From Flavobacteriaceae bacterium (GTDB lineage: Bacteria > Bacteroidota > Bacteroidia > Flavobacteriales > Flavobacteriaceae), in assembly GCA_002702875.1 (NCBI GenBank), contig PACV01000066.1, positions 1 through 42,405 of the forward strand: a DNA stretch of 42,405 nucleotides. The letters run 5' to 3'. The translations under genes were made by a program, and so were the position numbers. Below, one piece after another: positions 1-42,405 of this stretch (positions within the stretch are counted from its first letter, which is position 1; every line of letters begins with the position of its first letter). Below the pieces are notes generated by a model, which did not search any database, was not told the origin of the DNA, and saw nothing but the letters and a program-made list of their open reading frames with translations.

Positions 1-425
1 CTTGCTGCTTGAATAGCATTTTCAATTTCTTTATCTGTATTGTCCATACCAATAGAACTTGGTTTGTATGCATAGACTCTAATCCCAGCGTCATCTAACA
101 TTTTCCTTACAATTTTAAACCTATCCATTGAAATATTCTCTCTCCATTCTCTTTGTAAAGATCTTCTTCTTGGAATTCCAAGATAGCTTTCAACTGATCC
201 ACCCATAAGCTCCATTGCATTTAATTCACTATCCAGGCAGTAACCAATTACACTATATAAATTACTAGGCAAACTTCTGTATGACCAAGTAATCACTCCA
301 ATTCTGAGTTCATTAGAATTAAAATTTATTATTTGATTTTTTGTTGCTATAGCTTTATAGGGAATCACAGAGCTTAAACCTAAAAAAGCAGTGTTTGATA
401 AAAAATTTCTTCTATTAATTTTCAT
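1..425 (-). CDS. Tat-exported TIM-barrel sugar isomerase/epimerase-like protein (3' part cut by window edge)
   Basis: About 141 codons are visible, read from the ATG at 425-423 leftwards and still open at the window edge. The N-terminus carries a twin-arginine signal (RR at residues 5-6, in NRRNFLS) followed by a hydrophobic stretch. The mature part starts with the first strand of a xylose-isomerase-like TIM barrel (ELRIGVITWSYRSLP), then ELMGGSVESYLG and an alternating strand/helix pattern. Proteins of this fold (AP endonuclease 2 superfamily) epimerise, isomerise or cleave sugars and keto-sugars with a divalent metal. Tat-exported versions are common in Bacteroidota next to Gfo/Idh/MocA oxidoreductases, as here. 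The metal ligands lie outside the window, so activity cannot be judged. Divergent from the M61 peptidase gene, with about 90 bp between them. Confidence 0.75.
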   Translation of the reverse strand, partial: MKINRRNFLSNTAFLGLSSVIPYKAIATKNQIINFNSNELRIGVITWSYRSLPSNLYSVIGYCLDSELNAMELMGGSVESYLGIPRRRSLQREWRENISMDRFKIVRKMLDDAGIRVYAYKPSSIGMDNTDKEIENAIQAA

Positions 426-515
426 TTTTATGTTTTTTGCTTTTTAAAAATAAATAAATTTTATTTTTAATAGCAATTATTTATAAGTTAAATTTATGGA
501 TACAAATATTACTTG

Positions 516-2393
516 ATGAAAAAAATTATATTACTATCACTTATTTCTTTAATTTTTAATTCATGTGGGACTATAAGGTTTTCAAAAGAAAAGGACGCTA
601 AAAAAACAAATATTGTTTCCAAACTAGATCTTAATAACATCGTTGAAGATAGAATTCCAGTAGAGATAAATCCTGGTAAATTTAATAAAGACACAGTTGT
701 ATATAAAATGCCAAGAGTAGTACAGGGAACTTATTCTATAAGTAATTTTGGAAGATTTGTGAAAAACTTTAAACCAATTAGTTATTCAGGAAAAGTATTA
801 GATTTTTCCTCAGAGGATATTAATACTTGGAAAATTTTCAATGCAAACAATCTAGATAAAATTATATATGAGGTTGAGGATACTTTTGATATTGAAAACT
901 CTGAAGATGATATTCCATTTTCTCCAGCTGGAACAAATATTGAGGATGATAATTTCATGCTTAATTTATTTGCTTTCATAGGGTATTTTAAATCTTTACA
1001 GAACAATTCTTATGAATTAATTGTTAGTTCAAATGAAGATTATAAAAAATCCTCTGCTTTGAAATTAGTTTCTCAAGAAAGCAATACAAAAGGATTTATT
1101 GATTCAAAATATTTTGCTAATAGATACTTTGATATTGCAGATAATCCAATGATGTATGGTGATCTTGATGTTGAAGAGTTCATGGTTGAGGATATTAAAA
1201 TTGTTTTAAGTGTGTATTCACCAAATAAAAATCATACAGCAAAGTCATTAGTTAAAACTGTTGAAAAAATGATGTTTGCTCAAAAAAAATATTTAGGTTC
1301 AATAGACAGTACCTCAAGGTATGATATTTTCCTTTACTTATCTGATGATAAAGAAGATTCTCCTACTGGACTAGGCGCTTTAGAACATCACAATTCTACT
1401 GTTGTTGTCCTTTCGGATTCTTTTTCTGAAGAAATGTTGGCTAAATCAATGATTGATATTGTTGCTCATGAGTTTTTTCATATTTTAACTCCACTGTCAG
1501 TTCACTCAGAGGATATACATTATTTCGATTATGATAAACCAACTTTTTCAAAGCACTTGTGGATGTACGAGGGTGTGGTTGAATATTTTGCTCAACATTT
1601 TCAAGTAAATAAAAATCTAATTAATAAAGAAGAGTTTTATGAGGTAATAATGGATAAAATTAGATTGTCAAATAGATACGATGATTTCATGAGTTTCACT
1701 AATATGAGTGAAAATGTACTAGATGAACCATATGCCTCAAATTATTACAATGTATATCAAAAAGGAGCACTAATAGGGATGTGTTTAGATATAATAATTA
1801 GAAGCGAAAGTAATGGTGAAAAAGGAATTTTATGGGTTATGAAACAGTTATCAAATAAATATGGTAAACAAAAACCTTTTAAAGATGATTTATTATTTGA
1901 TGAGATTATTTCTCTAACTTACCCATCAGTAAAATTATTTTTTGAAAATCATGTTCAAGGAAATATTCCAATTAATTATAATGATTTTTTTGAAAAAGTT
2001 GGTCTAAAGGTAGTTGAGGGAAACGTTAAAACTAATTTTATGAGGTCAGGTGGTGGATTAATATTTAAAGCAGGTGAGGATAATGACAAAATTTACTTTG
2101 GATCAAATGTTGCCAATAATTCTTTTTGGAGTGATCAAGGGGTAGTTAACGACGATTTATTAATTAGTATTGATAATGTTCAAGTTACAATGGAAAATGT
2201 AAATACAATTTTAAGAAATATTTATGAGTGGGAACCTGGAAGAGATATATATGTAGTTTATGAGAGAGATGGTGAAAAAAGAGAAATTAAAACCAAATTA
2301 GTTCAGTCTTACATGAAAGATAAAGTAATAATTGAACCTAGTGATTTGTCCGATCAAAAAAAAATAATACTTAATAGCTGGCTATTTAATTAG
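516..2393 (+). CDS. M61-family (glycyl aminopeptidase-like) zinc metallopeptidase with C-terminal PDZ domain, probable lipoprotein
   Basis: About 625 residues. The zinc motif HEFFH lies at residues 318-322, and a downstream glutamate in WMYEGVVEYF (about 352) supplies the third ligand of a gluzincin. The block GALEHHNS (about 287-294) matches the conserved G-x-LEH-x-x-S region of M61 peptidases. The last ~110 residues look like a PDZ domain (DDLLISIDNVQVT, PGRDIYVVY). The N-terminus is hydrophobic and ends at a cysteine (LIFNSC), so it is probably a lipoprotein facing the periplasm or cell surface. A TTG one codon upstream (513) is also open, but ATG at 516 is the natural start. The physiological substrate is unknown; M61 enzymes prefer N-terminal Gly or Ala. 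It is followed after 7 bp by the GT9 gene, probably in one transcript. Confidence 0.85.
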   Translation: MKKIILLSLISLIFNSCGTIRFSKEKDAKKTNIVSKLDLNNIVEDRIPVEINPGKFNKDTVVYKMPRVVQGTYSISNFGRFVKNFKPISYSGKVLDFSSEDINTWKIFNANNLDKIIYEVEDTFDIENSEDDIPFSPAGTNIEDDNFMLNLFAFIGYFKSLQNNSYELIVSSNEDYKKSSALKLVSQESNTKGFIDSKYFANRYFDIADNPMMYGDLDVEEFMVEDIKIVLSVYSPNKNHTAKSLVKTVEKMMFAQKKYLGSIDSTSRYDIFLYLSDDKEDSPTGLGALEHHNSTVVVLSDSFSEEMLAKSMIDIVAHEFFHILTPLSVHSEDIHYFDYDKPTFSKHLWMYEGVVEYFAQHFQVNKNLINKEEFYEVIMDKIRLSNRYDDFMSFTNMSENVLDEPYASNYYNVYQKGALIGMCLDIIIRSESNGEKGILWVMKQLSNKYGKQKPFKDDLLFDEIISLTYPSVKLFFENHVQGNIPINYNDFFEKVGLKVVEGNVKTNFMRSGGGLIFKAGEDNDKIYFGSNVANNSFWSDQGVVNDDLLISIDNVQVTMENVNTILRNIYEWEPGRDIYVVYERDGEKREIKTKLVQSYMKDKVIIEPSDLSDQKKIILNSWLFN

Positions 2394-2400
2394 TTTTTTA

Positions 2401-3453
2401 ATGAGAATATTGATTATCCAGCAGAAATACTCAGGTGATGTTTTGATATCATCAATATTGTGTGAAAATTTAAAAAAATGGAATCCTAATTGTAAAATTG
2501 ATTTTATTGCAAATGATTTCACAGTAGACGTTATTGAAAATAATCCATTTATTGACAATATAATTGTTTTTAAAAAGGGAATTGGTTTTATTTCTTCGAT
2601 AAGAAAAATAAAGTACGATTATTTAATAGATTGTTACTCAAAAATTGAAAGTAACCTAATTGCATTATCAAGTTTCTCTAAAATTAAAATTAGTTATTAT
2701 AAATGGTATTCCTTTTTTATATATAATTCAACCGTAAAAAGATTTTTTAAACCTGATAAATCAATTGAACTGTCAATTAAAAATAGGATTGAATTACTTA
2801 AGCCAATTATTGGTTTAGATTTTGATTATATAAAAGATAGTAAAGTTTATTTTGACAAGAGTTACTTAAATAGTATACATTTAAAAATAAAGGGTTTTTT
2901 GAAAAATAAAAAAAAAAACATTTTGATTAATATATATGGAAGTAATGAAAATAAGTCCTTGCCAATTGAGCAAATGATTAAATTTATTGAATTTATAAAT
3001 TCAAATTTGACATGTAATATTATAATGAATTATATGCCCTCACAAAAAAATGAAGCGAGAATATTGATTAGTAAATTAAATCAGGATGTTAAAAGAAATA
3101 TAGTTAATTATGTACCAAATACTCTTAAAGACTATATTCATACTACTTATTTTTGTGATGCTGTACTAGGAAATGAAGGTGGTGCAATAAACATAGCTAA
3201 GAGCATTAGTAAACCAACATTTTCAATTTTTTCACCAATGATTGAATCAAAGGGTTGGCATTCCAACAGTAAAAAAGATCATTTTGCAGTTCATTTAGCT
3301 GACTATTTTCCTGATTTATTTGAAAAAAAAAGTAAAAGAGAAATTAAGGCATTAAACAAAGAATTTTACAAAAAACTAAAATTAGAATTGTTTAGAGAAA
3401 AATTAGTTTTATTTTTAAAATTGATAAAAAAACAAACAAAAAAAAACAATTGA
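2401..3453 (+). CDS. Glycosyltransferase family 9 (heptosyltransferase-like)
   Basis: 350 residues, the usual size for GT9, the family of ADP-heptose:LPS heptosyltransferases. The N-terminal domain has the family's opening (MRILIIQ, then GDVLISSIL at 12-20, where acceptor-side residues sit). The C-terminal nucleotide-sugar domain has GNEGGAINIAK (257-267) followed by PTFSIFSP, which corresponds to the family block G-x-D-S-G-x-x-H-x-A ending in a beta strand. The Asp and His usual in that block are replaced, so the donor sugar may not be ADP-heptose. The very basic C-terminal tail (KKQTKKNN) suits a peripheral inner-membrane enzyme. A run of ten A lies at 2908-2917. Its TGA overlaps the TTG start of the next gene. 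Likely role: transfer of a core sugar in LPS or a related glycan. Confidence 0.72.
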   Translation: MRILIIQQKYSGDVLISSILCENLKKWNPNCKIDFIANDFTVDVIENNPFIDNIIVFKKGIGFISSIRKIKYDYLIDCYSKIESNLIALSSFSKIKISYYKWYSFFIYNSTVKRFFKPDKSIELSIKNRIELLKPIIGLDFDYIKDSKVYFDKSYLNSIHLKIKGFLKNKKKNILINIYGSNENKSLPIEQMIKFIEFINSNLTCNIIMNYMPSQKNEARILISKLNQDVKRNIVNYVPNTLKDYIHTTYFCDAVLGNEGGAINIAKSISKPTFSIFSPMIESKGWHSNSKKDHFAVHLADYFPDLFEKKSKREIKALNKEFYKKLKLELFREKLVLFLKLIKKQTKKNN

Positions 3454-4265
3454 AAGTTAAAATTACATTAATATTTTTCATTTTAAACTTTAGTATTTCA
3501 CTATCCCAAGAAATCGGACTTCAATTGTGGAGTTTAAGAAATCAATTTGAAACTGATGTTGAAAAATCATTAAGTATTATAAATAGTTGGGGAATAAAAT
3601 ATGTTGAGGGGGGGAGTACATATGGTTTGTCAGAAGATCATTTCTTTAAATTATTAAAAAAATATGATATTAAAACTGTCTCAATTGGCGCATCTTACGA
3701 TGATTTAAGAGATGATATTGATAAGGTAATTGAACAAGTAAAAAAATATGATGTAAAATATGTTACTTGTACATGGATTCCTCATGAAGGTAAGTTTTCG
3801 ATAAATCATGTAAAACAAGCTTTATTGGTTTTCAATAAAGCTGGAAAAATATTAAATGAATTAGGTGTTACACTAACTTACCATCCTCATGGTTATGAGT
3901 TTTCAAGTTATAATGGTTTAACTTTATTTGATCAATTAGCTATAAATTCCAATAACTTTTCATTTCAAATGGATGTTTTCTGGGTTTATCATGGTGGAGT
4001 AGATCCTATTAGTTTACTTGATAAATATCCTGGTAAATTTCCTCTTTTTCATTTGAAAGATATGAAAATAGGTGCGGTAGGCGATAAAAGTGGTAGCCAG
4101 GATGTCGAGACAAGTGTTACTCTTGGAAAAGGTCAAATAGATATAGAATCTATAGTTAAAAAAGCAACGAAGCAAGGAGCAAAGTACTTTTTTATTGAAG
4201 ATGAGTCTTCACTTGTACTTGACCAGGTTCCATTAAGTTTGAAGTTTTTAAATTCAATAAATTAA
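3450..4265 (+). CDS. Exported TIM-barrel sugar isomerase/epimerase (AP endonuclease 2 fold)
   Basis: 271 residues. A cleavable signal peptide (MKVKITLIFFILNFSISLSQ) is followed directly by the barrel (EIGLQLWSLRNQF). Candidate metal ligands or active-site residues sit at the strand ends usual for the family: TYHPHGYEF, FQMDVFWV, FHLKDMK and FIEDE. The TTG start overlaps the preceding TGA (TTGA); no ATG fits, and the signal peptide begins exactly here. The protein resembles the xylose-isomerase-like partners of Gfo/Idh/MocA dehydrogenases, and such a gene converges on it from the other side. The two stop codons share the palindrome TTAA at 4262-4265. Probable role: epimerisation, isomerisation or beta-elimination of a sugar or keto-sugar in the periplasm; the substrate cannot be told. 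Confidence 0.78.
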   Translation: MKVKITLIFFILNFSISLSQEIGLQLWSLRNQFETDVEKSLSIINSWGIKYVEGGSTYGLSEDHFFKLLKKYDIKTVSIGASYDDLRDDIDKVIEQVKKYDVKYVTCTWIPHEGKFSINHVKQALLVFNKAGKILNELGVTLTYHPHGYEFSSYNGLTLFDQLAINSNNFSFQMDVFWVYHGGVDPISLLDKYPGKFPLFHLKDMKIGAVGDKSGSQDVETSVTLGKGQIDIESIVKKATKQGAKYFFIEDESSLVLDQVPLSLKFLNSIN

Positions 4266-5611
4266 AAAAGCCTATCTCCGTAGGACCATCCATCTCTGAC
4301 CGGTTCTTTAATATATGAATCTACTAACTCATTATTGGTTATCTTCATATTCTTACTATCATAATCAATTTTTGTAACAAATCTCTGAGCTAAAGATCCG
4401 ACAATTGCCATTTCAGTTAGTTCAGCTGAGTAGTTAAAGTTTGATCCTGGTAGCTTGTTGTTTTTTATAGCATCAATCCACTCGTCAACTGGTTTGTTTT
4501 CCCCAACTCTAGGTATATACTTTTTGGGAGGATTGTTTTGAAATTCTTTCCAATCATTATCAGACATAATTAATTTTGGTCGGTCAGGTCTACCTCCAGT
4601 AATTAATGTATTTTTATCTCCAATCATAACCATTCCAGCATTTGGCAATTTATCTAAGTTCCATTCAGGTTTTATCTCAGGTTTTTCCCCTCCTTCATAC
4701 CATTTTAATGTAACAGGTGGTTTATCACCTCTAGAACCGAATTCAAACTTAGTTACAGATTCATCGGCGATAAATCCGTGCTTAGTCATAGGATTTGGAG
4801 CTTTGGTTTCAACTGAAAGAGGCATACCCAGATTCAGTGCCCAAAATGGACCATCAAGAGTGTGGGCTGACCAATCTCCGAGCATTCCATTTCCAAAATC
4901 ATAGAAACCTCTCCATGCAAGTGGATGATAAGCACTATTAAAGGGTCTATATTTTGCTGGCCCTAACCATAAATCATAATCAAAATTTTCTGGAATTGGG
5001 TGTTCTGGTGGCGGAAAAGATACGGGTTTTGTCCAATAAAAGTTGGGTCTGAAATTAAATTTTCCATGCCATGCATGAACTTCCTTAACTTCTCCCAGGA
5101 TTCCTTGTTCATACCATTCCTTAATTAACCTAATACCATTGGTAGTATGACCCTGATTTCCCATTTGAGAAACAATTCCATAATAATTTGCAGCTTTTTT
5201 TAGTGTTCTCAATTGCCAAACACTATGTGCTAATGGTTTTTCAACATAAACATGTTTACCTAATTCCATTGCTATCATTGTTGCTGGAAAGTGAGTATGG
5301 TCAGGAGTTGAAATTATCACAGCATCAATCTGATTCGCCATTTCATCGAACATAACTCTATAGTCTTTATATCTTTTAGCATTTGGTTGTAAATTGAAAC
5401 CTCGAGATGCTCTATTAAAATCAACATCACACATTGCAACAATATTTTCATTAGGAACTTGACTCCAATTTGCTCTACCTCTACCTCCAACTCCAATAAC
5501 TGCGATATTAAGCTTATTAATATTATTTGCAGATAATAAATTAGGAGCAAGTAATATTCCAGATGAGATAGCAGAAGATTTAATAAAGGATCTACGAGTT
5601 ATATTTTTCAT
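4262..5611 (-). CDS. Tat-exported Gfo/Idh/MocA-family oxidoreductase (first copy)
   Basis: 449 residues. The twin-arginine signal has RR at 6-7 (TRRSFIK) and a hydrophobic region to about residue 28. The Rossmann domain opens with NIAVIGVGGRGR (glycine motif about 40-45) and has the family motif EKP at 124-126, whose lysine takes part in catalysis. The second domain carries LGDWSAHTLDGPFWAL, giving H250 and D253 in the expected active-site block. This is the long, exported subfamily found in Bacteroidota and Planctomycetota. These enzymes hold NAD(H) or NADP(H) tightly and carry it through Tat, and some oxidise sugars or glycosides at C3. No DUF1080 (3-keto-glycoside hydrolase) partner is visible in this window. 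Converges on the exported TIM-barrel gene with a 4-bp overlap. Confidence 0.85.
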   Translation of the reverse strand: MKNITRRSFIKSSAISSGILLAPNLLSANNINKLNIAVIGVGGRGRANWSQVPNENIVAMCDVDFNRASRGFNLQPNAKRYKDYRVMFDEMANQIDAVIISTPDHTHFPATMIAMELGKHVYVEKPLAHSVWQLRTLKKAANYYGIVSQMGNQGHTTNGIRLIKEWYEQGILGEVKEVHAWHGKFNFRPNFYWTKPVSFPPPEHPIPENFDYDLWLGPAKYRPFNSAYHPLAWRGFYDFGNGMLGDWSAHTLDGPFWALNLGMPLSVETKAPNPMTKHGFIADESVTKFEFGSRGDKPPVTLKWYEGGEKPEIKPEWNLDKLPNAGMVMIGDKNTLITGGRPDRPKLIMSDNDWKEFQNNPPKKYIPRVGENKPVDEWIDAIKNNKLPGSNFNYSAELTEMAIVGSLAQRFVTKIDYDSKNMKITNNELVDSYIKEPVRDGWSYGDRLF

Positions 5612-5691
5612 TTATATATATTTATGTTATTAATAATTTTTCGAATTCTAATTTAGACAAAAAAAATTAATTTTAAATAAATTTCAAAACA

Positions 5692-6504
5692 TTGAGATTA
5701 ATAGTACTGATATATTTTACTTTTATAAACATTTTATTTTCCCAACAAATTGTTAATGAATTAAAACTGCCAAAATATTTGGATGAAACCTCTGCTCTTG
5801 AGTATTATGGTGGTAATTTATTAACCCTTAATGATAGTGGAGGAAAGTCTATACTATATGAGTTTAATTTTGATGGAGTTGTTATAAATCAACACCAAAT
5901 AAAAACTGTTAAAAATTATGATTGGGAGTCATTAGCAGCAGATAATAATTTTATCTATGTTGGTGATTTTGGAAATAACTTTAGTAACAGAGATAATTTA
6001 ACAATTTTAAAGATTAATATTAAAAATTTTGAATTGGTTGGAAAAATTTTGATTTCATATAAAAATCAAAAAAAAACACTGTATAATCCATTAGGTAAAT
6101 TTGATGCAGAAGCACTTATAAGTTATGGTAATAAGTTGATTTTATTTTCAAAAAACAGAAAGGATTTAACTTCAGAGGTATATATTATTCCTAAAGAGAT
6201 TGGAACCTATAAACTTGAAGAAATCAATTCTATAATTACAGACTGTTTAATTACAGGTGCTGATTATGATAATGATTTAAAGATGCTAGCTTTAGTTGGT
6301 TATGATTTAGATCATGGTAATCATTATATTTTTAAAATTAAAAATTTTGATCCCTTAAATATATCTTCATTTAATAAAGCTAAAATTAATATTGGTAAAG
6401 CTCAGATTGAATCAATTAAAATCATTGACAACAAAACATTTTGGTTAACTTCGGAAGATGAGGGTTTTACTAAATCCCCAAGATTATTTAAAATTATATT
6501 TTGA
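5692..6504 (+). CDS. Secreted protein of unknown function, probably beta-propeller-like
   Basis: 270 residues with a short signal peptide (MRLIVLIYFTFINILFSQ). I do not recognise a named family with certainty. Repeating short strands such as GGNLLTLNDSGG, DWESLAADNNFIYVGDFGNN, GADYDNDLKMLALVGYD and KTFWLTSEDEGF suggest a propeller that reads like the SdiA-regulated or phytase-like exported proteins; that is resemblance only. The start is TTG at 5692; the signal peptide begins there and no suitable ATG precedes it. The TGA stop overlaps the TTG start of the lipoprotein hydrolase gene, so the two are probably translated in sequence. No catalytic residues can be assigned. Confidence 0.6.
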   Translation: MRLIVLIYFTFINILFSQQIVNELKLPKYLDETSALEYYGGNLLTLNDSGGKSILYEFNFDGVVINQHQIKTVKNYDWESLAADNNFIYVGDFGNNFSNRDNLTILKINIKNFELVGKILISYKNQKKTLYNPLGKFDAEALISYGNKLILFSKNRKDLTSEVYIIPKEIGTYKLEEINSIITDCLITGADYDNDLKMLALVGYDLDHGNHYIFKIKNFDPLNISSFNKAKINIGKAQIESIKIIDNKTFWLTSEDEGFTKSPRLFKIIF

Positions 6505-7523
6505 AAAAGTGTTTAAAGTTTATTTTCCTTTTATTAGTAATTATAAATTTTCTATTTTGTTCAAATGAGAATGATTTTATAAATGATAATGAATTTCTAA
6601 TTAATTTAAATAACCAACCTAAAATTGTTAAAGATTGTCCACCCTGCGAAATAGAAAGATTAGATTCTGTAAGTTTAATTAGTGAATCTTATAAGTGGCA
6701 TGATTTCAAAAAGGGAGAATTATTAAAAATTAATAATCTAACTAATCTCAACTACGGTAAATCTGAAATTATAGGTCAAAACTATTGGAACATAAGATCA
6801 TGGTGGATGCAAGACGATTTAGATCCATGGAGTCAATTTCCATATTGGGGAAGTAAATACGTACAACCTTTTCACAATTTTGGAGCATGTGTGGACGATT
6901 CACTTCGATATTTATGTGGTTATTCATATGTTGTTGAGGTTCCAAGTGATTATACTCAAGAAAAAAAATACCCATTAATAATTTTTTTGCATGGAGGAAT
7001 TAGTGTTGACAGTTATTATACCTTTTTAGGGAGAGATAACACTCGAAACTCTTTTTATGAATTTGAGAATGATAAATATATAATTGCTGCTCCAATAAAA
7101 TTAGAGATAGACTGGGAGCCAGACAAGATTATAGATGTAATAGATAATATTACATTAAATTTAAATGTAGATAAATCTAGAGTTTATCTCACGGGTTTAA
7201 GTATGGGAGGTAGAGGAACTTTTATAGTAGCAGCTAAGTATCCTAAAAAGTTTGCTGCAATTATGCCGCTTTCACCCCACCACGAACCATTTAGTTATAT
7301 TCCTTTATTCAAACAATTAAAAAATATTCCAGTTTGGATGAGTCATGGAGATATAGACCGAATTTCTTCATATAAAATGGCAAAAATAATGGCTGATTCG
7401 TTGAAAAAAATAAATCCAAATGTTAAATTTGTAACAAAAAAAAATACGGGACATTGGGGGTGGAACAATATATACAGTGATTCCACTAACATATCATGGT
7501 TGATGTCTTGGAAAAAAAAATAA
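6501..7523 (+). CDS. Lipoprotein alpha/beta hydrolase (prolyl oligopeptidase / PHB-depolymerase-like)
   Basis: 340 residues. Hydrophobic leader ending in a cysteine (NFLFC, C20), then a low-complexity spacer and two more cysteines in DCPPCE (45-50). The hydrolase fold is clear from about residue 140: PLIIFLHGG (oxyanion strand, ~158-166), nucleophile elbow GLSMGG with S234, acid in HGDIDRIS (D284 or D286) and TGHWGW with H318. The layout matches esterases of the dienelactone-hydrolase/PHB-depolymerase type used by Bacteroidota on acylated or polymeric carbohydrate, but the substrate is unknown. TTG start in a TTGA overlap with the preceding gene. It follows the propeller-like gene and precedes a small secreted protein after 6 bp, forming a three-gene transcript. 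Confidence 0.75.
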   Translation: MKKCLKFIFLLLVIINFLFCSNENDFINDNEFLINLNNQPKIVKDCPPCEIERLDSVSLISESYKWHDFKKGELLKINNLTNLNYGKSEIIGQNYWNIRSWWMQDDLDPWSQFPYWGSKYVQPFHNFGACVDDSLRYLCGYSYVVEVPSDYTQEKKYPLIIFLHGGISVDSYYTFLGRDNTRNSFYEFENDKYIIAAPIKLEIDWEPDKIIDVIDNITLNLNVDKSRVYLTGLSMGGRGTFIVAAKYPKKFAAIMPLSPHHEPFSYIPLFKQLKNIPVWMSHGDIDRISSYKMAKIMADSLKKINPNVKFVTKKNTGHWGWNNIYSDSTNISWLMSWKKK

Positions 7524-7529
7524 ATTGTT

Positions 7530-7958
7530 ATGAAAATAAACTTGTTATCAATATGTCTATTTATTTTACTTGTTATTCCTTCTTCACTTTTTTCTCAAAG
7601 AGGAGAGACTGGTGATAAAGTTTTCAGTAATAGATTTCCTCCAGATGTATTAAATTATTTTTCTGAAGCATCATTGGAAATAAAAAATACTGTAGAACAC
7701 GATATTATTGTTCTAATCAGAGATCAGTATCGGAAGTACGTTAGACATGTCTACATCAGAAATGGAGAAAGGTTTACTTTAAAAAACTTACCTATAACCA
7801 GAATATATGTTCAATTTAAGTCTCTTGAATTTTATTTTGAAGACAAGAAAGTAAGTGTAATAAATTTTGGTGAAAAAAATATATTTACATTTTTTTATGA
7901 TGCTTCGATGGAGGGCAATTACTTTGAAATTAGTGAGGAAGAATTTTTTAAACCGTAA
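7530..7958 (+). CDS. Small secreted protein of unknown function
   Basis: 142 residues, ATG start, clear signal peptide ending near SSLFSQ (about residue 22). The mature ~120 residues are rich in beta strands and carry the stretch HDIIVLIRDQYRKYVRHVYI followed by NGERFTLKNLPITRIYV. This resembles small Bacteroidota proteins of unknown function that look like one beta-sandwich domain. No cysteines and no obvious catalytic residues. It is the last gene of the run starting at 5692. Its TAA abuts the stop of the convergent azurin gene with no spacer (7958/7959). Confidence 0.6.
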   Translation: MKINLLSICLFILLVIPSSLFSQRGETGDKVFSNRFPPDVLNYFSEASLEIKNTVEHDIIVLIRDQYRKYVRHVYIRNGERFTLKNLPITRIYVQFKSLEFYFEDKKVSVINFGEKNIFTFFYDASMEGNYFEISEEEFFKP

Positions 7959-8444
7959 TTATTTAACTATTAGTTTTCCTTTCATGATAGACCAATGGCC
8001 AGGAAAACTACATATAAAGTCATAAATACCTTTTTCAGGAGCATCAAAAGTTATAGTTGAGCTTTCACCTCCACCAATTAAGTCTGTGTAAGCAATAATT
8101 GCATTTGAATTTGTTGGAATGTAATCATTCTGCGAGAAGGTTAGGGCAGCTTGACCAAACTTTTCAATACTAGTTCCTTTTTTAAGTAAAACTAAATTAT
8201 GTCCCATAATACTCTTGTCTAGTTTACCTGTATGTTTAAGGGTTAAAACTATTTTTTGACCAGCATTTACAAGTAACATATTTGGGATAAATTCCATTTG
8301 ATCATTAGATATTACTTCGATTTTAATTTCGTCAACATTTTTAGAAAAAGAATCGAAATTAAAATCACTAAAAATTAGTGAGTTTAAACTAATAATAAGG
8401 CCAGACAAAAATGAATTTATGGTTATTATATTAAATATAGTCAT
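7959..8444 (-). CDS. Azurin (blue-copper, cupredoxin electron carrier)
   Basis: 161 residues from the ATG at 8444; a TTG two codons upstream (8450) is a less likely start. All four type-1 copper ligands are present: H82 in MGHN, then C145, H150 and M154 in CSFPGHWSIM. Other azurin blocks are intact (NDQMEF near the start, AYTDLIGGGES, TITFDAPEKG). The N-terminal ~30 residues are hydrophobic and should act as a signal peptide or anchor, putting the protein in the periplasm. Azurins shuttle single electrons between membrane complexes and soluble dehydrogenases or reductases. It sits between two Tat-exported Gfo/Idh/MocA oxidoreductase genes; a redox link is possible but unproven. Confidence 0.9.
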   Translation of the reverse strand: MTIFNIITINSFLSGLIISLNSLIFSDFNFDSFSKNVDEIKIEVISNDQMEFIPNMLLVNAGQKIVLTLKHTGKLDKSIMGHNLVLLKKGTSIEKFGQAALTFSQNDYIPTNSNAIIAYTDLIGGGESSTITFDAPEKGIYDFICSFPGHWSIMKGKLIVK

Positions 8445-8551
8445 TAGCAATTTTTTCGTATATTTTGGTAAAAATAATACTAAAAAGTGGTTTATTAAAA
8501 TCTTTGTATAAAAAAATAAACTATTATATTTTAAATTTTTAAACTTGATTT

Positions 8552-9856
8552 ATGAATATTAAATATAACAATGGTAGAAGAAAATTTATAAAAAAATCTT
8601 TAAGTGTTTTTAGTGGAATTGTTATAGTTCCCAGACATGTTTTAGGAAGAGGATTTGTTTCTCCAAGTGATAAAATCAATCTAGGTTTTATAGGAACTGG
8701 AGTGCAAGGAAGATATTTGATGAAAGAATTTAATAAAATAAATGAAGTTAATATCATTGGTGCATCAGACATTGAGTTAGCAAAACTTGACCTTTTTGAA
8801 AGTGACTTTAAAAAAAATATTGCAAATTTTAACAAGAATAAATCTTCTTTAGGATTCAAAAAAAAATCAAGTTACCATGATATTATCAAAATGAAAGAAA
8901 TAGATGCAGTAGTAGTGGCAACTCCTGATCATTGGCATGCAAAAAACTGTATTGATGCACTTAATAATGGTTTGGATGTTTTTTGCGAAAAACCAACTTC
9001 TCATACTTTAAAAGAGGGGAGAATGATAGTTGATGCAGTAAAAAAAAATAAGTCTATTTTTCAAACAGGGAGCATGCAAAGATCTTGGTTTGTTTTCAGA
9101 CACGCTGTTGAATTAGTCAGAAATGGATACCTAGGAACAATTAAAAAAGTTATTGTCAATGTTGGAGATCCTGCAATTCCGTGCGATTTACCTGCTGAGA
9201 CACCACCCTCTACACTAAACTGGGATCATTGGTTAGGATCAGCACCATTTCGACCTTACAACAGTATTCTATCTCCACCTGTTGAACAAACCCATTTTCC
9301 CAGATGGAGATTTTACGAAGAGTATGGAGGTGGAATTTTAGCTGACTGGGGTGCTCATATGTTTGATATTGCTCAATGGGGTTTAAATCAAGATGACTCT
9401 GGACCAGTTAGATATATTCCACCAATTAAACCAAACTCTAAAGTTGGATTAAAAATGTTTTATAAAAATGGTGTGGAAATGGAACACAATAAGTATAGTC
9501 CTGATGGAGGATTTGGGGTAAAATTTATTGGATCAGATGGAAATTTGATTGTTACAAGAGAAAAAATAATAACAAATCCCAAGTCTATCTCTAAAATTAA
9601 AATAAGTGAAAGTCAGAAAAGAGTATATAAAAGTGATAATCATTACACTGATTGGATAAAATCAATTAAATCTAGAAAAGATCCTATTTGTAATGCTGAG
9701 GTTGGTCATAGAACTTCATCAATTTGTCAAATAGGTAATATTGCTTACAAATTAAATCAACCTCTTGATTGGGATCCAAAAAAAGAGGTCTTTTCAAACA
9801 ATTCTAAAGCAAATAAATTAAGAGGAAAAAAATATAGGAAGCCTTTTAAAATTTAA
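8552..9856 (+). CDS. Tat-exported Gfo/Idh/MocA-family oxidoreductase (second copy)
   Basis: 434 residues. Twin-arginine signal with RR at 9-10 (GRRKFIK) and a hydrophobic region to about 27. Rossmann motif GTGVQG at 48-53, EKP at 146-148, and active-site block DWGAHMFDIAQW with H269 and D272. TPDHWHAKN (about 124-132) is typical of the exported subfamily. It is only distantly like the copy at 4262-5611, especially in the second domain and C-terminus, so the two probably act on different substrates. ATG start. Followed after 24 bp by the PorP/SprF gene, but probably functionally unrelated to it. NAD(P)-dependent sugar or polyol oxidation in the periplasm is the likely chemistry. Confidence 0.85.
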   Translation: MNIKYNNGRRKFIKKSLSVFSGIVIVPRHVLGRGFVSPSDKINLGFIGTGVQGRYLMKEFNKINEVNIIGASDIELAKLDLFESDFKKNIANFNKNKSSLGFKKKSSYHDIIKMKEIDAVVVATPDHWHAKNCIDALNNGLDVFCEKPTSHTLKEGRMIVDAVKKNKSIFQTGSMQRSWFVFRHAVELVRNGYLGTIKKVIVNVGDPAIPCDLPAETPPSTLNWDHWLGSAPFRPYNSILSPPVEQTHFPRWRFYEEYGGGILADWGAHMFDIAQWGLNQDDSGPVRYIPPIKPNSKVGLKMFYKNGVEMEHNKYSPDGGFGVKFIGSDGNLIVTREKIITNPKSISKIKISESQKRVYKSDNHYTDWIKSIKSRKDPICNAEVGHRTSSICQIGNIAYKLNQPLDWDPKKEVFSNNSKANKLRGKKYRKPFKI

Positions 9857-9880
9857 TATTTTTGCTTTATTAACTTAAGT

Positions 9881-10810
9881 ATGAAATATTTAACAGTATT
9901 TTTTTTTCTTTTTTGTTTATCAACTATTAAATCTCAAGAAACTAGCACACTATTTAATAGATCAAATTTATCTTTATTTAATCCCTCCTTTACAGGAATT
10001 GATGGTTCACTTGCATCATTATCAACCAGAAGTCAATGGTCTGGCGTTGAAGATGCACCTCGGGTTAATAGTTTTATTTATCATTTTCATAAAAAGAAAA
10101 AAGTTAATCTGGGGATAGTTATTCAAAATGACAAAGTATTTATTGAGAACAAAACATATTTAGTTTTTAACTATAATTATAATTTAAAACTTAGTGAGGA
10201 TAGAATTTTGTATTTAGGCTTAAAAGCAGGTGGATATTACAATGATATTAATATTAATGAAGTTTCTGATAAAAGAATATTTAACACATACAACCCTGCA
10301 TTAAAACCTGTTGAAAGCTATATTAATCCAGTCTTTGGCTTGGGATTTAACTATGTTGCACCAAATTATTTTTTAGGTATTGGAATGCCAAATCTTTTTA
10401 AAAACAAGAGGTACAAGGATTCTAGTGAATTTAAGTCCACAGCGAGTGATTATTCATATTTTCATTTTACTTTGGGTAGTTCAATAAAGTTGAATGAGTC
10501 AATAAAAATCAACCCATTGATTAATTATTTTTCAATTCCCGATGATAAAAATATTTTTTCAGCAAATATAGATTTATCGTTTGATGACAAATATTTTATT
10601 GGTCCTGTTTTATCAAACAGAAATGATCTAGGATTATTCTTATTACTTAAATTAAATTCAAATTTTGATCTCGGTTACGGTTATGAATTTACCAGCAATG
10701 CCATAAGTGAGGTTATTAAAAATCCTACTCATGAGCTTTTACTTAAAATCAAGTTTAACAAAAAAATCCCTAAGGATAGTGAAAATGTAATTGAAAATAA
10801 TGATGAGTAA
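9881..10810 (+). CDS. PorP/SprF-family outer-membrane protein of the type IX secretion system
   Basis: 309 residues. Signal peptide to about residue 18, then the typical family opening: FNRSNLSLFNPSFTGIDGS, then TRSQWSGVEDAPR. The rest alternates polar and hydrophobic residues as in an outer-membrane beta barrel, with aromatic strands such as PVFGLGFNYVAPNYFLGIG. PorP/SprF proteins are usually encoded beside secreted proteins with a type B (gliding-associated) C-terminal domain and help their secretion or surface attachment. SprF with the adhesin SprB in Flavobacterium johnsoniae is the model. Here the gene overlaps the start of exactly such a protein, so this is very likely its dedicated partner. 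Confidence 0.88.
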   Translation: MKYLTVFFFLFCLSTIKSQETSTLFNRSNLSLFNPSFTGIDGSLASLSTRSQWSGVEDAPRVNSFIYHFHKKKKVNLGIVIQNDKVFIENKTYLVFNYNYNLKLSEDRILYLGLKAGGYYNDININEVSDKRIFNTYNPALKPVESYINPVFGLGFNYVAPNYFLGIGMPNLFKNKRYKDSSEFKSTASDYSYFHFTLGSSIKLNESIKINPLINYFSIPDDKNIFSANIDLSFDDKYFIGPVLSNRNDLGLFLLLKLNSNFDLGYGYEFTSNAISEVIKNPTHELLLKIKFNKKIPKDSENVIENNDE

Positions 10811-13800
10811 ATTCAAATATCTTTTATTTTTTATTTTATTTATTTCTTTCACAATTTCAAATGCGCAAGATTTTTTTCTTGACGCCAATGGTGTTACAAT
10901 TAAGTGTCCTGCTGCAGCTGTTGGTGATACAGGTATTGTTGGAGGCGATACATATGTAAAAGTCGATCGTGCATCATTGGTGGCAAGTATTACTGCAGGT
11001 GATAATGTTCAATTTTGCTGTACATCTGGAATAACTGATATGAGTTCTTTATTTAATGGCAGAGCAGGATTTAATAAAAATATAGGGGGATGGGATACAG
11101 CTAGTGCTACTACAATGTATGAAATGTTTGAGAGTGCCGAAAATTTTAACCAAGACATTGGAAGTTGGGATACTTCAAATGTAATAGACATGAGAGAAAT
11201 GTTTCGTAGAGCTTTTGATTTTAATAAAGACATAGGTAATTGGAATGTTTCTAAGGTTAAAAGTATGTATGAAATGTTCATGAATGCTAATAGTTTTAAT
11301 CAAAATATAGGTGGTTGGAATACCTCTGGTGTAAGTTCCAGCACTGGATTTCAAAAGACCTTTAGAGGAGCTTCATCATTCAATAATGGAGAGCTACCAG
11401 GAAATTCAAATAACCCTTTAAATTGGAATCTCACTGGGGGGGTAACTGATGTTCAGCAAATGTTTTATCAAGCCTTAGTATTCAATCAAGATCTTCCTTT
11501 TAATACCACTAATATAGAAGATTTTACAAATATGTTTTTTCAAGCAAAGGATTTTAATCGCCCTTTGAATTCTTGGACAATAAAGACTACCGGTAATGTA
11601 AAAATGAGAGAGATGTTTAATGAAGCCGAAAGTTTTAATCAACCTCTAGATAATTGGAATGTATCAAGGGTTATCTCAATGAGAAGTATGTTCAGAAGAG
11701 CATATGCGTTTAATCAAGACATAGGCGGTTGGAATGTAGGGAATGTTACAAATATGCAACAAATGTTTCAAAATGCAACAAGTTTTGATAAAGATATAGG
11801 TGGGTGGAATGTATCAAAGGTTAAAGATGTGTATAGAATGTTCTATAGTGAATTTCATGATGGTCAGAATAGAATTGTTGCTTTTAATCAAGATATTTCA
11901 AATTGGAACACCTCCAACTTCAAGAATATGAGTGAAATGTTTGCGTCAAAATCTCCTTGTCCTTCAGGTGCATTTCAAAATGGAGGTCAACCGCTGGACT
12001 GGGATGATGGTTTTCGTGGACAAGCGAACATGAATTTAATGTTCTATAGATCAGACTTCAATAAGGACATATCCGCTTGGAATACTACCAATGTAAAAGA
12101 TATGAGTAGAATGTTTGAGAGTTCTAAATTTAACAATGGTGGTGTAGCAATGTGTTGGAATGATGGGTTTACTTCAAATGCCACTATGGAAAAAATGTTC
12201 TATGACAACGATTTTATAAATGTGGATTTATCGTGCTGGGATACATCCAATGTAATTAATATGATGTCAATGTTTGAGTTCGCTGGAAACTTTAACAATG
12301 GGGGAGTTGCTCTTAATTGGGATGATGGTTTTGGTGTAAATGCTAATCTTTCTAGGATGTTTAGGGAAACTGGATATAGCTTTAATCAAGATATTTCAAG
12401 TTGGAATACTTCAAATGTTCAAAAAATGAATAACATGTTTGATAGAAACTATGTTTTTAATAATGGTCAAGGTGCTGGTCAATCGACTGCATCACTTAAC
12501 ACTTGGGACACGTCTAACGTGGATAATATGTTTGCGATGTTTTTTCGCTCTGGTAGTTTTAATCAAGACATAGGTGAGTGGGATGTATCAAATGTAACAG
12601 ATATGAGACAAATGTTCAAACAAGGTGGCCCACCAGGTCCAGGTATAATGAGATTTGATAGAGATATCTCAACTTGGTGTGTTCAGCATATTCCCATAGA
12701 ACCAAACGAATTTAATGCTGCAGGTAGCGTTATTAGAGCAGAATATAGGCCTTTGTGGGGAGAATCTTGTGGTGCTAAAGTAATTTTAACTGATTCAGAT
12801 GGTGATAACAAGTTGACAAATACAGAAACGGCCATTATTACAGCCACTTTTGATAAGGATATGAATAGTAGCCCCCAATATAGTTTAAACGGTGGTACTT
12901 ATTCTAATCTTACTTCTACTGGAGATCCCAAAATTTGGACTCATACTTTAGTGGCTGATTTATTGTCAAGCGGAAATTACACAATAACTGTATCTGGAAC
13001 ATGTGTTGTAGGTGGGTATGCATATAATTCATCAGGTGGTATCATTGATGGTGATGAAACTTCAGTTGATAGCATAACTTTTGAAATTGATAAAATACCA
13101 ACTATAAATGCAGCAGATATAAGCAAAACATTCGGTGATTCAAACTTTAGTGTTTCACCAACCTCTAATAGTACCGGTAATATTAGTTTTGCATTAGTCA
13201 CCCCAGGTATTGTTTCAATAACAGGAACAAATACTTTCTCAATTGTTAAAGCAGGTTCAACTGTAGTCTCAGTTACTCAAGCATCAGACGGAAATTTTAA
13301 TTCTACAACTGTAACATTTACCCTAACAGTCAACAAGGCTTCACCTATAATTACTGTATCTGATATAAGTAAAACTTATGGAGATTCGGACTTTAATTTA
13401 ACTGCGTCTTCCACAAGCCTAGCAACAACAACATTTGTTTCAACATTTGGAGTAATTTCAATATCTGGTAATACAGCATCTATTTTAAGTTCTGGAGAAA
13501 GAATAGTTACTGTAAGTCAAGTAGAGAACGAAAATTATCTATCTGCAACAGCTACATTTAAAGTAATTGTAGATAGAGCTGACACTGATATAACAGTTGG
13601 TGATTTTAATAAAGTTTATGGCGATTTTGATTTTTTTGTGTCCCCATCATCTCTTAATAGTAGTCTGTATTCTTTTACACCCCAAACGTCTGGAGTCGTT
13701 TCTTTCACAGGTAACAAGGTTTCAATTATTGGGGCCGGTTCAACCGTTGTTTTGGTGACACAAAATCAGGATTCTAAGTATAATTCTTCAACTACAACAT

Positions 13801-16800
13801 TTACAATTAATGTTGATAAAGCAGATCCAACAATAAATGTTTCGGATATTACAAAAACATTTGATGATCCAGACTTTACAATTCCAGTAACATCAAATAG
13901 TTCAGGAACACTTAGTCTATTTGCTTTAACACCAAATATAATTTCATTGGTTGGTGATTCAGCATCCATTCTTGGAGCTGGTACAACTATTGTTTCAGTA
14001 ACTCAAGCAGAATCCAGCAACTTCAATTCATTAACTGTTTCGTTGAATGTAACAATCAATAAAAAATCAACTCATACAATTTCAATTTCAGATATTTTTA
14101 AAACTTATGGAGACCCTGTATTTACATTGAATCCGATATCGTCTAGCACAGGTAGTTATACATTTACTCCAGATATAGCTGGTGTTGTATCGATAACAAA
14201 TAACCTTGTGTCAATAACTCGTGCTGGGACAACAACAATTACCGTAAATCAGAGTGCTGACCAAAATTATGAGGCTACATCTACAACATTTAAAATTTTC
14301 GTTGGTAAAGGCGTATCATCATTAAATTTAGCTGAAATAACTAAAACATTTGGAGATGAATCATTTACAATAACTCCAACAACTAATAGTACCGGAGCAA
14401 TTACTTACACAGTTTCAGATACAAGAATAGGCTCAGCAATAGGAAATTTAATAGCAATAAATGGTGCGGGATCTACAAAAATTAAAATTGAACAATCGTC
14501 TGATGATAAATTTAATTCAAAAATTATATATGTTAATCTTACTGTTTTAAAAGCATCTCACAATGTAATTTTTAATGATATTGTTAAAACATATGGTGAT
14601 CCTGATTTCTTATTGTCATTTACCTCCTCTAGTACTGGTGATTTTAGTTTAGAGTCTCTTGATCCAACTGTTGTTTCAATTATTGGTAGTAATACCTCAA
14701 TTTTGTCAGCAGGGACTTCCATTGTATCAGTAACACAGATGTCAGATAGTAATTATCAGTCTTTAACTGGATCCTTTACAATTACAGTTAACAAAGCAAA
14801 CCCAAAGATTAATATTACAGATATAGTTAAAAACTATAATGACCCTGATTTTTATCTATCAGCTACTTCCAGTAGCACAGGATTATTTCAGTATTTTCCT
14901 CTAAAACTTGGGGTTGTTTCGATAAATGGAAGTAGCACAACAATATTATCTGCTGGTTCTACAGTTGTTTCTGTTACTCAGGCTACTGACCTAAATTATA
15001 ATTCAGCAACTACTACCTTTACAGTTTCAATAAATAAAACAGATTTGGGCATATCATGGGTACCTTCATATAACTCCGTTTTTGGAGACCCTCCTTTTAA
15101 TGTCAATCAGCCAGTTTTTGATGCAAGTTATACTGGCAGTATAACTTATTCCTCTTCTGATAATTCTATTGCTACAATCGATCCTATTTCAGGTTCGATT
15201 AATATTTTAAAAGTGGGTAATATTATTTTAACAGCTAATTTTTCATCTGATAATAATTATTTATCAAATTCTGCTACAACAACTTTAAGTATATCAAAAT
15301 CTCCACAATCTATTAGAGTAAGGACTTTACCAATTACTAAACCACTAAAAGATTTTAGTGTTTTTTCTATTACAGCTACCTCTACATCTGGTGCTCCTGT
15401 ATACATATCAATGTTAGCTGGATCAGCAGCAACAATAACTGGATCAGTTACTAATGTAAGTCTTGATAATATTGCTTTAACAGGATTGGTTACTTTGACT
15501 TTTTTTACTAAAAGTCCTGATCATCCAAATTACAAAATTGAGAGCATAACATTGACAATGGATGTTGTTAAATTAAATCAGAATATTTCACCTCCACCAC
15601 AACCAATTATATATTTAAATTATAGAGAAAATTTAAATTATACATTAAACACAACAGCCGACTCAGGACTGCCAGTCTCATATCTTTTAAGTCCTTCATC
15701 TATTGCAGTTTTATCAGGAGATACAATAAGTTTTAGTGATGTTGGAACTTCAACAGTTGATGCCATTCAACCAGGGAACAATCAATATAATGAAGCTCCT
15801 GTTATGAAATATATATTTAGGGTATTGCCTGGAAAATCTAGTTTGTCGGATTTTAGCATTCCTGATAAAATATACAATGATCCGGATTTTATTTTTTCTG
15901 GACCTACATCTAATCGTCCTGGTGACATTATTTTTGTTAGCACTGATAATTCAATAGCTGAAGTTTTAGGAAATAAAATAATTATCAAAGGAGTTGGTCA
16001 ATGTGAAATTATAGCAATTCAACCTGCAAGTTCTAAGTATACAAGAGCAACATCAAGAGCTACATTTAAAGTTTTAGATTTAGATTCTGACAATGATGGA
16101 GTAGGAGATAGTATTGATAATTGTCCAAGTGTATTTAATCCCGATCAGAAAGACTTAGATTTAGACGGAATTGGAGATTTGTGTGATGATGATGATGATA
16201 ATGATGGGTTTTCTGATGAATTAGAGTTAAGGTGTGGCTCACAGACAAATAGTGTTGATAGTAGACCAATTGATTCTGATTTTGATGGTGATCCAGATTG
16301 TAATGATTTAGATGACGATAATGATGGGTGGTCTGATTTGATTGAATTAGAGTGTGGCTCAGACCCACTGAATTTAAATAGCACTTTACTTGATACTGAT
16401 AAGGATGGAATTGCTAATTGCAAGGATACTGATGACGATGGTGATAGTTACTTAGACGAAGATGAATTACAATGTGGTAGTGATCCACTTGATTTTAATT
16501 CGATTCCAACTGATACAGATAATGATAAAATCCCTAATTGTATTGATATAGATGATGATGGTGATGGTTGGATAGACTCAATAGAATTGGAGTGTGGAAG
16601 TGATCCTTTAGATTTTTCGTCAACTTTAACTGATACTGATGATGATAAAATTTCAAATTGTAAAGATAGTGACGACGATAATGATGGTTGGTCTGACGAA
16701 ACAGAAATAAAATGTGGAACAGATCCTTTAGATTATTTTGATGTTCCTTTAGACAGAGATAGTGATGGTATTGCAAGCTGTGAGGATGAAAATGACGATG

Positions 16801-17069
16801 AGGTTTATGTTTCTCCTCTATTAACACCTAATGTCATTGGACCTGAGTCAACATGGAAAATAAAAAATATTGAGCAGTATACTACTTCAAATGTTAAAGT
16901 ATATGACAGAAATGGATTTTTAGTTTTTGAGAAAAATAATTATCAAAATGATTGGACAGGAAATCGCTTAGATACTGGAAAATTATTGAGAGTATGTTCT
17001 TATTATTACTTAATTGAAATAAGCGAAACTAATAAGATTAAAAAAGGTTGGTTGTATATAACATATTAA
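10800..17069 (+). CDS. Giant type IX-secreted surface protein: DUF285/BspA repeats, Ig/MBG-like repeats, calcium-type repeats, type B C-terminal domain
   Basis: About 2089 residues. ATG starts at 10800 and 10803 are possible and both lie inside the end of the PorP/SprF gene; a TTG at 10791 is less likely. Domains, in order: signal peptide (to about 25); about 20 repeats of the kind FNQDIGGWNVSNVTNMQQMF (about 75-640), the DUF285/BspA type; an Ig-like domain with DSDGDNKL (about 660-765); about 12 tandem ~80-residue Ig/MBG-like repeats with K-T-[FY]-G-D near the start (about 767-1760); acidic Cys-containing thrombospondin-3-like repeats (about 1762-2000); and a C-terminal domain ending in KKGWLYITY. 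The last domain has the type B features (KVYDRNGFLVFEKNNYQNDW), the signal for T9SS export with SprF. Likely a surface adhesin or gliding/attachment protein. The DUF285 part may mediate binding, and the Asp-rich part probably binds calcium. Confidence 0.88.
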   Translation: MMSKFKYLLFFILFISFTISNAQDFFLDANGVTIKCPAAAVGDTGIVGGDTYVKVDRASLVASITAGDNVQFCCTSGITDMSSLFNGRAGFNKNIGGWDTASATTMYEMFESAENFNQDIGSWDTSNVIDMREMFRRAFDFNKDIGNWNVSKVKSMYEMFMNANSFNQNIGGWNTSGVSSSTGFQKTFRGASSFNNGELPGNSNNPLNWNLTGGVTDVQQMFYQALVFNQDLPFNTTNIEDFTNMFFQAKDFNRPLNSWTIKTTGNVKMREMFNEAESFNQPLDNWNVSRVISMRSMFRRAYAFNQDIGGWNVGNVTNMQQMFQNATSFDKDIGGWNVSKVKDVYRMFYSEFHDGQNRIVAFNQDISNWNTSNFKNMSEMFASKSPCPSGAFQNGGQPLDWDDGFRGQANMNLMFYRSDFNKDISAWNTTNVKDMSRMFESSKFNNGGVAMCWNDGFTSNATMEKMFYDNDFINVDLSCWDTSNVINMMSMFEFAGNFNNGGVALNWDDGFGVNANLSRMFRETGYSFNQDISSWNTSNVQKMNNMFDRNYVFNNGQGAGQSTASLNTWDTSNVDNMFAMFFRSGSFNQDIGEWDVSNVTDMRQMFKQGGPPGPGIMRFDRDISTWCVQHIPIEPNEFNAAGSVIRAEYRPLWGESCGAKVILTDSDGDNKLTNTETAIITATFDKDMNSSPQYSLNGGTYSNLTSTGDPKIWTHTLVADLLSSGNYTITVSGTCVVGGYAYNSSGGIIDGDETSVDSITFEIDKIPTINAADISKTFGDSNFSVSPTSNSTGNISFALVTPGIVSITGTNTFSIVKAGSTVVSVTQASDGNFNSTTVTFTLTVNKASPIITVSDISKTYGDSDFNLTASSTSLATTTFVSTFGVISISGNTASILSSGERIVTVSQVENENYLSATATFKVIVDRADTDITVGDFNKVYGDFDFFVSPSSLNSSLYSFTPQTSGVVSFTGNKVSIIGAGSTVVLVTQNQDSKYNSSTTTFTINVDKADPTINVSDITKTFDDPDFTIPVTSNSSGTLSLFALTPNIISLVGDSASILGAGTTIVSVTQAESSNFNSLTVSLNVTINKKSTHTISISDIFKTYGDPVFTLNPISSSTGSYTFTPDIAGVVSITNNLVSITRAGTTTITVNQSADQNYEATSTTFKIFVGKGVSSLNLAEITKTFGDESFTITPTTNSTGAITYTVSDTRIGSAIGNLIAINGAGSTKIKIEQSSDDKFNSKIIYVNLTVLKASHNVIFNDIVKTYGDPDFLLSFTSSSTGDFSLESLDPTVVSIIGSNTSILSAGTSIVSVTQMSDSNYQSLTGSFTITVNKANPKINITDIVKNYNDPDFYLSATSSSTGLFQYFPLKLGVVSINGSSTTILSAGSTVVSVTQATDLNYNSATTTFTVSINKTDLGISWVPSYNSVFGDPPFNVNQPVFDASYTGSITYSSSDNSIATIDPISGSINILKVGNIILTANFSSDNNYLSNSATTTLSISKSPQSIRVRTLPITKPLKDFSVFSITATSTSGAPVYISMLAGSAATITGSVTNVSLDNIALTGLVTLTFFTKSPDHPNYKIESITLTMDVVKLNQNISPPPQPIIYLNYRENLNYTLNTTADSGLPVSYLLSPSSIAVLSGDTISFSDVGTSTVDAIQPGNNQYNEAPVMKYIFRVLPGKSSLSDFSIPDKIYNDPDFIFSGPTSNRPGDIIFVSTDNSIAEVLGNKIIIKGVGQCEIIAIQPASSKYTRATSRATFKVLDLDSDNDGVGDSIDNCPSVFNPDQKDLDLDGIGDLCDDDDDNDGFSDELELRCGSQTNSVDSRPIDSDFDGDPDCNDLDDDNDGWSDLIELECGSDPLNLNSTLLDTDKDGIANCKDTDDDGDSYLDEDELQCGSDPLDFNSIPTDTDNDKIPNCIDIDDDGDGWIDSIELECGSDPLDFSSTLTDTDDDKISNCKDSDDDNDGWSDETEIKCGTDPLDYFDVPLDRDSDGIASCEDENDDEVYVSPLLTPNVIGPESTWKIKNIEQYTTSNVKVYDRNGFLVFEKNNYQNDWTGNRLDTGKLLRVCSYYYLIEISETNKIKKGWLYITY
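11031..12690 (+). repeat. Array of about 20 DUF285/BspA-type repeats (protein level)
   Basis: Each unit is about 24-30 residues, with a W-[ND]-[TV]-S-N-V core followed by a Met-rich M-x-x-M-F turn and FN-[QK]-DI. Several units have insertions (GGQPLDWDDGF, GNSNNPLNWNL). The central Trp is kept in nearly all units. DNA copies are diverged, so the array is old and is not a recent tandem amplification. Confidence 0.85.
13098..16077 (+). repeat. About 12 tandem ~80-residue Ig/MBG-like repeats (protein level)
   Basis: The eight repeats from 13098 to about 15040 follow one plan: I-x-x-x-[DE]-I-x-K-[TN]-[FY]-x-D-x-x-F, then SSSTG, then VVSI-x-G, then AG-[ST]-T-x-V-[ST]-V-x-Q, then a linker ending V-[ND]-K-[AT]. 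From about 15041 the units diverge (FGDPPFNV, then one with no GD motif), and the last unit returns to IYNDPDF. They should form a stiff stalk of beta-sandwich domains that holds the N-terminal part away from the cell. Confidence 0.82.
16084..16800 (+). repeat. Asp-rich calcium-type repeats with paired cysteines (thrombospondin-3-like)
   Basis: A first TSP3-like unit (DSDNDGVGDSIDNCP) leads into about five units of ~38 residues. Each has the plan ELECGSDPL, a short linker, DTDxDxIxNC, then DxDDDxDGW. Every unit keeps two cysteines at fixed places, which suggests regular disulfides, and D-x-D-x-D-G loops that should bind calcium. Long open frames on the opposite strand here are products of the repeat and codon pattern. 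Confidence 0.8.
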
Positions 17070-17073
17070 AAAA

Positions 17074-17104
17074 TCCCTAATACATTAATTATTGATATTA
17101 GGGA
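17074..17104. terminator. Intrinsic, probably bidirectional terminator after the giant gene
   Basis: TCCCTAATA (17074-17082) pairs perfectly with TATTAGGGA (17096-17104) around a 13-nt loop. A run of A lies on the left (T-run on the minus strand) and ATTTAT on the right. It starts 5 bp after the stop codon of the giant gene and lies 9 bp beyond the 3' end of the convergent tRNA gene, so it can serve both. Confidence 0.75.
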
Positions 17105-17113
17105 ATTTATATG

Positions 17114-17198
17114 CGGAGAAAGAGGGATTCGAACCCCCGGAGGTGTGACCCTCAACAGTTTTCAAGACTGCCGCATTCGACCACTCTGCCATTTCTCC
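17114..17198 (-). tRNA. tRNA-Ser (anticodon UGA)
   Basis: 85 nt on the minus strand. Acceptor stem GGAGAAA/TTTCTCC with discriminator G; anticodon stem GCAGT/ACTGT with loop CTTGAAA, giving anticodon TGA; a long variable arm typical of class II tRNA; T-arm with loop TTCGAAT. The 3' CCA is not encoded (the next bases are CA T) and must be added after transcription. A TAnnTTTG element lies just upstream. Confidence 0.95.
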
Positions 17199-17207
17199 AG
17201 TTGAATG

Positions 17208-17215
17208 CAAATATA
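17208..17215 (-). promoter_or_regulatory. -7 promoter element (TATATTTG) for tRNA-Ser
   Basis: Exact match to the Bacteroidota housekeeping -7 consensus TAnnTTTG on the minus strand, ending 9 bp before the tRNA 5' end, the distance expected for a start just ahead of the tRNA. No good -33 TTG is seen at the usual spacing. Confidence 0.65.
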
Positions 17216-17297
17216 CAGTTCATTTTTACATTTAAAAAACTTTTCTGTTAGATGGAATTAAATTGAATATTGTTATATTTTAAAAATTAAGTTTATT

Positions 17298-17305
17298 TAA
17301 GTTTG
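17298..17305 (+). promoter_or_regulatory. -7 promoter element (TAAGTTTG) for the TSUP permease gene
   Basis: Exact TAnnTTTG match ending 5 bp before the ATG at 17311, so transcription would start at or almost at the start codon. A near-copy, TAAGTTTA, lies 10 bp further upstream (17288-17295). Confidence 0.5.
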
Positions 17306-17310
17306 TAAGT

Positions 17311-18069
17311 ATGTATTTAAACGAACCAATTGATTTTTTAATTTTAGTTTTTGTAGGTTTAATGGCTGGTGCTATAAATACACTTGGTGGGGGAGGATCT
17401 TTACTTACTTTGCCAGCTCTAATTTTTCTTGGACTACCTCCATCAATTGCTAATGCAAGTAATAGAATAGGAATTTTATTTTCAAGTATTTCAGCAACAA
17501 CAGGATACGCCAGTAAAGGTGTCATGAATTTCCCTTTCAATATATATTTAGGGTTTTCCGCTTTGTTTGGGTCACTACTAGGAGCTAAAATTGCTATTGA
17601 AATTGATGGCCAGCTATTTAATAAGATTTTATCTATTTTAATGATAATTGTTTTACTATTAATTGTCTTTAAACCCTCAAATACTCAAAATAATTTTGTT
17701 GAAAAACTTCATGGAAAACATCTTTTGATTTCAATTTTAATATTTTTTTTAATTGGAATATATGGAGGTTTTATAAACGCAGGAATTGGTATAATTATAA
17801 TGTTTTTTCTAAATTCATTTAATAATTTATCACTTGTCAAATCAAATGCCACAAAAGTTTCAGTTGTTTCAATTTATACATTTGCTGCCGTTTTATTTTT
17901 TGCCTACAATAATAAAATTGATTGGGAGGCTGGATTTGTTTTGGCAACTGGAACAAGCGTTGGTGCTTGGTTAGCAAGCAGGTGGTCTGTGTTAAAAGGA
18001 GACAAAACAATTAAGATATTTTTAATAATATGTGTCTCTGTAATGTCAATAAAATTATGGTTTTTCTGA
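17311..18069 (+). CDS. TSUP-family membrane permease (TauE/SafE type)
   Basis: 252 residues, almost all membrane-spanning (about 7-8 helices). The internal duplication of the family shows: AGAINTLGGGGSLLTLPAL in the first half (about 19-37) matches IGIYGGFINAGIGIIIMFFL in the second (about 148-167). Members export or import sulfite, sulfoacetate, taurine or other small organic anions. The substrate cannot be read from sequence, and no sulfur or taurine gene lies nearby. It has its own promoter element and ends 2 bp from the convergent ribBA stop. Confidence 0.85.
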   Translation: MYLNEPIDFLILVFVGLMAGAINTLGGGGSLLTLPALIFLGLPPSIANASNRIGILFSSISATTGYASKGVMNFPFNIYLGFSALFGSLLGAKIAIEIDGQLFNKILSILMIIVLLLIVFKPSNTQNNFVEKLHGKHLLISILIFFLIGIYGGFINAGIGIIIMFFLNSFNNLSLVKSNATKVSVVSIYTFAAVLFFAYNNKIDWEAGFVLATGTSVGAWLASRWSVLKGDKTIKIFLIICVSVMSIKLWFF

Positions 18070-18071
18070 TT

Positions 18072-19205
18072 TTAATATTTAATATAATCCACAATTTCAA
18101 GACCATATCCAGTTATTCCAACCCTTCTTTTTTGAGAAGTATTACTAATAACTTTGAGTTTGCTAATTCTAAGATCGTGAAGTATTTGAGCTCCAATACC
18201 ATAATCTCTAATATCCATTTTAATCCTTGGAGCTTTATTTAGTTCTCCATCGTTTTGCATTTTCTTAAGCTCTTTTAATTGAAGTAATAAATCATTTGAG
18301 TTTTGCTCTTGATTAATGAAAAGCACTGCTCCTTTTTTTTCATTATTTATAAGCGAAAAAATATTGTCAAGCCCTTTAAAAGATGATCCAGTTAATATTC
18401 CAAAAATATCATTATTTAAAAAAGATGAATTAATTCTAGTTAATATAGGCTCATCAATCTTCCATTTACCTTTTGTTAATGCAATATGAATTTGATTGTT
18501 TGTTGTTTGAATATATGCTCTTAGTCTAAATTTTCCAAACCTAGTGTGTATTTCTGTATCTTCTTTTTTTAAAATTAGACTATCGTGTTGCATTCTATAT
18601 GCCACAAGATCTTCAATACTTACAATTTTAAGATTAAATTTTTTTGCAACAAGTTTTAGTTGAGGTAATCTTGCCATAGTTCCATCATCATTCATTATCT
18701 CAACTATTACTCCAGCAGGTTTTAGTCCTGCTAGTCTAGCAAAATCAATTGCAGCTTCAGTATGTCCAGTTCTTCTTAAAACTCCTCCCTCTTTTGCTAT
18801 AAGAGGAAAAATATGACCAGGTCTTGATAAATCACTTGATTTTGTTTTATTTTTTATTAAGGCTTTAATTGTTTTACATCTGTCATCTGCTGAGATACCA
18901 GATTTCATTCCATTTCCCTTTAAATCAACTGAAATTGTAAATGCTGTGTCGAGTGGATCAGTACTATTGTCAACCATTTTGTTGAGATTCAATTCAATAC
19001 ATCTTTTTTCAGTTAATGGAGAACAAATTAGTCCTCTACCGTGCGTTGCCATAAAATTTATCATTTGAGGAGTAATTTTTTCAGCTGCCGCAATAAAATC
19101 ACCTTCATTTTCTCTGTTATGGTCATCAACAACAATTATTATTTCCCCATTTTTAATAGCTTTTATAGCATCCTTAACTTTGTCAAGTTTTATTTCTTCG
19201 TTCAT
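18072..19205 (-). CDS. ribBA: RibBA-type protein: 3,4-dihydroxy-2-butanone-4-phosphate synthase with degenerate GTP cyclohydrolase II domain
   Basis: 377 residues. The N-terminal ~200 residues form an intact DHBP synthase (ribulose 5-phosphate to the four-carbon riboflavin precursor): DDHNRENEGD (28-37), ATHGRGLIC, RPGHIFPL and RRTGHTEAA are all present. The C-terminal part aligns with GTP cyclohydrolase II at its end (RDYGIGAQILHDLRISKLKV, then GYGLEIV). However, the three zinc cysteines of the catalytic domain (C-x10-C-x-C in E. coli RibA) are absent; the segment reads RINSSFLNNDIFGILTGSS. So only the RibB half is probably active. Similar zinc-less RibBA proteins (RibBX type) are known. Start ATG overlaps the LptF/G stop by 4 bp (ATGA); last gene of the ftsK operon. 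Confidence 0.85.
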   Translation of the reverse strand: MNEEIKLDKVKDAIKAIKNGEIIIVVDDHNRENEGDFIAAAEKITPQMINFMATHGRGLICSPLTEKRCIELNLNKMVDNSTDPLDTAFTISVDLKGNGMKSGISADDRCKTIKALIKNKTKSSDLSRPGHIFPLIAKEGGVLRRTGHTEAAIDFARLAGLKPAGVIVEIMNDDGTMARLPQLKLVAKKFNLKIVSIEDLVAYRMQHDSLILKKEDTEIHTRFGKFRLRAYIQTTNNQIHIALTKGKWKIDEPILTRINSSFLNNDIFGILTGSSFKGLDNIFSLINNEKKGAVLFINQEQNSNDLLLQLKELKKMQNDGELNKAPRIKMDIRDYGIGAQILHDLRISKLKVISNTSQKRRVGITGYGLEIVDYIKY

Positions 19206-20878
19206 TTTTTAAAAAAAGATTTTTTTATTTTATCAGAAAATGTTTTTACTAAACTAAAAGAATTTTCAAAAGTAAAAATATTTCTGTCTGAAGTTGCTTT
19301 TTTAAGCATAAAATATGCAACAAAAGCTATAATAACAGTTGACATCCAACTACCAATCAATGGACTAATGGTACTATCTTCAGCTGCATTTTTACCAAAT
19401 AAACCAATGTAGTGGTATGTTAAAAAAATTAATACTGAAAAGACTATAGGTAGACCTAAACCGCCTTTTCTAATTATAGAGCCCAAAGTAGCACCTACAA
19501 CAAATAAAAAGAAGATGCCAAAACCTAAGGTATACTTTTCGTTTAAAGATGTTTTATGAAGATTGATAAGCTTTTGAAATACAAAAAATCGTCTCTTATT
19601 TATATCTAAATTTTTAAGAATATTTCCAACGGAAATTCTAGCTGAGCTCAGTATTTGTTCCTGTTTTTCTAGCGTAAACCCACCTTTCTCAGTAAATGAG
19701 AGAGGATTATTAAATGTAGATTTAAAATTATGATCATCATTTAGTAAATAATCGATTTCACTAATTTTTTTTATTTTAGAACTACCTACTAAATTGCTAT
19801 CCAGTTTATTTATTATATTGTAATTAAGAAGATTTTTAACAAAATAATTAGCTTTATTTAATCCTACGTCAAGAGAATCTCTTAAAATTAATGCTGAATT
19901 TTTCTGAAGTTCAATCGTCAATTCTATAGCTTTTCTAAAAATTGGATCTTTTAAGATTGCATCCTTTGTCTCAGGCAATCTAAACATATTATTTTTTGTA
20001 CTGAAATTCTCAGCATAGTCAATTTTTTGGTCATCCATTTTAATTTGTAACGAATCAATACTACCTTCAAGCTCCTTTACATTTTGCATTTTATATGTTG
20101 AAGTGAATTTCTCTTCATTTAAGTCAACATTATTAAACATAGATAAATCTATATTCATTATATATTTTTCAAAATAAACTTTAGCATGAGGAAAGTTCTT
20201 GTCTTTAACTCTTTTTTTGGAGTAAATTTCCTCATACCTATAACCATCATAGAGGATAAGTTGAATTTGTTTGTCATCTGTTGCTCCGTTTAATTCTCCC
20301 GAAGTAGATTTTATAACTATTCTATTTTTTTGATCAGGTGTTTTTTCATGTATAATCACATCTGTTAATATTCTATTATTTGGACCACTTTTCTTTTTTA
20401 CTTTTATATTCATTTGACCAAAATCATTAAAAATACCCTCAGTTATTGCAAGCGCAGGCTTTAGTTTGCCTAAATTTCTTCTCAAGTTGTAATATTTTAA
20501 TTCTCCGTAAGGGACGACATAGTTACTGAAAAAAAAACTACCAATTCCCAGAAAAAAATGAAAAATAACCAGAGTTCTTAAAGCCCTTGATAAAGAAATT
20601 CCCGAAGATTTCATTGCTGCAAATTCATAATTTTCAGCAAATTCCCCATATGTCATTATTGAGGATAATAGAACAGAAAGTGGAAGGACCAGTGGTATTA
20701 GTTTTGGCGAATAGTACATTAGAAATTTGGCAATTATATCAAAATCTAGTCCTTTACCAGCAAATTCATCAATAAAAAGCCAAAAAGTTTGAACTATAAA
20801 AATTAGCATTAGTATAATAAAAATGCTTATTAATTTTTGTAAATAAGTTTTTAGAATGTAATAATCGATGATTTTCAT
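19202..20878 (-). CDS. LptF/LptG-family permease (YjgP/YjgQ) of the LPS export system
   Basis: 558 residues, well above the ~360 of E. coli LptF/G. N-terminal helices at about 12-35, 55-75 and 98-122, then a large soluble region of about 310 residues, then C-terminal helices from about 445 (LGFGIFFLFVVGATLGS) to 545. The family start (IIDYYILKTYLQKL) and GEFAENYEFAAMKSSG after the second helix are clear. LptF and LptG with LptB form the inner-membrane ATPase that pulls LPS out of the membrane. The extra length lies in the periplasmic domain, including a helical section near 260-430. The sequence cannot separate LptF from LptG. It sits between lolA (3 bp) and ribBA (4-bp overlap). Confidence 0.85.
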   Translation of the reverse strand: MKIIDYYILKTYLQKLISIFIILMLIFIVQTFWLFIDEFAGKGLDFDIIAKFLMYYSPKLIPLVLPLSVLLSSIMTYGEFAENYEFAAMKSSGISLSRALRTLVIFHFFLGIGSFFFSNYVVPYGELKYYNLRRNLGKLKPALAITEGIFNDFGQMNIKVKKKSGPNNRILTDVIIHEKTPDQKNRIVIKSTSGELNGATDDKQIQLILYDGYRYEEIYSKKRVKDKNFPHAKVYFEKYIMNIDLSMFNNVDLNEEKFTSTYKMQNVKELEGSIDSLQIKMDDQKIDYAENFSTKNNMFRLPETKDAILKDPIFRKAIELTIELQKNSALILRDSLDVGLNKANYFVKNLLNYNIINKLDSNLVGSSKIKKISEIDYLLNDDHNFKSTFNNPLSFTEKGGFTLEKQEQILSSARISVGNILKNLDINKRRFFVFQKLINLHKTSLNEKYTLGFGIFFLFVVGATLGSIIRKGGLGLPIVFSVLIFLTYHYIGLFGKNAAEDSTISPLIGSWMSTVIIAFVAYFMLKKATSDRNIFTFENSFSLVKTFSDKIKKSFFKK

Positions 20879-20881
20879 TCT

Positions 20882-21532
20882 CTAATTATTAATATAATAA
20901 TTGGGATAATTTTCGGAATCAAAAATAAAATAATTCTCAGATAGATTAACATTCCATTTATGATCACTTATTTGTAGTGTAACTTGAGTGTTATTTGAGT
21001 CAACTTGTATTATTTTATGAAAGTTTAAATTGTTAGTAAATATTCCAATAAAAATATTTTTTAACTCATCGCCATTTTTTTTTGGAATTAATTTGACATA
21101 TTTAATTTCCTTAGATTCAACTTGTTGAGTTATATCATATTTGAAATCAAAATTGTCATTATAATAATTCATCATACTCATTAAATCAAAATCAAATTCA
21201 GACTCATCACTCTTTGACGTTATAGTTATTTCCTCATTTTCAGGGATAATTGTATAAATTTTGGAACCATCAAAAAGTTGTGTTATGCCCATAAAAGAAA
21301 TTTTATAGTTGGATTTAGAAAGTGTAGCTTTACCCTCAATTTCTTGTCGTATTTTTTCATTTGAATTTTCTAAAATATATCTGAAGCTAAATTGTGTGTT
21401 ATTTGCATTTGATATTTTATCTGTCGCTGATTTAACAAAATTGCTCGGAGTTAAAGTTTGACTAAATAAATTATTTGAATATATTGTTAGTGAAAAAATG
21501 AAACAAATTAATAGTTTAAAATTTTTAATCAT
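20882..21532 (-). CDS. lolA: LolA-like periplasmic lipoprotein carrier
   Basis: 216 residues with signal peptide (to about 24, ending LFSQ). The mature part has the LolA fold pattern: TQFSFRYILENSNEKIRQEI, GKATLSKSNYKISFMG, FDGSKIYTIIPENEEITI, with alternating strands through to SENYFIFDSENYP. LolA takes outer-membrane lipoproteins from the LolCDE complex across the periplasm. Its start lies inside the end of ftsK (8-bp overlap) and lptF/G follows after 3 bp. This ftsK-lolA-lptF/G-ribBA order is, to my knowledge, common in Flavobacteriia. The family is divergent, so the call rests on length, signal, strand pattern and position. Confidence 0.8.
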   Translation of the reverse strand: MIKNFKLLICFIFSLTIYSNNLFSQTLTPSNFVKSATDKISNANNTQFSFRYILENSNEKIRQEIEGKATLSKSNYKISFMGITQLFDGSKIYTIIPENEEITITSKSDESEFDFDLMSMMNYYNDNFDFKYDITQQVESKEIKYVKLIPKKNGDELKNIFIGIFTNNLNFHKIIQVDSNNTQVTLQISDHKWNVNLSENYFIFDSENYPNYYINN

Positions 21533-23774
21533 TGTTTAAAATTTTGTTTAAACTTGTTAAATCTGTAATTAGAACTTGTCTTGGTTTACTTCCCTCAAAT
21601 GGACCAACAATACCTGCAGATTCCATCTGATCAATTAATCTTCCTGCTCTATTATATCCTAATTTGAGCTTTCTTTGTAAAAGAGATGCTGAACCTTGTT
21701 GGGCTGTTACAATTATTTCGGCAGCTTCATTAAATAGAGCGTCTCTGTCATCAATATCAATATCAAGTTTTGAACTTTCTTCACCTTTATACTCTGGTAA
21801 TATATGGGCTTGACTATAACCCATTTGTGAACCTATATAATCCGTAATTTTTTCAACTTCAGGTGTATCGACAAATGCACATTGTAACCTTGTAAGTTCA
21901 TTTCCTTGAGTAAACAACATATCACCTCTACCAATTAATTGATCCGCACCACCACTATCCAGAATAGTTCTAGAGTCAATTTTGGAAGTAACTCGAAATG
22001 CAATTCTAGCAGGAAAGTTGGCTTTAATAACTCCAGTAATTACATTAACTGATGGTCTCTGAGTTGCAATTATTAAATGAATGCCAATTGCTCTTGCTAA
22101 TTGAGCCAATCTAGCTATCGGCGTTTCAACTTCTTTGCCAGCGGTCATAATTAAATCTGCAAATTCGTCAATTACTAAAATTATGTATGGAAGGTAAGTA
22201 TGACCTAATTCAGGATTTAATTTTCTATTTACAAATTTAGAATTGTATTCTGAAATATTTCTGCATTGAGCATTTTTTAAGAGCTCGTATCTATTTTCCA
22301 TTTCAATGCAAAGAGAATTTAAAGTATTAATTACTTTGTTATTGTCAGTTATGATCGCATCTTCAGAGTCAGGTAATTTGGCAAGATAATGTCTTTCAAT
22401 TTTATTGTATAAGGTTAATTCAACTTTTTTAGGATCTACTAGAACAAATTTTACTTCAGCAGGGTGTTTTTTAAAAAGTAAAGAAGTTAGTACAGCATTG
22501 ATTCCTACTGATTTACCTTGACCAGTTGCTCCAGCCATTAGTAAATGAGGCATTTTTGCTAAGTCAACAATAAATGTTTCATTACTTATAGTTTTTCCTA
22601 AAACAATTGGTAAATCCATTTTTGATTTTATAAATCTTTCAGATAAAATAACTGATCTCATAGAAACAATACTTGGATTTTGATTCGGAACTTCAATTCC
22701 AATAGTTCCTTTACCAGGAATAGGAGCAATTATTCTTATTCCTAGTGCTGATAAAGATAAAGCAATGTCGTCCTCAAGATTTTTAATTTTTGAGATTCTA
22801 ACACCAGCTTCAGGAACAATTTCGTATAGTGTTACTGTTGGACCAATATTAGCTTTTATTTTAGATATTTCAATTTTATAATTTTTTAATGTATTAACTA
22901 TATTATTTTTATTTTTTTCAAGTTCCTCTTCATTTATAGTTATACTTCCATCACCATAATTTTTAAGTAGTTCAATAGATGGAAAAACAAATTTTTTGAG
23001 ATCTAATTCAGGTTTATATAAACCAACCTTTTTAATCAACTCTTTAGATTTTTCTTCTACAAATTTTTCATCTTCAATTTTATTAATTTCCAAGTTTAAT
23101 TCTTTTTTTAAATCATCATTAGATTTTTCTTCAACGATTAAATCTCTTTTTTTAAGTTCTGTTTCAGCACTAACCTTCTCATCAGATATTTTATTTTCTG
23201 TTTCAGCTTCCTTTTTTGAAATCGGAAACTTTAAAAATTCAGGAAAAAATTTCCAATGAATCACAATAATTATAAGTCCAGTAAAAGTAAGGGTCAAAAT
23301 CAAACCAATTTTACCAGAATAATCAATTATAAAATCAGCAACTTCAAAACCAATAATTCCTGTAAAAACTGACTGACTATTAAAATAAAAACCACAGAAA
23401 ACAGATATCCATAATATGTAATAAATCCCCCAAAACAACTCTTTGAATATATTTTTTATTTTAAAACCAAAAAATAAAAAAACACCATATTTAAATAATA
23501 AAATTGGTAATGTAAAAGCAGAAACACCAACTAAATTGTATATGAAAAAATGGCTTACGTTTGAACCAATTTTTTTTAAAATATTATTGCTTTCTATGTC
23601 TCTATCAAGTAAATGATTTATACTTGAAAAATCAGCTTTCCAGTTAAAAAAAAAAGAAAAAAAACTTAAAAACAATAACAAAGATACTGTTAGCAAGAAT
23701 CCACCAAATATAATCTCACGAGAACGTTTTCTTTTAAAATTATCATCGTATTCTTTTTGATTTGAAACAGACAT
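21525..23774 (-). CDS. ftsK: DNA translocase FtsK/SpoIIIE
   Basis: 749 residues. Four to five N-terminal membrane helices (about 22-42, 78-105, 113-132, 155-173), a charged Lys/Glu-rich linker (about 185-250), then the motor: Walker A GATGQGKS (about 415-422), FVLVDPKKVELTLY, Walker B IILVIDEFADLI, and RPSVNVITGVIKANFPARIA. The C-terminal gamma domain (DALFNEAAEIIV to MESAGIVGP) is the DNA-reading winged helix that recognises polar KOPS-like sites. It moves chromosome ends through the division septum and activates dimer resolution at dif. The linker is far shorter than in E. coli FtsK. First gene of a four-gene operon; ATG start. Confidence 0.95.
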   Translation of the reverse strand: MSVSNQKEYDDNFKRKRSREIIFGGFLLTVSLLLFLSFFSFFFNWKADFSSINHLLDRDIESNNILKKIGSNVSHFFIYNLVGVSAFTLPILLFKYGVFLFFGFKIKNIFKELFWGIYYILWISVFCGFYFNSQSVFTGIIGFEVADFIIDYSGKIGLILTLTFTGLIIIVIHWKFFPEFLKFPISKKEAETENKISDEKVSAETELKKRDLIVEEKSNDDLKKELNLEINKIEDEKFVEEKSKELIKKVGLYKPELDLKKFVFPSIELLKNYGDGSITINEEELEKNKNNIVNTLKNYKIEISKIKANIGPTVTLYEIVPEAGVRISKIKNLEDDIALSLSALGIRIIAPIPGKGTIGIEVPNQNPSIVSMRSVILSERFIKSKMDLPIVLGKTISNETFIVDLAKMPHLLMAGATGQGKSVGINAVLTSLLFKKHPAEVKFVLVDPKKVELTLYNKIERHYLAKLPDSEDAIITDNNKVINTLNSLCIEMENRYELLKNAQCRNISEYNSKFVNRKLNPELGHTYLPYIILVIDEFADLIMTAGKEVETPIARLAQLARAIGIHLIIATQRPSVNVITGVIKANFPARIAFRVTSKIDSRTILDSGGADQLIGRGDMLFTQGNELTRLQCAFVDTPEVEKITDYIGSQMGYSQAHILPEYKGEESSKLDIDIDDRDALFNEAAEIIVTAQQGSASLLQRKLKLGYNRAGRLIDQMESAGIVGPFEGSKPRQVLITDLTSLNKILNND

Positions 23775-23836
23775 CCTCTAAATTATAATTTTGGTAAAAA
23801 TACAAATAATGATTGAATGGTTTATAAATGATAATA

Positions 23837-25279
23837 TTAAGATAAAGAGTTTTGTATTTTTTTTATTTTAAAATTAAAATAGGAGTAAATTATCGTAAAT
23901 ATAGGGCTTAACCAATTAAAAACTGAAAAAAATAAATAATCAAATGTATTTATTCCCAAAACACTTGATTGATATGCTCCACATGTATTCCAAGGAATTA
24001 AAACTGATGTAACGGTACCGCTGTCCTCAAGTGTTCTACTTAAATTTTCAGGAGCAAGTTTATTCTTTTTAAAAGAATTTTTAAACATTTTTCCAGGAAG
24101 AATTATTGACAAGTATTGATCAGATGCAGTTGTATTTATTATTATGCATGAAGATACAGTAGATATAATTAGATTAAAATTTGATTTAGCAATTTTTAGA
24201 AGAGAATCAGTTATTTTATCTAAAGCACCAATAGCATCCATAGATCCACCAAAAACCATTGCACAAATAATTAGCCATATTGTTCCTAACATCCCTTTCA
24301 TTCCATTTGACACAAAGAGATTTTTTAAAACTTCGTTATCACTTTGAATTTGTATGGTATCAATTATTGAATTTACAACTGCTACATAGCAACTTCGGAT
24401 ATTTAACTCATTTTCGTTACTAATATATTTTATAATTTCAGGTTGAAAAATGATTGTAAAAATAGCACCTAGAATTGTACCAAAAAATAATGCAACTAAA
24501 GGTGGAGTTTTGTAAATGATCATAATTATTATTAGTATTGGAACAACAAAAAGTATAGGGCTAATAAAAAAAACCTCTTCAATTGAAATAATGAATTCTG
24601 ACACGTTGTTATTAGAAATACTATCTATTGATAAACTAAAATAGGTAAATACTATCATGGTTAAGAATATCGATGGCAGTGTAGTATATAATAGATACTT
24701 AATATGACTAAATAAATCGCATTCAGCAATGGCTGAAGCTAAATTTGTTGTATCACTAAGAGGAGATAATTTATCTCCAAAATATGCACCAGATATGACA
24801 GCACCTGCAGTTATTTCAGGGTTAATACCCATAGCTTGTCCTATTCCAATAAGTGCAATACCAATTGTTGCAGATGTTGACCAACTACTTCCTGTAACTA
24901 GAGATGTTAAAGCAGCCAGAATAACTGCCGTTGGCAAAAATATTGTTGGATTTATAATTTTTAATCCATAAAATATCATTGCAGGAATTATCCCACTTGC
25001 TAACCAAGTCCCTCCTAAGGCTCCAACAAATAATAAAATTAAAATCGGGGATGTAGTAGTCTTTAAATTTTTTCCAATTTTTTCAATTATTAATTTAAAT
25101 GAAATATTGTTTTTAAAACCAATAAGTGATGCAATGAAACCTCCAATTAATAGAATAAATTGATTTGAACCATCTAATGAGGCATCTCCATATGTAAAAA
25201 CATTGATTGATAATAAAACAACCAATATTAATATAGGAAATAGAGAATAAAATAAACTAATTTTTTTAGTTTTTTTCAT
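23837..25279 (-). CDS. nhaC: Na+/H+ antiporter of the NhaC family
   Basis: 480 residues with about 11-12 membrane helices. The diagnostic block GSSWSTSATIGIALIGIG followed by AGAVISGAYFGDKLSPLSDT (about 135-180) is typical of NhaC. It exchanges cytoplasmic sodium for protons at the inner membrane, a common need of marine bacteria. A second signature near the C-terminus (SGTVTSVLIPWNTCGAY) is intact, so the gene looks functional. ATG start at 25279 after an AT-rich spacer shared with divergent lpdA. It ends 62 bp upstream of ftsK and may or may not be co-transcribed with it. Ion specificity (some relatives exchange malate/lactate) is not certain from sequence. Confidence 0.88.
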   Translation of the reverse strand: MKKTKKISLFYSLFPILILVVLLSINVFTYGDASLDGSNQFILLIGGFIASLIGFKNNISFKLIIEKIGKNLKTTTSPILILLFVGALGGTWLASGIIPAMIFYGLKIINPTIFLPTAVILAALTSLVTGSSWSTSATIGIALIGIGQAMGINPEITAGAVISGAYFGDKLSPLSDTTNLASAIAECDLFSHIKYLLYTTLPSIFLTMIVFTYFSLSIDSISNNNVSEFIISIEEVFFISPILFVVPILIIIMIIYKTPPLVALFFGTILGAIFTIIFQPEIIKYISNENELNIRSCYVAVVNSIIDTIQIQSDNEVLKNLFVSNGMKGMLGTIWLIICAMVFGGSMDAIGALDKITDSLLKIAKSNFNLIISTVSSCIIINTTASDQYLSIILPGKMFKNSFKKNKLAPENLSRTLEDSGTVTSVLIPWNTCGAYQSSVLGINTFDYLFFSVFNWLSPIFTIIYSYFNFKIKKIQNSLS

Positions 25280-25369
25280 ATAACAATTTAGTTATTATTA
25301 ATTATAAATTAAACTTTATTATTTTACAACTTTTATAATTTTGAAAGTGATAAAAATCCCAAACATTTG

Positions 25370-25377
25370 TACTTTTG
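25370..25377 (+). promoter_or_regulatory. -7 promoter element (TACTTTTG) for lpdA
   Basis: Exact TAnnTTTG match 13 bp before the ATG at 25391. The nearest upstream TTG (25341-25343) is 26 bp away, longer than the usual 17-23, so only the -7 half is convincing. Confidence 0.6.
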
Positions 25378-25390
25378 AAAAAAGTAATAT

Positions 25391-26794
25391 ATGAAAAAAT
25401 ACGATTTAGTAGTTATTGGATCTGGTCCTGGAGGGTATGTTTGTGCAATAAGAGCATCACAACTAGGTATGAAAACAGCTATAATTGAAAAATATAATTC
25501 TTTAGGAGGAACCTGCCTTAATGTTGGTTGTATTCCATCTAAATCTTTACTTGACTCATCACATCATTATGAAGAAGCAATAAAAAATTTTGATGCTCAC
25601 GGAATTGAATTATCCGGAGATATAAAAGTTAATTTAAAGAAAATGATAATCAGAAAGAATTCAGTGGTTGAGCAAACAGTTAAAGGTGTAAATTTTTTGA
25701 TGAATAAAAATAAAATTGATGTATTCAATGGTGTAGGAAGTTTTGTTGACCAAAATAAAGTGAAAATTAAAAACCAAAAATCTGAGGAAATAATTGAATC
25801 AAAAAATATTGTTATTGCAACAGGTTCTAAACCTGCAAATTTACCATTTATTAAAATTGATAAAGAGAGAATTATTACATCAACTGAAGCTCTTTCATTA
25901 AAAGAGATACCAAAGAAAATGACCATAATTGGTGGAGGTGTTATAGGATTAGAGCTCGGTCAGGTATATGGTAGACTTGGAACAGAGGTTTCAGTAATTG
26001 AATATTTCGATAGTATTATTCCTAATATGGATAAATCACTTGGAAGGGAATTAATGAAAGTTTTAAAAAAACAAAATATTAAATTTTATCTATCTCACAA
26101 AGTTGAAAAGGTTGAAAGAATTAATAATACTATTAAGATTACTGCAAAAGATGATGATGGTTCAGATGTAAAATTTGAATCTGATTATTGTTTAGTCTCC
26201 GTTGGAAGAAAACCATATACTGAGGGTTTAAATTTAAATGAATTAGAAATTAAAACATCAGATACAGGCCAAATTATTGTAAATGAAAATTTGCAAACTA
26301 GTAAATCAAACATATATGCAATTGGAGATGTTATTAGGGGTTCAATGTTAGCTCATAAAGCTGAAGAGGAGGGTATCTTTGTTGCTGAAAAAATTGCAAA
26401 TCAAAAACCTCACCTTAATTATAATTTAATACCTAATGTTATATACACTTGGCCTGAGGTTGCCTCTGTTGGAAAAACACAACTTGAGCTTGAAAATGAA
26501 GGAATTGAAATTAAAATTGGTCAATTCCCCATGAGAGCACTGGGAAGAGCTAGGGCTAGCATGGATGTTGATGGATTTGTCAAAATTTTAGCTGACAAAA
26601 ATACAGATGAAGTTTTAGGTGTTCATATGATTGGGGCAAGAGTAGCTGACTTGATTGCAGAAGCTGTAACCGCAATGGAGTTTAGAGCCTCTGCTGAGGA
26701 TATTTCAAGAATGAGTCACTCTCATCCAACTTATGCTGAAGCTATAAAAGAGGCTGCTTTGGCGGCAACTGAAAATAGGCCTATTCATATTTAG
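25391..26794 (+). CDS. lpdA: Dihydrolipoyl dehydrogenase (E3)
   Basis: 467 residues, the normal length. FAD-binding motif GSGPGGY (10-16), redox-active disulfide CLNVGC (C42 and C47), NAD-binding GGGVIGLELGQVYG (about 183-196), IGDVIRG for the FAD tail, and the C-terminal catalytic SHSHPTYAEAIKEA with its His-Glu pair. It re-oxidises the lipoyl group of the pyruvate and 2-oxoglutarate dehydrogenase complexes and the glycine cleavage system, passing electrons to NAD+ in the cytoplasm. It stands alone here, with no E1 or E2 gene nearby, so it may serve several complexes. Its TAG abuts the stop of convergent argH with no spacer. Confidence 0.95.
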   Translation: MKKYDLVVIGSGPGGYVCAIRASQLGMKTAIIEKYNSLGGTCLNVGCIPSKSLLDSSHHYEEAIKNFDAHGIELSGDIKVNLKKMIIRKNSVVEQTVKGVNFLMNKNKIDVFNGVGSFVDQNKVKIKNQKSEEIIESKNIVIATGSKPANLPFIKIDKERIITSTEALSLKEIPKKMTIIGGGVIGLELGQVYGRLGTEVSVIEYFDSIIPNMDKSLGRELMKVLKKQNIKFYLSHKVEKVERINNTIKITAKDDDGSDVKFESDYCLVSVGRKPYTEGLNLNELEIKTSDTGQIIVNENLQTSKSNIYAIGDVIRGSMLAHKAEEEGIFVAEKIANQKPHLNYNLIPNVIYTWPEVASVGKTQLELENEGIEIKIGQFPMRALGRARASMDVDGFVKILADKNTDEVLGVHMIGARVADLIAEAVTAMEFRASAEDISRMSHSHPTYAEAIKEAALAATENRPIHI

Positions 26795-28084
26795 TTACTT
26801 TAACAAATTATAGTAATAATCAAATTTTTTTTCAATCATATCTAGTGATAAATTACCAATACTTCCTATGTGAGTATATTTTATTTTTTTTGGTTTTTTA
26901 TATTTCTTATTCTTAATTTCCTCACTAACAGAAAGATAACTTTCTCTAAATGTTTTACCTTTCAATACCTCGTGATTAATTTTCTCAACGCTGTTTATGT
27001 ATTTATATTTTTTTTGATTGAGTATTTTAGTTTTAATTTTAATTTGAGGAATCGAGTAAATAAACATTTCTAGACAATCTCTCAAATCATTAATTCCATC
27101 AATAATTGGTCCTTTTGTTAATTGAAAATCTCTATGATAACCACTTGGTAGATTTGTTGTAAGCAATGAAATTTGGTTTGGAATATTTTGAATTAAATTT
27201 GATTTTGCTCTTATTAACTCAAATATATCTGGATTTTGTTTATGTGGCATAATACTTGAACCTGTTAATAGATCACTAGGAAAAGAAATAAAATCAAAAT
27301 CTTGACCCATATATAGACATATATCCATAGACAACTTTGAAATTGTTGAAGCAATTAAACTAAGTGCCATAGAAGTTGATTTTTCAATTTTCCCTCTGCT
27401 AATTTGACAAGCCATTGAATTAACTTTTAAGAATTTAAATCCTAGTTTTTTTGTTGTATAAATTCTATCAATTGGAAAAGTAGAACCAAATCCAGCTGCA
27501 CTTCCAAGAGGATTTTGATTTACAACTTCAATTGCGGAGTTTAAAAAAATCAAATCATCAATTAATGATTCAGCATATGAGGAAAACCATAACCCAAATG
27601 AAGAGGGCATAGCAATTTGAAGATGAGAGTATCCGGGCATTAATTTATTTTTGTGATTCTTAGCTAGTGCAATTAAAATATTAAATAATTTTTTTAAATC
27701 AATTTTTATATCATTTAAAGAATCTAAAATAAAAAGCTGAATAGCAGCTAATACTTGATCATTTCTGGATCTAGATGTGTGTATTTTTTTTCCCGTGTCA
27801 CCTAGTTTTTCGGTTAGAAGAAATTCAATTTTAGAATGAACATCTTCAAATTCTTCACCAATATCAAATTCTTTATTATCAATATCTTTAATTATTTCAT
27901 TTAATACATTGTTTATTTTCTTTAGTTCACTTGTATTTAAAATTCCAATTTTTTTTAACATTGATGCATGAGCAATTGAAGCATGACAATCGAATTTTGC
28001 AATATTTAAGTCATATAATCTATCTTTTCCAACAGTGAATTTATCGACTTTTTTATTAAATTTTTGATTATTCCAAAGTTTCAT
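26795..28084 (-). CDS. argH: Argininosuccinate lyase
   Basis: 429 residues, a little shorter than the usual ~460. Superfamily signature GSSIMPHKQNP (275-285), TSRSRNDQ (103-110) and YSHLQIAMP with H154 are intact, so the active site looks complete. It splits argininosuccinate into arginine and fumarate, the last step of arginine synthesis. Last gene of the nine-gene operon, 6 bp after argE. The missing length is mainly at the C-terminus, where the tail is short and lysine-rich. Confidence 0.95.
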   Translation of the reverse strand: MKLWNNQKFNKKVDKFTVGKDRLYDLNIAKFDCHASIAHASMLKKIGILNTSELKKINNVLNEIIKDIDNKEFDIGEEFEDVHSKIEFLLTEKLGDTGKKIHTSRSRNDQVLAAIQLFILDSLNDIKIDLKKLFNILIALAKNHKNKLMPGYSHLQIAMPSSFGLWFSSYAESLIDDLIFLNSAIEVVNQNPLGSAAGFGSTFPIDRIYTTKKLGFKFLKVNSMACQISRGKIEKSTSMALSLIASTISKLSMDICLYMGQDFDFISFPSDLLTGSSIMPHKQNPDIFELIRAKSNLIQNIPNQISLLTTNLPSGYHRDFQLTKGPIIDGINDLRDCLEMFIYSIPQIKIKTKILNQKKYKYINSVEKINHEVLKGKTFRESYLSVSEEIKNKKYKKPKKIKYTHIGSIGNLSLDMIEKKFDYYYNLLK

Positions 28085-28090
28085 AATAGT

Positions 28091-29149
28091 TTAAAGTATT
28101 TCTTTTAAAAGTTTTATGTAGAGATCAATCCCAGTTTCAATTTCACTTAAATAAATAAATTCATTTGCTGTGTGAGATCTTTTTGAGTCGCCTGGTCCTA
28201 ATTTTATTGATGGAAAATTAAGTTTTGCCTGGTCTGATAGAGTAGGTGATCCATATTTCTCCATTCCTATTTTTGAAGCTGCCAAAACAATTCCGTGATT
28301 TTCATCTATTGATGAGGAATTTAAATCTAATGATCTAGATTCTATTCTGTAGGGTGAAGATTTTTTTATAATTTGAAGTATTTCAAGATTTGAATAACAA
28401 TCGTTGACTCTAATATCAACCACTAAATTTACATCTGATGGAACTACATTATGCTGAGAACCACCATTAACTTGAGTCACAGTTACTTTAACTGGCCCTA
28501 AAATTTTTGAAATTTTTTCAAACTTAAAATTTTTAAACCAATTTATAGCATCGGGTAATTTTTCAATTGCACTATCATTGTTTTCATGAGCAGCATGGCT
28601 TGGAGTTCCTTCAATGATTACATCTAATACAAGTAATCCCTTTTCAGCAATTGCTAATTTCATTTCAGTTGGTTCACCAACAATTGCAATATCAAGCTTA
28701 GGTAAATCAATCAATAAACTATTTAATCCCAAAGGTCCGGAACTTTCTTCCTCTGCTGTAGCAGCAATGATAATATTATATTTTAAATTCTCAACATTAT
28801 AGAAATATTTGAACGTTGAAATTAGAGAAACTAATGCTCCTCCTGCATCATTACTTCCTAGACCATATAATTTTCCATTTTCCACATGAGCTAAAAAGGG
28901 ATCTTTAGTGTAAGCTTTATTCGGGAGCACAGTGTCGTGATGAGAATTTAATAAAAGGGTAGGTTTCTTCTTATCAAATTTTTTATTTAATGCAAACACA
29001 TTATTATTTTTTCTATAACACTTAATTTTTCTATCATTAAACCAGTTTTGGATTGTATCAGCAGTTTTGTTTTCAGAACCTGAAAAAGATTTGATTGAGA
29101 TTAAATCTTTAAGTAGTTTAACAGCATCATTTACTATAATATTTTCCAT
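28091..29149 (-). CDS. argE: M20-family N-acyl-L-ornithine/citrulline deacylase
   Basis: 352 residues from the ATG at 29149, which leaves one base after the argB stop. An earlier in-frame start (29212) would add 21 residues of Lys/Leu-rich sequence that overlap argB and are not part of the fold, so I reject it. Di-zinc M20 motifs are present: HHD (about 70-72), D101 in GSNDAGG and EEE at about 133-135, with the dimerisation domain between. The enzyme removes the acyl group from the intermediate made by the carbamoyltransferase step. In this pathway that is N-acyl-citrulline, and if the carbamoyltransferase uses succinylornithine the true substrate is N-succinylcitrulline. The gene symbol follows common practice, not a tested substrate. 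Confidence 0.85.
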   Translation of the reverse strand: MENIIVNDAVKLLKDLISIKSFSGSENKTADTIQNWFNDRKIKCYRKNNNVFALNKKFDKKKPTLLLNSHHDTVLPNKAYTKDPFLAHVENGKLYGLGSNDAGGALVSLISTFKYFYNVENLKYNIIIAATAEEESSGPLGLNSLLIDLPKLDIAIVGEPTEMKLAIAEKGLLVLDVIIEGTPSHAAHENNDSAIEKLPDAINWFKNFKFEKISKILGPVKVTVTQVNGGSQHNVVPSDVNLVVDIRVNDCYSNLEILQIIKKSSPYRIESRSLDLNSSSIDENHGIVLAASKIGMEKYGSPTLSDQAKLNFPSIKLGPGDSKRSHTANEFIYLSEIETGIDLYIKLLKEIL

Positions 29150-29150
29150 T

Positions 29151-29930
29151 TTAAGATATAATTTTAGTGTATTTAATTTTATTTTTTTTATTAATAATTT
29201 GTGGAAGTCCAATAAAAATATTTTCTACGCCACTTTTTAAAGCTTTAAATGCATTTTCCAATTTGGGTATCATACCTTTTGATAAAATATTTTTTTTTAC
29301 AAGTTTTTTATATAGCTTAAAATCAATTAACTCAATAACTGATTCAGAATCATCAAGTTCTTTTAAAACACCCATTAATTCAAAACAAAAAAATAAGGAA
29401 ACCTTAAATTTTTCTGCTAAAGAACAAGCGATTTGAGTTGATATAGTATCAGCGTTTATATTTAAAACTTGACCCCTTTTATTGTGTGTCAAAGGAGAAA
29501 TTATTGGGGTATAATTGTTATCTAACAAAATATATATTAGATCTAAATTTATTTTTTTAATATCACCAACAAAACCAAAATCAATTTTTTTATTTTTTCT
29601 TTTTTCAGACTCTGTAATGTTTCCGTCAATTCCACTTAATCCAATAAAACTATCATTATATTTTTGCAATTTGCTAGTTAATTTTTTGTTAATTAAACCA
29701 CCATAGATACTGGTAACTACGTCAATTGTTTCCTCGTCGGTAATTCTCCTTCCGTTAACGAAATTAGGTTTAATATCCATCTTTTTTAACCATTTATCAC
29801 CTTCTTTACCTCCACCATGAACTAAAATTTTTTTGCCTTCTATCATTGCGAAGTTTTTAAGAAAATTGTCTAATTCAATATCATTTTCTAGAATTGACCC
29901 TCCGATTTTTATTATACTAAGAGATTCCAT
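29151..29930 (-). CDS. argB: Acetylglutamate kinase (N-acylglutamate kinase)
   Basis: 259 residues of the amino-acid kinase family. IIKIGGSIL (6-14), LVHGGGKEGD (about 37-46) and NGRRITDEETID (59-70) are the expected phosphate- and substrate-binding blocks. It phosphorylates N-acylglutamate with ATP in the second step of arginine synthesis. No long N-terminal extension or C-terminal regulatory part is visible, so the arginine-inhibited hexameric type is unlikely. The start overlaps the end of argF' by 14 bp, which suggests coupled translation. In Bacteroidota that use succinylated intermediates the kinase would act on N-succinylglutamate; that is inference. Confidence 0.92.
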   Translation of the reverse strand: MESLSIIKIGGSILENDIELDNFLKNFAMIEGKKILVHGGGKEGDKWLKKMDIKPNFVNGRRITDEETIDVVTSIYGGLINKKLTSKLQKYNDSFIGLSGIDGNITESEKRKNKKIDFGFVGDIKKINLDLIYILLDNNYTPIISPLTHNKRGQVLNINADTISTQIACSLAEKFKVSLFFCFELMGVLKELDDSESVIELIDFKLYKKLVKKNILSKGMIPKLENAFKALKSGVENIFIGLPQIINKKNKIKYTKIIS

Positions 29931-30867
29931 CTATTAAAAGTTTTATAACTGATTGCGCAGCAAATGTTCTATTATTTGCTTGTTGTATAACTAATGAATT
30001 CTTATTATCTAATACCTCATCAGATACAATAATATTTCTTCTAACTGGTAAGCAATGCATGAATTTTGCATTATTAGTTATTTTCATTTTTTCTTTTGTC
30101 AACATCCATTCATTGTCTGTTTTAAGAATTTGTCCATAATTTGAATATGAAGCCCAATTTTTTGCATAAACAAAGTCAGCATTTTCAAGTGCCTCACTTT
30201 GGTTGTATGTAATTTTCGCATTTTTTGTAATCCTTGAATCTAATTCATAACCTTCAGGTTGAGCAATGTAATAATCGGCATCAATATGATTTATCATTCT
30301 TGTGAAAGAATTACCAACTGCATGTGGAAGGGCTTTAGGGTGAGGAGCCCAAGTTAAAACAACTTTAGGTTTATGTTTTGGCATATTTTCTTTAATTGTA
30401 ATTGCATCTGCAATTGCTTGTAATGGATGACTTGTAGAACTTTCCATATTTAGGATTGGTTTTTTTGCATATTTTGAAAAACTATTTAAAACAATTTCAG
30501 CTTCATCTTTGTTTTTATCTGTCAAATTTGCAAATGCTCTTATCCCAATAATATCGCAATATTGAGATATAACTGCAGCTGCCTCTTTAACATGTTCTGA
30601 TCTTATACCACTCATTTTAGTACCGTCCTCAAACTCAAGTGCCCATGTTTCAGTCGATAAATTCATTACCATAATATTCAAACCGAGATTTTGAGCAGCT
30701 AATTGAGTGCTTAGTCTAGTTCTTAAACTTGGGTTGAAGAAAAGAAGGCCTATGGTTTTATTTTTCCCAATTCCATTATGAATAAACGGGTCAATTTTGT
30801 AAATAAGTGCGTTCTCAACACATTTTTTAAAATTTGGTAAATCATTAATTGTTATAAAATTTTTCAT
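29917..30867 (-). CDS. argF': N-succinylornithine carbamoyltransferase (ArgF')
   Basis: 316 residues. Carbamoyl-phosphate motif SLRTR (47-51), HPLQAIAD, and MHCLPVRRN near the C-terminus place it in the transcarbamylase family. It follows the Bacteroides fragilis succinylornithine enzyme closely (TWAPHPKALPHAV, PEGYELD, YAKNWASYSNYGQIL) and not the classical ornithine enzyme (no DxxxSMG loop). Residue 90, which decides the acyl group in this family (Glu in the Xanthomonas acetylornithine enzyme, Pro in the Bacteroides succinylornithine enzyme), is Ser here (GIRSEH). Small residues at this site go with succinylornithine. The enzyme makes N-acylcitrulline from N-acylornithine. It abuts argD (0 bp) and overlaps argB. 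Confidence 0.88.
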   Translation of the reverse strand: MKNFITINDLPNFKKCVENALIYKIDPFIHNGIGKNKTIGLLFFNPSLRTRLSTQLAAQNLGLNIMVMNLSTETWALEFEDGTKMSGIRSEHVKEAAAVISQYCDIIGIRAFANLTDKNKDEAEIVLNSFSKYAKKPILNMESSTSHPLQAIADAITIKENMPKHKPKVVLTWAPHPKALPHAVGNSFTRMINHIDADYYIAQPEGYELDSRITKNAKITYNQSEALENADFVYAKNWASYSNYGQILKTDNEWMLTKEKMKITNNAKFMHCLPVRRNIIVSDEVLDNKNSLVIQQANNRTFAAQSVIKLLIDGIS

Positions 30868-32001
30868 TTAATGTTTTTTTAATTCAATTTTTAGAGCTTT
30901 AAAAAAAATGTCAATATGTTCTTTTTTTATTGTTAAAGGCGGTAATATTCTTATCAATTTTTTGTTGCTACTTCCTCCAGTGAAAATTTTGTGATCATAT
31001 ATTAGTTTTTTTCTTAATTCTGCAACTTCGAAGTTAAATTCTAGACCCAACATTAGACCTCTACCTTTTACATTTTTTATTTTATCAATTTTTTTAGCTT
31101 TATTAATAAAATAATCACCTACCACTTTTGCATTTTCCATTAAATTATTTTCTTTAATTTGGTGCAAAACTGACAAACTAGCTGCACAAGCCAAATGGTT
31201 CCCTCCATATGTAGTTCCTAACATTCCATATTTTGGTTTAATTTTTCTATTAATTAAAACACCACCAACAGGAAAACCGTTCCCCATACCCTTAGCTAGA
31301 GTAATAATGTCAGGTGCTATTTTAAATTTTTGAAAACCAAAAAAGTCACCTGATCTACCAAAACCTGATTGAACCTCGTCAGCAATAAGACAAACATCAT
31401 ATTTTTTACACAATTTGTATAAGTTATTTATAAATTCCTCATCGGGCTGATCTAACCCACCAACACCTTGAATTGACTCAAATATAACTGATGACACATC
31501 ATTTTTTTCCAATTCAATTTTAACTTTATCGATTTCATTAAAAGGTAAAAAAGTTACCTTTTGCTGAGAATTTATTGGAGCAACAATATTTGGATTATCT
31601 GTTGCTGCAACTGCCGCACTGGTTCTACCGTGAAAAGCATTTTTGAAAGAAATTATTCTAGATTTATTATTATAAAATGAAGCTAATTTAATAGCATTTT
31701 CGTTTGCTTCAGCTCCAGAACTACACATAAATAGGCTATAATTATTACAATTCGATGCATTAGCTAATTTTACTGCTAATTCATTCTGTAATGGGTTTTT
31801 TATGGCATTAGAGTAAAATCCAATTTTATTTATTTGATCAACTATAGATTTGATATAATATTTATTTCCGTGGCCAATAGAAATGACAGCATGTCCTCCA
31901 TAGAGGTCTAAATATTTATTTTGATTTTCATCAAAAACAAATACGTCTTTTGCTTTACTAGGAGTTACTTCATATAAGGGATAGACATCAAATAAATTCA
32001 T
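30868..32001 (-). CDS. argD: N-acylornithine aminotransferase (class III, PLP)
   Basis: 377 residues. PLP-binding block TLAKGMGNGFPVGG with lysine K237, IADEVQSGFGRSG (about 206-218) with the conserved Asp, and SSGAEANENAIKLA (about 94-107) for the phosphate group. FHGRT is at about 123-127. It moves an amino group from glutamate to N-acylglutamate semialdehyde to give N-acylornithine. In this operon it precedes argF' with no spacer and follows proC by 3 bp. Class III enzymes with acetyl- and succinylornithine activity are hard to tell apart, so the acyl group cannot be read from this protein. Confidence 0.92.
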   Translation of the reverse strand: MNLFDVYPLYEVTPSKAKDVFVFDENQNKYLDLYGGHAVISIGHGNKYYIKSIVDQINKIGFYSNAIKNPLQNELAVKLANASNCNNYSLFMCSSGAEANENAIKLASFYNNKSRIISFKNAFHGRTSAAVAATDNPNIVAPINSQQKVTFLPFNEIDKVKIELEKNDVSSVIFESIQGVGGLDQPDEEFINNLYKLCKKYDVCLIADEVQSGFGRSGDFFGFQKFKIAPDIITLAKGMGNGFPVGGVLINRKIKPKYGMLGTTYGGNHLACAASLSVLHQIKENNLMENAKVVGDYFINKAKKIDKIKNVKGRGLMLGLEFNFEVAELRKKLIYDHKIFTGGSSNKKLIRILPPLTIKKEHIDIFFKALKIELKKH

Positions 32002-32004
32002 ATA

Positions 32005-32799
32005 CTATTTTTTTGACATTTCATTTATTTTTTCAAATGAGGCAACTAACCCCTGAATTATAGAGGAACTCAAACCTTTATGTTCCATTTCATTTAAACC
32101 TTTAATAGTACATCCATTAGGGGTTGTGACTTTATCTATTTCTTTCTCAGGATGAGAATTATTTTCTAAAAGTAAACTTGAAGCACCAAGTGCTGTAAAT
32201 GTTGACATTTTCATAGCTTCACTGGCTTCAAAACCGAGTTGGATACCGCCTTGAGTCATTGCTCTGATTATTCTCATCCAAAATGCAATACCGCTTGCAC
32301 ATAATACAGTTGCAGCTTGCATATCATTTTCTTTAATAATTATCGAGTTCCCTAACCCATTAAAAATTGCAGAGGCAATATCAATTCTTTTTTTACCAAT
32401 TTCATTACTACATAAACATGTCATTGATTTCCCAACTGAAATTGCTGTATTTGGCATAGATCTGATTATTGGTATTTTATTTCCAATAACACTCTCAATT
32501 CTATTTATATGAAAACCAGTTATAGTTGAAATAATTATGTGCTTATTTGTCAAATGAGTATTTATCTCATTTAAAATTTCTTCAAATTGATTCGGTTGAA
32601 CTGAAAAAATTAATATGTCAGATTTTTTAACTGCTTCAATATTATTTTTAGTAACAGTTACATACTTGTTTTCACTCCACTCTTCAATTGACTCAATATT
32701 TCTTTTAGTAAGATACAAAGAAGTTATAGTGTTGTTAATTATTAAACCTTGAGCTATGCTTAATCCAAGATTTCCTGTTCCAATTATTGCTATTTTCAT
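32005..32799 (-). CDS. proC: Pyrroline-5-carboxylate reductase
   Basis: 264 residues. N-terminal Rossmann motif IGTGNLGLSIAQGL (6-19), SVQPNQFEEIL, IIRSMPNTAISVGK (the family's core), and the C-terminal dimer signature LCASGIAFWMRIIRAMTQGG, then STFTALGASSLLLENNSHPE and TPNGCTIKGLNEMEH. It reduces pyrroline-5-carboxylate to proline with NADPH. Placement inside the arginine operon is seen in other Flavobacteriia and links proline and arginine synthesis, which share glutamate-derived semialdehydes. The open question is whether it also makes or drains ornithine-derived pyrroline-5-carboxylate. Confidence 0.9.
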   Translation of the reverse strand: MKIAIIGTGNLGLSIAQGLIINNTITSLYLTKRNIESIEEWSENKYVTVTKNNIEAVKKSDILIFSVQPNQFEEILNEINTHLTNKHIIISTITGFHINRIESVIGNKIPIIRSMPNTAISVGKSMTCLCSNEIGKKRIDIASAIFNGLGNSIIIKENDMQAATVLCASGIAFWMRIIRAMTQGGIQLGFEASEAMKMSTFTALGASSLLLENNSHPEKEIDKVTTPNGCTIKGLNEMEHKGLSSSIIQGLVASFEKINEMSKK

Positions 32800-32811
32800 A
32801 ATAATTAATTT

Positions 32812-33786
32812 TTAAAAAATTGATCCTTTAAATTTCAAACCCAAACTTTCATCCCAGTTCATTAATAAATTTGTATTCTGAATTGCTTGACCAGAAGCTC
32901 CTTTGATTAAATTGTCAATTATTGAAGTAATTAATAGTTTATCTTCATGTTTGTGTAGGTGAATATGACAATTATTTGTATTGACAACTTGTTTCAAGAA
33001 AATTTCATTTTTAGAAATTTTAACAAACGGATCACCTTTATAGTAATCACTATACAAATCAAATGCTTTGTCAATACTATCATTAAAATTCGTATAAGCC
33101 GTTGAAAAAATACCTCTTGTAAAGTTACCTCTAATTGGGATAAAGTTGATTTTTACTTCATTTCCATTTAAAAAATTAAGTGTTTGATTAATTTCACTTA
33201 AATGTTGGTGAGTAAATACTTTATACCAAGAAAGGTTATTGTTTCTTTGACTAAAATGTGATGTGCTACTTAATCCAACTCCGGCTCCTGTACTGCCAGT
33301 AATAGAATTCACATGAATTTCATCACAAATTAATTTTGAATATGCTAATGGTAAAATTGCAAGTTGAATGGATGTTGCAAAGCAACCAGGATTGGCAATA
33401 TTATTTGAATTTTTCAATTTACTTTTTTGAAATTCTGGCAAACCATAAGTAAAAATTCTATCCTTAAATTTAGAAAATTCATTTAATCTAAAATCATGAC
33501 TTAAGTCAATTACTTTTGTCTTAGGGTTCAAAACATTTTTTTCTAAAAATTTTTTTGAATTTCCATGACCAAGACATAAGAATAGTAAATCAACATCATC
33601 ATTAATTGAATCAGTGAATTTTAAATTTGATTCTCCAATTAAGTCATAATGAGCATCTTCTATTTTCTTTCCCGATTTAGTTGAGCTATACACATATTTT
33701 AATCTTAAATTAGGATGTCTAAGAATTATTCTAATTAACTCACCTCCAGTGTATCCAGAACCACCAATTACTCCAACACTTTTCAT
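32812..33786 (-). CDS. argC: N-acyl-gamma-glutamyl-phosphate reductase
   Basis: 324 residues. NADP-binding GGSGYTGGELIRI (8-20) and the catalytic cysteine C135 in ANPGCFATSIQLA are both present; HLSEINQTL and FIPIRGNFTRGI follow as expected. It reduces the acylglutamyl phosphate made by ArgB to the semialdehyde in the cytoplasm. The start overlaps argG by 4 bp (ATGA), and proC follows after 12 bp. Length and motifs are those of the standard bacterial enzyme; acyl preference cannot be judged. Confidence 0.94.
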   Translation of the reverse strand: MKSVGVIGGSGYTGGELIRIILRHPNLRLKYVYSSTKSGKKIEDAHYDLIGESNLKFTDSINDDVDLLFLCLGHGNSKKFLEKNVLNPKTKVIDLSHDFRLNEFSKFKDRIFTYGLPEFQKSKLKNSNNIANPGCFATSIQLAILPLAYSKLICDEIHVNSITGSTGAGVGLSSTSHFSQRNNNLSWYKVFTHQHLSEINQTLNFLNGNEVKINFIPIRGNFTRGIFSTAYTNFNDSIDKAFDLYSDYYKGDPFVKISKNEIFLKQVVNTNNCHIHLHKHEDKLLITSIIDNLIKGASGQAIQNTNLLMNWDESLGLKFKGSIF

Positions 33787-34973
33787 TTTTTATTTGAATT
33801 TTTTAAATTAAAAATTTTACCAGTATTACTAATTATTTTAATAAATCCCTTTACATCATTTGAACTCCAACCGTTGTTCATTTCACCATAAACCCCTAAT
33901 GAGTTATTCATTAAATCATTATTAGATGAAATTCCTTCAAGCTCAAATCTGTACGGACTCAATTTTATGGAAACTTTTCCAGTTACATTTTTTTGACTAC
34001 TAATTAAAAAAGATTCTATATCTCTCATAACTGGGTCAAGATAATTTCCCTCATGTAATAACATACCATAGAAATCAGCCACTTGTTTTTTTTGAAATTG
34101 TTGCCATTTTGAAAGAGTATGCTTTTCAAGTAAATGGTGGGATTTAATAATTATAATTGGAGCTGCAGCTTCAAACGCAACTCTTCCTTTTATTCCAATA
34201 ATTGTATCTCCAACGTGAGTATCTCTTCCAATTGCAAATTTTTCAGAAATTGATTGTAAGTAATTTATTAAATTAACAGGATTATCAGCTAATCCATTAA
34301 CTTCTACCAACTCTCCTTTATTAAAACTTAAGCTAATATTTTTTGATTTTTTTTCTTTTAATTGATTAGGAAATGCAATTTCAGGTAAAGTTTTGTTTGA
34401 GTGTAAAGTTTCATCACCACCAATTGTTGTTCCCCATAACCCTTTATTAATTGAATATTTTCCTTTTTCCCATGAAATATCTATTCCATTTTGCTTAAGA
34501 TAATTGATTTCCTCTTCTCTTGTTAATGAATTATCTCTTATTGGTGTTATAATTTTTATATCAGGAGCAAGAGTTTGAAATATTAAATCAAATCTAATTT
34601 GGTCATTTCCAGCACCAGTACTTCCATGTGCAATGTATTTTATGTTATTTTTATTTGCATAATTAATTAATTCAATCGCTTGAATAACTCTTTCAGCACT
34701 AACTGATAAAGGATAGGTTTCATTTTTAAGGATATTTCCAAACACTAAAAATCTAATTACCTTATTATAATAATTATCAAGCCCATTTAAACTAGTATAT
34801 TTTGTTGCTCCAATTTTAAGCGCATTGTCTTGTTGGTTTTTGATTTCTTGATCATTAAATCCTCCAGTATTAACACTTACAGCATGAACTTCAAATCCAT
34901 CTTTTGATAATTTTTTTAGGCAATAAGAAGTATCTAAACCACCACTGTAGGCAAGCACAAGTTTTTTTTTCAT
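33783..34973 (-). CDS. argG: Argininosuccinate synthase
   Basis: 396 residues. ATP-pyrophosphatase loop YSGGLDTS (9-16), AHGSTGAGNDQIRFDL and KGLWGTTIGGDE are clear. It joins citrulline and aspartate with ATP. The operon places it before argC, though its reaction is later. The GNAT gene ends one base before its start, so translation of the two is close-coupled. The C-terminal part has the expected family strands, with no sign of truncation. Confidence 0.95.
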   Translation of the reverse strand: MKKKLVLAYSGGLDTSYCLKKLSKDGFEVHAVSVNTGGFNDQEIKNQQDNALKIGATKYTSLNGLDNYYNKVIRFLVFGNILKNETYPLSVSAERVIQAIELINYANKNNIKYIAHGSTGAGNDQIRFDLIFQTLAPDIKIITPIRDNSLTREEEINYLKQNGIDISWEKGKYSINKGLWGTTIGGDETLHSNKTLPEIAFPNQLKEKKSKNISLSFNKGELVEVNGLADNPVNLINYLQSISEKFAIGRDTHVGDTIIGIKGRVAFEAAAPIIIIKSHHLLEKHTLSKWQQFQKKQVADFYGMLLHEGNYLDPVMRDIESFLISSQKNVTGKVSIKLSPYRFELEGISSNNDLMNNSLGVYGEMNNGWSSNDVKGFIKIISNTGKIFNLKNSNKK

Positions 34974-34974
34974 A

Positions 34975-35502
34975 CTAATTTATTTTAGGTTCATATAACA
35001 TTCCAGTACATAAACACATTTTTCTGTCAGTTCTAGTTAAAATGTCATAATTTTTACACGTTTGACAACCTTTCCAAAAAGAAGGATCATCAGTTAATTG
35101 AGAAAAATTAACAGGTTTGTAACCTAGCTCATAATTGATTTTCATAACTGCCATACCAGTTGTAATTCCAAAAATTTTAGCTTTTGGGTATATTTTTTTT
35201 GACAAATTAAAGACCTTTTTCTTTATTTTTTTAGCTAAACCTAAACCTCTATACTCTGGAGCAACAATAAGCCCTGAGTGTGCAACATATTTACCTTCTC
35301 CCCAAACCTCAATATAACAAAACCCAGCAAATTTATTATAATTTGTAGCAATAACAGCATTTCCGCTTTTAATTTTGTTCAAAATGTAAACAGGGCTTCT
35401 TCTTGCAATACCTGTTCCCCTGACCTTAGCAGAATCATCTATGCATTTACTTATTTCATTCGCAAAATGTGTATGCTTTATACTTGCAATAATAATTTTC
35501 AT
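34975..35502 (-). CDS. GNAT acyltransferase with C-terminal Cys pairs; candidate first enzyme of arginine synthesis
   Basis: 175 residues, ATG start. The acetyltransferase core is visible: FAGFCYIEVWGEGKYVAHSG (substrate strands), VAPEYRGLGLAKKIKKKVF (acyl-CoA pyrophosphate loop, about 80-98) and ITTGMAVMKINYELGY. The C-terminus adds four cysteines (C146, C149, C163, C165; CxxC then CxC), a likely metal site not present in normal GNATs. It heads the arginine operon, and no other argA or argJ gene lies in the window. Relatives in Flavobacteriia are often annotated as N-acetyltransferase or ArgA-like. Because the carbamoyltransferase looks succinyl-type, this enzyme may use succinyl-CoA to make N-succinylglutamate. 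That is inference: no residue I can see decides acetyl versus succinyl. Confidence 0.75.
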   Translation of the reverse strand: MKIIIASIKHTHFANEISKCIDDSAKVRGTGIARRSPVYILNKIKSGNAVIATNYNKFAGFCYIEVWGEGKYVAHSGLIVAPEYRGLGLAKKIKKKVFNLSKKIYPKAKIFGITTGMAVMKINYELGYKPVNFSQLTDDPSFWKGCQTCKNYDILTRTDRKMCLCTGMLYEPKIN

Positions 35503-35535
35503 TATTGATTAATTAATATTAAATAAAATTGAATA

Positions 35536-35544
35536 TGTGGATAA
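35536..35544 (-). promoter_or_regulatory. Perfect DnaA box (TTATCCACA on the minus strand)
   Basis: TGTGGATAA on the plus strand is a 9/9 match to the consensus DnaA box. Bases 35542-35550 (TAAACCACA) are a 7/9 match in the opposite direction, so both lie in the inverted repeat TGTGG-ATAAA-CCACA. One perfect 9-mer is expected about 0.5 times per 42 kb at this base composition, so on its own it is weak. Confidence 0.4.
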
Positions 35545-35688
35545 ACCACAGGTGATATATTAACCCCTAAGGGGACGAACGAAACGAGTAAACTCAAGGT
35601 TGAGAGTTTGTAAAAAATTTAAAAATGTTATTATTTCTTTTTTCATTTCATTACAAAATTGGTACATTTTATTTACATATACAAGTAA

Positions 35689-35719
35689 AAAAATCTTTTT
35701 TTAGATTTTTCAAAAAATC
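35689..35719 (+). promoter_or_regulatory. Mutually exclusive hairpins just upstream of tilS
   Basis: AAAAATCT (35689-35696) can pair with AGATTTTT (35703-35710), or GATTTTT (35704-35710) can pair with AAAAATC (35713-35719). The two pairings share the middle segment. They lie upstream of the -7 element, so they may act as DNA and not as RNA. Confidence 0.25.
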
Positions 35720-35726
35720 AATGTAT

Positions 35727-35734
35727 TAAATTTG
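35727..35734 (+). promoter_or_regulatory. -7 promoter element (TAAATTTG) for tilS
   Basis: Exact TAnnTTTG match ending 4 bp before the ATG at 35739. Transcription would begin at or next to the start codon, so the mRNA may be leaderless. Confidence 0.5.
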
Positions 35735-35738
35735 TGCT

Positions 35739-37034
35739 ATGATAAAAGAATTTCAGAGAATTATTTTAAATGAATTCATTGAATTAAAAACAAGCAAGTT
35801 TTTGTTAGCAGTCAGTGGTGGAATAGATAGTATGGTTCTTGCAAATCTTTTTTATAAACTTAAATATAATTTTGAGATGGCACACTGCAATTTTAATCTC
35901 AGAGGAGATGACAACATAAAAGATGAACTTCTTGTTAAAAAATTTGCTAATCAAAAAGAAATTAAACTTTCAATTAAAAAATTTGAGACTCTAAATTATG
36001 TTGAATCTAAAAAAATTTCAATCCAAATTGCTGCAAGAGAATTGAGATACCAATGGTTTTTTGATTTAATGAAAACTGATAAAATAAAATATCTAGTTAC
36101 AGCTCACAATTTAAATGATCAATTTGAGACAATATTAATAAATATATCCAGAGGTACTGGTTTTGACGGTATAACTGGCATGAATTATAAGAGTAATAAA
36201 ATTTTTAGACCACTTATTTCCTTTACAAGAAGTCAAATTGAGAAATATGCTATCGAGAATAAAGTTGATTGGAGAGAGGATTCATCGAATTTAAGCAATA
36301 AATATTTAAGGAATTTCATTAGAAATAACATTTTAAAAAAATGGATGAAATATGATAATGATTTATTTATAAATTTTAAAACTACAGTTAAAAACTTAAA
36401 TCTTGCAAAAGATGTTTTAAAAAATAACTTAATTAATTGGAAAAAAAATAATTTTAAAAAAAATGAAAATTTTATCATCATATCTACAAATGAATTATCC
36501 AAATTAAATCCTTTAAATTTTTTTTTATTTGAACTATTTAAGGATTATGGATTTAAGAATACCAAAGATTTAGTTAACATACTTGAGTCCAATTCAGGAA
36601 AAAAGTTAATTTCAGATACACATATATTACTTAAAGATAGAAATCAATTGATTTTGCAAAAAAAAGAAAAGTCACAAAAAAATCAATTTTATTGGGATGG
36701 ATTTTCGAAAGATTTATCCCCCTTAAATCTTAAAATTGTCAAAAGTGATAGTTATGATAGAAATCATATAGTTTTAGATAATGATAAGTTAAAATTCCCT
36801 TTGGAAATAAGAAAGTGGAAAAATGGTGATTATTTTTACCCCGATGGAATAGAAGGGAAAAAGAAAGTTAGTAAATATTACAAGGATTCGAAACTGAATC
36901 TATTTCAAAAAGAAGCTCAATGGTTGTTATGTTCAAATAATAAAATTGTTTGGATTGTTGGGTTGAGAGGAGATAGACGATTTAAATTTAAATCTAATAG
37001 TAAAAATAAAATAATCATAAAATGTACTGTGTAA
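35739..37034 (+). CDS. tilS: tRNA(Ile)-lysidine synthase
   Basis: 431 residues. N-type ATP-pyrophosphatase loop AVSGGIDSMVL (about 24-34), AHCNFNLRGDD and VTAHNLNDQFETIL are the family's core motifs. The C-terminal domain follows, with LEIRKWKNGDYFYPDGIEGKKKVSKYY and DSKLNLFQKEAQWLL, which binds the tRNA acceptor end. It changes C34 of the CAU-anticodon tRNA-Ile to lysidine so that it reads AUA; AUA is a common codon in a genome this A/T-rich. A tilS-dsbD pair is formed by a 13-bp overlap with the next gene. Confidence 0.93.
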   Translation: MIKEFQRIILNEFIELKTSKFLLAVSGGIDSMVLANLFYKLKYNFEMAHCNFNLRGDDNIKDELLVKKFANQKEIKLSIKKFETLNYVESKKISIQIAARELRYQWFFDLMKTDKIKYLVTAHNLNDQFETILINISRGTGFDGITGMNYKSNKIFRPLISFTRSQIEKYAIENKVDWREDSSNLSNKYLRNFIRNNILKKWMKYDNDLFINFKTTVKNLNLAKDVLKNNLINWKKNNFKKNENFIIISTNELSKLNPLNFFLFELFKDYGFKNTKDLVNILESNSGKKLISDTHILLKDRNQLILQKKEKSQKNQFYWDGFSKDLSPLNLKIVKSDSYDRNHIVLDNDKLKFPLEIRKWKNGDYFYPDGIEGKKKVSKYYKDSKLNLFQKEAQWLLCSNNKIVWIVGLRGDRRFKFKSNSKNKIIIKCTV

Positions 37035-38971
37035 GAGTATTTCTTTTATTTTTTGTATTCCTTTCATTCACCCTTCAAGGTCAAGAGCCTGTTAGTTGGT
37101 CAAATTCTATTGAAAAAATCTCTGAAAATAAATACAAACTTATATTTGATGCAAAAATTGAAAAGGGATGGTATTTGTATTCAACAAAAAAAATAAAAGA
37201 TGGACCTATTCCAACATCTTTTAATTATACTATAGATTCCACAAAAATAATTTTTAAAGATGTTATTCCAAGAAGGACACCCAATGAGGAATATGACAAA
37301 TTTTTTGAAATTGACTTAGAGTTTTTTGAAAAAAATATTGGTTTTGAACAAAGTATTGAAATTAATTCAAATGGCGTAGACTACATTAACGGTTATATTG
37401 AATTTCAGACTTGTAACGATGAGATTTGTCTTTTTAGAACTAAAGAATTTTATTTTCCGTTAGTTGAAAATGCAAAGCAAATCTATGAAAAGATAACTTT
37501 GTCAGATAGGGATGTTTTTTTAAGTGATAAAATTGATTTAAAAATAGAGGACAAATCTTTACTTAAAAAAGAATCCATCAGATCTGGTTTTTATGAATAC
37601 TTAAATCTTTTTGTTTTAGGTTTCTTGGGTGGTTTAATTGCGCTTTTGACTCCATGTATTTTTCCAATGATTCCATTAACTGTGTCATTTTTTATAAAAA
37701 ATTCAAATGGAAACGGCATTAGCAATGCAATTTTGTATGGTTTTTTTATTGTTTTGATTTACATTTTGTTAAGTGCACCCTTTCATTTATTTGATTTTAT
37801 AAACCCCCAAATTTTAAATAACCTTTCAACTAATGTTACAGTGAATATTTTATTCTTTTTAATTTTTATATTTTTTGCTTTTTCTTTCTTTGGATTTTAT
37901 GATATATCACTTCCATCTTCCTGGTCTAATAAAACAGATTCATTTTCATCAAATAATTTCATAGGAATATTTTTTATGGCTTTAACCCTTGCAATTGTTT
38001 CTTTTTCCTGCACAGGACCAATACTAGGATCACTTTTAGTTGGTTCTATAACAAATGAAAGTAATCCAATTGAGCTTACTTTAGCAATGTCAGGTTTTGG
38101 ATTTGCTTTAGCCTTGCCATTTTCAATTTTATCAGTTTTCCCTAGTATTTTATCTAAAATCCCATCCTCTGGAATATGGATGAAAAACATAAAAGTTATT
38201 CTTGGTTTTCTTGAATTAGCTTTAGCATTTAAATTTTTATCTAATGCTGATTTAGTGAGTCACTGGAATATTTTACCTAGAGAAATATTTATTTTTATAT
38301 GGTTTTTGCTTGCAATCTTAATATCTCTATACCTTTTTGGAGTTTATAAGTTTCCCGGTGAGAAAAAAAGATCTATTAATCTTAGTCAAAAAGTTTCAGG
38401 ATCAATGTTTTTTGTTATATCACTTTGGATTTTGTCAGGGTTAAACTACAATTTTAATGAAATGAAAATTCTTAGTGGATTATTACCTCCCAAATTCTAT
38501 AGTATTAATTCAGACGAAAATGATTGTCCTTTAAATTTAAATTGTTATAAGGAATTTGATGAAGGAAGAAAAATTTCTGAAGTCGAAAATAAACCAATTT
38601 TATTAGATTTTACAGGCTGGGCATGCGTTAATTGTAGAAAGATAGAACAAAATGTTTGGTCTATTAAAAAAATATATGATTTAATATCAAATGAATTTAT
38701 TTTGATTTCTCTTTATGTTGATGACAGAAAAAGGCTTTTAGATGAGGAACAATTTGTGTATAAATTCAAAAATGGAAAAATAAAAAATATTAAAACAATT
38801 GGCGATAAATGGTCAACTTTTCAAGCAATAAACTTTTCATCAGCATCTCAACCTTATTACATCTTGTTATATCCTGACGGTAAAATAATTAATTCTCCAA
38901 TTCAATATACTGATAGTGAAACATACTATAATTGGTTAAAAGAGGGCTTAGATAAATTTAAAACTAAATAA
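37022..38971 (+). CDS. dsbD: DsbD-like thiol:disulfide interchange protein
   Basis: 649 residues. Signal peptide (to about 20), N-terminal alpha-like domain with C131 and C136 (QTCNDEIC), then eight membrane helices with paired cysteines C212 (LTPCIFPMIPLT) and C330 (FSCTGPILGS), then a C-terminal thioredoxin domain with C535-V-N-C538 in TGWACVNCRKIE. All three redox pairs of DsbD are therefore present. It carries electrons from cytoplasmic thioredoxin to the periplasm for disulfide isomerisation and cytochrome c assembly. The ATG start lies inside tilS. The sequence near 500-515 adds two more cysteines (DCPLNLNC) between the membrane and thioredoxin parts. Confidence 0.92.
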   Translation: MYCVRVFLLFFVFLSFTLQGQEPVSWSNSIEKISENKYKLIFDAKIEKGWYLYSTKKIKDGPIPTSFNYTIDSTKIIFKDVIPRRTPNEEYDKFFEIDLEFFEKNIGFEQSIEINSNGVDYINGYIEFQTCNDEICLFRTKEFYFPLVENAKQIYEKITLSDRDVFLSDKIDLKIEDKSLLKKESIRSGFYEYLNLFVLGFLGGLIALLTPCIFPMIPLTVSFFIKNSNGNGISNAILYGFFIVLIYILLSAPFHLFDFINPQILNNLSTNVTVNILFFLIFIFFAFSFFGFYDISLPSSWSNKTDSFSSNNFIGIFFMALTLAIVSFSCTGPILGSLLVGSITNESNPIELTLAMSGFGFALALPFSILSVFPSILSKIPSSGIWMKNIKVILGFLELALAFKFLSNADLVSHWNILPREIFIFIWFLLAILISLYLFGVYKFPGEKKRSINLSQKVSGSMFFVISLWILSGLNYNFNEMKILSGLLPPKFYSINSDENDCPLNLNCYKEFDEGRKISEVENKPILLDFTGWACVNCRKIEQNVWSIKKIYDLISNEFILISLYVDDRKRLLDEEQFVYKFKNGKIKNIKTIGDKWSTFQAINFSSASQPYYILLYPDGKIINSPIQYTDSETYYNWLKEGLDKFKTK

Positions 38972-38983
38972 AAAAATCAAACT

Positions 38984-39706
38984 TTATTTTTCAAAATATA
39001 CATGTTTTAGTGGAACTCTATATCTAAGACCATAAATTCCGTTTTCACTTCTTATACCACATCCAATTACCATACAAATTTCACTATTTTTTGGTAAGTT
39101 TAAATACTTTTTTAATAAGTCTGAGTCAAATCCTTCCATAGGGCATGTATCATAACCATATGCAGACATACTTATCATAAAATTTTGTGCTGCAAGTGCA
39201 GTACTTTTATGCCCAGCAATTCTTTTGTCAATATATGTAACTTGTTTATTGGCAGGTTTGTATAAGCCAATTATTTTTGATTTTATTAATTTTAAAAAAC
39301 CCAATATTCCAAAAAAATCGGAATAGACGTTTGGTATAGTTTTTTCATAGTAATTAATTGCTCCAATAATTTTTTTGGAATTAAGGTCTTTTGGATTATT
39401 TTTTTTTATAAAATTTGAGTTCATTTTAGCTCGTGATCTCCATAGTTTTCTTCTAACAACAGCAATAACAATTTGTTGTGATGTTTTGGCAGCTGGTTGA
39501 TTAAAACATGCATATGAAATTTGCTTAAGTTTTTTTGGTGATGTAATATGATAGAATTCCCATAATTGTAAGTTATCACTACTAGGAGCTAATATTGCTT
39601 GTTCTATACATTTTTTAACAATTTTTTTATCAATTTTTTTATTAGAATCATAAACTCTAACTGCCCTTCTAAAATTTATAGCTTCACTAACTTTTTTTTC
39701 TTTCAT
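38984..39706 (-). CDS. Nitroreductase-family flavoprotein
   Basis: 240 residues, longer than the usual ~200. Typical opening NFRRAVRVYDSNKKI (FMN-binding Arg) and ILAPSSDNLQLWEF (about 38-51), then KSTALAAQNFMISMSAYGYDTCPMEGFD and VIGCGIRS at the C-terminus. An insert of about 50 residues (about 100-155) is basic and partly hydrophobic. It probably uses FMN and NAD(P)H to reduce nitro, quinone or enone compounds. The substrate is unknown. The start overlaps the aldehyde dehydrogenase stop by one base (TAATG), so the two are co-transcribed. Confidence 0.85.
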   Translation of the reverse strand: MKEKKVSEAINFRRAVRVYDSNKKIDKKIVKKCIEQAILAPSSDNLQLWEFYHITSPKKLKQISYACFNQPAAKTSQQIVIAVVRRKLWRSRAKMNSNFIKKNNPKDLNSKKIIGAINYYEKTIPNVYSDFFGILGFLKLIKSKIIGLYKPANKQVTYIDKRIAGHKSTALAAQNFMISMSAYGYDTCPMEGFDSDLLKKYLNLPKNSEICMVIGCGIRSENGIYGLRYRVPLKHVYFEK

Positions 39707-41076
39707 TAAATTTTGTTTAAAATTGATTTTATTAAATTGAATTTATTAGGGTATGGAGGAAATCTCAACCATATATCTTTAAAAAAGGGCTTTTTAACAA
39801 TAGATTTAAAATGGGTAAATGTATTAAAACTATGTTTGCCGTGATAGGAACCTGTTCCACTTTCTCCAATTCCTCCAAAAGGAAGCTTATCATTTAAAAA
39901 TTGAATTATTGTGTCATTAATGCAAGCTCCACCGAAAGAATATTTTTTTAAAATCTCATCTATGAATTTTTTGTTTTTTGAGAAAATATAAAATGCTAAC
40001 GGATTATTGTTTTTACTTAAAATATTATGTAAATCTGAACTATTATTATAAGATAAAATAGGTAGTATTGGTCCAAAAATTTCTGTTTTCATTACCTTAC
40101 TTTCTAAATTAGGATCAATGACGATTGTAGGCTCAAGATATTTAGCTTTATAATTAATTTTTCCTCCAATAATATTTTTTTCTTTTTTCAAGTATGATTC
40201 TAATCTTTTGAGATGTTTTTCATTAATTATCCTTCCATAGGAACTTGAATTCTGGGGATTTTTCCCAAAAGAAATTTCAATTTCATATTTAATTTTTTCA
40301 ATTAGTTTTTCCAAAATTAACTTATTTACAACAATAAAATCTGGTGCAATACATGTTTGACCACAATTTAAAAATTTACCCCAAACAATTCTTTTAGCAG
40401 TCATGCCTATTGGTACAGTTTCGTCTACAATACAAGGGTTTTTTCCACCTAGTTCAAGAGTGTAAGGTGTTAATTTATTTGCAGCTTTTGATGCAACAAT
40501 TTTTCCAATTTCAGTGCTCCCAGTAAAAAAAATATAGTCCCATTTGTATTCCAGTAATTCTGATGCCACTTCTTTATTTCCTAAAATGACTTCAACATGT
40601 TCTTGGTTGAAACTTTCATTAATAATTTTTTTTATAAGTTTAGATGTATGAGGAGAATTTTCTGAAGGTTTTAAAACAACTGTATTTCCAGCACCAACAG
40701 CACCTATTAGTGAATTAAGAGATAATTGAAAAGGATAATTCCATGGACTAATATGAAGCGTTAAACCATAAGGTTCTGGTGTCAAATAATCTTTTGAATA
40801 GAAGTTTAATATTGATGACTTTACTTTTTTTGTTTTGCTCCAACTTGAAATATTCTTAATAAAATATTTTATTTCTTTTTTTACTAAATAGACCTCCGAA
40901 ACGAAAGATTCAAATTTATGTTTATTCAAATCATTTTTCAAACAATCGTATATCTCGTTTTCGTATTTTTCAATATTAATCAAAAGTTTTTTTAAACTTT
41001 TTTTTCTAAATTCGATAGATTTAGTAACCTGAGATTCAAAAAAAGATTTTTGATTTTGAATTAATTTGTTTATCAA
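39706..41076 (-). CDS. Aldehyde dehydrogenase (class 3-like)
   Basis: 456 residues, the length of class 3 (ALDH3-like) enzymes. The catalytic cysteine is in NCGQTCIAPDF and the general base in YTLELGGKNPC; the NAD-binding segment FTGSTEIGKIVA and PWNYPFQLSLNSLIGAVGAG are typical. The C-terminal part (NDTIIQFLNDKLPFGGIGESG) is complete. It oxidises aldehydes to acids with NAD(P)+, perhaps in lipid-aldehyde detoxification. The start is TTG at 41076; the conserved N-terminus (QKSFFESQVTKSIEFRKK) begins within 10 residues, so no later start fits. First gene of the pair with the nitroreductase. Confidence 0.9.
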   Translation of the reverse strand: MINKLIQNQKSFFESQVTKSIEFRKKSLKKLLINIEKYENEIYDCLKNDLNKHKFESFVSEVYLVKKEIKYFIKNISSWSKTKKVKSSILNFYSKDYLTPEPYGLTLHISPWNYPFQLSLNSLIGAVGAGNTVVLKPSENSPHTSKLIKKIINESFNQEHVEVILGNKEVASELLEYKWDYIFFTGSTEIGKIVASKAANKLTPYTLELGGKNPCIVDETVPIGMTAKRIVWGKFLNCGQTCIAPDFIVVNKLILEKLIEKIKYEIEISFGKNPQNSSSYGRIINEKHLKRLESYLKKEKNIIGGKINYKAKYLEPTIVIDPNLESKVMKTEIFGPILPILSYNNSSDLHNILSKNNNPLAFYIFSKNKKFIDEILKKYSFGGACINDTIIQFLNDKLPFGGIGESGTGSYHGKHSFNTFTHFKSIVKKPFFKDIWLRFPPYPNKFNLIKSILNKI

Positions 41077-41193
41077 TTTTAATTTTTTTCTGTTAAGTTA
41101 ATATTTCTTTTTTTTTATGGAGGATGTCTAATTAATTAAAATTTAAATTAGATTATTTTTAATTTTTGAATGTTATAAATCTCAACATTACAA

Positions 41194-41229
41194 ATGCTTC
41201 AAATTCAGGTAATTATATTCTATATATAG
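41194..41229 (+). other. Possible 11-codon open frame rich in Ile/Leu/Val upstream of ilvD
   Basis: ATG at 41194 gives MLQIQVIIFYI then stop; six of the eleven residues are Leu, Ile or Val. It could be read as a branched-chain attenuation leader, but Ile codons are frequent in A/T-rich DNA. The best promoter element lies downstream of it and no classical terminator follows. I give it little weight. Confidence 0.15.
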
Positions 41230-41260
41230 TCTTTGAACTTAATTGCAAATTAAAAAACAA

Positions 41261-41281
41261 TTAAATTAAAATTTAATTTAA
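41261..41281. promoter_or_regulatory. 21-bp perfect A/T palindrome, candidate operator of ilvD
   Basis: TTAAATTAAA (41261-41270) and TTTAATTTAA (41272-41281) are exact inverted copies around a single A. The palindrome ends 2 bp before the -7 element, so a protein bound there would cover the promoter spacer. Confidence 0.35.
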
Positions 41282-41283
41282 CT

Positions 41284-41291
41284 TAAATTTG
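41284..41291 (+). promoter_or_regulatory. -7 promoter element (TAAATTTG) for ilvD
   Basis: Exact TAnnTTTG match 17 bp before the ATG at 41309, directly after the 21-bp palindrome. No -33 TTG at the usual distance. Confidence 0.5.
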
Positions 41292-41308
41292 AAAAAAGTA
41301 TTGTTTTT

Positions 41309-42405
41309 ATGGACTTGAAAAAATACAGTAAAGTTATTACTAAGGATCCATCTCATCCTGCAGCTAAAGCTATGCTTCATGCAATAGGAATGACTAAGAG
41401 TGACTTTGATAAGTCTTTAGTTGGAATAGCAAGTACAGGTTATGAAGGGAATCCGTGTAATATGCACTTAAATGAACTTTCAATTAAAATTAAGAAAGGT
41501 TTTAAATCTAATAACTCCGTACCATTAATTTTCAATACAATTGGGGTAAGTGATGGAATCTCTATGGGTACACCCGGTATGAGATATTCGTTACCATCTA
41601 GAGACATAATTGCAGATTCAATTGAAACTGTTGTTCAAGCAATGGCTTATGATGCTTTAATAACAGTAGTCGGTTGTGATAAAAATATGCCTGGTGCCCT
41701 AATGGCAATGCTAAGATTAAATAGACCTTCAATTCTTGTTTATGGTGGAACAATTGCTCCTGGTTGTCATAAAAATAAAAAATTAGATATAGTTTCAACC
41801 CTAGAGGCATGGGGGGAAAAAGTTGCTGGATTGATTAGTGACGAAGATTTTAATAGCATTGTTGAAAAAGCATGTCCTGGAGCAGGTGCATGTGGTGGCA
41901 TGTACACAGCCAATACCATGGCTTCAGCAATTGAGGCTTTAGGAATGGCATTACCTTACAATTCATCTAACCCTGCAATAAGTGATTCAAAAAAAAATGA
42001 ATGTGATGATGTTGCTTTTTATTTAGAAAATTTGATAAAAAATGATATAAAACCAAGAGATATTGTCAATAAAAAATCTTTAACTAATGCCATAAGGTTA
42101 ATTGCAGTACTTGGAGGATCAACTAACGCAGTATTACATTTTCTAGCAATTGCCAATGCAGCAAAATTAGACTTTACAATTGATGATTTTCAAAAGATAA
42201 TGGATAGTACGCCACTTTTGGCTGATTTAAAACCAAGTGGAAGATATGTAATGGAAGATCTTCATAAGGTAGGTGGAGTTCCAGCAGTTTTAAAATTTAT
42301 GTTAGAAAACAATATTATTGATGGAGATTGTTTAACTGTTACTGGAAAGACAATTAAAGAAAATTTAAAAAGTCTAAGTGGGTTATCTAAAGACCAAGAT
42401 ATAAT
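41309..42405 (+). CDS. ilvD: Dihydroxy-acid dehydratase (5' part, cut by window edge)
   Basis: 365 codons are visible and the frame is open to the window end; the full enzyme is about 560 residues. Iron-sulfur cysteines are present in GNPCN (C50), VGCDKNMPGA (C123) and GACGGMYTANTM (C195), so the cluster site is complete. It makes 2-oxo acids for valine, leucine and isoleucine from dihydroxy acids. The rest of the ilv operon should follow to the right. ATG start at 41309. The 232 bp upstream hold the palindrome, the -7 element and the small open frame listed separately. Confidence 0.95.
   Translation, partial: MDLKKYSKVITKDPSHPAAKAMLHAIGMTKSDFDKSLVGIASTGYEGNPCNMHLNELSIKIKKGFKSNNSVPLIFNTIGVSDGISMGTPGMRYSLPSRDIIADSIETVVQAMAYDALITVVGCDKNMPGALMAMLRLNRPSILVYGGTIAPGCHKNKKLDIVSTLEAWGEKVAGLISDEDFNSIVEKACPGAGACGGMYTANTMASAIEALGMALPYNSSNPAISDSKKNECDDVAFYLENLIKNDIKPRDIVNKKSLTNAIRLIAVLGGSTNAVLHFLAIANAAKLDFTIDDFQKIMDSTPLLADLKPSGRYVMEDLHKVGGVPAVLKFMLENNIIDGDCLTVTGKTIKENLKSLSGLSKDQDI

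Follow-up and report, generated by a model that had tools for sequence, protein, structure and literature searches.

Which enzyme opens arginine synthesis in Bacteroidota whose pathway appears to run through succinylated intermediates is the question raised by an operon on a 42,405-nucleotide contig from a Flavobacteriaceae genome bin (PACV01000066.1; the whole contig is called the window here). ArgJ supplies this step in other bacteria. A reading from the sequence alone had singled out the first gene of the operon, a GNAT-type acyltransferase with a cysteine-rich tail, as a candidate N-succinylglutamate or N-acetylglutamate synthase, and had held that such an assignment would be of value. We put at about 85% the probability that this protein catalyses the opening step of succinylated arginine synthesis in Bacteroidota, with succinyl-CoA as the most likely source of the succinyl group and with a metal site in its tail that is most likely structural zinc. 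The assignment is thus supported; its novelty is not, as publications with genetic evidence had earlier proposed this function for the relatives known as BT3761 and ArgA2 (available passages of PMC7311316 and PMC9026213), and the window gene mainly adds one more ordinary member to an enzyme family that is already known. The parts of most bench interest are the four-cysteine site and a P-loop protein found in genomes that have no such GNAT (see below), the window gene itself being of modest interest.

The arginine operon and its leading gene

The gene has an ATG start, encodes 175 amino acids and heads a compact minus-strand operon with the order GNAT-argG-argC-proC-argD-argF'-argB-argE-argH, in which argE denotes an M20 deacylase and argG, starting at 34973, follows the GNAT stop codon after a single base (Table 1). 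The later steps of arginine synthesis that had been read from the sequence are indeed present: argG, argC, argD, argF', argB, the argE-like gene and argH were all matched by Pfam or NCBIfam models, with TIGR00032 on argG scoring 258.0 bits, under its cut-off of 268.2. The model NF003384, over its cut-off on argF', bears the name N-acetylornithine carbamoyltransferase, and the start of the M20 deacylase is an ATG at 29149 that was picked by eye, the listed open reading frame beginning with TTG at 29212. As Pfam gave no acetyltransferase family match for the other eight operon proteins, the GNAT is the only acyltransferase of the operon, in agreement with the sequence-only reading. A search for an RNA leader returned nothing over the Rfam gathering score in 24000-42405. 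A hairpin-like stretch, CTCAA-GG-TTGAG, was seen by eye at 35593-35604, between the GNAT gene and the divergently oriented tilS; it is probably due to chance, since it is absent from the seven inverted repeats listed for this intergenic gap and has no Rfam match.

Table 1. Features of the window operon and of the P-loop protein found elsewhere (window positions unless a locus is named)
Feature	Position	Strand	Basis
GNAT acyltransferase, ArgA2/BT3761 family, candidate N-succinylglutamate synthase	34975..35502	-	ORF, Pfam, homologues, predicted fold
R85-G-L-G88-L-A90 loop	35233..35250	-	sequence and conservation
C146-x2-C149, first half of the four-cysteine tail	35056..35067	-	sequence and conservation
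C163-x-C165, second half of the four-cysteine tail	35008..35016	-	sequence and conservation
argG, argininosuccinate synthase	33783..34973	-	PF00764 and PF20979 over cut-off
argC, N-acylglutamyl-phosphate reductase	32812..33786	-	TIGR01850 over cut-off
proC, pyrroline-5-carboxylate reductase	32005..32799	-	TIGR00112 over cut-off
argD, N-acylornithine aminotransferase	30868..32001	-	PF00202 over cut-off; TIGR00707 below cut-off
argF', N-succinylornithine-type carbamoyltransferase	29917..30867	-	NF003384 over cut-off; Ser90, codon 30598-30600
argB, N-acylglutamate kinase	29151..29930	-	TIGR00761 and PF00696 over cut-off; no GNAT model
M20 deacylase (argE-like), candidate N-succinylcitrulline desuccinylase	28091..29149	-	PF01546/PF07687 over cut-off; TIGR01910 below
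argH, argininosuccinate lyase	26795..28084	-	TIGR00838 over cut-off
P-loop protein	L178:12089-13183	-	
P-loop protein	L181:5211-6299	+	
P-loop protein	G030:C1:3174675-3175700		

The sole Pfam model over its cut-off on the GNAT protein is the general GNAT model, Acetyltransf_1 (24.1 bits, cut-off 20.7), and NCBIfam lists, at E 0.1, a single model, which reaches 25.9 bits where its cut-off is 154. The R85-G-L-G88-L-A90 stretch, which we take to be the acyl-CoA pyrophosphate loop typical of GNATs, has R85 and G88 invariant among 122 distinct homologue strings. The nearest named relatives belong mostly to Flavobacteriaceae bins, single cells and isolates, so that the source of the window is probably an uncultured bacterium of this family. 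A viral collection yielded a single relative, on a 348-kb contig.

An AlphaFold2 model of the protein, built from 46 aligned sequences (that of the window and those of related loci), has a mean pLDDT of 91.8. When 1000 PDB chains were realigned to it by VIA-align 2, the best match was the N-acetylglutamate synthase (NAGS) of N. gonorrhoeae (2r8v; Z 17.7, rmsd 2.5, 150 aligned), followed by Rv2747 of M. tuberculosis (5yo2; Z 16.2, rmsd 2.3, 147 aligned), and Foldseek alone likewise placed 5yo2 and 2r8v on top. The chain 5yge (Z 15.8) ties with Ard1 N-terminal acetyltransferases (15.8), and rows 2-16, which lie within 1 Z, are a mixture of NAGS, Ard1 and other GNATs; the predicted fold shared with N-acetylglutamate synthases does not by itself show function. 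The nearest solved relative by sequence was only PA4794 (32.7 bits, E 5.7e-7 in a profile search), which is not an N-acetylglutamate synthase, and therefore no close solved structure of this family was found.

Co-occurrence with the carbamoyltransferase and the acyl donor

Neither an argJ nor a classical argA gene turned up in the window bin (1.7 Mb, 91.7% complete): PF01960 gave no ArgJ match there, the same search finding ArgJ in 10 of 14 control genomes, and no classical ArgA was found over the cut-off, the two TIGR01890 matches (58.3 and 37.1 bits vs a cut-off of 202.85) being argB kinases on contigs C13 and C25. At E 0.1, no TIGR01890 match was listed for the GNAT protein.

The ArgA search covered the window bin, and the ArgJ and ArgF' searches covered 198 Bacteroidota genomes. 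GNAT homologues were found in 83 of the 198 (best E-value per genome at most 8.4e-55) and ArgJ in 82, the two together in none, and NF003384-type carbamoyltransferases in 97, including all 83 GNAT genomes and no ArgJ genome; these counts come from related genomes, uncorrected for relatedness, and are not independent events. The carbamoyltransferase set comprises matches of at least 250 bits, the next two, in G172 (239.6) and G055 (237.6), being excluded; at E 1e-20 some carbamoyltransferase match is given by 189 of the 198 genomes, many of these being other carbamoyltransferases by score. The GNAT gene lies within 12 kb of the carbamoyltransferase gene in 73 of the 83 genomes, and farther away or on a different contig in the remaining 10. 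The first arg gene to follow the GNAT gene is argG in 79 of 80 named loci, the exception (L097) being a contig that stops 154 bases past the GNAT match, and the complete window gene order is seen in 53 of the 80.

Additional copies of the gene were also observed. Two genomes of one genus (G170 and G174) carry a second, diverged copy (L046:9169-9669 and L047:9575-10084, both on the minus strand), which is 50-51% identical, keeps all four cysteines of the tail and has none of the other eight operon genes within about 9 kb on either side. The window bin itself contains a second copy on contig C25 (G000:C25, L041:237-11180), where the run argE-argB-argF'-argD-proC-argC-argG-GNAT, tilS, dsbD repeats the window order, with identities to the window of 75% for the GNAT, 43% for tilS and 51% for dsbD; argH was not found on this 11.8-kb contig. 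C25 also has a higher G+C content (0.336) than the window (0.286), and six further stretches of the bin lie at 0.23-0.27. The idea that this genome carries two functional copies was rejected, since identities of 43-75% together with the higher G+C make mis-binning likely, and C25 is probably a mis-binned contig of a related species.

As to the acyl donor, evidence comes from the carbamoyltransferase. The nearest PDB relatives of the window enzyme are 1js1, 2g7m and 2fg6 (338-339 bits), which we take to be from Bacteroides fragilis, and the best N-acetylornithine enzyme scores 189. Position 90 is Ser in the window, Pro in 1js1 and 2fg6, and Glu in the 2g7m sequence, Glu being presumably the acetyl-type residue. 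The passages available of the GapMind paper (PMC7311316) associate S, P, A or V at this position with a preference for the succinyl substrate, and cite the B. fragilis carbamoyltransferase and ArgB as using succinylated substrates. The suggestion that the carbamoyltransferase is succinyl-specific is borne out by Ser90 under this rule and by its closest PDB relatives. Residue 90 is S in 46, A in 25 and Q in 1 of the 72 named loci (of 80) that hold the gene; A in 27 and S, T and V in 1 each of 30 loci from a carbamoyltransferase search; and S in 7, V in 1 and Q in 1 of 9 other loci, the two Q and the one T lying outside GapMind's succinyl list. The predominance of S and A, with no Glu among the 111 matches (some of which are one gene in two loci), favours a succinyl donor for the GNAT, as judged from this later enzyme.

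Two rival readings bear on these results. The GNAT may be the first enzyme and make N-acetylglutamate from acetyl-CoA, with succinylation entering elsewhere or with a pathway that tolerates both acyl groups. The nearest solved folds use acetyl-CoA, and Cabys_1732, to which BT3761 is more than 50% identical according to a passage of the GapMind paper (PMC7311316), is called an N-acetylglutamate synthase in the accessible text of PMC5317091, so this family may accept acetyl-CoA; Ser90, the lack of Glu among the 111 matches and the succinylated substrates reported for the two B. fragilis enzymes weigh against an acetyl donor here, which we regard as quite improbable. It would be more surprising still if the protein acetylated some other target, such as an operon enzyme or a ribosomal protein, and a different GNAT of the genome took the first step. 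Further GNATs do exist in the bin, PF00583 having 8 matches including the window and C25 copies, but the mutual exclusion with ArgJ, the full co-occurrence with the carbamoyltransferase, the position at the head of the operon and the arginine-specific mutant fitness of BT3761 (in the passages available of PMC7311316 and PMC9026213) make this explanation very hard to sustain.

We therefore infer that the GNAT is the first enzyme, on the grounds that it is the sole acyltransferase in an operon holding the later steps, that neither ArgJ nor ArgA was found in the bin, that it and ArgJ exclude each other among the genomes, that the carbamoyltransferase is of the succinyl type, that the predicted fold resembles NAGS and that BT3761 has the fitness phenotype just mentioned. 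In the proposed mechanism, acyl-CoA would be bound by the R85-x-x-G88 loop of the GNAT core, the acyl group, most likely succinyl, would be moved onto the amino group of L-glutamate, and ArgB, ArgC, ArgD, ArgF' and the M20 deacylase would then take the N-acyl intermediate to citrulline. The invariant residues R28, R35, T114 and N123 are candidates for holding the carboxylate of the succinyl group.

The four-cysteine tail and a P-loop protein in genomes without the GNAT

The protein contains cysteines at positions 20, 62, 146, 149, 163 and 165, the last four of which form the CxxC...CxC tail just as the sequence-only reading had described it. All four are kept in 121 of 121 non-redundant homologues (122 strings minus one contained duplicate; 50-100% identical to the window protein, itself included), and C62 in 115 and C20 in 14 of them. 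The set includes Bacteroides finegoldii, Parabacteroides distasonis, Phocaeicola massiliensis, Persicobacter psychrovividus and Bernardetia. C146 and C149 are part of one of the two patterns that define the 80 named loci, which therefore do not test this pair independently; a pattern-free whole-protein search, on the other hand, found the four cysteines kept in 30 of 30 loci from the 83 genomes, and a second one in all 5 records read of six. This invariance across the family, gut anaerobes included, is new in the present analysis, as is the P-loop protein described below, and no mention of the tail was found in the open-licence literature searched. As the existing NCBIfam and Pfam models are weak or general, the invariant tail also offers a handle for annotation.

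Bacteroides and Parabacteroides are anaerobes, and the conservation of CxxC and CxC alike in aerobes and anaerobes suggests that the tail binds a metal in a structural role, most likely zinc, which would hold the final helix and strand in place. The strict invariance of the cysteines would also suit a switch of the iron-sulfur, redox or disulfide kind that gates arginine synthesis. Such a switch is unlikely, however, since the cysteines are equally strict in Bacteroides/Parabacteroides and in Flavobacteriaceae, which is unexpected for a redox switch alone, and the local model confidence at residues 141-170 is high (pLDDT block means 87-93).

Fourteen of the 97 carbamoyltransferase genomes have neither the GNAT nor ArgJ, and in all 14 (L132-L138, L141-L143, L145-L147, L149) residue 90 of the carbamoyltransferase is Ala. 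A conserved P-loop protein of about 350 residues is encoded in each of the 14 and in one of the 83 GNAT genomes (G030), with E at most 5.4e-126 and 56-100% identity to the query, whose own genome is included; the match in G013 runs across one stop codon, and five further genomes of the 198 give distant matches (E 5.3e-13 to 7.5e-22). Between them, the GNAT (83) and the P-loop protein (the other 14) thus account for all 97 genomes. The P-loop gene lies between argG and argC in all 10 operons fetched of the 14 and in G030. An alignment of 13 sequences, not all independent, shows 112 invariant positions, including S159-G-T-x-M-x-T-G-K-T168, and no PDB relative was found at E 0.1.

Two known families were tried and rejected, one as first enzyme of these genomes and the other as a firm identity for the P-loop protein. 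NF003386, which we take to represent the bifunctional synthase-kinase of the Xanthomonas type, is over its cut-off in 0 of the 14, the matches lying within model positions 39-279 of 442. DgcN, of the DUF1611 family, has D-glutamate N-acetyltransferase activity, and its gene belongs to a D-glutamate racemisation pathway; PF07755 scores the P-loop protein at 19.1 and 20.3 bits (cut-off 25), mainly over the P-loop, a profile of the 13 P-loop sequences misses a true DUF1611 protein (E 0.14), and no link between DUF1611 and arginine was found in the literature searched. The P-loop protein is a candidate for an unrelated first enzyme in arginine synthesis, and an accessory or regulatory role is the alternative; the 14 genomes from which this evidence comes are related to one another. 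We tentatively suggest, at somewhat less than even odds, that the succinyl pathway has two unrelated first enzymes, the four-cysteine GNAT (probably with zinc) in most lineages and a P-loop N-succinylglutamate or other N-acylglutamate synthase in those that have no such GNAT. The P-loop gene makes the start of arginine synthesis in the GNAT-less genomes a directly testable question.

Comparison with known systems

No match to ArgJ (PF01960) was found in the window protein, in its bin or in the other 82 GNAT genomes. The classical ArgA of Neisseria (2r8v) and the short ArgA Rv2747 (5yo2, 5yge) share the GNAT fold with the window protein, to which they are 15-16% identical when aligned by structure. 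Neisseria ArgA carries an N-terminal amino-acid kinase domain, and the 2r8v match starts at chain residue 287, whereas the window protein is not such a kinase-GNAT fusion scoring over the TIGR01890 cut-off: it has no kinase domain in its 175 residues. Cabys_1732 of Caldithrix abyssi, compared by description, resembles the window gene in leading an arg locus, argAGCBEH, and differs in being called an N-acetylglutamate synthase isoform, a term based on "our unpublished results" (accessible text of PMC5317091).

The closest likeness is to BT3761 of Bacteroides thetaiotaomicron. Mutant fitness places BT3761 in arginine synthesis, as "probably N-succinylglutamate synthase" (passages available of GapMind, PMC7311316), and its family has been named ArgA2, proposed as N-succinylglutamate synthase and found together with the succinyl-type carbamoyltransferase in 190 Bacteroidetes genomes (passages available of PMC9026213). 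BT3761 does not occur in the main text of Price 2018 (PMC5764234), and no enzyme assay of it with either CoA was found in the open-licence literature searched. The window adds to this family, with its function proposed from genetics, an uncultured member that is probably marine, judging by the names of its relatives.

BT3761 was compared through a relative from B. finegoldii and through published descriptions. The B. finegoldii order is argR-GNAT-argG-argC-argD-proC, with a GNAT 53.5% identical over 98%, and it fits the numbering BT3761/BT3760/BT3758 in the available part of GapMind (PMC7311316). The argR gene stands directly before the GNAT gene at L198:11488-11961 in B. finegoldii and at L199:11514-11954 in Parabacteroides distasonis; both records are labelled plasmids and would be chromosome pieces by their gene content. 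The window gene shares with BT3761/ArgA2 a stand-alone GNAT (PF00583 over cut-off and the predicted fold), a place in an arg operon beside argG and before argG, argC, argD and proC, and the company of a succinyl-type ArgF' without ArgA or ArgJ. The B. finegoldii and Parabacteroides operons begin with argR, whereas argR is missing from the head of the window operon, which, unlike them, carries argF', argB, argE and argH in the same run.
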